This document shows positions 1-64,000 of a stretch of 64,000 nt of DNA, one piece after another. A program made the translations under genes and the position numbers. This stretch comes from Vitis vinifera (lineage: Eukaryota; Streptophyta; Magnoliopsida; Vitales; Vitaceae): contig NC_081808.1 of the NCBI RefSeq assembly GCF_030704535.1, forward strand, positions 25,779,501-25,843,500. The letters run 5' to 3'. The notes beneath the pieces are model-generated. The model worked only from the letters and a program-made list of their open reading frames with translations, did no database searches and was not told the DNA's origin. Position 1 is the first letter of the stretch, and each line of letters opens with the position of its first letter.

Positions 1-771
1 GGCCTAAAGATTCCAGACAATGCTTGTAAGGAACAACTATAAACTTTCAAAGAAGAATGAAGAGTAATAAGACTTAACTAAGAAGTTGTCACATCTTATG
101 TTCTACCAAAACATCTTATCATCAAGACTACTACAAATCGATTGCGCCTTAAATTGCTTGAAAAAAACCTCCACCTCATCTAATTCCTAGTCAATGATCT
201 ATCTTGTGAATTTGGGGTTCCAACATACCCCTTCCTAGTTTGCTCCCACATATTGACTTCTCATGTGTCTTTGGTATAGATGCAATTGAGAATAGTACTG
301 GGAAAGCCTCACCTAAAGGTTCATCCCCACACCATCTATCCATCCAAAACTTAACCCCACCTTACCTAAGCCTCACATATCTTTTTTTTTTTTTTTTTTA
401 TAAGTAAGAAAAGAAATAAGGTTATAACATATCTTTTGAACTAGTTACAACAAATAATGAAAGGAAAGAGTTGTTCCAAGGTAAGTCTTTGCACCGCCTG
501 TCCAACCAAACTTTCACTCTCCTCCCACCCTAACAATGAAGTGGACTCTACTTTTAAAAACCTCTTAATTTTTCCTTATCGCCCTTCCACATTTCTAGAC
601 CAAAACCTTCCCTTGTCACCTCTAGAGCACCAACCACTCCTTTCTTCCCCAAACTTCCTTGGAATAACCCACTTCTACATAGACTCTTTCTAAATCAAAC
701 TCGAACCCCACTTGCCAAGAAGAGCAATATTGAGAACTGAAAGATTTCTGATGCCAAGACCCCTTTATTTT
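1..771 (-). mobile_element. LINE ORF2 3' remnant
   Basis: Read on the minus strand, about 1-150 resembles the end of a plant LINE reverse-transcriptase ORF, in the zf-RVT region: a broken frame gives DKMFW, then VKSYYSSF, then IVWNL. Several stops interrupt it. A run of 18 T at 382-399 would be an A-tail in the same orientation. No intact frame remains. The short plus-strand frame at 457-693 has no recognisable family and is probably chance. The assignment rests on remembered family motifs, so it is moderate. Confidence 0.45.
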
Positions 772-3330
772 TTTTAATAGATAAAAAGAGCAATAATATT
801 AAAAATGCTTGAAAAAGACACATCAAAGTACACAATGTACAAAAATAGCGCCTAACAACAAGTGAAAGAAGACCCACCTAAAACAAAAAACCAATGCCCT
901 AAAGCCGTAGAAAAAACAGAGTTCCCTCAATCAACCTTCTTGTAGAAAAACCAAAATTGGTTTCTATGATTCAATCAAAGCCTTGAAAAACTTCCTCTTG
1001 ATGTTGCTTGTAATCCTTCTAGCATTCCTCTAAGATAAATATTAGCTTTATCTACCCACTACAACAATTTCTCACTCTCCCTTTTCGCTTCTTGATTGTC
1101 TACTTCTTGCCCTTATAATTCACAAAACATTCCAACTTCTTTACTTGCTTTACAAATTTTGAAGCAAAAGGGTTCTTCCTTCTCTTCCCACCCTCTCGAT
1201 CCCTCACCTCTTTCCTAGTCTTCAATTTTTTAGGGAGAGCCAAGATCTCGATCTCAAAACCTGCTATTGACATGCCCCACTAGTTACTAAAAGTTGTCAA
1301 GTTGCTTGAGGACCAATCCTCCATAGGCATCTCCTCCCTTGGGGCCAAACTAAGACATGCCTCTTTTTCTCTAGTTGTCGACCCACTGCATCTTTAATTG
1401 GCCTCACCTCAACCTCTTCAAACTCCACCAAGGTGACATCCACCAAAACCATCCTTAGAGGATATTGCTACCCTGTCCTTGGGAAGCAACTTCAAAACCC
1501 ACCTCACTTCCCCCAAAAGAAAGACCATTCCCATAAGTTGAAGGAGAAGAAGCTACTCGAGTCTCCAAAGAAAAGTTAGAGAAAGAGAGAGAGAGTATCA
1601 GGGTGTCGTGTCGCTTCTGCCATGATAGCTACGTTGGTGCTTAAGGGGTGAACCATTGGCAGAGGGAGCTCAAGCATTAGAGGATTGAGCCCTCTAGAGA
1701 GGAAATAGGCCCTAAATAGAGCTAAATCATCCACTGAGTTGGTCATACTAACACCATTGCCCAGCTCAACACAACCTACACCTCCCCATTAGACCTCCAA
1801 AAGAGAAAAAAAAAAAGAAAAGGCAATGGGCATTCTTAGAACAAACCCAAACCCAACCCATAAGCCTCTTGAGACTTAAAATATTCCACAAGGCAGCTTG
1901 AAAGTTAGGTCCCTTCACTTGAAAAGCCTTTAAAGAATTAGGCCTCTTTCAAGCCCTCGAAGCCCATTTCTGCTCCCTTGCATCACACTATGCCCAAACA
2001 ACCCCTAGAAGCTTGTCTCCCATCACCATCACCCTCCATAGCTTCCACTGGCCCACCATCAACCATAGCCTTTTCAGAATTTTCAGCCACCACCAAACCT
2101 ATCCTCTCTTTTCACCCACCATAGAGTGATTGGTCACTTGCCCCCTTTTATACTAATGAAAACTACACCCTCGTACTCTCATCAATGCATAACACTCCCA
2201 CAGGCTTACCTCTAGCCTCCAGACCGTTGTTACCATTGCTCAAAACCACTTGAGAAGTCCATGGTTGTACTTCCCCCCCACAACTAGATAGCAAAGCAAG
2301 ACAAGCCCCCCACCACCACCACCACCAATTACCTAGGTGTCTTTCTCCCATATGATCTCACCAAAACGCTTATCCATTCCAAGTTTTGAAGATGTGCTAC
2401 ATCTTCATCTACAACAAGAAAGCCACCACAACAATCACCAAGCCTTTTTAACACCTCCCAACACCACAAGTATAGAGGAAGACTTACTATTCTCACCCAT
2501 ACTTCTTTAGCATGCACACCCTTCCAAAAACACCCTACCTTTAGGACCTACCCATCTAGATGCAAAACCTTATCCTTGTACCTTCTTAAACCCCTTGAAA
2601 GCATCGTCACATCAAAGCTTTTTCCAAAATCAAATAAGAAAAGGTTACCCTCTACCAAGGAAATCCTCACTCCTTCCAAAGACCGACCATGACCTACCCA
2701 TCTCCTTAATAAAGGCAATTTTGGAACCAGGTTTGAATGTTCTCCCCATCTCCCAACTAAAAAGTGCCTCAGAAGCTCTTTCTTAAGTTAAGACATCCTT
2801 ATCCCCAATCTGAATCCAAACTGCTTCACAGACTGTTCCAAGCTCTTTCTTAACCATATCTACATAAGATCCTTTTCATCAAGTCCATTGACCTACCACC
2901 CCTTTCCATGGGCCTTAAGGAAACTAGGGGTGGAAGCTTCCTTTCCTCTAAGAAGGAAACTAGTTTGAGACAATGAAGCTTCTCAACAGAATAGAAACCC
3001 CCCCTCCCCAAGGAAACCCCTTCCTTTAGAGAAGGTCAGAATAAACCTCTTAGCCTTCACAGAGTTGACAAAGCAAAGAATGAACCTCCCTGTCCCATTT
3101 AAAAGTAGCTCTTACCTAAACTCTCTCACATCTTCAACCCAATAAGCTTCCATTCTTATCCTTACAATAAGCTTCCACTCCTTCCAACAAACGACCTGAA
3201 CTCCAACCCCCAAACCTAATTTAAGAGGACGCACCTCTGCTTCTCTCCATAATTTTCCCTTCCAGCTTCCTTTCAACCACATCTATTGAGATTTCAAACA
3301 ACTTAGACCCAATTGCAAACCAACACCTAC
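772..3330 (-). mobile_element. Decayed LINE (ORF1 part and 3' end), minus strand
   Basis: The minus strand reads as a plant LINE running from high to low coordinates. At 2329-2517 it encodes EVWVRIVSLPLYLW, then CCGGFLVVDED, then LEWISVLVRS, the pattern of the DUF4283 domain in ORF1 of plant LINEs. The adjoining frame at 2163-2351 matches the low-complexity part that follows this domain. Near 772-900 is a typical LINE 3' end ending in an A-rich tail (T-run at 772-779). The endonuclease and most of the reverse transcriptase that should separate ORF1 from the 3' end are not recognisable, so the copy is internally deleted or badly decayed. Its 5' limit near 3330 is approximate. Confidence 0.55.
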
Positions 3331-5150
3331 CTCCTCTCATATTCTTAGCTGAAAGGAGAGGATAACCTCATCACCATTGTCCATATTAACCATAATAAGA
3401 ATAAATACTATAAGACTCCCTACTTTCTTGATCATGGACACTATAAACCAATTGACCAAATCCTTTTTGAATTTTACCACTACAGCTATTTTTAATATTA
3501 TTATTTTATTGAAAAGTAGATACAACGTTATAACACAAGCACCAAAAAGAAGGGGAAACCTATGCACGTAGGATGTATAAAACGAATATTCAAATAAAAA
3601 GAAAGGACTCTTTTTTAAGTACAACTTAGAACATCAATGAAATCTATAAATGGACTCTCTCTTTTTTCTGAATTTTTTAGGTGATTGGCTTGTTGGTTAG
3701 CTTTTTCCTCTCTAGGTTTTTTCTTTCTTTTGTTGCCTTGTTTTGGCTTTCTTTGTATAAGGGGGACTATCTCTTACTAATGTACCCCACCATTATTATA
3801 TTATTATTTTCAATTATTATTATTGATTTGATTTCACAACCTCTACATTAATTGTTCCTATGAATCAATTGCCCTGCATCCTTAATAATATCTTGCATTG
3901 GGAAGCAATTCACCCCTTAAACTTGATATGCATACGACTAGAATGGAAAACTCCAGATCTTATGAGATGGCATGATGAGGCTCTTGTTAGTCTAGAGAAG
4001 ATTTACATTTATCTTACAGGAGGAGGATGTTTGAAGTTAGACGATTTTAATATGGCTTAACCCATATCTACTACAAATAACTTACACTAAAAGTTGAGTT
4101 CATTTGGTCTCTTAGACATTGCAGAATTAGAAAAAGAACCACTGAAAGACTCAAACAATCTCCCCTTAGATTGGGGGAGGAGAAAGAAAATTTGGTCTCT
4201 TAATCACCATAGAATTGGCTTCATCAAGAGGTAATGAGACCTTTAAATTTTTGTCATATTTCATTTGTTACCATTTAAATAAAATTCAATTAATGTTACT
4301 TAGCTTAAATCTTGTAAATAAGGGCACTAGGCACAAATTTGAAGGAGTTTTTTCTTTTGTAGATATCATTTATACATTAATTGAATTCATCTTAAATGGC
4401 CACACTATAGATTCACTCATTTTAAAAAAGGAATTTGGATTTTTTAAGAGAAATTAATAGGTCAATCTGGTTTCTATGCTAAAGATAAATTATTTAATCA
4501 TCTACATCTATTATAAAGCATTTGGAAGCTTGTGTGATTGATTTTGGAGGACTAGACACAGGTTTCAAAGACCAATTAAGATATCTTGAGCTTATTTTGG
4601 TATCTTAAGTAAACAATCATATTTAGTCTTTGGTTTCAAAATTTTCATTTTTTTTAATTGGTTAATTAGATCTTGTTGGCTGTTAAAATATAATTAATTT
4701 GAAGTTGATTAATCTTTGGAGGAATATTTGCTTTCTTTGGAGCCTTGGAAGAACAATATTTTCCAATATCTTGAGTTTTGGGTGAATTTTCCCAATCTTT
4801 GTTATTATTATTATTATTATTATTATTTTGATAGGTAAATTTTCCCAATCTTTATTAATGTTTATTTGGATCATCTTATTTAGACCCTATGCAACATAGA
4901 GTTAATATTTGGCTTTTCATATTTACTCATTGATTTAGTGGTTGAATGCTAATTCTCCACTGGTCGAGCTATTTCTTTGGACCTTGGTATTTATGAGGGT
5001 ATTGATTTGGATGGCCTACAGATGATTTGGAACCAAGTTATTAGTGGGTTAAGGTGCCAACCAAAGCTAGAGTTATTTGCTAATTAGATTGTTTGTATTC
5101 AAGCCTACGATTTCTGAAATATATTTATGCACTACAAACTTTTTTTTGAT
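3331..5150. other. Retrotransposon debris, no gene recognised
   Basis: AT-rich sequence with short broken frames. At 5141-5148 a T-run is followed by a stretch that on the minus strand resembles a LINE 3' end with an A-tail. Around 5030-5090 the plus strand reads KVPTKARVIC in a broken frame, reminiscent of the zf-RVT end of a LINE. An (ATT)n microsatellite lies at about 4801-4829. Nothing here is a convincing gene. Confidence 0.3.
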
Positions 5151-6168
5151 AGGCAAATTGGGAGTTTTATTAAAAGCATCTATGAAAAGGGCACACCAAA
5201 GTATGTGTTTATGCACTACAAACTGTGTATCAGTCAACTGCTTTTGAACTACTTACTATATTTATGACCCTTATGGCCTTGTTAATTACTCATAGGGTTG
5301 TTTGGTTCACCCTTGTTTTTTTTCCCCAGACCATAAGCTTTTGGAGGACAAGGTTGGAGTAGAGCCCAGGAAGCTGGCTATCCTTGGAAATAGTTTATAG
5401 ATTGATGCCAAATTGTGTTAGTTTTTATTAATTCCTATATTGTTAATTCCTATAGGATAAACTGCAGTATTGTACTTCTTTTAAGACCTGGGTTAGTTTG
5501 TTATTTTGATGATAATGTTATATTTTTCTTTCTGCCACACAAGAATTTGATTTCTACTTTCAGGTTACATGTTGGGTAGGATTGGTGATTTAGTGCTACA
5601 TACTTCTTTCGAGCTGGGTTGGAGTTGGTTCTGGTCATTATGTTCATAATAAAAAGAGGATATTACAAAAAACAAGTTTGAAGTCATGAATGCTCAACAG
5701 TGAAGGGAAGTAGCAAGCAAGGTAATGTCATATGATGCTTTCTTATCATCAATCTCAACCACATGATCAATAGGATACCATATTCTTCTAAAGTTCTCCC
5801 CCATAATCTGAAACTTTAAAAAGAAATGTCATGTTATCATCAATCTCAACCACATAATCACAAAATAGGATACCATATACTTCTAAAGTTCACCCCCATG
5901 ATTGCAACCATTAAAAAGGAATAAAAAAATAAAAAAATAGGAGCAGAGAGAAAGGGTATGTTCAGTCACATTCAGATTTACAAATACATAGAACACAAGT
6001 GAAATTATAATCTGGAAAGAGTTTGACGTTGCATATGTGTATGCATAGCTAATGAGAAGATTTAGTCACAAAGTATAAGTAAAACTGTATTGATATATTA
6101 TTAAGCCTAAACATAGATATATAAATGAGATAGCAATACATATAAAAGGAAAATTCTAAGAGTTGAAC
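5151..6168 (-). other. DGAT2 copy 1 intron 5 sequence
   Basis: This non-coding stretch lies 3' of the last recognisable DGAT2 exon. About 5490-5580 (including tctgccacacaagaa and ttgatttctactttcaggtt) matches the intron between exons 5 and 6 of the second DGAT2 copy at about 23940-24030. It is therefore retained intron 5. A segment containing tcaatctcaaccacat is duplicated at about 5748 and 5838. No exon 6 to 9 sequence was found here. Confidence 0.5.
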
Positions 6169-8194
6169 CTCACAACCGTGCTCCATAAGACATGGCTCTT
6201 GCACTCCACCTGGCACTATGATGCAACTATAACCAGATGCCAAGAGGGAGGTAAAATTTTTCTTTGTTGCAGGTGTAAGACCCAACCAAGTCCATATATG
6301 CCGCAGGAATGGCACGTAGAACACCTGATAATTTTTTTTCCCACATGTTATAAGGGTGAGGAAGGGTCCATGAAACAGATAAGGCCATAAGCATTAAGGG
6401 TAGAGAGTCTTACAGCACTACTTGCAAGGACTTTAATTTTTGAGAGAGGCAGGAAACCTGTAAGGTCAGCAAGTGCAACAACACCAATTGGCAGAACTGA
6501 ATGTGGCTCATAACCAAATACTGCAAGAAGCATACACTATTATCATTACTTATGCATAACAAAGAGAAATAAACTAATAGAAGCCAGTTCCTAAATGAGG
6601 TCAAAGCTGTCTAAGAAACCATGCAGCAACAGCCTGATGCATTAGACCTCCTACCTAAATATGCACACCTGAACTAGTTGGTTTTCATTTTTTCTTTTTT
6701 TCTTTTTTTCCCTTGTACGTCACTAACAAAAAATTCAAGGACCTTATGCAAGAATAAACTAAGGAAATTGGGGAAAATAAAGCAAGCAGCCCATGGAATA
6801 GCAAAATGAAGTAGGTTATAAAATAAGTTGGAAAATGATATCCTCCCACAGAATCACTTTCCCATGATACAAACTACTGGTATAGTATTAGTGATAGTAA
6901 CTAATAAATAATCCTGCTTTAGAATAAGTGGTCCTCCATCAAGCTCCACAGGTTGCTACAAACTTGCCCTTGAGTTCAGATCTAGCTTCCCATGGCCATT
7001 GGATGCTTGAATAATCCTTAACCTCCTTTTTTTTTACATGCAGAAATCAACACACTAAACAGTAACTACTGTTAAAGTAGAAGCCCTTTTGATCTTTTAT
7101 CGCCTCTTTCCATTATAGTATCTTAAATGAAAAAAGAAACTCCTCCCTACTATGGCAATAAATGGTGGTATGTGTTAGATGACTTTCGCTCATCATTTCC
7201 TCAACTGGGCAACCTCTAATGTCCGATAATACATTTCATTTTGTCTTGAATTGTCATCTGATTGACCACACCATCCTCATTTCCATTACACCCACTTTTT
7301 CAATGCGTTCCTAGACATCCTAACATCCTAACATCTTAAATAAAAGATTAAACAGATGCATTATCACAGGCGTTAGTTAATAGCTAAATTCCTTTTTCAA
7401 TCAATCAAAAAAAAGTGTTCTATCGAATAGAGATTTCCAATTCTTGATTCCCCCTCCCTCGGGTAAAAGCAATCAGAATTCATGGACCTTCCCAAAAGCC
7501 ACTTTTATTTTTAACCAAAAGAAACAATCATGGGTTTCGATAATTTCGCTATCGCCATCAAACAGAGATTGAAGAGCCACTATTCTAAGAATCAAGAAGA
7601 CGGTGAGGTGGGGTTTGTCTGTGAATTTACCATAGGCACGATTGGGGTCGAACGCTTTTATATCCTCCACATATAGAGTCACCGGAAAATAACCGCAAGC
7701 ATGCTTACAGATATACCTGGAAAGCCACATGATGAACCCTAAGAATTAAGAAAAGAAAGCCAAAGTAGGAGACTGTATTGAAAAGAAGATAGTGAAATGA
7801 GTACCTGGATAGTTTTCTCCCATATTTGCTCCTTTCATCAATTGGAATCACCATAAAGACTAAAAGCAACCCAAAAACCCTGAAACAGATATACATTGGT
7901 CAACCGGATTTTTATTTGAAAATCAAGTTGGGGAAAAAGAGAAAGAAATAAAGAGGATGGAAAGGGAAGGAGGACGAACGTGAGGGCCAGGGAAAGCGGA
8001 AGGAATAGCAAGGCCGTAAGGACCAAAGCGACGACGAAATGGATGGCCCCTAACCATATGGTGAGAGCCGCTATAGAGTGGATTAGGGAATCGTCCTCTC
8101 TTCCCTGGAATACCGTCAGTGTTTCCTCTACACTGCCGCTGCTCCCCCACTGCTCCTTCCTCTCCTCCATCCCCTTTCCCATCTTCCCAGACAT
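6169..8194 (-). CDS. DGAT2: Diacylglycerol O-acyltransferase 2 (DGAT2), exons 1-5
   Basis: DGAT2 enzymes transfer an acyl chain from acyl-CoA to diacylglycerol, the last step of triacylglycerol synthesis in the endoplasmic reticulum membrane. Five exons join in frame with canonical GT-AG borders: 7980-8194, 7805-7879, 7631-7716, 6414-6520 and 6169-6324 (213 codons). The product has a hydrophobic membrane segment ([13 protein letters not shown]), then [18 protein letters not shown], the conserved YFP motif, the catalytic-type EPHS motif, and [14 protein letters not shown] with VPGGVQE. Plant DGAT2 proteins are about 320-340 residues, so the C-terminal third (exons 6-9) is missing. It would lie to the left, beyond the LINE debris or outside the window. 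I chose the ATG ending at 8194; in-frame ATGs at 8182 and 8170 (MEERKEQ) are alternatives, and the second copy supports the last. The part seen shows no inactivating change. Confidence 0.85.
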
Positions 8195-9272
8195 ACTGTT
8201 TTCCGATGCCCAGACACAAATCTTATTCGGTCCGCTAGAAGCCTATAAAATATATTATCAACGCTTCTTGAGCACCATCGCCATCTGTTACATCATCCAT
8301 GGGTCTTCAGGCAATCAATTATTTAAGACGCCATAAACTCTCCTCTCAGTTGTTTCTCTCCACTTCATTCAGTCATAACTGATGGCTGACGCAACTTCAC
8401 CAAAATCATACCTATTTTCATTCAAGAAACCTGAATAAATTTTTCCCAAAACCTCCCCTCATTCCTTTCTCCCATGCATTTAGAAGCTCTAGAAATCTCT
8501 TTGGATTCATAAATTCATCAGGGAAAAAATTTATTTATTTAAAATATCAATATTATATTTATGGTTATAACTTATACCCCCACCAACACTTTTTGGGACG
8601 TGGCCTCAAAAGTCCAAAAGCATTAAAAACTCTTTCGGGTTTTATCTTATGGTTCAAGTTCAACCCAGTTTTGTTTTGTTTTTTTTTTAAAAAAAGGCAA
8701 TTTTATTTTGTCACGTTCGAGGGTCCTGTACACTGTTGCTTATCCGGTTTAACGCGTTCACTGGAAATAGTTTTTTTTTTTATAAAAAAAATAACGATTC
8801 TTTAGGAATTTTTGTATCACATAGAATGTATAGTATTTTTATAAAATAAATAAATAAACTATTATCTATTTTTGTGTTGTCTATTGTAATTTTGTTTTTA
8901 AATATAACTGATAAATATTTTTAAGAATCATCCTCAAAATCTGTTTTTTAATAATTATTTTAAAAATCATTGTAATAAAATAAATAAATAAATAAAAAGC
9001 AACCCCTTGGACCAGTTTGGAGATCCTTGAAATATTAATTTTATTCTCTGAGTCTTCAAAAATATTATAAAATGATAATCCCATGTTCAAATCCATGATG
9101 CATCGGGTAGAATAGAAGTAATCATATCTTAAGGAGCTTGTACAATACAAATTTTTAATATTTAATTTTATATTGACTCATTTGGTCTAATAGTCCATGG
9201 CATTTCCATTCCAATTGAAAGTTCAATAAAATTAGAGATTATATATGAAAGAGATATTCAACCAACTATCAT
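8195..9272. other. DGAT2 upstream region, AT-rich, no gene
   Basis: This holds the 5' flank of the minus-strand DGAT2 gene and then strongly AT-rich DNA up to the outer LTR insertion. I see no convincing ORF or RNA gene, and no clear TATA box could be assigned. Confidence 0.4.
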
Positions 9273-9761
9273 TGTAAATCTCAAACCCAATTTAGGGTAA
9301 AATCATAATTTAAAAATTATTAATTAATTAAAATAATTTAATAAGGGTAAAAATATCTTTTTGTATTAAAAACCCTTGTATAAATTAGATTTTTCTTACC
9401 TTTTTTCTTTAAAAAAATTATTTTACATAGAGATTAGAAAAATAAAAAAGTATAGGATTGAAAATTTGAAGGTTTAAGATTTAAAAATCAATTTTTCAGA
9501 TAAAATTTTCAATTCTTAAATTAATATTTTATATTGATTAATTAGTTTTGAACACTTTAGAAATTCTTTGAAATATCTTAATATTGATTAGAGTTCATTT
9601 AATTAATTTGTAAGTCAAAAATATTAAAAATTTATGAACATAGTTTTGATTTATTAATAGAAATTGATAGATTTTGATTACTCAAATGAATAGATTTAGA
9701 AAAGAAATAATAAATAAATAAAATAAGAGTAGCATGATTTTCTAGAACGGTGAAGAGAAAA

Positions 9762-10018
9762 TAATAATAATAATAATAATAATATAAATGTATGTTGTGT
9801 AGTAGAGGGTTTAAAAGAAAAAGAAAAAAGGATACGTGTGGGAAGGAAGAAACAAAAGAAGAAAAAGAAATGTGTTATTATTATTATTATAATAATAATA
9901 ATAGGTGTAGTTGGTGGCTTAGAGTAATGGTGTTGTTGGGTATTTGAAAGTAATAATAATAATAATATATAATGGGGTGTGGGAGTGGAATTGTGGTTAA
10001 GTGACAATTGAATAATGG

Positions 10019-10050
<32 letters not shown>
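9762..10050. repeat. Trinucleotide (TAA/ATT)n microsatellite blocks
   Basis: Four AAT/TAA blocks occur within 290 bp: about 9762-9783, 9876-9903, 9950-9968 and 10018-10050. They lie inside the left part of the outer LTR. The block at 9876-9903 switches from ATT to AAT and can form a hairpin. The minus-strand frames here (poly-I and poly-L) are translations of the repeat and not genes. Confidence 0.85.
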
Positions 10051-10218
10051 GTTTTTTGTGTAGGTGTAGACCCCTGTTAGGGTGAGGACCCGGGGAGAGT
10101 GGAGTGAGCTTCTTTTTATTATTTTTCATTGCATTCCCTTTGAAGTGTGGGGAGGACCCCCTCTCTAAGCATGAATCCCAGCTGCATGGGACGTGTAGCA
10201 GCAAGGGGGATGGCTAGC

Positions 10219-11406
10219 TGTCAGCTCCTTAGCCACTTGATTCCGACCTGAAGAAATAGGCCTCACGGGTAAGCCTTGCACCCATGAGAGCCTAAGCGAA
10301 AAACAAGGAAAGCCTGGAGGTTTGGTGGTTCAAACCCCAGGAGCTAAATATCGGGGATGCGTCAGGCAACCTGAGAAGATTTGGGAATGTCTTGTCAAGT
10401 GTATCTTGCATTAAAGATGATTGGCAGTTCAGGAGACTTGGTCGTCAGTATTGTCGGAGTTTGCTTTTTGATTGTGGACGGAAATGGATCCGGCGAATCG
10501 CGAGTATCTGACGAGCCAAGCTATCCGGGGAATCTAAATCGTTGGCCACGGATGTTCTCCGGATAAGCGTTACCGAAGGATCCGGACATGTCTGCCCGGG
10601 GAATTTGAATCGTCCTCCTCTCCCATCCGGTGACAGAATTCCGAATGAGAGATATCTGGAGAAGGTGGAACGTCGGCCGGACAGAATTCCGGATGTGAGA
10701 TATCCGGGTGGAATGAGTGTGAATTTCCGTCCGGGTGGAATGGGCGATGCCACGTGTCGCAAATGGCCGTCTGCTTGTCCAAGTGAGAGGGAGTCATGCG
10801 GCACTTTTTAGGGAGGATCCCACAGTGGGTGGTTGTGCAAGCAATTCAGGGCGGTTTTGGGCGGTTGCATAACCACCAAGGGAAAAACTGCAGGGTGAGT
10901 CTTTTAAAAGGGCTCCTGCAACCTTGAGATAAGAGAGAGGGAGAAGAGGGAAGGTGTCTCTAAATGCTTGGGATGTAAGCATTGCTCTCTGACTCGGGGA
11001 AGAGTCTTTTAAAAGGGCTCCTACAGCCTTGAGATGAGAGAGAGGGAGAAGAGGGAAGTGTCTCTGAATGCTTGGGATGTAAGCATTGTCCTCTGACTCG
11101 GGGAAGAGTCTTTTAAAAGGGCTCCTGCAGCCTTGAGATGAGAGAGAGAGAAAAGAGGAAAAGTAATCTCTGAATGCTTGGGATGTAAGCATTGCTCTCT
11201 GACTCAAGGAAACAATTTTGTATCTTATAATTGAGATTAATACAAGTTGGGAAGGATTTCCTGTAACCTCGTTGTGTCCCTGTTTCCTTTGGTTTGCTAT
11301 TATTTGTGTGCGTTTTGAGAAGATTGTGAAGAAAGGTTGGCTAAGGAAGGGTCCTTAGCACCGCGCACTAGGTGAAAAATTTAAGGTGATTTTCGAGGGT
11401 ATGACA
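10219..11406 (+). repeat. 5' LTR of the Ty3/gypsy element
   Basis: This 1188-bp LTR begins TGTCAGCTCC and ends GAGGGTATGACA just before the primer-binding site. The part from 10537 on aligns with the 3' LTR. It contains two tandem 48-bp units (start points acagaattcc at 10633 and 10681), where the 3' LTR has one, and three copies of a 104-bp unit, where the 3' LTR has four. The first 318 bp have no partner in the 3' LTR. Confidence 0.88.
10897..11210 (+). repeat. 104-bp tandem repeat, 3 copies (5' LTR)
   Basis: Three direct copies of a 104-105 bp unit containing agtcttttaaaagggctcct and atgcttgggatgtaagcatt. The cttttaaaag anchors are at 10901, 11006 and 11110. Because the unit sits in an LTR next to the 5' untranslated part, it may be regulatory; that is inference. 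Confidence 0.9.
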
Positions 11407-11408
11407 GT

Positions 11409-11420
11409 TGGTATCAAAGC
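11409..11420 (+). other. Primer-binding site (initiator tRNA-Met type)
   Basis: TGGTATCAAAGC lies two bases after the 5' LTR. Plant LTR elements primed by initiator tRNA-Met usually have TGGTATCAGAGC here; this copy differs by one base. It fixes the 3' end of the 5' LTR. Confidence 0.85.
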
Positions 11421-11431
11421 AAGCACCAGAG

Positions 11432-14400
11432 ATGGCTGGTGGTAGTGCAATGGAGGCCTTACGGGAGAGGATGACTCAAATAGAAGAGGCGTTAGGAGAA
11501 TGGCCACGTGAGGATGACACTATGGCTTCGTGGGCAGAGCACACCATGGGAGAAGTCCAAGTGCAAAGGAGTCTATTGGAGTCCCATGACAATTTCTATG
11601 AGAAGAAATTGGCTAAGTTCAAAACCTAGATGCAGTCCCGGATTGATGACTTCAAGGAGACCTTGCAGTCCTATGGAGAAGACATTGCCATCCTTAAGAA
11701 GGCGGTGTTGCAGGGATCTGCCTCAGGCTCTAAAGCCCCTTCCAAACTTCGAGTCCCAGAGCCTAAAGGCTTTAATGGCAACAGAAACACAAAGGAACTG
11801 GAGAACTTTTTGTGGGACATCGAGCAGTTCTTTAAGGCTACTCATGTTCCTGATGGCGAGAAGGTTTCCATCACCAGTATGTATCTGACTGGTGATGCCA
11901 AACTATGGTGGCGAGCCAGGATGGAGGACGATGCAGAGTCAGGAAGGCCCCAAATCACCACTTGGGAGACTCTGAAGAAGGAATTGAAGGATCAGCTCCT
12001 TCCCACCAACACGGCTTGGGTGGCCAGGGAGGCACTAAAAAGGCTCAGACACACCGGATCTGTGAGGGAATATGTCAAGTAGTTCAGTTCCTTGATGCTG
12101 GACATTAAGAACATGTCCGAGGAGGACAAGTTGTTCAATTTCATGTTTGGGTTGCAAGGATGGGCTCAGACGGAACTCAGGAAGCAAGAGGTTCGTGATC
12201 TCCCTACTGCCATGGTTGCAACAGACTGCTTGGTGGACTACAAGATGGGTGGTGCCATCTCCACCACATAGAGACCCAGGTCAGAAGGGGGCAAGAAGGC
12301 TAAGATTGAGGGCAATACTAAGAAGTCTGGGTGGATGAAGCAGAACAAAAAGCCTGTTGTAGAAGGAAAACCAGTAGAGAAAACCACAAAGGTTGTGCAG
12401 CAGACCACTCGGATGACAGGATGCTTCATCTGCAATAGCCCCCATCGAGCCAAAGACTGCCCCAAAAGAGAGAAGCTCTCAGCCCTGGTGACTGCAGATG
12501 ACAAGGGAGACTCTGACCTAGACACTCCTCCTAGAGTCAATCCCCTACAACTTCTGAACATGATTCATGGTGAGACCCCAGTCCAGAAGTCTCCAATGCA
12601 TATTCATGCAATAGTGAATGGTGTGCAGGTGAAGGCCTTGGTGGATAGTGGTGCCACTCATAATTTCGTGACCACCAAGGAAGCAGCCAGGTTGGGACTA
12701 AAGTTGGAAGAGGACACTAGTAGGATCAAGGCAGTAAACAGCAAAGCTCAGAAAATCCAAAGGGTAGCAAAGAATGTCCTCATGCAAATTAGTGACTAGA
12801 AAGGTATGTGTAGCTTATTTTGTGTACCTTTGGACGATTTTGACTTGATCCTTGGGGTGGACTTCCTATTGAGGGCTAAGGTGGCCCTGATCCCACACCT
12901 TGGTGGGTTGATGGTGTTGGAAGAGAAGCAACCTTGCTTTGTGCAAGCTTTGAGGGCAAAGGATGGTGGCAAGGGCCAACTTGAGATGCTGTCTGCTATC
13001 CAATTGAAGAAAGGATTGAAGAGGGGCCAGGAGACCTATGTTGCAGCCTTGATCGAGATCAAGGAGAGACAGTCTATGGAAGTCCCTGATTCAGTCGTCA
13101 GTATCCTTAAGGAGTTCAAGGATGTCATGCCTGCAGAACTCCCCAAGGAACTGCCACCACGGCAACCTATTGGCCACAAGATAGAGTTGATGCATGGAAT
13201 TAAGGCTCCAGCACAAGCCCCTTACAGAATGTCCCCTGTAGAGCTGCTGGAATTACGTAAGCAGTTGAAGGAGTTGTTGGATGCATGCTTGATCCAACTC
13301 TCAAGGGCCCCATATGGTGCACTAGTGCTCTTCCAAAAGAAGCATGATGGCTCTCTCCACATGTGCTTGGACTACAGAGCACTCAACAAGGTGACCATAA
13401 AAAACAAGTACCCGATTCCCTTGGCTGTTGAGCTATTTGACAGATTGTCAAAAGCTTCTTACTTCACCAAGTTGGACTTGAGATCAGGTTATTGGCAAGT
13501 GCGGATTACAATAGGAGATGAGGGGAAAACGACTTGTGTAACTCGGTATGGCTCATACGAGTTCCTGGTAATGCCTTTTGGATTGACCAATGCCCCTGCT
13601 ACTTTCTGTAATTTAATGAATGATGTTCTGTTTGACTATTTGGATGCATTCGTGGTAGTGTATCTAGATGACATTGTTGTTTATAGCAAGACACTAACAG
13701 AACATGAGAAACACTTGAGATTGGTGTTCCAGAGATTGAGGGAAAATAGGATTTATGTGAAGCCAAAAAAATGTGAGTTTGCTTAGGAGGAGATCATATT
13801 TCTAGGACATAAGATCAGTGCAGGACTGATCAGGATGGACAAGGGCAAGATGCAGGCTATTATGGAGTGGTTAGTCCCTACCAAAGTGACGGAGCTGCGG
13901 TCCTTCCTTGGCTTGGCCAACTACTACAGAAGGTTCATTAAGGGGTATTCAAAGATGGTGTCTCCCCTTACTGACCTATTGAAGAAGGACAATTAGTGGG
14001 ATTGGAGCATGCAGTGTCAGATGGCTTTTGAAAGCCTGAAGGAAGCCATCTCCACTGAGCTTGTGCTGTGGTTGCCAGATTTGGACTTACCCTTTGAAGT
14101 CCAAACTGATGCCTTTGATAGAGCTTTGGGTGGAGTCTTGGTGCAAGAAGGGCACCCTGTGGCGTTTGAGAGCAGGAAGCTGAACAATGCTGAGCAGAAG
14201 TACTCCACTCACGAGAAGGAGATGACTGTTGTGGTTCACTGCCTACAGTAGTGGAGACACTACTTGCTAGGGAGTATCTTTACAGTGGTCACTGACAATG
14301 TGGCCAATACCTTCTTCAAAACCCAGAAGAAGTTGAGCCCTAGGCAAGCATGGTGGCAAGAGTTTCTGGCCGACTTCAGATTTGAGTGGTTGCATAGACC

Positions 14401-15528
14401 AGGGAGACATAACACTGTAGATGATGCCTTGAGTAGGAGAGAAGTGATTGCCTACATCACAGCCCTCTCAGAAGTCATCTCGGACTTCAATGAGAAAATC
14501 AAATAAGCTGCGGAGTAGGATGCTGCATATGGCAAGCTGAAGCAGCAAGTGAAGGAGAGTGTGATTAAGAGGTATTGGCTAGAAGGTGACCTCCTTGTGG
14601 CAAAAGGAGGAAGATGGTATGTCCCTACAGGCGGCCTAAGAAAGGAACTGTTGCGGGAAACTCACGATGCGAAATGGGTAGGTCATCCCGGAGAAGAAAG
14701 GACTCTGGCCTTATTAGCCAGATCCTATTACTGGCCTAAGATGGGTGAGGACGTGCAGGCCTATGTGAAGTCTTGCTTGGTTTGTCAATTAGACAAGACT
14801 GAAAGGAAGAAGGCTGGAGGGTTGCTACAGCCCCTCCCCATTCCAGAGAAACCTTGGGAAAGCATCTCCATGGACTTCATCATTGGATTTCCAAAGGTTC
14901 GTGATTTTAAATCTGTCTTTGTTGTTGTGGATAGATTTTCAAAATATGTTGTTTTTATACCTACCCCTGATGCTTGCCCTGCGGAGGAAGCGGCTAAACT
15001 ATTCTTTAGCAACGTTGTCAAGCACTTTGGGTTATCGCGGGACATAGTCAGTGATCGGGATACAAGATTTACAGGCAAGTTTTGGGTTGAGTTGTTCAAA
15101 CTCTTAAGCTCAGAGTTGAAATTCTCCACATCCAACCATCCTCAGACTGATGGGCAGACAGAGAGGATCAATGCCTTACTAGAGGAATACCTCAGACACT
15201 ATGTGACGACAACACAGAAGAATTGGGTGGACTTGATGGACACTGCACAGTTGTGTTACAACTTGCAGAGAAGCTCAGCAACAGGGATGAGTCCCTTTGA
15301 GTTAGCCATTGGGGTATTGCCTCGAATGCCTCTGGAGGTGGCAAGGCAGAAAGCAGGAGGTAACAACCCTGCAACTTATAAGATGGCGCAGTCCCGACAA
15401 GAGATGCTTGATGAAGCCTAGGACAGTCTGGAGAAGGCAGCCAGACGCATGAAGAAGTATGCAGACCGGAATAGAAGACCCTTAGAATTTCAAGTTGGGG
15501 GACAGGGTCCTCCTGAAATTGACTCCTG
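11432..15528 (+). pseudogene. gag-pol polyprotein pseudogene (Ty3/gypsy)
   Basis: One reading frame runs from the ATG at 11432 and keeps the same frame throughout. Order: gag with a predicted coiled coil and a CCHC zinc knuckle (CFICNSPHRAKDC); aspartic protease (LVDSGATHNF); reverse transcriptase ([21 protein letters not shown]); RNase H (QTDAFDRALGGVL); integrase with its HHCC zinc domain (CLVCQ) and DDE core (VVVDRFSKYV, SDRDTRF, HPQTDGQTERIN). The frame is broken by TAG at 11627, 12080, 12269, 12797, 13784, 13994, 14249, 14516 and 15419 and by TAA at 14504. One extra G in the G-run at 15497-15501 shifts the frame in GDRVLLKLTP. The reading then stops because the sequence jumps into LTR sequence at about 15529, so the chromodomain region is absent. 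It is a dead copy with otherwise well-conserved residues. Confidence 0.92.
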
Positions 15529-16453
15529 AATCGTTGGCCACAGATGTTCTCCGGATAAGCGTTACCGAAGGATCCAGACATGTCTGCCCTGGAAAATTGA
15601 ATCGTCCTCATTTCCCATCCGGCGATAGAATTCCGGATGTGAGATATCTAGGTGGAATGAGTGTGAATTTCCGTCCGGGTGGAATGGGCGATGCCACATG
15701 TCGCAAGGGGTCGTCTGTGTGTCCAAGGGAGAGGGAGCCACGCGGCACTTTTTAGGGAGGATCCCATAGTAGGTGGTTGTGCAAGCAGTTCAAGGTGGTT
15801 CTGGGCGGTTGCATAACCACCAAGGAAAAACTGCAGGGTGAGTCTTTTAAAAGGGCTCCTGCAGCCTTGAGATGAGAGAGAGGGAGAAGAGGGAAAGTGT
15901 CTCTGAATGCTTGGGATGTAAGCATTGCTCTCTGACTCAAGGAAGAGTCTTTTAAAAGGGCTCCTGCAACCTTGAGATGAGAGAGAGGGAGAAGAGGGAA
16001 GTGTCTCTAAATGCTTGGGATGTAAGCATTGCTCTCTGACTCGGGGAAGAGTCTTTTAAAAGGGCTCTTGCAGCCTTGAGATGAGAGAGAGGGAGAAGAG
16101 GGAAGTGTCTCTGAATGCTTGGGATGTAAGCATTGCCCTCTAACTCGAGGAAGAGTCTTTTAAAAGGGCTCCTGCAGCCTTGAGATGAGAGAGAGAGAGA
16201 AGAGGAAAAGTAATCTCTGAATGCTTGGGATGTAAGCATTGCTCTCTGACTCAGGGAAACAATTTTGTATCTTGTAGTTGAGATTAATACAAGTTGGGAA
16301 GGATTTTCTATAACCTCGTTGTGTCCCTGTTTCCTTTGGTTTGCTATTGTTTGTGTGCGTTTTGAGAAGGCTGTGAAGAAAGGTTGGCTAAGGAAGGGTC
16401 CTTAGCACCGCGCACCAGGTGAAAAATTTAAGGTGATTTTCGAGGGTGTGACA
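15529..16453 (+). repeat. Truncated 3' LTR of the Ty3/gypsy element
   Basis: Aligns with the 5' LTR from aatcgttggcca onward and ends GGGTGTGACA at the target duplication ctagc. The first 318 bp of the LTR, the polypurine tract and the end of pol are missing, joined seamlessly after the LLKLTPE codons. It has one 48-bp unit and four 104-bp units. Confidence 0.88.
15840..16250 (+). repeat. 104-bp tandem repeat, 4 copies (3' LTR)
   Basis: Four direct copies of the same 104-105 bp unit as in the 5' LTR. The cttttaaaag anchors are at 15844, 15949, 16053 and 16157. The two LTRs therefore differ by one unit. Confidence 0.9.
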
Positions 16454-16921
16454 CTAGCCATGCTTGCTGAGATGATGAACAGGAAAGCAGGTTATGGCTT
16501 GCAAAAGAAGAGAAAAGAAAAAGAGGTGAGGAGAAGGTTACTGGATAGCAGGAGAGGAACGAGGTGAAAAAGGGCTTATTCTCAGTTGCTCCTGGTTATT
16601 ACTTCCTGGATTGGTATGCGGATAGCTAGTCACTTATACGTTTTTTTTTTTGCTAAAAACTAAGTTGTTGGTGAACTCGGGTATTGATTCTTCCTGCTTT
16701 GTTTATGCTATCATGCTTATGTGTTGCTCTGTTTCGGTGATATTTTTTTGCCGAAAATCTTGACATTGTTAACATTGCCTTTAAAATCTATTTTGGTGTC
16801 TCTCCTGGCTTGCAAGCTTAATGTTGTTTGTTTCAAATCACTTGCCTTTTTTTTTGTCTTTGTTTGTTTTTCTTTGCTTTTGTTGTGAACTCCCCTATTC
16901 TGGCCTCTTTTCTCCCACCCC

Positions 16922-17450
16922 TTGGAGCTAGTTGTAGCTGACGAACCCCTAAAGAGGAGAACTGAATCAGTGCCAATCCAAAGCGTGTCTTACGCTATGA
17001 AACCGAAATACCAATCCCCACCCAGCTCGGAGAATCTTCAACCCCAAGCACCATCGCTGAAGTCGCCGCTCCCATGGCGATCGAGGCAGCCCGAGTCTGA
17101 CTGGGACAGCGCAGAGAGTCGCTTGATGTGGACTCGAGAAGGCATGCAGTACGTGAAAGACACACCTTCAATCTCGCTTGTGTCGTATTCGACCCGAGTG
17201 GCGCCATTGCTAGAGGGCCAAGTCACCGTAGAGACAGAGGCGGAGGCGGAGGAGGCAGTGGGGAAGGAGTACGTGGACGCGCCAAGAAGGCGATGCGCGT
17301 CGGCTGCCATTCTCTGACAGTTATTCCGACGTGGTGACGTCGCCGCTGCCGCCGTGGGGAGGTGGCGAAGGTACTGAAGCCAGGCGCGGGGAGGGGCAAG
17401 CTGTGAAGAAGATGAAGTTTGGGCTTGGGCTTGAGTTGGGGCATTAGGCC
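16922..17450 (+). pseudogene. GC-rich gene-like fragment inside the Tat-like LTR
   Basis: This GC-rich block stands out from the AT-rich LTR around it. The plus strand has an open frame to 17317 (SRLMWTREGMQYVKDTPS, TRVAPLLEGQVTVE). Changing frame after the stop continues plausibly (DSYSDVVTSPLPPW, then AVKKMKFG, then a stop), which suggests a coding relic with one frameshift. I do not recognise the protein. It could be a captured host exon or an old exon-like part of the LTR. The minus strand is also open over 17038-17631, so base composition alone could explain the frames. Confidence 0.35.
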
Positions 17451-17639
17451 CAATTTTGTGATGGAGATAGGTTTTGGACTTACCTATGTTGGTTTTTGGT
17501 TTTGGGCTTGCCCATGATGGCTTTGGTTTTGGGCTTAAGTTGGAGCCCAGGCCCAAGTTTGCTGATAGAAGGCCCCATTGCTCCTTATGTTGGCCACTCT
17601 CATGGCCCAAGTCCATGATGAGTGAACCCATTTAGCTAC

Positions 17640-19200
17640 TTCATGTCTAAATAAGTTTTAAATCTCTAATCTTAGTAAATTATTAACTTATTCATACATT
17701 TTCATTTCTTTTTTTTTTATCTTATTTTATCTTCACCAATTTAGTTAACTCAAACTTAAAGACAATTAAAAGACAAAGTATTATTGTTAATTATATTGTT
17801 ATCTCGAAATTTATACTATTCAATTTCACTAGCTTGAACATTATGATCGTTAAATATTATTATTATTTCGTATGTATCTATTTATCATCTTTTAAAATCT
17901 CATTCGTTAAAGCCTAATTCTAATTCTTCAAAAATCCAACATCCCCAATTTAATTTTTAATCTCGAAATTCATACTATTCAATCTCGTTCGTTTAAATAT
18001 AATGTTTGTCAATTATTATTATTATTATTATTTCACATGTATCTATTTATCATTTTTTTAAAATCTCATTCATTAAAGTTAAATTCTAATCCTTCAAAAA
18101 TATCATGCTTTAATTTAATTCTTCAAATACTTGTTTAAATCTTATTTTCATAAATCGAATCATTATCCCATATTTATTAGTTATTCAAAGTTAAATCCAT
18201 AAAAAAATCTCATGTCTTAATTTAAATTTTCAAATATTCGTTTAAATCTTATCTTCATCAATTAGAATTATTATCCTATATTCATCTATCTATCTAGTCT
18301 AATCCTTCAAAAATCCTATGTTTTAATTTAATTCTTCAAATATTTGTTCAATTCTCATTTTCATCCATTAGAATTATTTATCCCACACTATCCAGCTATT
18401 TAAAGTCCAATTCTTCAAGAACCCAACGTTCTAATTTAATTTTCAACCCTAAAAATTCCACTATTCCTTTTTATTCATTTAAATGTTATTTTCGTTAATT
18501 AGTATTATTATCCTATATTAGTTTATTTATTTAAAATCCAATTCTTCAAAGGTCCAATGCCCTAATTTCATTTTCCAAGTCCTAAAAATTCCACTATTCG
18601 TCTAAATGTCATTTTCGTTAATTAGGAATTATTGTCTCATATTTATTTATTCAAAGCCTAATCCTTCAAAAATCTAATGTCATAATTTAATTTTCAATCC
18701 TAAAAATTCCACTATTCGTCTACACGTTATTTTCGTCAATTAGAAACTCTATACTTGTTTATCTCTTTTAAAAATCTCAATCATTGAACTTAATTTTCAA
18801 CCCTAAAAATTCCACTATCCTTTTTTATTCATTTAAGTGTTATTTTTGTCAATTAGTATTATTACCCTATATTAGTTTATTTATTTAAAATCTAATTCTT
18901 AAAAAACCTCATGTCTTAATTTAATTTTTCAATTCTAAAAATTCTACAATTCGTTTAAATGTTATCCTCATCAATTAGAATCATTATCCCATATCTGTTT
19001 AAAGTCCAATCTTTCAAAAACCCCATGTCATAATTTAACTTTCAATCCCAGAAATTCCATTATTCGCCTAAATGTTATTTTCAGTAATTAGAATTCTTAT
19101 ACCAAAGATCCCATCCCTGAATAAATTCTTAAGTTTTCAATATCTAAATTCACATCTTCAAATCTCTAAAATCCCAATTTTCTTTAAATAACCTTCGAGA
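17640..19200. repeat. AT-rich degenerate tandem-like region of the Tat-like LTR
   Basis: A loosely repeated phrase (variants of ttcaaaaatccaat, taatttaattttcaa, cctaaaaattccactatt, ttcgtcaattag) recurs roughly every 100-150 bp. The same kind of sequence, reverse complemented, fills about 50940-52150 in the LTR of the minus-strand relative. It appears to be an LTR-internal expansion and not coding. Confidence 0.6.
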
Positions 19201-19836
19201 CTCCAATTTTTCAAATGAATTTCAAAAATCCGATTTTCTCTCGAATAGCTTTAATTCCATTTTGGTCTTCAAACAATCTTTTACTCCTCTTGATTTTAAT
19301 AAGCATGAACGAATTTTTCATAATTCCAAATAATGGAATTTATGAGATTAATTCATGTAAAATAAACGGGTTTTGGTGGGAACCCAACATAAGTGAATTT
19401 ATAATTGATTGATTGTTTGATTGATTTAATTGACATGCATGATTGATGTTATTCTGCTTTATGACATGATCGAAATTATTTCTTAATTGTGCATTAACCT
19501 CACTTTTTGATAAGCTTATTGTGGTTCGTCGCCCAGGTACGTATCTATTCCCATTCTGGTCTTTCTATATACATGTTTTGATTCTCATATGTGCATGATA
19601 GTTCCGGGTATTCATTGTTTTCCTCATCAATTGCTACATCAGCTCCATTTTATTAGTAGGGACCCGTTTCTAGGGACTTAGAGGGGTGCTACGGTCTTTA
19701 CCATATCTTTCCAATAAGTAACCTGACCCCCGAGCCCGATTCGGTTTTTCGCAAACCATCTTTTCCGAAATAAGAAGTCACACTTAGGGTTTTCTTTCTT
19801 ATTTTGTTTACCCTTTAAAAATAAAACAAAAATAAG

Positions 19837-19847
19837 TGGCGACTCCA
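19837..19847 (+). other. Primer-site-like motif inside the Tat-like LTR
   Basis: TGGCGACTCCA lies 99 bp before the LTR end. The same 11 bases form the core of the true primer-binding site just outside the related LTR at 50236-50246, and recur inside the other two LTRs at 50338-50348 and 61357-61367. Confidence 0.7.
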
Positions 19848-21300
19848 AGTCATTTTCTTAACAAATAAAAATCATTTTTTCAAATCAAATTAACATCGAG
19901 CATGTCATCGAGTGGAAAACGTATGAGCCGAAATGCAGGGTCCATAGTAGGTTTTAATTTAATTTAAGTATATAAAGAAATAAATAGGGAGGGTAAGATT
20001 AGGAAATAAAATGAATTTTCCAATAATTTGGAAACTCATTAAATTAATTTATTATTGTTTAGTAAGTTAAAAATAATATTGGGCAGTAATAATATTAGCA
20101 AGAGAAATTAATTAGGATTCCTAATACTAAATAAAATATTTTTAGGATTATCAAATTTTTACCAATTGTATATGATATTATGTTAGGTGATGAGTAAATA
20201 CTTCAAATTTTTTAGCACTTCTTCAAGATAAGGGAAATTAATGTAGATTTTTATAAAAGAAAATAATTTTTTTTATATTGTATTTTGAAATGTGTAAAAA
20301 TATTATTTTTATTTTTACTCATGGATCAAATATGTGTTTTTGTATGAAAAATACATTTGAGAATTTTCTTTGTTTATGAAAAATGAAAAATGAAATTTTT
20401 TGGAGATATGATATTTTGTTTTGCAAGTTTGAATTAATGAAATAAAGTATTTGACTTTGATTCCTATGACCCTAGTAAACGGAATATAATTATTGACATT
20501 TCTATGGCCCTAATCAACAGGTTATAATTGTTGACCTTATGACTCTAGTCATTGGGTTATAATAGTTGACCTTATAGCCCTAGTTAACGGGTTATAATTG
20601 TTGACATTTGGTTTTGTTCACCTTAAATGAAACAAATTTGAAACTAGTTACTCAATTGTGAAGTCTCATCAAATTGGGCACCATTTGTCATACAATAATC
20701 AGAGTAAATATATTTTGAATATATTTGATTTGGTAGTTTTGAAATGGATATGAGGAAGTTTTGTTGAAAAGTTTGAATGTATTAGTATTTTGAACTCAAA
20801 AGTTTTTATGAAAATAAGTATATGTTATATCTCTTATTTGCAAGCATGATTGAAAATGTTTGATCTATGAAACTGTATTAATGTTTCTTATTGGGCCTTG
20901 AGTTCGTCTCCTTTTGTTGATAATCTTTCAGGTAACCTCAGTTCGGGTGATGAGTGACCGTTAAGAGGGAAATTTGGCTTTATTAAGACATTTGTTTAAA
21001 CTCTCTTTATTTTGGACATTATTTAGATGTTAAAACTTAATTCTTGTTTGAATTATGTTGATTTTAAAGTTATTTGAACAATAACACTTTAGTTGATGTA
21101 TTAGTTTTTTGTTTTTTTTTTTAAAGTTGATACTTGGAGATTTTAGAATTTTTTTCATACTATTTCGAATAGGAATTTGGTAATTGGTAAATTTTCAATT
21201 ATAATACGAATGTTTATGTCGTTTCCACTTTGAGCCTTTAGGCTTGAGGTATGAAATGACCGTCATACACTTGGAGTAGGTTTTGGGGCGTGACAATCAT

Positions 21301-22153
21301 ATAGTATTATTAACATAGACAAAAAAGAAATGAATCCAAAAAAAAATGTCAATAACAATCAAGTTAATCGCACATCTCAAAGCTTTTGATTTCGACCTTT
21401 GGTAAATATTTTAAGCTACCTCTTGGAGTTATCCAAGTAGGAAGCCAGCATCACAATTGGCTAGTTATGGATTCAATGCCTACTTGATAGCACCATTAAT
21501 TAAGGAATGTCAAATGTGTAATATAGATTTTGTTGCTTTGCATCTGGAATTCTGTTACTTACTCTGTATCTAGCATGCGAATCACATTATTTCATTCTTA
21601 ATCCTATTTGTTTATATTATGATCTTATATGTTTGTGTAAATCACATTATTTTAATCTTAATCTTAATCACATATTATGATCTTATATGTTTGAATATAT
21701 CTTTATTCGATGATTCATAGACGTTAAATTAAATGACCCATATTTAAACTTTGGAAAAAACCAATTTGGTACCTAGGATTGCATGCATAATCCCATAAAT
21801 GTACATTTACATGATGGTGATGCAATACACAAGTGGAATAGTTTGTTTTCCAGAACTAGTAGGATGTCAACAGGTCGGCCCCATCAGAAAATGCAGCACA
21901 TTGTGAACATAATTCATGAAAGCAAATTGTAACGTAGGGAATGATGGGGGAAGGATTCTTATTCAGAATTGAAGCATATCCAACAGCCAAATGCAGAGGA
22001 AAGACAACTAACTATATGTGACTGCTTATCTTAGTAGTGGGATAAAATTAGGGTGTTATTTCTTGTCTAAGCAGTTACACCATGATAAGGCATATCACTA
22101 AAGGGATCAACAAGAGATGAGGGACTGAACTGCTCAATGCAAGTAAAATCCGT
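21301..22153. other. Intergenic, AT-rich, no gene seen
   Basis: Sequence between the LTR nest and the 3' end of the DGAT2 pseudogene. A short phrase (aatcacattatttt...cttatatgttt) is locally duplicated at about 21580-21690. No ORF of note. Confidence 0.4.
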
Positions 22154-25100
22154 TCAAAGAATTTTCAACTGAAGGTCAGCATGCCCAGCCCTTGCTTTCT
22201 GCCTTTCAAAGAGATCTTTTGAGTGCATCAGCAAACTGACCTGCTCAACAATTAATAAAAATGAAGTCGATACTAAATAATTTCACTTATTGCTTAATTC
22301 TCTGGCCTATTTATATATTTATATTTGTTTAAAAACGAAAAACAGCTTACCCATGTTGAATCATACAGATGTTGATTTCCACAAGGTTCAGTTTGCTTAA
22401 TATTACTTTTTATAAAAACACAAGCAGGCAGACCCTGTAGCATAGCTTGATATGCTCTTGAGAAACAGAGAGGTTCCGATTCCAATAGTTCACAAACTTT
22501 GGGTGAATTGGAGACCAGTTCTGAGCAAGAAACTTACTAACAGAAACAGCATGTTAGAAAACATCCACACCTCTTCCACAGTGGGTTGTGGATTTTGCTT
22601 AATCTCAATTGGCCTACCCACCACCACATGCACTGAATGCTGGTAAAGGTAAATGAGATCTGAGAGAGAAAAGCACCATGAATAAGACTTCAAAGAAAAA
22701 TGTTATTCAGATATTTAAATAACATAAAATTACTTAGAATTTGTTGGATAGTAATTTTAGAAAATGCTTCTACTTTTTCTAACATTAAGAATTTTTTTAT
22801 AAAAAGAGTGTTTTTAAGTGTTAGAAAAATTAAAAACCACTTCCTAAAATTACTATGAAACAAACTCTTATATTCTGAAGCAATAGTGTTTCCAGGTCTC
22901 ACTGTAGATTAATAAAGCTTCTGAGACTGGCTCAACTATCATCCACAAGAGTAGATGAAAACGTGGTTTTGGCATTTCATCTTTTCCATCTTTTGACATC
23001 AGAAGAAAGTAACATATGATTTTAAATGTGGAAAATACAGAGGGTTTCTTATTAAAATAAGTAAATCTACAAAAGAGGATGCTATATATGCTTACCCTAA
23101 GATTTCCCAAAAGAAAATGGGGGTAAACTTGATAACTCTAGAAATTTGCAGTGACAGCTTTCCACCAGGATTCCACCACTAGTTTGACTGTAGTACAATC
23201 AATGAAAACAAAGGATTTATTTGTCTTTCTTTTGGGAGCAAAGCATAAGCATCAACTACAGGATTACCCTACTCAATTCCATCCAAGTCAACTCAACAAA
23301 TCCTTTATTCCAACTACTTGGGTCAGCTACATGAATCCTTTTCATCATCTAGCTCTACCCAAGGTTACATCCTCCATTAATTCCTTGGCATTGTGTTTTC
23401 TCTCACTGCCTTAACCCTCAACCCATGTTCAATTTAGATAATGCAGAATTAAATAGAATGTAAGATTGAATAGCTGTTTTAAGATAAAAATGAATCATCA
23501 AATCTGCAAGGTCATGGAAATGCTAGAATGAACCAATTCCAAGAGCCAAAGAGTATTGCCATGAATAATCAAATGTAAAATAAACAGGACAAGAATATCA
23601 GGCTAAGCCCAGAGATCTCTGCAGTCTGCCGAAGCCCAAATACCTGATTGGGAAAAAGCTATGCCTGACCAAAGCAGAAAACTGGAACCAGCGACCGTCC
23701 CATCTCCATGGCTATGTGAACAAATCCTTTTCTGGACTTGAGGAAGGCAATCTATGACAAAGAAAACATAACTGAACCAGCAACAGAATAATAACTAAAT
23801 AATATTTGTAGAACAATGTTGAATTTCCAGTCTAAGCATGGACTGTTCCTCACCTACCTTCTGGTAGCATATTTGGTTTGTTTCCTCATCAGGAAAAAAA
23901 AAAACAAAAAAGAAAGAAAGAAAGAAAAAAGGTTTGTTTAATTAGTCTGTTATTTTGGTGATCATGTTACTGTTTCTTTCCTGCCACACATTTTTTTCTT
24001 GTATTAGAACTTGATTTCCACTTGCAGGTTATCCAGAAAGAGCTTGCTGTTACATGTATGTGTGCATAGCTAACGATGTATTATAGTATCAAGCCTAAAA
24101 GTGGAAAGTTATAAGAATTGAACCTCACAACCGTGCTCCATAAGGCATGGCTCTTGCACTCCACCTGGCACTATGATGCAACTATGACCAGATCCCAGTA
24201 GGGAGGTAAAAATTTTCTTCGCTGCTGGTGTAAAACCCAACCAAGTCCATACATGCTGCAGGAATGGTGTGTAGAACACCTGATCATTTTGTCCCCCAAC
24301 ATGAGAAATAGAAGCACTAGGAAGGCCCCATGAAATTGAGTAGGCCATGCATTATTTTTAAAGATAGCTAGACTTACAGCACTAATGGCGAGGAATTTAA
24401 TTCTTGGGAGAGGCATGAAACCTGTAAAATCAGCAAGTGCAACGAAACTAGTTAGCAGAATTGAATGTGGCTCATATCCAAAGACTGCATCAAGCACAGA
24501 GTAAAAAGCATTATTTTTGCCTAACACAGAGAAATAAACTAATAAGTCTCTATCTCTCTGTCTCTCTCTCTCTCACCCAGACAACATATTTCATAAATAT
24601 ATGATATATATATATTATGAATATTAAAAATAATTACACAATTTGAAAATATATGCATATAATTAACTTAGTGATGTTCCAGCCATAAGGGGAAAAAATG
24701 GAGAAACCCGGTCTGGTAAACTGGATATGTCTGTTGGATCAGTGAGTTAACCTGTGGTACAACCAGTTCAACCGAACAATCAGATCCCAATTTTTTCAAA
24801 ACACTGGAAAAAATGTTCACAGGAAAAGAAATGGGTCGATGCAGATAAATGAGATTGCTTATATTGATATTTCCAAGAAAGAGCTGATTGAACTTTGAAA
24901 CAGGTTAATCCATCCTATTTCCTGGGAAAGAGGATTGCAAGAAATTTATAAACTAAAACACACTTTCTCTACCCTCAATGCATTGCATTAACATTCATAA
25001 CAATTAACATGGCCCTCCAAAACACACTTCTACTTAAACCAACAGAAACAGACATGGGTTTGGTGACTGGGCTATCACCAATACCCGATGTCTATGAACT

Positions 25101-25700
25101 TACCATAGGCATATGATTTGGGTCGAACGCGTTTATGTCCTCCACATGTAGAGTTACCCGAAAATAACTGCAACCATTCTCACAGATATACCTGGCTAAT
25201 TTCCATGATGAACAAGAAAATCACATGAATAATGATAGCCATAAGTAGCAAGATCTAAGAAAGGAAACTTGCTTTGGTCCTGAAAGAGGATATATCATAT
25301 ATGGTGGGGTGAGCACCTGGACAGTTTTCTCCCAAATTTGCATTTGTCGTTGACGGGAATCACCGTAAAAACTAAAAGCAACCCAAATATCCTGTAGTAG
25401 AAATGCAAACAAGAAGGTATTCATTTGAAAATAAAATAGAATAATGAAGAAAGAAACAAAGGCAGGTGGGTGGTGGGAGAGGGGAAGTAGAAAGGGAAGG
25501 AGCACCAACGTGAGGGCCACGGGAACTGAAAGGAAGAGAAAGGCCTTGAGGACCAAAGCAAAGATGAAATGGATGGCCCCCAACCACAGAGTCAGAGCCT
25601 CTATTGCATGGATTATGGAATCTTCTCGTCTTCCCCTGAGTGCCGCCACTGTTTCCTCTTCACTGCTGCTGCTCACCCTCTGCTCCTTCCTCTCCTCCAT
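22154..25700 (-). pseudogene. DGAT2-like pseudogene (second copy)
   Basis: Exons matching copy 1 and the DGAT2 family are at 25510-25700, 25317-25391, 25104-25191, 24378-24484, 24124-24279, 23665-23751 ([18 protein letters not shown]), 22571-22659 (HVVVGRPIEIKQNPQP) and 22154-22240 (RQKARAGHADLQLKIL, then TGA). Exon 3 is 88 nt against 86 in copy 1; a 2-bp insertion near its end (aatcatatgcctatg) shifts the frame before the EPHS exon. Exon 3 also has YFR where the family has YFP. Exon 6 ends in CAG followed by GC instead of GT. I could not find the exon encoding the usual VYKWWKP region. The exon at 22571 looks out of frame at its start, and the last exon has one extra A (ctcaaaagatctc). It is therefore very probably non-functional. 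The ATG ending at 25700 (MEERKEQ) matches the third ATG of copy 1. Confidence 0.82.
24690..24815. mobile_element. Relic of a hAT-like non-autonomous element
   Basis: Contains accagttcaaccgaac and cccaattttttcaaaacact. Its reverse complement (gttttgaaaaaattggga, then ggttgaactggt) resembles the terminal sequence of the element starting at 63006. It lies in intron 3 of the DGAT2 pseudogene. Confidence 0.4.
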
Positions 25701-26911
25701 CCGGCCTATCCCCAACTACTAAACACTTGTTGCCCATGACTAAATATACATTTATTGCTGCTGCTGCTCATCCACTGGTTCTTCTCCTCCCAGCCTGGTC
25801 CTGCCTCTCCTCAGTCCCTACTCTCAAGCCCTTTGCCTCCTTATATTAAAACCCCACCACCCCATGTCTTAGAAGTCAGATCACATCAAATGCAGCAGAG
25901 TACATAGTCCTAAATTCAATGACTCCATATTGAAAGTCGTTTGTTGGGTCAAAGGATAATAAATTAAGGGTTTATTACATTTTACCCCATGTGTTTTGCA
26001 CATTATCTTGAATCCAAAATCAAACAATATACCTTTTATACTATATAATTATAAACAATGCATATTTTTTTTTTTTTACTCATGTTACCTTTTTTTGGAC
26101 AAAAGGTGCACATACTTTTATAGCTTGACTGAGAGCAAAAGTGTTATTTTTTAAGTAAAAGCAAAATGATCATTATTATATTAAAACCCCAAATTCCAAC
26201 CCGCTCCCCCATTTACTGTTCCTCTGGTGCTGGTGTTGGATCTTGAAGTCGAAATCCTAGAATTCGAAGAAAACTAATGTAGGACTAACATTAAAGAGAA
26301 CACATGGAATTCAACAATATTTATTTCTCTTGCAATTTTTTTGTTGGGTGAAAATATGTTGGGAAAAAGGGTTAGAGTTAAGATTAGGGTTTCATTTTAA
26401 TGTTTTAGAAAATTTGAAATTTTTTTGAGGAAAATAAAACTTGGCCAAATAAAAGGTTAGGGTTTTCATGTTACACTTCCATTTTAGGACTAAAGTTGCG
26501 GTTTGATGTTTAAGAGAATTAAGAGAAAATTTTGGGATTTGGGGAAATTTGGAGAAACTATATCTCGAGTAAAGAGGAACAACTAAGAAGGAGAAATTAT
26601 ATAGAGTACATTATTCTATCAAAATAAGCCAATAAGGTATAGATAAGAGGAGTGAATTGTAATAAACCCGTAAATTAACTAGAGTTATTCTATATGCAAG
26701 TAGTTGCTTTTTTGGTCTGTTAGATATATTTAAAACTTTGGCATTTCCTTCAGAGTAGATATCTCAAGCAGGTGAAGATAACGATGTAGGGATACAACTT
26801 GGTACTTTTGTCTCTTTTGGGACACGCATATTAAGTACTCATTGGCTACACCCACTCCTTAGTTTCATAAATACACATATATGGTAGCGTTTAAGATGAA
26901 TCTGATGGATG
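25701..26911. other. Intergenic, no gene seen
   Basis: This lies 5' of the DGAT2 pseudogene and 3' of the iron-transporter-like gene, so it holds the former promoter and the latter terminator region. It is mostly AT-rich. No convincing coding frame or repeat was seen. Confidence 0.4.
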
Positions 26912-27814
26912 TTATTCTTCTTTCTCAAAAGGCTTGAGCAACCCATAGGTGATTGCCATGGCGACCCAACCCCCAACCAGAACTCTCACCGCCGATACCC
27001 TGATTGGTGCTCCACCAAGCTGAGCTCCCACTCCTCCAAACAGAGCCAGAGCTAATGAGGCCACCACGACAATCACCACAGTCCTCACTGTGTTGTGAGC
27101 CGCAAACATTGCGGATGCTATTGGAACAAATGACCCACACAAAAATGCCAAGGCTGATGCAGCTGCTGCCTTATATGGGCTTGGCAGTGTTTCCTTGCCA
27201 ATGATGTTATTCTCCTCTCCTTTCATTGTGTTTGCCTTGGCATCTTCCATGATCACTTTCGTCATTGGATACCTCCCAGGAGACGAACCAAAAGGCAACT
27301 TCTTTCCAGGTGTCATGGTTGGTGACACCTTCTCCGCTGGCTCAGAGGTTAGTTTTGCACATGGTGTTCCTTTCGAAGGGGTTACTGCAGGTGACAGGGC
27401 TGTGTTAATCTGAGCAGGCATGGTTTCAACAACTGTCGGTGGAGGACTGGCGACAACATCAAGCTTGATGACTTTATCATCTTGCTTGCATAACTTGCTC
27501 TTTGCAGTACACTGGCTAACAGTTGCCTCTTCGATATCCCTCTGCATGGAAACGGAAACAAACTCCCCGACCGCCATGCTGCAGGCGCCAGCAAGAGCTC
27601 CAGCCAATCCAGAGAGGACCATGGACCATCTATCATGTCGAATTGCGCCTATGCCAAGCATCAATGAAGTAGTAGAGAGCAAGCCATCATTTGCACCCAG
27701 AATGGCAGCTCGGAGCCATTGAGCTCGTTGAACTCGCTCAGTCCTTTGATCTGTATCATCATCTACTACAGGAAGCTTGTGTTCATGACGAGATTGGAGT
27801 GTTTGAGGAGCCAT
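26912..27814 (-). CDS. VIT/CCC1-family vacuolar iron transporter-like protein
   Basis: A single uninterrupted frame of 300 residues. Near residues 25-85 it has QWLRAAILGANDGLLSTTSL, then LSGLAGALAGACSMAVGEFVSVSMQRDIE, the signature of the plant VIT-like (nodulin-21-like) branch of VIT1/CCC1 transporters, which move Fe2+ or Mn2+ into the vacuole. The C-terminal part (AAAASALAFLCGSFVPI, VVASLALALFGGVGA, LVGGWVAMAITYGLL) supplies three further membrane segments, five in all. Between them is a hydrophilic, Pro/Ser/Thr-rich loop of about 100 residues (TPSKGTPCAKL, SPTMTPGKKLPF), much longer than I expect for this branch. The ATG at 27814 is chosen because the frame upstream has only a GTG at 27883 and a TATA-like element lies about 85 bp upstream. 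No introns or damage are seen. Transport activity is inferred from the family. Confidence 0.88.
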   Translation of the reverse strand: MAPQTLQSRHEHKLPVVDDDTDQRTERVQRAQWLRAAILGANDGLLSTTSLMLGIGAIRHDRWSMVLSGLAGALAGACSMAVGEFVSVSMQRDIEEATVSQCTAKSKLCKQDDKVIKLDVVASPPPTVVETMPAQINTALSPAVTPSKGTPCAKLTSEPAEKVSPTMTPGKKLPFGSSPGRYPMTKVIMEDAKANTMKGEENNIIGKETLPSPYKAAAASALAFLCGSFVPIASAMFAAHNTVRTVVIVVVASLALALFGGVGAQLGGAPIRVSAVRVLVGGWVAMAITYGLLKPFEKEE

Positions 27815-27898
27815 GGAAGAGAAATGGATACTAACTGGAGGCACAGGAGTTGAGGGAGTGTGGCTTTGGGAGCTGAGACACACTCAGACCGCGTGGAG

Positions 27899-27915
27899 AT
27901 ATATATATATAAAAA
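27899..27915 (-). promoter_or_regulatory. TATA-like element of the iron-transporter-like gene
   Basis: On the minus strand CTTTTTATATATATATAT lies about 85 bp before the ATG at 27814. This is a plausible distance for a TATA box with a 5' untranslated region of about 55 nt. It is also a simple AT repeat, so the call is tentative. Confidence 0.45.
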
Positions 27916-30900
27916 GACATGGGTGTCCATGTGAGGCACCCAGCCCCATAGGATGGGGATGCTTGGAAGCAAAATTGCTTTGGTGGTACCGTGAAAGACT
28001 ACAAACCGAGGTATACGGTCGTTAATGTCAAAGGGATTTGATAATTGAAGACTTGTATTATTCCACTTGTCCGGCCCATCAGGAGCCTCCGGTTCAAACG
28101 CCCCTGATTAAGAATCATTCTTTTAATAAACAAACAACATTTTGCTGAGTTTGATCGTATTTGAAACTTGGATTCCTTTCTCGCAAATTTCAAATTATTT
28201 TAGATTCAATTTACCCTGTCCTTTCTCTCTTTTCAAAGAACTAACTTTGCTCCACCTCTTCAAGACATAAATTTTTCCTAGCTAGGCTGGTAGCTTCTCA
28301 TCAATTTAATATGTTATATCCGGCCTCTTTAGGCAGGTATCTCCAGTCCAACTTGAGCCATTTCAAACAATTCAGAAAGAATAGGCAATTACACTTGATA
28401 TATTATTTCCTGAGCAGGGAATCAAAGCTGAGTTCTAAGACCCCTAAATCATTTAAACATGATCGGTTTTGCCCCACACAACTTTCTAGGAACTATAGCA
28501 TAGGGTACAATTCTAACTTCACCACAAATTCCCAGGTGTCATCGATGTGGTGAGTTGAGAGACAGGGAGAGGAAGGACACCATGAAATAAAAATTGATGG
28601 GTTCTCCGATGGTGGTGTGATGAAGGTTTCATTTTTTTTTTTGGACAGGCAGCTGCTTCACCTTGCTGCTGCATATGTATATGAAAGAGAATAGAGGGGA
28701 TGGTTGAACATGTGTCGTTGCATTGCATGGTGGCCTTGTGGCTAAAGAGGAAGCTGCCAATGTGAAGGATGAGCCCATATTGCTTAACGTGCCGGTCACG
28801 GGAGGAAATCAAGAAGGTTGAATTTGTTCAAGAGTAGCTAAATCATCATCAGTACTATCTTTTTCTTATACTCATGGTTAATGACATACGAACAAAAAAC
28901 CCAAAAGAATAGACAACCAGATTTGTGTGCTTAATTTGATATGTCCAACAAGCTCTGCGGTCAGTGCAACCCAAATTAGTAGTCAAACTAAGCTCTGCAA
29001 GCTGGCTGCTGAACCTAAACAACAATATTTAGATGAAAACTCACTTACAGTAGCGCCATGGCCAAAGATCAACACCAACCCGCCAATGTAGGGTAATAAT
29101 ATTGACCATCACCGTACCTGTATCATCACCCAATAAAGAGGTTGCTTTAACACATCATCTGTCACTTTACTAACTACAAAAATCCTTAATAATCTCAGGT
29201 ATGTTGTTGCAAGAAAAGCACGTTAGGCACGCAAAGTTCTTGGGCTGGCTATGTGGGTTGTGGAATGAATCGAATGATTAGGTTCCGATCAGTCTCGAGA
29301 TCGATGATGGTTAAACTTGGGAATGGGTATGAATGCATCGGGATTAGTAAAAACCCTAGGATGGATGTGTTTCGGATTTGGTAACAGAGGGTCTGTGGAG
29401 AGTAAAGCTTTGGAAACGATTTTGAATGTAAATGAGCATGACATCAATTCACGAATGGGACAATTAAGCTTAGGGATGAGTGTATATGGCATCAAATCAA
29501 TGTCTTGGTCTTTAAATTAGAAAAATTATGCCACAATGCCCAATATTAAGACCTATTCACGTTTGATGACCCATCCTTTCTCTGTAAGACTATAACAGGA
29601 GCCAAAGGCCCAAAATAAAGATTAAATCCCCTTAAATACCCACAAACAATAAATTTGTATTTACCTTGCAAGCTAGCTTATCCATATTATTAAACGGTCC
29701 CATGTTCTTGTTTTTTTAGAATACATAATTTATTTTTTCATTAAAAAACGAACAATAATGATGAATTATAATATTTACATATATGATTAAGTGATGACTA
29801 AAAATAATATCTATTTACATGTGTTTATTCATACTTTATTTTTAATTAATTTTTTTTAAAAATATGTTGTGTTTGTTTATAAGTTAAATGATGTCCAAAT
29901 CAAATAACAATTAATGCATTGGATGAATTTGTAAAAATATTTTTTAAGTTAAAAATTAAGTAAATTAATATCAAATTTTGTGGTCTACAGATTCCCACTG
30001 GAACAAGACACTTATGTTGACAGTTTTTGGTGGTAAAAAAAAATTAGGTCAAAAAAGCATGATGTTTGTCTCATCCAGTACAAGCTTGGGTGGGGAAAAA
30101 GTTGAGGGTAAGTGATGATTGTAACCGCCATAATCACCACTCTATAATTGCTTTCCAATGAAAAGCAAAGAATATAAATTAAAAATATATTTACCTTGAG
30201 GAAATAAGGAGATCCTTTATCATGCGTATCACCGCCAGTCGCCGGACTCGCCACTGGCGTTAAAGCCTCGCCCACCGAAAAGATTGTCCTTGTCAACTTA
30301 CATAGTCTAATATTCTAATATTCTATACAGGCAATCATTTTTCCCACAAGGTGTCCGCCCCATTTCACTGGCCTTTTTGCCTTTGCTAATCGGCTCATTA
30401 TTCCAACGGTGGTGTAACGTTGGTTCTTCTCATCCAAGTAATATTGAATATAATAAAAGATTTAGTTTATTCATATGAATTAATTAGAAGCAAGGATGAT
30501 AAGTGGGAGAGCGTCATTAGTATCAATGCATCCCACGCAAGATATGATCCAATTTCCCAGAACCAGAGCAAATGGAATAAATCATGCATGTGGGCACCAC
30601 CTCCTCAGTCCTCACCATTTATCTCAAAAATAATAATGGTTGCAATGATAATTATTATTATTATTTAAAAAAAAAAATATTTATCCTTTTTTAAGTGGAG
30701 TTGTTGCATTAATTAGTATACTTCACTCAAAGATTTCAACAATTGGGATTGTGATGATTATAATATCAGATGGCGTTGATGATGAGAGAAGTTCAGTAAT
30801 GATTGTGGGCGCATGAGTTTACTGTGCTCTTCTCCCTTTAACTCATGCCTACACACCGGTAACATGAGGAACCAAAAAAATAAAATTGATATCATTATAT

Positions 30901-32092
30901 TAACAAAACTATTTTATGAATGTTAGGCAATCCACTCAAGACCTGTCTTCTTAAGCAGCGGGTTCAGTCTGAAGTCTTGGTTAAATTAGTCTTTACATAA
31001 TTGCATTAAATAAAATATAAGTAATAGGTATATCATTTGAAAGCATTGTCTAAAGTTGTTCCTTATTATTTTTAATTAGTTATAAATAGTATTTTAAAAA
31101 TTATGAAAATTTGACATCTAAATTTATATAGAAAATATAATTTTTAATAAAGCACGTAATAATAACAAAAAACTCAGTTGGGTTATCAAACTCTGGTCTC
31201 GAACAAAAACACAATATAGGCCAAACACCCCCTCATAGTCCAAGGGGAGCCGTTAACTTTCCAACTCCCTTGCAAAAATATACCGAAATAATAATAGCAA
31301 GGCTTGATTGTTGAAGAGGTTGAGGATCGCAAACTCAAAAAGAAAGAAAGAAAGCAACATAGGTTGAAAAAGGGAGCTATAAATAATAATGATTAAAGAG
31401 GTTGAAAAATATATTCTATGGTATAAATTAAAATCATAAAAAGGAGCATTCCCCTTTTGTACCAGCTGAGCCTGAGCCTGAGCCTGAGCATACAGTCATA
31501 CAGATTACGCCCACTAGGGCCACTACTACTACTCAATCCCATCCCCACTTCTTGTAACGGCTCCATAGTTATCTGAAGAAAGACTGTATAGTAAATTGAA
31601 TTTTATTATTCAAACTGACCCATAACTCCCACTAACTATTTTCTACATTGCCACCAGTAAAAGTGTGTTTGTGTGTGTGTGATGAGAAGAAGCTGGGGTG
31701 GGTGTTCTTGTTAGCCAAACATTATTATTTAGTTTTGCTCGTAATAATCTGGATTACGGGATCAGTGCAACCAAAAGCCTCCCTTCCGGTTGGATGCTCC
31801 AAAAGCCAAGTAACCCCCACCTGCACCCCACTCAGTCACGACACCCTCCACTTCTCACGTTTCCAGGGCGTTGCTTTCCTCCCTCCCGTGTCCTTTGTAT
31901 GTATATTAATGTTAATATGGTACAATATCGGCATCTCTCCGCTCTTCAACTTCCTCTTGCATTTACATATCACGCATCACAGCAAACCTGTGAACAATCT
32001 CCCCCCTTTTCTCTTCCTCCTTATTCATATTTATTTCTTTCCCCAAACCCATCAACCCCATCCTCTCTTCTTCCATCTCTTCCACTCGAAGA
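27916..32092. other. Long intergenic region, no gene seen
   Basis: About 4.2 kb between the divergently transcribed iron-transporter-like gene and the subtilase. Only short unsupported frames were found. Small features: a TAG-free hexanucleotide repeat (gagcct)n at about 31466-31489, a (gt)n tract at about 31667-31681, and AT-rich blocks at 29700-29960 and 31010-31160. The right end is the presumed subtilase promoter. Confidence 0.4.
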
Positions 32093-36346
<4,254 letters not shown>

Positions 36347-37013
36347 CAGGCTCGGAACTGAGGAATGTTGTTTACATATATTACAGCAGCATACAGAAAA
36401 TTTTAATCCCAGTGCAGAATTTAGATCATAGACCAAAGTGAAACAAGCTTCACAAATTGGAGATACATCAGTCCAACAAGTGTTTCCTTTCCTTTCTTGT
36501 CTCTGTGTTGTGCCCATACCAATGCTTTTACTCCTACTCCCTTGAGAATTTAAGTAAATCTGACGTACATCACTGATTCTCGACAACTATGTGTGGTAAT
36601 TTCCCTGGATTTTTGCTTACATTTTTCACATTTTGTCAAGCCTTCTGCATTTGCTTTGTGAATTTTGAATCTGGAGCAAGTGAATCACGGAAATGATGCT
36701 GGGAAAATGCCCTTTCAAGGAAAAATTAGACCCATCACAATTGGTGTGTCTTTTCCATCAGATCAAATCTAGGTGAGAATTCAGCATCTCTCAGATATAT
36801 GGAATATGGAAAATATCAACTAAGAGCAAATGAGTATTGGTGATGTTGCTGGCAACTTCATGCCATTGTCTTAGGAGTCATGATATACAATGTTATAATT
36901 GGCATGTAGGCACGCGGCATATACAGTTTTCAACCATAAACAAATAGAATTGAGATATTCAATTGTTCCCATTCTTCCACTGTTAGCCATTTTAGAATAT
37001 TCTTATTTGCTTA
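36347..37013. other. Subtilase 3' flank, no gene
   Basis: Downstream of the TAA at 36344-36346. It should hold the subtilase 3' untranslated region; no clear polyadenylation signal stands out. No other gene was seen. Confidence 0.4.
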
Positions 37014-37327
37014 GACTATGTTTGGTTCTCTAGAAAATATGAGGAGAAAAAAAAATTTGAGAGAAAAGAAGAAAGAAAAAGTGAAAAAAAAAATTAAAAT
37101 TTAAAATTCATAAATTATTTTTATATATTATTTCAAACTTATTTCACTTATATAACATTTTTATATAAAGATTAAATAATTTTAAAATATATAAATTTCT
37201 TATTAATTTTAATTATATTTGATTTTCTTTTGTATTTTTTATAATATAATCAAACATAAGAAAATCATTTTCCTTGGAAAAAAAAATTATTCTCTTAATA
37301 CTTTCTGGAAATCAAACATAACCCTAG
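37014..37327. mobile_element. MITE-like element with short inverted ends
   Basis: About 310 bp of AT-rich DNA. Its left end (ctatgtttggttctctagaa) is the imperfect inverted repeat of its right end (ttctggaaatcaaacataac). An inner inverted pair (aatataatcaaacataagaa) lies near 37245. This fits a small non-autonomous DNA transposon. No target duplication was confidently found. Confidence 0.5.
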
Positions 37328-37638
37328 TATATCAGAACATTATTCTACACTAAGGAACCCTGAACATCAAATTCAAATAGAATCATCATATGGGAACTGA
37401 ACCCAGACACTAACTAGCTCATCCATCTATTCAAATATAATGATTTCAAAGTGTTCCAGTATTCTGACACTAAAAGAAAGCCATCTTAGAGCAAATTAAT
37501 AAGTCATCATTTCAAAGAAGCAAAGGTTGAGAGGGATGAAACCTTGATGTTCTTTTGTAATCAAATTATGCAACTCCACGCCTGCATATCAATAAAGAAG
37601 TGTGCTTCAGTCAGGTGATGAGCTCAAGACATCAGGAC

Positions 37639-38091
37639 TTATGGTGACTGCATCCCCACTGGCTGAAACTCTGAAGGATCAATGAGACCTTCTAACACAA
37701 CAAGCTGGTCCAGTAGTGCAAGCTTTTCATTTTCCAGGATCTTAACCTCATCTTCAGCCTCTCTCAATTCTCTTCCCAATGCAAAGCTCTCTTCCTCAAG
37801 CAGCAAATACTTCCGTCTCAGTGCCCGGTACTCATTTCCAGATGTATTGTCTGGCAGTGAATCTGAGGTTGATCTCTCTGGTTGTTGCAACATTGGAGCA
37901 ATTTCATTCTTTGCACTTCTTTTGGGGACCTTCTGCCCTGTTTTTAGAGGCAGGGAAAGTGGAAACTCTGGAGCCTCTTTGACATTTTTACCTTGTAATT
38001 GAAACTGTGCAGCCTTTTGGGTCGAGGATTTCTTTTTTCGTGGCTTAAGATTTGAAACTTCCTCAGGCAGCGGCATCCTTGGATCTTGCAT
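37639..38091 (-). CDS. Coiled-coil protein of unknown function, 150 residues
   Basis: One open frame. The N-terminal half (1-85) is basic and low in complexity (PRKKKSSTQKAAQ, KTGQKVPKRSAKNE), which could be a nuclear-localisation or nucleic-acid-contacting region. The C-terminal half (about 88-140) is a clear heptad-type coiled coil (YRALRRKYLLLEEESFALGRE, cut here; then EVKILENEKLALLDQLVVLEGL). The start is fixed: an in-frame TGA lies two codons upstream (38095-38097). A 5' untranslated exon further right, near 40.7-41.1 kb, is possible because the ATG follows AG-rich acceptor-like sequence. I do not recognise the family; dimerisation through the coiled coil is inference. Confidence 0.65.
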   Translation of the reverse strand: MQDPRMPLPEEVSNLKPRKKKSSTQKAAQFQLQGKNVKEAPEFPLSLPLKTGQKVPKRSAKNEIAPMLQQPERSTSDSLPDNTSGNEYRALRRKYLLLEEESFALGRELREAEDEVKILENEKLALLDQLVVLEGLIDPSEFQPVGMQSP

Positions 38092-40707
38092 CCCTCACAG
38101 GCCTCACCAGTTGACTATTGCACTATACAAAGAATGTGAAAAAGCATATGAGCACAAAAGAAGTCAAAAGCACCACGGATTTTAGGTAATGAGAAAGATT
38201 TGCCATGGAGGTGTGAATATAAGACAGATGTATGTAGGATCTAGAAATTGAAGAGTTAATCGTACAGCTCAAGAGAATATTGGTGAGACTTATTCTGAAG
38301 TTTTTAAATCATCTAATTTATGAGAAAGGTTTTTGGATGGAAACCCAGAAAATGCTTCACAATCACAGAGATATATAGAAACACAAATGCAAGCAATGTG
38401 TTCATGCAAACACACATTTGATGCATGGCATAGTGGAAAACTAGCCCTTCCAATCTAGGATCCAATTCTGTTATGATCATCATTGTATCTCTGGGGGAAA
38501 CACCCCAAGTCTCACCTAGATCAAAACCAATAGCCATCAGATTCTTAAACCCTTTTTACCACGATAAAATTCTAATTTAGGTGGGTATGAATGGCATAAT
38601 AAAATTGATTAAGTGCTAAGGTAGATCAGCAAAACAGTTCTCCATTGAGATTGTACTTGGCCCTATTGTATCTTTGTTATACAATTCATCTTTAGAGGCT
38701 TCCCTGTCATTTTTGAACAATTGATGTGAAATTTACTATTTTGGAGCACCATAAAAATGCTCAATTTTCTGCCAAAAGAAACAAGGAAAAAATTCACTCT
38801 CCTAAAATTCAAACTTTGATCCTATGTTAATTATCTCCAACCACCCCTTGCTTTTCACTCTCCCCTTAAACTCTTCACTCTTTACCTCCAGCTGGCTTCC
38901 TACAATTAAGAATCCCACATATATAATGAGAAATGTCTCTTAACCAAATCCAAGAAATTATGGTAAAGAAGCGAAAATAATCCCTTTTTTTCTTTTTGTC
39001 TATCAAGAACAAAGATGAAATTAGTATATTCTTTTTTGTGGTACCTTGACAAGCACTTCCTTACATCCCCATACTGGATTCAACAAACAACCCCAAACCA
39101 CCACCTCACTCTGGACTCCCTTTTCCAGATAAATGAAACACCTCACAATAATCAGGATCTTTATGCTGAAAGTAAAGTGATACCATCTCATTAAACAGAA
39201 ACTGGATAGTGACCTATCAGAATGAGTTCCTTCAGTACTTAGAATATAAAGCTTCCAGGAAAAACATGCTTTGAATTAATAGGAAGCATATTTTGAATGC
39301 TCAATAATGTACATCACAGGTGATCTAAATATGGATGAATTCATCAAATAAAGAACTTTGTTTACAAAGCCCAGATTTTCCCTAATAAGTGTGTTAAGTG
39401 TTAAAGCCCTAAATGTTGGATTCTGAAGGTCATCAGAATCCATGAGCAGATGGACTCAACCATGCACTTTGAAGCTGCTATTCTGCAGAACCTCCACCGT
39501 GCATCAAACATGATCTATGAGTTAGATGATTTCAGGCCCAAGGTCTAAGTATGATGCAGCACCACATACACTTCCAAAAGGTAGCCCCACATATAAGGCA
39601 CAACCAACATCAGTAATCAGCTGATACGCAACATTGGACTTCCGCCTGGGCTATGCCAGACATCCCCACTCAATTGTTGATGCCCATGTCAGCAAGCACG
39701 AAGCAATCTAGGTCAAACCTCACTCTAATACCAAATGATGTGGGACCACATACACTCCCAAAAGTTTAAGCTAATGGGGGTAGAGGCAGCTCTACATATA
39801 AGGCCCAACCAATGTTGGTAATCTGCCGATATAGGAAGTTGGATTTCAGTACATCTTACATCAAAGTAGCTAGAAGCCACCAACATGGTGGATAAAAGGA
39901 AAAATAATGTCCCAAAACACATACACACCCTATGATACATCACTAGCCATTGGACTGAAGCAAAGAAAAGCAAAATTGGGAGTATCATAGACGACCAAAG
40001 ATGAGAGTCCAGTTTGTACGATTTATTACCCATTTATATGCTCCATGGCATGTAAATAACAAGTAAAAACATTTTAACACCAGCCTAAAATACAAAACAA
40101 AATGAATCAATAAACAGCTAGAAGAAAAAATACAATATATATATATATATATATAAGCCATGAAAATCATCCTTGATCACCCCAAAGGATTGTAATATTA
40201 CAAAATGAAAATGTAGGATTAGGACCCAGAAACTTATCACCAATCTTCCATGGATAGAACAGCTTTGCCTACTTCAGAAAAGAATTAGAAGACATGGTTG
40301 TGTCATGACTCATGATTAGAGACTTAAATCTTGCATTGGCTATGTGATAGAAAATCCGGAATTCTCACCCCCTTCCTCTAGCCAAAAGAATTTCAATTTC
40401 TGTTTGAACTTTGTTCTAACAAACCATCCTCAATTTGACCATAAAAAAACCAGCCTCCAAAGCCAGTTGTGTTGCATGACATCAATAAATTAAGCATCAC
40501 GAAAAAGCATAATTTTAGAACAACGAAACCCATTCCCTATTCCACCCAAATAGAAAAAAGACAAATAAATTCAGTTCATCAAAATTCGTGCGGAACAAGC
40601 AGGGTAATGAAAAAGTTGACACAAAAAATAAATTTTAGGTTTTATAAGAAACCCTAAAAAAAACCGCTACCAGGAAAAAGAAAATTATCAGTCCAGAATA
40701 ATGAAAT
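38092..40707. other. Intergenic or upstream intron, no gene; direct repeats
   Basis: No supported coding sequence. Two related stretches at about 39555-39650 and 39745-39845 share accacatacac, ccaaaag and acatataaggc, a direct repeat of a short element. A (TA)n tract is at about 40133-40155. Confidence 0.4.
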
Positions 40708-40742
40708 GAAACGAAACGAAACGAAACGAAACGAAACGAAAC
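40708..40742 (+). repeat. (GAAAC)7 microsatellite
   Basis: Seven perfect copies of the pentamer GAAAC. On the minus strand this is GTTTC, within what may be the 5' region of the coiled-coil gene. Confidence 0.95.
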
Positions 40743-42183
40743 ATGGGAAGCACACATGACAGATGGTTTTCAGGTAATGTAGAGGCACCTTGGAGAGTTT
40801 GCTCAGGCTCGAACGTGCTTTGCCCAAATGAGAAGCCGCGGAAAATAGGGCAAATCAATAAAAACGAGATGAGAGTTGAGAGAGAGGGGAAGGGGTGGAT
40901 GAAAATTGAAATTGACAGGGAAGTGGGTTGGACCTCGATGCAACCAACCCCGCCTCAGAATCAGGAAGGCCGTCTGCAATGCCTCCGGGCTCCAGAGGCT
41001 CCAGGAACCGAACCCCTTTTCTCTTTTCCACTACGCACGTCTTTAACCTTATTTGCCCACAATAATGCTCTTTCATTCATGAGTCATTCGTGGGTAATAG
41101 GCTAGTCCCCCCTCAGGCTCAGCCCGACTTCCAACTCAATCACTCCATTCCACATTCCACATTGGAACCAATCTTCAACGCCGTGGACTCCGCATTCGCC
41201 ATTCATCTACCGATCGCCTTCTTCTGCCCACCTCAAGACGGCTGGCAGACCCATGCTTTTTTAGCACCCATTTCAAGCCCACCGCCTTTCACTTTCACTT
41301 TTTAAATCTATTTCATCTACCATTGAAATATAGTTTGGGTCTTGCTGCGGGTGCCACGGAAAAATGTGATGTACCCATTAAATTTTGGCTCTTAAATAAG
41401 GAGATGAATATATTATTCTAAAATTGAAATAAATAGGATGCACCTGCGAAGAAAATCCAACCAAATATAAAATAACGAGATTAAAGTGTGAAGTAATGAA
41501 ATACAAATCAATAAGATTCCGATATAAAATCACTTGATTAATAGTGCTTTTCAATAGGTGTCAAATAGATATCGTGGTTGGATTCAATACCTAATGGTCC
41601 CTTTTTTATACCACTGTGTGGACTTGTTATACTTTGATCCAATTCCTTTATATCCTAATTTCTCTTTTGTTTCATAATTTTATGTATTGATATTTTTATT
41701 TTATTTGATGGTCCAAATCTTATATTTATTCTCTTATTCAATAATTTGATTCTTATCCTACAATTGAATGGCTCAATTCAAAATTCTATGTACCAAAATT
41801 TTCTTTATTATTGTTTGTACAATAAATAATAATAATATTTTAAAATTTTATCCTTGATTATTCTATATTTTTAATATTGATATCATATATTTATTCTTTT
41901 ATTCAATAGTTGAATTCTTATTATATAATTGAATGGCTCAATCCAAATTCTATTGTATACTTGAATCATTCAATTGAGAATTTTATGTATCAATTTTATT
42001 TTATTTTTTATTGTTTGTGCAATAAATAATTATATTTTAAATTTTATTCATAAGGCTCCATTCAAGTGGTAAAAAGATGAAGAGGTTTTGTGGCCAATTT
42101 TTGTTTAAGTTCCAATAAGACAAAAGTTTATCTATAAAAAAATAATATTTTAAAATTCTTTCTCAAGCTTAAATAAATAAATT
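40743..42183. other. Intergenic; about 190-bp tandem duplication
   Basis: The first 600 bp are less AT-rich, with CT-rich minus-strand sequence that could be a 5' untranslated exon of the coiled-coil gene (inference). From about 41690 two tandem diverged copies of about 190 bp (41700-41870 and 41875-42050) share ttgaatggctcaat, ttattgtttgt and caataaataat. No gene was recognised. Confidence 0.4.
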
Positions 42184-45020
42184 CCACGTGGTACTAGCTT
42201 TTTTGGGAAACTTGTGTTTTGACCCTCTGATATCGAAAATATATGCTTTTGGAAACTCAAATATATGAAATATGATATCCAACTATTAATGAACAAAATA
42301 ATATTGGAAACGTGCACTATGTCCTATTTGCTTTTCCCCTTCCTAGATTGCCCCTAAATTTCTCCATCTCATCAACAAGTCCTCTCCATATTAGTAGAAC
42401 AATCTGAAACTTGAACTAATTCTCAAAGGTTGAACACAAAGAAACTTGACCCGAAAACCAAAAGTAGGGAAACTCATTTGCGCTACTAAACAGGGCAGTG
42501 TCAAAACGCGCCTTTCGTCGTGCCTCCGCCTAAGACAGCTTTGTTGGGTGCTTGCCTTATGCCTTGGAAGATGTGGGCTCTCATTTGGGATCCATAAAAG
42601 ACGGAGATAAAGCAACGAGGAGAGAAGGAAATGGTAGAAGCTCACACCTAAAGCCTTGACGAACAAAAATGGAGAGGGATCGGTGACGGAGCTTCCTGTG
42701 ATGCACGGAATGAGAAGAAAACGACCCAAATCCAAAACCCTAGCCATGAAAGCCCTCAAATTTCTCCCAATATCAATTTAGTCGGTTCAAAATGCACCAA
42801 AATCTATCTTAGAACCCAAAACTGATAAAACACATTAAAGAATGGAGAAGACGTTGCATAAACAAAAGCGTAGGAATGACCTTATAAATTCCCAAATCGA
42901 CCAATCAGTCGACCGCCTGGTCAATCGGTCGACCTCCTGGTCAATCAGTCGACCTCCTGGTCAATCGGTCGACCTCCTGGTCAATCGGTCGACCTCTTGG
43001 TCAATCGATCAATTGCTTGGTCAATCGAGGCTTTGGACAGATAGTTCCCAAGTTTAACTAAGGTGGTACCTAAGTTCCGTTAAGATAGTCCCTAAGGTAG
43101 ATTAAGGTGATACCTAAAGGCTATTAAGGTAGTACCTAAGGTATAGTTCTCAAAATAAGAAAGGTGAATCAATTGACCACACTAAATAATCACATAATGA
43201 CATGTTTTAATGGTCACGAGTGAAGTAAGTAATGTCCACAATTGAAGTTTTGATGCTTCAGATAGGTAGTTCCCAAGTTTAACTAAGGTAGTACCTAAGC
43301 TCCGTTAAGGTAAATTAAGGTGCACCTAAGGGTTATTAAGGTAGTACCTAAGGTACAGTCCCCAAAATAAGAAAAGTGAACCAATTGACCACACTAAATA
43401 ATCACATAATGACATGTTTAGGTACTACCTTAATAGCCCTTAGGTACCACCTTAATCTACCTTAGGTACTATCTTAACGGAGCTTAGGTACTACCTTAGT
43501 TAAACTTGGGAACTACTTGTTCGAAGTCTCAGAACTTCAATTATGGACATTACTTACTTCAGTTGTGACCCTTAGAGCATGTTATTATGTGATTATTTAG
43601 TGTGGTCAATTAGTTCACCTTTCTTATTTTGAGAAATGTACCTTAAATACTACCTTAATAGCCCTTAGGTACCACCTTAATCTACCTTAAGTACTACCTT
43701 AATGGAGCTTAGGTACTACCTTAGTTAAACTTGGGAACTACTTATCCAAAGCCTCAGAACTTCAATTGTGGACATTACTTACTTCATTTGTGACCCTTAA
43801 AGCATGTCATTATATGATTATTTAGTGTGGTCTATTGGTTCATCTTTCTTTTTTTGGGAATTGTACCTTAGGTCTTTAGGTACCACCTTAATAGCCTTTA
43901 GGTACCACCTTAATCAACCTTAAGTACTAACTTAACGAAGTTTAGGTACTACCTTAGTTAAACTTAGGAACTACCTATCCGAAGCCTTAGAACTTCAATT
44001 GTGGACATTACTTACTTCATTTGTGACCCTTAGAGCATGTCATTATGTTATTATTTAGTGTGATCATTTAGTTCACCTTTCTTATTTTAGGAACTATATC
44101 TTAGGTACTACCTTAATAGTCTTTAAATACCACCTTAATCTATCTTAGGTATTACCTTAACGGAGCTTAAGTACTACCTTAGTTAAACTTGGGAACTAAC
44201 TGTCCAGATGGTCAACCGGTCGACTTCTTGGTCAATCGGTTGACTAGTTGATTGATCGATTGACCAAGAAGTCGACCGGTTGACCAGATGGTCGGTCGAT
44301 TGGTTGGCTACCAGTCGACTGGTTTGTTTGGTTGGGAATTTATAAGGTCATTCATGCACTTTTGTTTTTGCAGCGTCTCCTCTATTATTTAATGGGTTTT
44401 ATTGGTTTGGGTTCTAAGACAAATTTTGGTGTGTTTCGGACCGATTGAATTGATTTTGGGAGAGATTTGAGAGTTTCCAAGACTAGGGTTTCGGATGTGG
44501 GTTGTTTTCTCCTCGTTCCATGCGTCACAAGCAGCTTCGCCGCCGATCCCTCTCCATTTCTGTTTGTCAAGGATTCAGGTGTGAGCTTCTACCATTTCCT
44601 TCTCTCCTCGTTGCTTTATCGTCGTCTTTTATGGCTCCCAAACGAGAACCCGCAGCTTCCAGGGCACAAGGCAAGCACCCAACAAAGCTGTCTTAGGCGG
44701 AGACACGAAGAAAGACGCATTTTGACACCGTCCTGTTTAGTAACATAGACAAGTTTCCCTACTTTTGGTTTTCGGGTCAAGTTTCTTTGTGTTCAAACTT
44801 TGAGAATTAGTTCAAGTTTCAGATTGTTCTGTTGATATAAAGAGGACTTGTTGATGACATGGAGAAATTTGGGGGCAATTGAGGAAGAGGAAAAGTAAAC
44901 AAGACATAGTGCACATTTCCAATATTATTTTGCCCGATGGATCTCATATTTCATATATTTAAGTTTCCAAAAGCATATATTTTCGATATCCAAGGACCAC
45001 TTTTTTTTCTTTTGACGTGG
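42184..45020. mobile_element. Foldback transposon with very long inverted repeats
   Basis: The element is an inverted repeat from end to end, with its centre near 43418. The outer arms (about 42184-42890 and 44335-45020) match in inverted orientation; tgaccttataaattccca at about 42880 pairs with gggaatttataaggtcat at about 44335. The minus-strand frame at 42391-42759 and the plus-strand frame at 44467-44748 encode the same peptide (ASTQQSCLRRRH). Inside each arm lie a short-period array rich in ggtcgacc and units of about 160-230 bp containing taaggtagtacctaagg. Two units face right on the left side and about four face left on the right side, so the arms are unequal (about 1.24 and 1.60 kb). 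There is no transposase, so it is non-autonomous. The superfamily is uncertain; Mutator-type is possible given the long inverted repeats. Target duplications were not seen. Confidence 0.78.
42898..43035 (+). repeat. 20-bp minisatellite, about 6-7 copies
   Basis: Tandem copies of a 20-bp unit (ggtcgacctcctggtcaatc) in the left arm of the foldback element. Related, more degenerate units lie in the right arm at about 44215-44335. The unit contains the palindrome GGTCGACC. Confidence 0.9.
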
Positions 45021-46214
45021 CAACTATGTGATTGATACGATAATTGAGAAATTCCCGGATTTTGAGGATTTTTTTAGGATTGCAATTACTTCTCTCTCAT
45101 TTATTTTTAAAATATGAATATTTAAATCTTAGGGGCAATGTGCCTCTGGAAATGCCCCCAATCGGGCCTGTGCCCTCCCTGCTTCACTCGCTCATGGTTT
45201 TTGACTTTTTTTCAGTTTTACAGATGGTCATTTTGTCTTTACACCAATAAAATAAATCACACTCATATCTTATCATGTTAATCAAAAGCAGAGCGCAGAA
45301 TCTATAAAGTAACTTCAACTCGTTTTTAGTAGTAAACATATATATATTTAAATCATTGATTATATTATCTTTTATCTTTTATTTTTTGTTTTTATATATC
45401 CCTCATATAATAAAAGTTTTATATATACATTTGTACCAAAAGCTACGGTTGCTTATAATATTTATTTATTTTTAAAAATCACATTGGAAGTAGGGCTCTC
45501 GTTTGAGTTTGGCCAACATAACTTATAATTTATTTGGGTTGCCAGACTAATTAATTAAGTATGATGCCATGGTGTCGGAATAGATTAATGTTGACAAGTT
45601 GTATATGTATCTAAAACTTTAGAGCATCCATGTGGGATAAAGTAAATTTGATGCTGGAGAAGTCCCGCTAATCACGGCCAAAGGAGCAAATCATGTGTGA
45701 GTGCAACCAACGGCTTATCACAAAAATGCAATAAATAAATAAATTCAAGTGTCGCCTACCTACCAACTAAACCAAACCTTTGAATTTCAGCCCTCAGTAA
45801 GATGATGTTATTTACCAAATTAACAAAAATTCCAACCCATTAGTGTCTTTCTCAAAATATTACATATGGATGAGTTTCGCCTTGTATGTGATAATAAGTG
45901 TCATAAGATGAATTCCAATTTTTTTTATTTTTTTTTATTTTAGAAAAAGGATGTTATTAATTAGGTAGTGTTACAAGTCGTATAATTGTACGCACTATTT
46001 TATATCTTGATGCATCTCGTTTTATTTGTAATTCATCTCATTCTGATTTTCCTCTGCTAATTCGTTAACTTGGAATTTATTTCCCTTTTTTAGGAGAAAA
46101 AGGCAGAAATCGGAGAGGAAAAGCGCTCCATATGGTCAATTCTCCACTCACCCTCTAGGTCAACCACACAAAAAGCAAAAGGAAGAACAAAAATAAAGGA
46201 AACTGCTGGTCACC
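45021..46214. other. Upstream region of the lectin receptor kinase, no gene
   Basis: AT-rich sequence. The short frame at 45044-45250 is unsupported. The right part is the presumed promoter and 5' untranslated region of the receptor kinase. Confidence 0.4.
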
Positions 46215-48741
46215 ATGGCTGCAGTCTGCTGCAGAAAATACACTTGGTATTATTGGCTATTCCAGTTCCAAATGGGCATGCCGGCTTGGATAGCCTTTGC
46301 CATCATCTTGTTAAGTCGCTCGATCGCCGGAGCTCAGAAGCTGAAAACTTCCGGCTTTGAGTTGGGGCCCTTCGACAACTCCCATTATGATTCCTTGGCA
46401 GTTGTACAACCGGCTATGATCAGCAACGGAGCCCTGCAGGTGACTCCCGATTCGGCCGGTAACTTCAGCCTAGCGCACAGGTCAGGCCGAGTATTGTTCA
46501 ATCGACCATTCAAGCTTTGGGAGGGAGATGGCAATGGAAGGGTGGCTTCCTTCAACTCTTCCTTCCTCATCAACATCTTTCGGTTGAATAATGATTCAGC
46601 CCCGGGCGAAGGTTTCGCCTTCATCATAGCGCCGGACCTGAACCTCCCACCTGGCAGCGACGGTGAGTACCTTGGGTTGACCAACTCCACCACCGACGGC
46701 AACCCCAACAACCACTTGATCGCCGTGGAGCTGGACACCTTCAAACAGGATTTTGATTCCAATGACAACCATATTGGCCTGGACATCAACAGCATCCGAT
46801 CTAATAGAACCGTGTCCTTGTCCGACTTGGGCATCCAGATCGCCCCTTTGGATCCGAAGAATTACAGCGTATGGGTAGAGTACGACGGCGAAAACAAGGT
46901 CATGGACGTATACATGGTGGAGGAAGGGAATCCCAGGCCCGCCGAACCAGTGATGAGCGCGAAGGTTGAGTTGAGAGAGATAGTAAAGCAGTACTCGTAC
47001 ATGGGATTCGCGGCGTCAACAGGGAACGCGACTCAGCTCAATTGCGTGCTGCAGTGGAACCTGACTGTGGAGTTGCTGGAGGAGGACGGGGACGCCGAGT
47101 GGGTGAAGGTGGTTTTGGGTGCTGGGGTGCCGGCCATAGTAGTCGTGCTCATAGCTTGTGTGTTTTTGTGGTATTACGTCCAGAAGAAGCGGAGGGCAAA
47201 GTCGGATCCAAACATATTGGGAACCCTGAGAAGCCTGCCGGGGACGCCCAGGGAATTTGAGTTCAAGGATCTGAAGAAGGCCACAAACAACTTCGATGAG
47301 AAGCTGAAGCTGGGTGAAGGTGGCTTCGGAGTCGTGTACAAAGGACTACTGCCCAAGGAGCATGTTCATGTTGCCGTCAAGAAGTTCTCCAGAGACGTCA
47401 AGGGTAAAGACGATTTTTTGGCTGAGCTTACCATAATTAATCGCCTTCGCCACAAGCATCTTGTTCCATTACTCGGTATGTCCAGGCCTTTTTTGCGCAT
47501 TTCTTTTGGTTTTGGAATTCGGCGTACATTGAACGATCTAGATTTTGTTTTATATTTTAAAAAATCGAAATTAAAATTTGATATATATTAATTGGATACC
47601 TTAAATAATTCAAAGATAATTTTTTTTCCCTCTCCGGCCATTCCATATTAAAATAATTGCTTCTCGAGGCTTTCCCAAATTAATCCATTAAATGTCTCTT
47701 CCCAAAATCAGCTACATAAAACACAGGAAATGTGCTTTACTGAAATAAAAACATTTAATTTATAAGAGGAAACTGTAAATGTTTGTTAAAAATATTAGAA
47801 ATCGCTTTTAACCCTTCTAGAATCACCTTAAAAAACAGAAAACAATTGTTTCATTGATCATTCATTCCAGAATTTTGTGGGTGTTGTTAATTCATTGATC
47901 TCACCTTTGAGACAGACAAAAAAATAAGCTAAAACGAAATGCAGGATGGTGCCACAAGAATGGAATGCTTCTTTTGGTGTATGATTACATGCCAAATGGG
48001 AGTCTGGATAAACAGCTTTTCTGCGGAAGGGAGATGCGGACGCTGGAATGGAGTGTGAGGTACAAGATCATAGCGGGGGTAGCATCAGCATTACATTATC
48101 TTCATAACGAGTACGATCAGAGAGTGGTGCATCGGGACCTTAAGGCCAGCAACATAATGTTGGATTCCAACTACAATGCGCGGCTAGGCGACTTTGGACT
48201 TGCGCGAGCCTTGGAGAATGAGAAGAACTCATACGCGGAGCTGGAGGGAGTGCCGGGTACAATGGGTTACATTGCACCCGAGTGTTTCCATACTGGGAAG
48301 GCCACCCCAGAGTCTGACGTCTACGGGTTCGGGGCGGTCTTGCTGGAGGTGGTGTGCGCTCAGCGTCCTTGGGCCAGCGACGCTACCTTCCACTTCTTAG
48401 TGGATTGGGTGTGGTGTCTGCATCGAGAAGGGCGCATAGTTGAGGCGGTGGATGAGAGGCTGGGGAATGATTACGTGGTTGAGGAGGCTCAGAGGCTTCT
48501 GCTGCTGGGGCTGGCTTGCTCGCATCCTATAGCCACTGAGAGGCCCAAGACACAGGCCATTGTTCAGGTTTTATCGGGATCTGTATCGGTGCCCTATGTC
48601 CCGCCCTTCAAGCCCGCTTTTGTGTGGCCATCCATGGCTTCTGTTCCCACGGCTACCGATATTGACATCACGGATGATACATCCTCTCGTTTCGACTCTG
48701 GTTGGACCCCAGAGTGCATTAGCCGGGAGAGCTACGTCTGA
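46215..48741 (+). CDS. L-type lectin-domain receptor-like kinase
   Basis: A membrane receptor kinase with an outer legume-type lectin domain; such proteins act in sensing at the plasma membrane. Two exons, 46215-47475 and 47945-48741, join in frame (685 residues; the border splits a Gly codon). Order: signal peptide (hydrophobic PAWIAFAIILLS, cleavage near residue 40), lectin domain (about 42-285: SFNSSFLINIFRL, GEGFAFIIAPD, LIAVELDTFKQDFDSNDNHIG with metal-binding residues, YSVWVEYDG), one membrane helix (VPAIVVVLIACVFLWYYV, about 300-318), then the kinase. Kinase motifs are complete: GEGGFGVVYKG, VAVKK, VVHRDLKASN, GDFGLAR, GYIAPE and a conserved DVYGFG. It is an RD kinase and looks functional. 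It resembles single-member S-type LecRKs more than the large clades, but that is a guess. A start at the inner Met20 is possible. Confidence 0.93.
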
Positions 48742-49719
48742 TCATCGTACTTCTTTCTCTCAATTCCTTCTTCTTAATTTCTTTTTGTTTTCTATTCCTT
48801 TTCTTTAAATTTTTTAAAATACTTCTTCCCTAGGTTGGTGGATTATTGAGTTGTCGTAGGTTCTAATAGCTTTTGCGAGTGATTATATATGCTTTAAAGA
48901 TGTGGCTGTCATTAGACCCATGAGCAGAGGTGGGATCATTTTTTCAAAAATATTTTTTTTTTCTTTGTTTGTTATATAATATACTAACAAAAATACTATC
49001 AAAGCATGTATTTTAATTTATATCCAAATGCTAAGTGATTTTTTCAAAGGCATTTCTAATAAAAGTGTTACAAATTAATAAAAATGCTTTAACAAAAATC
49101 GCTTTTTAAATAAGTTTTAAGTTAAAAGTGAAAAGATTTCATTTAATGGTTTAATTGTATAATTGATTGTATAGAAGAAATTGAATAGTTTAGCATTCAT
49201 GTGAATGATTAAAAACAATCAAAAGGTAATTCTTCCAATAATTTTTATTATTATTATTATAAAATACATTATCAAAAACACTATCAAAGCACATTTTTTT
49301 AATTTTGTATCCAAATACTAAATGATTTTTTTTTAAAAAAAGCAATCCTAATAAAATATCCACAAATAAAAATGTTTTAAGGAGAACGACTTGCAAATGA
49401 GTTATAAGTTACAAAGTAAAAACATTTTATTTAATATTTTAATTATATGATTCATTAATTGAAAAGTTTAGCATTCTAAGGGTTTGTTTACATAAGTGAA
49501 AATAATACTTTAAAAACTTTGGTATTTGCGTAAAAATTGAATAAATAAAACTAATTTTTGTATTTGAATTCCCATGTTAATTTTTGTTTATAAAAACAAT
49601 AAAAAACTATTTTAAAAAATTATTTTAAAACTATTTTTTACTATTATTTCCAAACATATTATCTAATAAATGTCATATTCTTTTTCCCACATTTCACTTT
49701 ATATTCAAAATTTTAGGTT
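48742..49719. other. Kinase 3' flank; AT-rich direct repeats
   Basis: Two diverged direct copies of about 150-200 bp (about 48985-49130 and 49270-49420) share actatcaaagca, atccaaat and aatgatttttt or agtgatttttt. They look like relics of one short AT-rich element. The same type of sequence (ttcctagaatcactatcaaa) is seen near 54330, and a related form near 22840. No gene. Confidence 0.45.
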
Positions 49720-50229
49720 TTATGGATGAAATAACAACTCATATACTCAAAAAGAGGGCAGTCATGCAACATACAATCAAGCAAAGCACAAATATACCAC
49801 TCATGTCCACATACAAGCTATGACAATCAAGATGAATAGTGATACAGACGTCATGCTCGAAGACGATCAAGATAATATATAGGCATGAGGATCAATCCCT
49901 CAAGTCAAATGATATACAATAATGAATCCATACATGCGAGGCGATCAGAACAATCATGGCCAAAATCAGAATCACTATGCTAAGCAAGACAAGATGACCA
50001 ATCAATATAATCAGCATGTCAATGTCCCAAACAAATATAACAATGAAGCACATAAAAAAAATCGCGGCATCGAAAGCCCCATCAAGATAATCAATCATCA
50101 TAATCAGCATATCAATGAAGCATGCATCAAAAACTCTCAATGTGCAATCAATAGATAGGTACCCACTGATCGACCAATTAAACGTCACATTTGTCTCATT
50201 TTAAGTTCAAGCTTGACCCTTTAAATATT

Positions 50230-50246
50230 CCCCAGTGGAGTCGCCA
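50230..50246 (-). other. Primer-binding site of the Tat/Ogre-like element
   Basis: TGGCGACTCCACTGGGG on the minus strand, three bases beyond the LTR end. By memory it resembles a tRNA-Arg-type primer site; it was not checked against a tRNA. It fixes the orientation and LTR boundary. Confidence 0.65.
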
Positions 50247-50337
50247 TTTTGTGGACCCCACATTTCTGCTCATGCGCTTCCACTTGATGAAGAACTTCCT
50301 TTTATTTGAAAAATGATTTATTTTTTAGAAAATGACT

Positions 50338-50348
50338 TGGAGTCGCCA
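50338..50348 (-). other. Primer-site-like motif inside the LTR
   Basis: TGGCGACTCCA on the minus strand, 88 bp before the LTR end, identical to the first 11 bases of the true primer site at 50236-50246. Confidence 0.7.
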
Positions 50349-50939
50349 CTTATTTTTGTTTTATTTTTAAAGGGTAAACAAAATAAGAAAGAAAACCCTA
50401 AATGTGACTCCTTATTTGGAAAAGACGGTCTGTGAGAAACCAAATACAGGTTCAGGGGTCAGGTTACTTATCGGGAAGGTACGGTAAATACCATAGCACC
50501 CCTCTAAATCCCTAAAAACGGGTCTCTATTTAATAAGGTGAGACAGATGTGACAATTGATGAGGAAATCAATGGATACCGATGAAATAATCAAATAATAT
50601 AATGAATCATGCATCGGAATAAACGAAATGGGAATGAGATCATACCTTAGCAACAATTAATAGGGTGTTATCATGGAAACGAGGTTAGCTCAAATATAAA
50701 ATTATCACATGCATATCAAAAAGTAAGACAAAGATCGAGCAATAGTTATTAAGCATAACAATTGGCAATTAAAAGAGAAAACTCATATGTAGGGCCCCCA
50801 CCAAAGCCCAATTTATTTTGCACGAATTAGTTTCACAAATTTCATTATTTTGGAATTATGAAAAATCCGTTCTTACTTATTTAAAAATCAAGAGAAACGG
50901 AAAAATTATTTTAAAAATCAAAGAAAAATTTGTGAAGGT

Positions 50940-52150
50940 GCTTGCCTGAAAGAAAAAGGCAACAAGTTTATTAAAAACAAGATTTTTGATGACCTTGAAC
51001 CCTAAGGAAAAACGAAGGGTGGTAGAATTAAAGAAATATTTGAAAATTGGAGGGAAATTAGAATTGCTTGAAAAACTGAAATTTGAAAATTGGAGTTTCG
51101 AAAATTACCTTTAAGAATTGGAATTTTGGAAATTAAATTTGAAAGAAATTGGAATCTTGAAGATTATTTGAGAATTGGAGTTTTGAAAATTAAGTTTAAG
51201 AATTAGAATTTTGGAAATTAAATTTAAAAGAAATTGGAATTTTGAAAATGATTTGAGAATTGGAGTTTTGGATATTATTTGAAGATGGAATTTTAAAAAT
51301 AAACAAATAAATAAAATAATAATAACAACAATAATAATAAACTAATGTGAAAATTGGAATTTCTGAACTTAGAAATTGAATTCGGAAATTGGAATTTTGA
51401 AGAATTATTTAAAAATGGAATTTTAAAAATAAATTAATTAATAAATTAATAATAATAACAAAAATAATAATGATTAAATAAATAAATGTGAAAATTGGAA
51501 TTTCAGAAACCAGGAATCAAATTTGGAAATCAGAATTTTGAAGAATTATTTAAAGGTGAAAATTTAGAAATAAATAAATGAACAAAATAATAATAACGAA
51601 AATAATAAGGATTAAATAAATAAATGTGAAAATTGGGATTTTGGAAATTGGAAATTAAATTAGGAAATTGGAAATTTGAAGAATTATTTAAAGATGGAAT
51701 TTTAGAAATAAATAAAAGAATAAAATGATAATAACAAAAATAATAATGATTAAATAAATAAATGTGAAAATTGGAATTTTGGAAAATTATTGGAAAATGG
51801 AAATTTTTAAAAATTGAATTTGGAAATTGGAATTTTGGAAGATTATTTGAGAACAGTATTTCGGAAAATTAAGTAAAAAACTGAAATCTTGAAAAATTAT
51901 TCTGAGAATGGAATTTAAAAATAAATAAATAAATAAAATAATAATAATAAATAAAAATTAAAAAAAATCTTGGAAAATTGGGATTTTGAGAAATTTTTTT
52001 TTTTCATATAAAAAAAATGAATTTGAGAATAGAATTTCGGAAGATTAAATTTCGAAAATCGGAATCTTGGAAAATCATTTTGAGAATGGCATTTCGAAAA
52101 TTTAAATTTCGGAAATTGAAATGTTAGAAAATTATTCTAATATCAAAATA
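50940..52150. repeat. AT-rich degenerate repeat of the LTR
   Basis: Repeated variants of gaaattggaattttgaaaat and aataaataaaataataat. It corresponds, reverse complemented, to 17640-19200 in the related solo LTR. Non-coding. Confidence 0.6.
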
Positions 52151-52479
52151 TGAAGAAATAGTAAAAAAAAAAAATGGTTTGTGGTGATCCTCATTTGCAA
52201 GACTTCTCCACGTGTTCAAAGTGGCAACCAACCTATTCCCTATGCTGCCAGCATACCAAAGAATGTCACAAGACTACTTCCTCTATTACAATAATGTCAT
52301 TCAAACCCACTTTCCATGCAAATCTATATCATACCCACCATGCACTTCCTGAGAGCACCACAAACCCATTTTTTTTTCATGAAAACAAACACCACAATGC
52401 TACCACCTCCTTACCTATCCGCCATTCTGACTACCATGCGCATGGAGTATTCATTGGTGGAATGGGGGTATATGGTAGT

Positions 52480-53310
52480 GAGAGAAATGGGTTCGGGTGA
52501 ATGAGGTGATGAAATAAAGTCATGCACATAGAGATTAACGTCGGATGGAGTCATGGGTAGTGAGAGAAATGGGTTTAAGGATTTGGTGGGTGTGAAGTTA
52601 TAGGTTTGATGGAGGATAGGAGGTTAGTGAAAATGGGTTTAATAGATATGAAAGATGGGTTAGAGAGCATTAAAGAAATGGTGATGTGCATGGACGGTTA
52701 GGGAGGATGAGGTGGTGAGTTTGGGTGTGAGGGGTGGTGAGCATGAAGGATGGAAAACCGGTGGGTATGAATGGGAAGGGGTGGTGAGATAAATGGATTT
52801 ATAGGAAATAAGGGAAGTGAACTTGTGGATGATGAATGGTAGGGGTGGCGGGTTGAGTAAGTGTGAAAGAAGTTGTAAGTGGGAGCGCAGTGCCGGGTTG
52901 GATGGGTGGGTTTGAAATATATAAGGAATGAAAATGTGGAGATGACCATGCGTGTAAAGCTCCATGCACGTGGAAAGATAGAGAACAAGGTGGGTGAGGA
53001 AGGAAGGGTAGAACAGGTAATGGTAGGTAATGGGTTTTGCAGTGAAATGAATGAAAAAAATGATGAAAGAAATGGGTTAGGGGTGCGGAATGATTAGACA
53101 GGTATAAAGAGACAGTGGTGAAATGGGATGAATTTATATGCATGTGGTGGGTACGGGGAGTGTGAATGAGGGGTAGTGAGATAGATGAGTTTTTAGGTTC
53201 ATAGGGAATGGGTTAGTGAGAGAAGTGGATTAGTGGGCATTTGAAGAATAGTGGTATGGGTATAGTTATGGGTATGGCGGGTGAAAGATGGCCATGGGTA
53301 GAAGATGACC
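52480..53310. repeat. Purine-rich (GGGTTAGTGAGA-like) degenerate repeat in the LTR
   Basis: The plus strand shows many scattered variants of gaaatgggttagtgagag and ggtggtgagtgtgaa. Minus-strand frames rich in H, P, F and L are translations of this. It lies within the 4-kb LTR and is not coding. Confidence 0.5.
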
Positions 53311-54264
53311 TCTTAGGAGCCAAAAATGCATTAAATTCCGAAAACTTTCCTTCAGTAGACTAACCAAGAGGTGTATCTGAACCATTCAGAAAAACCTTGT
53401 TGCTGTAGACATCTTCACCACTTTGAGCACTTGGGACTATTGGTGCATGTGTGGAACTACCGAAAGAGTAGTCACTCAGACCCAGAATTCTCAACTGTTA
53501 TGAAAAGTGACCCTCATGAAGTTTTCTCAGAATCACCCCCAAACAAGATGGCCAACCCAAATGAGATCCTCACACCCCAGACAGAAAGAGGGGAATGAAC
53601 ATGGAAGAATAAAAACGTAAAAACAGAGTATGTACCCAACCCTATGTCATGAACTGTCAAAGAGCTAGAAGTCGATGGAATCCGAAGTAAGTAAGAGCAT
53701 GGTTTTGATACATTAAGTCAAAAAAAAAAAAACAAAGCATTTGATGCTATCAAGAGGAGCTAAAAACACCCAAAATAAATCTAAAAACAGAACAAGCATA
53801 CCCAGAATCTCACAAAACAAACGAGTGGCCTATGACATCTACACCAATCAGCAAATGAACTAAAAAAAAAATAGCAAGAACTAGAATAAAACGGTATGAA
53901 ATGAGAAAATACCAGAGAATGATGAAATCATACCTGGACCCTACTGACTAGCTCATCTCCTACTTCTCCTTCCCTTTTTCTTTTCTCCATTTTATTTCCC
54001 CCCCGTTCCTTCCAGATCTTACCCAAAAGAACCCCCTCTTGTCAGCTCCCACCCGTTCCACTGTTCTTGGCTCATCAGTTCCTACCGGCTCCCCTGCCTG
54101 CTCAGATCATCATTCTCCCTCCTGAAACTCCAACCACCACCATGGCAAGGTGGTCGCATCCAAGGCTACACGTCCCATGTAGCTGAGCATGGGAGTAGTC
54201 CCCCACTTCTCCAAAAAAACCAAAGTTTTTCTCCTTAAGGTGGCCAGCTCAAAAGGGGTCTACA

Positions 54265-54705
54265 CATTTATAATATTTTGAACACTTAAATGATAAAATC
54301 TTTCAAGTATTAGAAATATTAAAAACGTTTCCTAGAATCACTATCAAATGGGTTCTTAGAATTTATTTGACAATATTTTCATTCAAATTATATTTTTTGA
54401 AAGTGATTTAAAAAAAATTACTTATCAAATGCTTCTCTTGTAAATCTTACAAGTGTTTTTTTAAATTTTATCAAACAACTACCTCTTAGATAGGCTGATA
54501 CAAATTTGATGAGTTAAATTTAAGTTATGAAAAGTGATGAGATTATTCAGGTTCTAATAACAAGAGAAAGAGACCTTAAATGCATTCGTCTCATGATCAT
54601 ATGACCTTCATTATTGATTCACTCCAGGAGGGACAAGGAGAGAGAGAGAGAACCATGCTAATGAAGGAGATAAAAAAAATACGAAGAAACGGAGGAGAAT
54701 AAGGG
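54265..54705. other. AT-rich intergenic, MITE-like relic
   Basis: About 54280-54360 contains ttcctagaatcactatcaaa, similar to short AT-rich relics near 22850 and 49000. A (ga)n tract is near 54640. No gene. Confidence 0.35.
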
Positions 54706-56120
54706 AGTAGAAATGGCAACGGGGCAGGTTTGGGACAGGTCACTCCTATCCCATTCCCGTCCCAAAATATTTGGTTATTTCCCATCTCGTCCCAAACCCG
54801 GGACGGGACGGGGTATGCAATCACATCCCTATTATAAAGTTAAAATTAAAATCCCATCCCCGGCCCGGCTCGGCCTGACCCTGGTATTTGTTGTCGGGGC
54901 AGGGCTGGGCTGGAGTTATTGATGAAACCAAATAGTTGTAAAATATCTTTCTTTAAATGACACCAGGTCCCACTATTCGATTAACGGTTAGATACCAATC
55001 ATAAAAGTAAATTACATGTACTCCTTAGATTATAATACTCAATAAGTAAAATATGTTAATCTTGCAAAAAAAAAAAAAAAAAAAAAATCAACTCATACAA
55101 AGTAAACATTAATCTGAAACTTAATCAGTTTCACACTAACAACCCACATATGTAAAGAAATATTTGAATTTGGACTCATGATCCTAGAAACAATATAAAA
55201 TTGTACATCTACAACAAGCTTGAAAAAAAAGTTATCTATTAAGACAACAGACTAAAAAAAAAAAAAAAGTTAAGACAACAAACTCCTCTGCACTTTTGCA
55301 TTGGCTACTAACATCAACCCTTCTCTACACCTTTGCTTCTCCTTCAGCCTCGATGCCATCCAATTTCAATAACTGCCTCATGAGCAACTCTATTAAGACA
55401 ACAAACTCCTTGTCCTCAACAGTAGTCCCACCATTCACAGTTGCTTCTAAGGCAACCACCTACAAGATAAAGCAACCCAAATTAGCATCCATGATCAAAG
55501 ATCAAATGGTTGTAGGGGACAAATAGAACCACCTTTTCCAAGAGCTTATCAACTTTTGCTTTGACTTCAGTGATAGATTTACATGCCTTTGATATCTCAT
55601 CACTTCTTCTCTCCTCTTCAAGTTTTCTCTCTTTGCTTGTCATTTCCTCCAAGAGCAACAACTTTGATCCATCCTTCACCTCTACCTGTTGCAAACACTC
55701 CTGATCATCTATCTCATTTCCCCCTGAACAAGAGTCTTTGGTCCTTGGGCTCCAAACCAGTTTCTTGGACAAGACGCTTCTTCAGATCCCCTTCCATTAT
55801 AAGAACCATAAGCAAATATGCATCAATTTCAATTAACATAAAACATAGCCTGTATATCCAAGCACAGTTCATTGGAAAATTATTTTGAAGAACAAGAGAG
55901 CATTACATTATTGTTCCATCACCATAAACCCAAAAAGTGACAAGAAAATCTCAACCCTCCCAATAACAGATAAATTTGAAAAATAAACCTCAATAATTAA
56001 GTTTCAGAACAACCTAAAAAACTCTCACAGGCTAGCACATCCACAAATGGGCAAAATCAACTCTAAATCCATTTAATCAATAGTCAAAATATTTGGTTAT
56101 TTCCCATCCCGTCCCAAACC
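54706..56120. mobile_element. Possible non-autonomous hAT-like element around a BAG fragment
   Basis: The left part (aaatggcaacggggcaggtt) resembles the ends of a class of plant hAT elements. The phrase aaaatatttggttatttccc occurs twice in direct orientation, at about 54766 and 56087, with only the broken BAG-like exons and AT-rich DNA between. No matching inverted end was found on the right, so the element call is weak; a tandem duplication of a short insert could also explain the pair. Confidence 0.3.
55325..55800 (-). pseudogene. BAG-family co-chaperone pseudogene fragment
   Basis: BAG proteins bind the Hsp70 ATPase domain; plant BAG1-4 types have an N-terminal ubiquitin-like domain. On the minus strand about 55533-55800 reads GDLKKRLVQETGLEP, then LLFRG, then IDDQECLQQV and KLLLLEEM, SKERKLEEERRSDEISKAC and KVDKLLEK. 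The second exon at 55325-55459 reads VVALEATVNGGTTVEDKEF and LLMRQLLKLDGIEAEGEAKV, then TAG. There is an extra T just after LLFRG that shifts the frame, and the TAG at 55325-55327 lies inside the BAG domain where relatives continue (probably CAG to TAG). The N-terminal part of the ubiquitin-like domain is not recognisable. A canonical intron (55460-55532) remains, so this came from genomic DNA and not from a processed transcript. Confidence 0.78.
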
Positions 56121-57671
56121 ATCTTCAAAAACTCAATTCTAAGCCTAAAATTTTCCCTTCACAAAGGCAAAAACATGAGCTAAAGACTTCTCACCTGCAA
56201 TATAGGAGGCTCATTGACCATCTTCCTCCTACATACCACTACTTCCACTCATAAGCCAAAACAAGCTATAAGTCGAACCAAAGCAGGCAACTGGTCAATG
56301 CATTGGAGAACAAAGATAGGTGGTAGGAGAACTAGCCCAGGTGGACGGAGCAATCTAAGCAGAATTCCAATGGAGAATAGGGTGGGCAGAAGGCTTGACA
56401 GGTCAAACCCAGTTCCCAAACCTCCTTTAGAGAAACAACAAAGGAAGCATGGACTAAAAAAATAAGATCAGTGTTAACAATTCAAGCTTGATAGGTTGTG
56501 AATGAGAAAAGAGGCTGAAAAAAAAGTTGGAGAAGTGTGTGTGTTTGTGTGGGGGAGAGAGAGGTGGTTTAGGCATATATTGTAATGTATTTGTCTAGTA
56601 TATTTGTGTTGTGTTGTACTGGGGAGCAAGATCAAGAGTTGGGGCCACCATGAGGTGGCAGAATATGATAATGGATCACTCCCAAACGTGAGAATGTAGG
56701 CCTCTTCAGTATACTTTCCACACAAGAACTTCTTTTCAAAACACAAGTATCTCAATGCCATTGGAAGATATCTCAATACTTACACATGACCTAAATTCGA
56801 AAGAGCCACAAACAACAACAAATATACTAAGAAAAGCCATCCGTAGACCACCATTGTTTCCTGCCGCTTCCCATGACTGTTGAAGGGGATATTTTCCATT
56901 AGATTATTCCAGTAAAGATCACAAAATTGAGAGCAAGTTAATGGCTTGGCAATGATTAATAAAACAAGTATAGGTAATGGGTGTGGCGATTGGTGAAAAG
57001 TAGCAACAATGCAGGCTAAAAGGTCCCATAAGAATGAAAGTAGGACGATTCATGCAATAAATCATTTTCAGAATGAAGTAAATTCCTAAATCCTCTTTAA
57101 CCAAGCTGGACTTAGAAGGCCTGTTAATGGCCTTTTGACTAGACTGACCAAACCCACTTCCCATAACACAAGATTTCAATCTGAAATCAAAGACCTGGTT
57201 CATTTGAGAATTTGTACCTTCATTCTCAAGGCATTGTTGACTTCAATTAGCATATGTTCCTGCACCCATAATTTCCTATCAAGGAGTCTACCTTGCAAGT
57301 CTTGAATTTGATTGAAAAACAGGTGGTTCTTAGTTACAACCATGGTAATCAACACCATATAAGACATTCCAAAATACAACATCCAAAATTAAAAGATATC
57401 CATAAGCTTAACAACATTGAAAAAAAAAAAAAAAAAAGACATTACAAAGAAATTGTTAGCAAAAAAAAAATGTCTCTAACATCATCTTAAGTAAAAAATC
57501 TAAAGCACAAGTAAATCATCATTTTCATCCATCATTGTGAGTTGGAGCTGCGAGTCATGAATTGATGAATCACCTAGTAAAAAGAAAGCACAAAAAAAAA
57601 ATTAGAAAACTTTACTAAATATTTCAATATAAAACAATTCATAAAATTGATAATTATGTAAATCGATTACC
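56121..57671. other. Intergenic, mostly non-coding; one MADS-like exon
   Basis: Apart from the 42-nt exon-like sequence described separately I find no supported gene. Short minus-strand frames at 56474-56776 and 56919-57203 have no recognisable domain. A-runs lie at about 57420-57438. Confidence 0.35.
57218..57259 (-). pseudogene. Isolated 42-nt exon resembling a MADS-box K-domain exon
   Basis: On the minus strand, tgcag precedes 42 nt encoding EHMLIEVNNALRMK, which is followed by gtacaa. SEPALLATA-type MADS-box genes have a 42-nt exon with nearly this sequence pattern (E-x-M-L-x-E-x-N-x-A-L). Just upstream, FNQIQDLQ followed by gtagac resembles the preceding K-domain exon. No MADS domain or other exons were found nearby, so it would be a gene relic. 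The peptide is short and chance is possible. Confidence 0.35.
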
Positions 57672-59763
57672 TCATTTTTCCTTCCATAACCAACTTTGAG
57701 CACACATTAAGGCTTCCAAACTATCTGGATGAAGCTTACTGCAATGTTTTGATACCACCCTACCACCCGTGCTAAAGGCTGACTCAAATGCAACTGTAGA
57801 TACCGGAATAGCATAGATATCATGAACAATCATCTGCAAAGTCGGATATTTTATACCATTTGTCTTCCACCAACTTAAAACATCAAAATTTGAAGTCCTT
57901 GGCAGAATAGACTCCTCTAAGTAATAATCTAACTCCGACTTCGTATGACTTTCTCCAATTGTACTATGAACAAATAAGTCAAACTTTGAAAGAGGATCTT
58001 GTTCATCATAATTTAACTCCTAAATAGTTGAACCTGATGAAGTACCATAGGATAAAGTTTTTTGCCCCAACTTAGACTTTGATTGATACTCACAAAGCAA
58101 CTCATAACACATTCCACTGATTTTTTCTATCTCATTTGAAGCTTCAGACCCATACATTAGTGGAAAGTAAAACTCTAAAATCTTTATCTTGTATCTTGGG
58201 TCAAATATAGCTGCTATTGCCATCATAATATGACACCCACTCCAATACTTGTCAAACTTTTGCAACATACTTGATGCCATCGTTTTCACAACATCATTTG
58301 AGCAAATCAACCAATCATACAATGCATCTTTGATCTCTCACACTTTGATGAAGAAAGTATTTGCAGTGGGATAATTTCGTCCTGAGAACAACTGTAGACC
58401 CTCAATTTTGTCCCTTTAGCACATGTCTTTAAATTTGTTTTCAGTGCTCCACAGTAACTCCTTAGTGGCCCATTATTACTCGTATAACTTACCCTTTTCT
58501 GAGCCACCTCGGAGATTTTGGTTGAGGAATTATCTGACCCCTTATTGTGACTCTTGGCAGCCCTAATTTAGACTTAGGCTTTTTTTCGTTCATTTTTAGG
58601 ATAGCTTTTAGGTACACTTGGCCCATTAGGCACCGCTCTAGGCCCATTTAGACACACTTGGCCCAATAAGCACTTTTAGACTCACTTTTTGTGTGACTTG
58701 CATGGCCCGCATAGGATTGACTATTTTATTCAATTATTTTGTTTTACTTTATTTATTTTTATTTTATTTTAATCTTTGATAGGTTGCAAGATTGTGAACT
58801 CTTTTTGTTTTTATTCTCTCTATTTTCGTTTTTCTATTGTTTGATAAGAGAATAGGGGCTGCTATTCAACTCTCACTAAGGTATGTGCGCTCAAAAAGGT
58901 AAGAGAAATATTTTATGAGGAAAAAGGAATTAATGTGGCTGCATACATATGGTAAGAGAAGATCCTGCATGAGAGGAGAGGAGTATTCTGATTTTTGAAA
59001 AAGGAAGGGAAATAGAAGAAAGGAAAGTGGATTCTTTTGAGCATATTGAGTTTGAGAGGTTGATACGAATAAAGGAGAAAAGGAAAAGAACAATGGGGGC
59101 ATGAGAGGATCGTAAAAAATGAGGCATAGAAGAGAAGGACTTGGAATACGTATAGAGAGGGAGAAGATTGGTGGACGGGAAAAGGTGCAGCAGCTTGGAA
59201 CCAAGCAATTGGAGAAGAGAACGTGCAGGTACGTTTCCAGATTTTTGCTATATCACCATTTAGTTTCAATCTTTCCTGACTTCTTAGTTTTCTGAAGATT
59301 CATTCTTGTCGTTTGGTGTGGACGCAAAGGCCACAATTTGATTAGATGAGATTGGTTTGCTTACATGTTTATGTTATTTCAATATTCCTTTTAATGTCTT
59401 TGGTTCCATCCGAAAGCAATCTGAATATAAGTTTACCTTTGAATTTGATGCTATGGGTCTTGTCCCCGTTTATGTCCCAATCTGACTTTAAAATACCCAT
59501 CGACTGTCTTCTTTTCCCTTGTTTTCTTTTCTTTTCTTTCTTGGTCTTTTTGCGTGCTTCTATATCTACGTTTCTTCCCTTTATTTACCTTGGTATTCTC
59601 GGATATGGAGACCATGAGCATTCCGAGAAAGTTGGGAACTTGATAAAGGCTGTGTAAAACGGGTTTTCTTGGAGTTAAACAAATGCAAAGGTTACCATAA
59701 TTCTTGAAGGTTCTTAGTTTACGGCATCGCTCATTCCACCTGGACAGAAATTCTCACCAGTTC

Positions 59764-60370
59764 CACCCGGATGTCTCACATTCGGAATTCTGCCCGGCCA
59801 ACGTTCTACTCTTATCCGAATGTCTCATAGCCGCGATTCTATCCGGCCGACATCTCATTTTCTCCGGATGTCTCACAACCGCAATCCTATCTAGCCAACA
59901 TCCCACTTTCTCTCGGATGTCTCACAGTCGCAATCCTATCTGGCCAACATCCCACTTTTTTCGGATGTCTCACAGCCGCAATCCTATCCAACCAACATCC
60001 CACTTTCCCCCGGATGTCTCACAGCCGCAATCCTATCCGACCAACATCCCACTTTCTCCGGATGTCTCACAGCCGCAATCCTATCCGGCCAACATCCCAC
60101 TTTCTCCGAATGTCTTACAGCCGCCATCCTATCCGGCCAACATCCCACTTTATCCGGATGTCTCACAACCGCAATTCTATCCGGCCAACATCCCATTTTC
60201 TTCGGATGCCTCACAACCGCAATTCTATCCGGCCAACGTTCCACTCTCTCCAAATGTCTCACAGTCGTAATTCTATCCGGCCAACATCCCACTTTCTCCA
60301 GATGTCTCACAGCCGCAATTTTATCCGATCGACATCCTACCCTCTCTGGATATCTCACAGTCGCAATTTC
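59764..60370 (+). repeat. 48-bp tandem array, about 12-13 copies
   Basis: Direct copies of a 48-bp unit beginning ccggatgtctcacagccgca. The period is a multiple of three, so open frames run through it on both strands (plus strand: PDVSQPQSYPANIPLS per unit); these are not genes. The unit is the reverse complement of a 48-bp motif in the LTR of the Ty3/gypsy element at 10633-10728. Confidence 0.92.
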
Positions 60371-61356
60371 TCGGCCTCACTTCATGGCAACCTTGCTATA
60401 CACACCTTCTCCTCTATTCACTTCTTTGATTGGGAACTTATTGTTTTAAATTGAATTTTTGAACCATTGTTCAACTAAACATTCTCAACTTTGAAAAATT
60501 CATCTTTAGACCTTCTTTAGGCAATAAAATCCAGACTTCGACACCCTTTGCTGCCATTTTCCTTCCGGCATGCGTTTTCACTATTTTATTTGATTTTCAA
60601 CTGATTTTCTTGATTTTCCCAAGCATGAACAAACTTCATGATTCCAAACAATGGAATTCGTTGAATCAATTCGTGCGAAAGTAATATGGACTTTGGTGGG
60701 TGGTCCTACATTCTTGATATCTTCACTAATATTGATTTTAAAGATGATTGTTTGGTATTTAATTGACTTTGATTTCTCTTGGAGATATGCTTGAATTTGT
60801 TTTATATTTGTTATTGGGCTAACCTTGATTCCCATAGAGGAGTACTAGCTTGCTATCCAGGTACGCTCTCTTCTTATCTATTTTTTTAGAACTCTATGGA
60901 CTTGTATGCTATTGGTGACTACATCCATGCATGATGTGATTCTTGGGTGTTTAAATAAATATTAGATTTGCCCGGATAAGACATATGTTGCGTGATAGAT
61001 TTCTACACTAACTCTTATGTTTTATGATAGCGCTTGAGAAATCGTTCAGGTGCGCACTTCGACTCTCTCTTATGGTTTGTTTTCTTTTTAGGCATGCAAT
61101 ATTTGAAATCACCTAGCCTACTTAGGTACCCATAATTAACTGATTAATGGCCACACTTCCCTTAACTTTGTTAGTAGAGACCTTTATAGGGCTTAGAGGG
61201 GTGCTACCTTTTAAAGGTACCTTCCCAATAGGTAACCCGATCCCTGGACTTAGACTAGGGTTTTTCAAAGACATGCTTTTTTCAAAAATTTTGGAGTCAC
61301 ATTTTAGGGTTTTTCTTTCTTGTTTTATTTTCCCTTTAAAATAAAAATAAAATAAG

Positions 61357-61367
61357 TGGCGACTCCA
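61357..61367 (+). other. Primer-site-like motif inside the solo LTR
   Basis: TGGCGACTCCA, 72 bp before the LTR end; third occurrence of the motif in this LTR group. Confidence 0.7.
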
Positions 61368-62757
61368 ACTTTTTCCAAAAATTAATTTAGCGAGTCTCGC
61401 CGATCGAGTGGGGGCGCATGTGAAAAACGCGGGTCCACAACAACTCTATTATGTTGTAAAACAATTTCAATCTTCCACATATTTCCTTTGCCATATTCCA
61501 TTCTTCCTCTAATGGCACAACCATGTAGTATTTTTCACGTTGCTTCAAACGTGGGATCTTTATATGTTATAGCAATTGATAACATCAAGTATGTGGAATT
61601 CCATCGTGTCTTACAATCAAGACTTAACTTCTTATTGCATGGAATACGCAATTAGCGAGCTGCATCTTCAAACTTTTCCATTCTTGATGGGGTTGCCGAC
61701 CAATATGTAACACTCTCAAGAATTTTTTCAATTTCTACTTCAATGAAATCCAAACCTTCCTTAACAATTAAGTTCAACACATGTGCCGCACATCGCATGT
61801 GAAAATTTTTTCCATTCAATAAGAGTGAATCGCTTGAAGATAATTTCTCCACCAAGATATTGATCATTCCATCATTACTTGAGCAATTATCCACAATGAA
61901 TGTAGATACTTTTCTATCCATATTTCAATCCAACAAGAAATCCATTAATACATCTGAAAGAACTTCTTTTGTGTGTGGAGGAGGCACATAAACAAACCTA
62001 CATTAAGAAAAAAAACATATCATTAACACAAACAATATCATTAAATGATCAAATAAAAAAACACTTTGGAAGTAAAAAAAAAATAACATAACTAACCTTA
62101 CAATATGATGTTGCAGTAACCAAGACTCATCAATGTAATGTACAGTGATAGTCATGTAGCCTTTCTTTTGATTTGATATCCACATATCAGTTGTGATAGC
62201 AACTCTACTTTGAAGTTTCTCTAAGTAGCTATTCATCTTATCTTTCTCAACCTCATAAATCTTCATTATATCACCCTTAATCGTATTACGGGAAACAATC
62301 TTAAACAAGGGTTGGAGACTAGTAGCAAAATCTCTAAACCCCACATGGTCAACGATTGAAAGTGGGTACTCATGCAATATATTTGCACGTGCAAGCTTCT
62401 CTCTTGATATTTCTTTATCAAAGGTAAAACCATCAGTTTGAACTTTTCCATGACCTTTTCTCTCTACTGCCAATAATTGTTGCCTAATATCAACATTTCT
62501 TCATTTCATGTACCTATCTATGTGTACATGTAAATGTTTTGTCCCATTCTTGCTATCGGCCTTGAGCTTTCCTTTACAATGCTTACAATAGCATAATCTT
62601 GTCCATTTTCTATGATTTTATCAAAATCATTCCAAACAGCCGAAGTCAATTTTCTTCTTTTAGATCCCAATGCTCCATTAGTAGTTGAAGTATTGCTTGT
62701 AATTGGAGTTGAACCCCCACTTAGCATGAAAATTTTTTCCCCTTCTTTTGATGTCAT

Positions 62758-63005
62758 TTTTCTTAATATGAAATAAAGCTTATAAGTAAAACATTCAAAC
62801 CCAAATTAATAACACTTCGTTACCACATATTAATTGGATGGATTTCAGAGCTCTTTTCCAAGTGTTGCCCAAAAAAAAAAACGAGGAGTTACACTGGCAC
62901 TCGAACTGAGCACCTTATGTATGCTATTTCTTTACTATTGGGGTTTGGGACTTGACAACTACTAGCTAGTAAGTTCCATATGAGCAACATGCTGAAATGA
63001 TCAAT
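62758..63005. other. 5' flank of the hAT transposase frame, no gene
   Basis: AT-rich. It should contain the 5' end of the hAT element, but I could not place its terminal repeat. Confidence 0.35.
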
Positions 63006-64000
63006 GTTTTAAAAATCGGACCGAACCCGCCGATTCGACCGGTCGAACCGTCGACCGGTGACCTTTCCGGTTCGGTCCAATCCAATGAATCGTTTTATGG
63101 TCAAACCGCCGGTTGAACCGCCAAACTGGTCAAACCGTCCAGTTTTTTACGAACCGGCCAAGCTTTTTTTTTCCTATTCTACAAATATTTGTTACTATTA
63201 AGAGGCCCATTAACGATTGAGCCCATTCCAAGCCCAATACTTTTAAAACTTAACTAATTATAAACCCATATTTGGTTCAAGCCACCAGGCCCAATCCAAT
63301 AAAAATATAGCTTATAAATCTTTCCCTTGGGCTCTGCCTCCAAGCCCAATTTGCTGACTTGCTTTGCTTACAAAGTATGTTGCAAGGTATCTATTTATAG
63401 AGCACTTGAAGCACATGGAATTCATGTGCTTCCAATGTGGGACTGGGAATAGTACTAACATGGCCTCTTTGAGGGCTGGACGCATGAAGACTGGACTTAT
63501 GAACCATTGAGCATTGCAATGTTGTTAAAATATATATATATATATAATAAGACTTAAGATTAATGTTTTTATTTCAAATTTTTATCATATAAAATCTGTA
63601 AAGAAATGTAAATATTTAAATTCCTGTTTATTTTTATAATAATAATTATAAAAAATAATATAAGCTAATTAATAGAATAATTTTAAAACAATAAAATACA
63701 AAAAAAAAGATAAAATTAAATATTATAAATTTTTTCATCTTAAATATATCTTCATTCTTAAATATTACATATTTCTATTTAATAAAATTTAAAATATTAA
63801 ACTTTATCATTTAATTTAATATACCAAATATAAAAACCAAACATTATTAAAATTTATAATTTTATATATTTTTAATTTTATATAATATATAAATTATATA
63901 TTTATTACATCACCGGTTCGACCGATTCGACCGCTGGTCCGACCAGTGAACCGCGAACCGATAATTTTTCCAGTTCAATGACCAGTCTGATTCTGAAAAC
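63006..64000. mobile_element. Non-autonomous hAT-like element reaching the window end
   Basis: The left end (gttttaaaaatcggaccg) is inverted at the right end (cagtctgattctgaaaac, ending at 64000), 14 of 18 bases matching. Both subterminal regions are rich in ccggttcgacc and aaccggtcgaacc palindromes, a known style of hAT subterminal repeats. The inside is AT-rich and non-coding, with a gene-like stretch at 63330-63480 (agcacatggaattcatgtgc) that is not identified. The target duplication cannot be seen because the window ends here. Confidence 0.6.

What the first reader, a model, noticed from the sequence alone, without database searches (positions are those of the whole stretch)
9268..21300. 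Three-level nested LTR insertion with all three target duplications intact
atcat flanks 9273-21295, gtagg flanks 10065-19946 and ctagc flanks 10219-16453. The order of events is therefore fixed: outer LTR element inserted and reduced to a solo LTR, then a Tat/Ogre-like element inserted and reduced to a solo LTR, then a Ty3/gypsy element inserted. Two LTR-LTR recombinations can be dated relative to each other.
Basis: seen in the sequence. Interest (0 to 1): 0.75.

Follow-up and report, generated by a model that had tools for sequence, protein, structure and literature searches.

The report
Three nested plant retrotransposons, one carrying gene piece
Three plant retrotransposons sit one inside the other, which fixes the order in which they jumped in but not the order in which the outer two shrank, and the middle one carries a piece of what looks like a plant gene inside its terminal repeat.

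Summary
The nest is real. With termini fixed by other copies in the same genome (G000, 495.6 Mb; probably grapevine, by inference), the outer LTR is 9273-21295 (TSD ATCAT), the middle LTR 10065-19946 (GTAGG) and the inner element 10219-16453 (CTAGC). Relatives of the outer and middle LTRs read straight through the two insertion sites. So outer inserted first, then middle, then inner.

'Tat/Ogre' for the middle family rests on PBS, gag and LTR form, not on a pol domain. The inner element is damaged: its 3' LTR lacks about its first 315 bp.

The middle LTR contains a 329-bp piece of what reads as a host gene's first exon (16941-17269). Two other middle-type LTR sequences hold parts of the same exon, and two hold pieces of other host genes: PADRE (L052) and a TPT-type transporter (L025). 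The family's LTR seems to have a variable zone that took up host exons more than once. Captured genes in LTR elements are known; none inside an LTR appeared in my limited searches.

The parts
9268..9272 (.). outer TSD, first copy (ATCAT)
9273..10064 (+). outer solo LTR, left piece (last 5 bases are the first GTAGG)
10065..10218 (+). middle solo LTR, left piece (last 5 bases are the first CTAGC)
10219..11406 (+). inner Ty3/gypsy element, complete 5' LTR with about three 104-bp tandem repeats
11409..11420 (+). inner PBS-like TGGTATCAAAGC just after the 5' LTR
   Evidence: initiator tRNA-Met type is recalled
11630..12082 (+). inner gag fragment, PF03732
12272..12799 (+). inner protease region, PF13975
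12800..13786 (+). inner reverse transcriptase region, PF00078; the pieces of gag-pol lie in one frame, broken by several stop codons
14519..15421 (+). inner integrase region, PF17921; PF00665 just under its cut-off (30.6 against 32.6 bits)
15526..16453 (+). inner 3' LTR, lacking about its first 315 bp, fused to non-LTR sequence that follows the integrase region; four 104-bp repeats
16454..19946 (+). middle solo LTR, right piece (first 5 bases are the second CTAGC)
16941..17269 (+). piece of the likely first exon of a host gene (82% to C12:2662058-2662375) inside the middle LTR
17801..19100 (+). tandem repeats of 106-166 bp shared by other LTRs of this family
19947..21295 (+). outer solo LTR, right piece (first 5 bases are the second GTAGG)
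21296..21300 (.). outer TSD, second copy (ATCAT)
50250..54264 (-). second LTR of the middle type, followed by PBS 50229-50246; agrees with the termini
58393..61439 (+). third LTR of the middle type, a solo LTR with TSD ACAAC (58388-58392 and 61440-61444)

Best explanation
Three successive retrotransposon insertions, each into an LTR of the previous one. (1) An element of a family about 6.3-6.6 kb long, with ~2.1 kb LTRs and an iMet-type PBS, inserted at ATCAT. (2) A Tat-like element with an LTR of about 3.6 kb inserted at GTAGG into an LTR of the first. (3) A Ty3/gypsy element with ~1.2 kb LTRs inserted at CTAGC into an LTR of the second, then lost the start of its 3' LTR and what lay before it by an internal deletion. 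The outer and middle elements were each reduced to one LTR by LTR-LTR recombination at some time after their own insertion; when, relative to the later insertions, is not determined. The middle LTR most likely arrived already carrying a 329-bp piece of a host gene's first exon. Shown: termini, TSDs, uninterrupted relatives, truncation, gene piece. Inferred: LTR-LTR recombination as the cause of the solo LTRs, deletion timing, loss of the PPT, and how the gene piece was taken up (template switching during reverse transcription, or DNA repair inside an LTR, then spread by retrotransposition).
For: Exact TSDs at all three levels and in 10 of 12 relatives with family-fixed ends. Left and right pieces of the outer LTR are contiguous in 8 of 8 LTRs read across that point (L039 lacks a few bases there; L016 gives two LTRs of one element, and L019 and L041 are probably the two LTRs of one), and of the middle LTR in 8 of 8. 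Solo relatives exist for both families: outer L014, L015, L020, L021; middle L025, L029, L030, L031. Full-length outer relatives L016 and L017 have matching ends. Inner LTR pair K2P 0.0587, 39 transitions and 7 transversions over 824 sites. The 5' LTR keeps the U3 start that the 3' LTR lacks; both U3s are copied from one template (established retroviral mechanism), so the loss came after that copying. Right flank 21296-22100 has one match in the genome, itself. Gene piece; its left junction is shared with L052 at 95% over 100 bp, 33 of them LTR.
Against: No empty site of the outer insertion could be read, as only one genome is held. No 3' end of an inner-family relative was examined. The middle LTR ends in TA, not CA. 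No pol of the middle family was seen. The recombination that makes a solo LTR leaves no separate mark here. No relative was compared across the inner deletion, so the loss of the PPT is inferred.
Confidence: 0.95

Rival explanations
1. A stricter version of the above: the outer and middle elements were each already solo LTRs when the next element landed.
For: Compatible with every observation; solo LTRs with TSDs were found in both families (4 outer, 4 middle among the loci tested).
Against: Nothing requires it: recombination after the later insertion gives the same final structure in about half of cases (inference). No intermediate was found either way.
Confidence: 0.45
2. The outer or middle interval is not a single LTR but a chance pair of 5-mers around unrelated repeats.
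For: Freely scanned 5-mer pairs are common (87, 94 and 42 candidates); AAATG flanks the 50250-54264 LTR on both sides although a PBS follows it.
Against: Family termini coincide and relatives are contiguous across the insertion points.
Confidence: 0.02
3. The exon in the middle LTR is a later insertion (for example a Pack-type DNA transposon or a repair patch) in this one copy, not cargo of the LTR.
For: Most middle-type LTRs held lack it; the zone differs between copies.
Against: The same left junction, including LTR sequence, occurs at 95% in L052 on another contig, and L054 holds a longer copy of the exon with this family's tandem repeats about 270 bp further on.
Confidence: 0.12

Closest known systems
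Nested LTR retrotransposons with solo LTRs, as ordered by REANNOTATE (PMC2672092; passages read)
   Same: Nested insertions ordered in time; complete elements dated by LTR divergence; ages of solo LTRs bounded by the complete elements they sit in.
   Different: TSDs were checked here at every level; the paper states that REANNOTATE does not check TSDs. Solo formation is not ordered by the nesting.
Plant Ty3/gypsy Tat clade, Ogre/Retand (PMC6317226 and PMC11963269; passages read)
   Same: Tandem repeats, 5-bp TSD, gag by Pfam, PBS TGGCGACTCCACTGGGGA in an in-window relative (tRNA-Arg type recalled).
   Different: LTRs of 2.9-6.1 kb here (six relatives), against 315-1,194 bp in the Retand survey; tandem repeats lie in the LTR, not between pol and 3' LTR; archaeal RNase H not seen because no pol was held.
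Gene capture by plant LTR retrotransposons: maize (PMC2774510, passages read), rice and sorghum (PMC3726574, passages read), Bs1 (told in PMC7264820 passages)
   Same: Pieces of host genes carried by LTR retrotransposons; maize has 425 intact elements with gene fragments from at least 189 captures.
   Different: Here the pieces lie inside the LTR, so a solo LTR keeps them and a full element should hold two copies. The maize survey found no element with fragments of more than one standard nuclear gene; L052 has two (Bs1 also has several). In the passages I saw, the maize and rice/sorghum papers do not say whether any fragment lies in an LTR.
LTR segment exchange: BARE-2 (told in the review PMC13317346, passages read) and the QuinCent motif of RLG_Quinta (PMC11302176, one passage read)
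   Same: Foreign sequence in an LTR, explained by template switching or gene conversion.
   Different: There the donor is another retrotransposon family; here it is a protein-coding exon.

Membership tests
LTR retrotransposon solo LTR (outer) | family LTR ends, exact TSD, no internal region on either side | tested here: met
LTR retrotransposon solo LTR (middle) | family LTR ends, exact TSD, no PBS after the 3' end | tested here: met
Tat/Ogre lineage (middle) | archaeal RNase H domain and RT/INT phylogeny | not tested
   no pol of this family was held; L037 gives a gag match only
Tat/Ogre lineage (middle) | lineage-typical PBS | tested here: inconclusive
   TGGCGACTCCACTGGGGA after the 50250-54264 LTR and similar after L027; assignment to tRNA-Arg and to Ogre is recalled
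Ty3/gypsy (inner) | gag, protease, RT, integrase in that order, with a PBS after the 5' LTR | tested here: met
Ty3/gypsy (inner), intact element | two complete LTRs, open gag-pol | tested here: not met
   3' LTR truncated; gag-pol broken by several stops
Ty3/gypsy (outer) | coding domains | tested here: inconclusive
   the full-length relative L016 has only a weak gag fragment, 22.8 bits against a cut-off of 24.1; looks non-autonomous
Gene-capturing LTR retrotransposon (middle) | host exon inside the element, shared by copies at other loci | tested here: met
   other pieces. That C12:2662058 is a gene rests on its open frame, no annotation was available

The most novel reading that the evidence does not exclude
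The middle family's LTR has a variable zone between a conserved ~200-bp start and a tandem-repeat block, into which pieces of unrelated host genes (an unnamed gene whose N-terminus looks mitochondrial, a PADRE protein, a TPT-type transporter) have been taken up repeatedly and then copied by retrotransposition, so that LTRs act as exon shufflers and solo LTRs leave the exons behind as permanent cargo.
Probability: 0.4. Interest if true: 0.65.

Novelty: new member of a known kind. Interest (0 to 1): 0.42.

Why it matters
The nest itself is ordinary plant genome history and a good worked example of what nesting can and cannot date. The exons inside LTRs matter more: LTRs carry promoters and outlive their elements as solo copies, so an exon in an LTR is placed near a promoter, should be doubled in each full element, and is kept after the element shrinks. 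If this is general in the family, it is a testable route for exon shuffling.

Tried and rejected
TSD plus TG/CA ends as sole proof: rejected, too many chance pairs. Ordering the recombinations from the nesting: rejected by logic. Looking for an intermediate (full-length outer element with one interrupted LTR) among the fetched loci: L015 is an interrupted solo LTR and L039/L040 is unclear; none found, and no wider search was made. Empty site or paralog of the outer insertion: the right flank matches only itself; the left flank has 25 other short, partial matches and no full-length one. Rfam and tRNA scans of the window gave nothing. Pfam gave no match for the window's own gene piece (two frames), nor for two proteins each from L026 and L027. 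A sign of purifying selection in the window's gene piece: dN/dS 0.26 against the gene, reached by 0.1 to 2.1% of neutral simulations; 21 of 39 window-only changes synonymous, P 0.001-0.019 by model. Part may predate capture or be gene-side change, the absence of stops is unremarkable (11-28%), and L054's copy is decaying, so no function is claimed. The GC-rich segment of L027 was searched as a further capture: about ten other long copies, no single parent recognised, so it is not counted.
Full report
Observation. A free scan shows that such pairs around TG...CA or TG...TA ends are common by chance (87, 94 and 42 candidates for the three levels), so the duplications alone do not prove the nest. 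The window's own assembly is held as G000 (495.6 Mb, 21 contigs; window at C4:25779501-25843500); size and contig number suggest grapevine, which is my inference.

Outer level. The last 396 bases have 40 other hits in the listing, 39 of them ending within 2 bases of 21295 (40 of 1032 candidates were scored). The first 488 bases have 40 other listed hits (40 of 596 scored): 3 start at base 1 and 37 at base 7-11, because relatives read TGTAATGCCCC or similar where this copy reads TGTAAATCTC; their TGT lies at the same point. L014, L015, L020 and L021 are solo LTRs with exact TSDs, L016 and L017 full-length elements of 6.6 and 6.3 kb with exact TSDs. A PBS-like TGGTAT(C/T)A follows a 5' LTR in L016, L017, L018 and L019. 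Eight relatives' LTRs were read across the point where the middle element sits here, all without it; L039 lacks a few bases there. They come from about six elements: L016 gives two LTRs of one, L019 and L041 probably two of one. Of the ten outer loci, L022 and L023 matched only in part and were not used for TSDs, and L018 and L019 were not tested for TSDs. The L016 internal region gives only a weak gag match, just below Pfam's cut-off, so the family looks non-autonomous.

Middle level. The 149-bp left piece has 23 other hits, 19 starting exactly at 10065. Two further LTRs of the type lie in the window: 50250-54264 (minus), followed by TGGCGACTCCACTGGGGA, and 58393-61439 (plus), a solo LTR with TSD ACAAC. 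L025, L029, L030 and L031 are solo LTRs with exact TSDs; L028 matches 4 of 5; L027 is a 5' LTR with a PBS; L024 and L026 were fetched but no right end was found in the stretch held. Alignments stop 2 bases before the right end; the last two bases were set by reading. Eight of eight middle LTRs read across the inner insertion site. Downstream of L027 a gag is present (PF03732, E 6.7e-12); no RT was seen. The Tat clade is distinguished by an archaeal RNase H (PMC6317226, passages read), so Tat/Ogre remains a lead.

Inner level. Domains in the order gag, protease, RT, integrase make it Ty3/gypsy. Six of 41 other listed hits begin exactly at 10219; the other 35 share the LTR only from position 127 or later. 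Four loci of the first kind and four of the second were read: the second kind has different sequence before that point, so the inner element belongs to a subfamily with its own U3 start. The 3' LTR begins only at the equivalent of 5' LTR position 316, directly after non-LTR sequence that follows the integrase region. As U3 of both LTRs is copied from one template in reverse transcription, the loss followed that step; that a PPT went with it is inferred. The LTRs differ by K2P 0.0587 (824 sites, 39 transitions, 7 transversions, 153 gap columns); the 509-site tail gives 0.0346 and its last 201 sites 0.0524. With a recalled rice rate of 1.3e-8 per site per year, 0.0587 would mean about 2.3 million years, perhaps too young for a woody plant; the transition excess fits decay of methylated cytosines.

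What the nest dates. Insertions: outer, middle, inner. The inner date is a lower bound for the other two. Recombinations: each follows its own insertion, nothing more. If the middle element entered the 5' LTR of a full-length outer element, a crossover to its right keeps it; if the 3' LTR, a crossover to its left keeps it. REANNOTATE (PMC2672092, passages read) orders insertions, and bounds the ages of solo LTRs by the complete elements they sit in.

Gene piece in the middle LTR. A search with 16900-17640 found C12:2662058-2662375 (82%) and C16:4115836-4116170 (84%) matching 16940/16941-17269 and no other part of the query, and C3:20952019-20952118 (95%) matching 16908-17007 (40 of 276 candidates scored). 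The C12 place (L055) reads as a host gene: an ATG and an open frame of about 217 codons; that the frame ends at an intron, and that the N-terminus looks mitochondrial, are my readings. L054 on C16 holds 456 bp of that exon at 91% and, about 270 bp on, this family's tandem repeats; part of its upstream sequence matches the LTR of L029 at 94%. The LTR ends of L054 were not located. L052 on C3 shares 100 bp with the window at 95%, 33 bp of LTR and 67 bp of exon, and then runs into a second host gene piece, PADRE (PF14009, E 4.9e-14), whose likely parent is C7:22269686-22269994 at 92%, with a paralog at 76%. L025, a solo LTR with TSD ATAGG, holds 753 bp of a TPT-type transporter gene (PF03151, E 3.3e-11); C16:16164154-16164907 matches just that part contiguously at 97% and is the likely parent, C10:16533855-16534571 matches at 76%, and C15:20160168-20160703 (99%) is a further copy that includes LTR, about 110 kb from L025, so it may be a local duplication. 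Of 12 LTR sequences of this type compared besides the window's split copy and L054, two (L025, L052) have a Pfam-recognised host piece; proteins of four of them were scanned. In 8 of the 12 (L024-L029, L031, L053) a long stretch after the first ~200-500 bp is not shared with the other copies held; L030 lacks it, L052 shares parts with the window, and the two in-window LTRs share only their 3' parts. L024 shares almost nothing after 200 bp and may not be a whole LTR.

Literature. Searches 'gene capture / LTR retrotransposon / gene fragment / within the LTR' (1 paper), 'LTR retrotransposon / captured gene / Ogre / LTR' (7 papers), 'transduplication' with four others (8 papers) and 'retrotransposon / gene fragment / inside the LTR / host gene' (126 papers with three of four terms, 12 listed). 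I then read passages of PMC2774510, PMC3726574, PMC7264820, PMC8282616, PMC11302176, PMC11963269 and PMC13317346. They show captured genes in LTR elements and exchange of LTR segments between families, but no host exon inside an LTR. That is no proof of absence in print; supplements were not read.

Change after the self-check.

Noticed in passing
window 16941-17269; L052:1105-1546; L054:1382-1840; L025:5170-6156: Pieces of different host genes lie inside LTR sequences of the middle family, between the LTR start and the tandem repeats.
   Followed up: partly
window 59767-60367 and 10649-10751: A 48-bp minisatellite in the third middle-type LTR resembles, in reverse orientation, a stretch of the inner element's 5' LTR (84% over 104 bp), two otherwise unrelated LTR families.
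   Followed up: no
window 10219-10344: The first 126 bp of the inner U3 are found in only 6 of 41 other listed hits and contain GGTTCAAACCCC, which looks like a tRNA-type B box (recalled); four other copies read have different sequence there.
   Followed up: partly
window 50245-50249 and 54265-54269: AAATG flanks the 50250-54264 LTR on both sides although its PBS follows directly: a chance TSD-like match, a warning against 5-mers alone.
   Followed up: yes
window 6143-8180 and 24096-25712: Parts of these stretches on either side of the nest are alike (81% over 451 and 71% over 629 columns), in the same order and orientation: perhaps an older local duplication.
   Followed up: no
window 11407-15525: The stop codons that break gag-pol look like C-to-T decay of methylated DNA; my reading of the sequence, not tested.
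   Followed up: no
window 26912-27883, 34097-36346, 46197-48741: Host-gene-like frames: VIT family, subtilase (PF00082 in 34097-34681), lectin receptor kinase.
   Followed up: no
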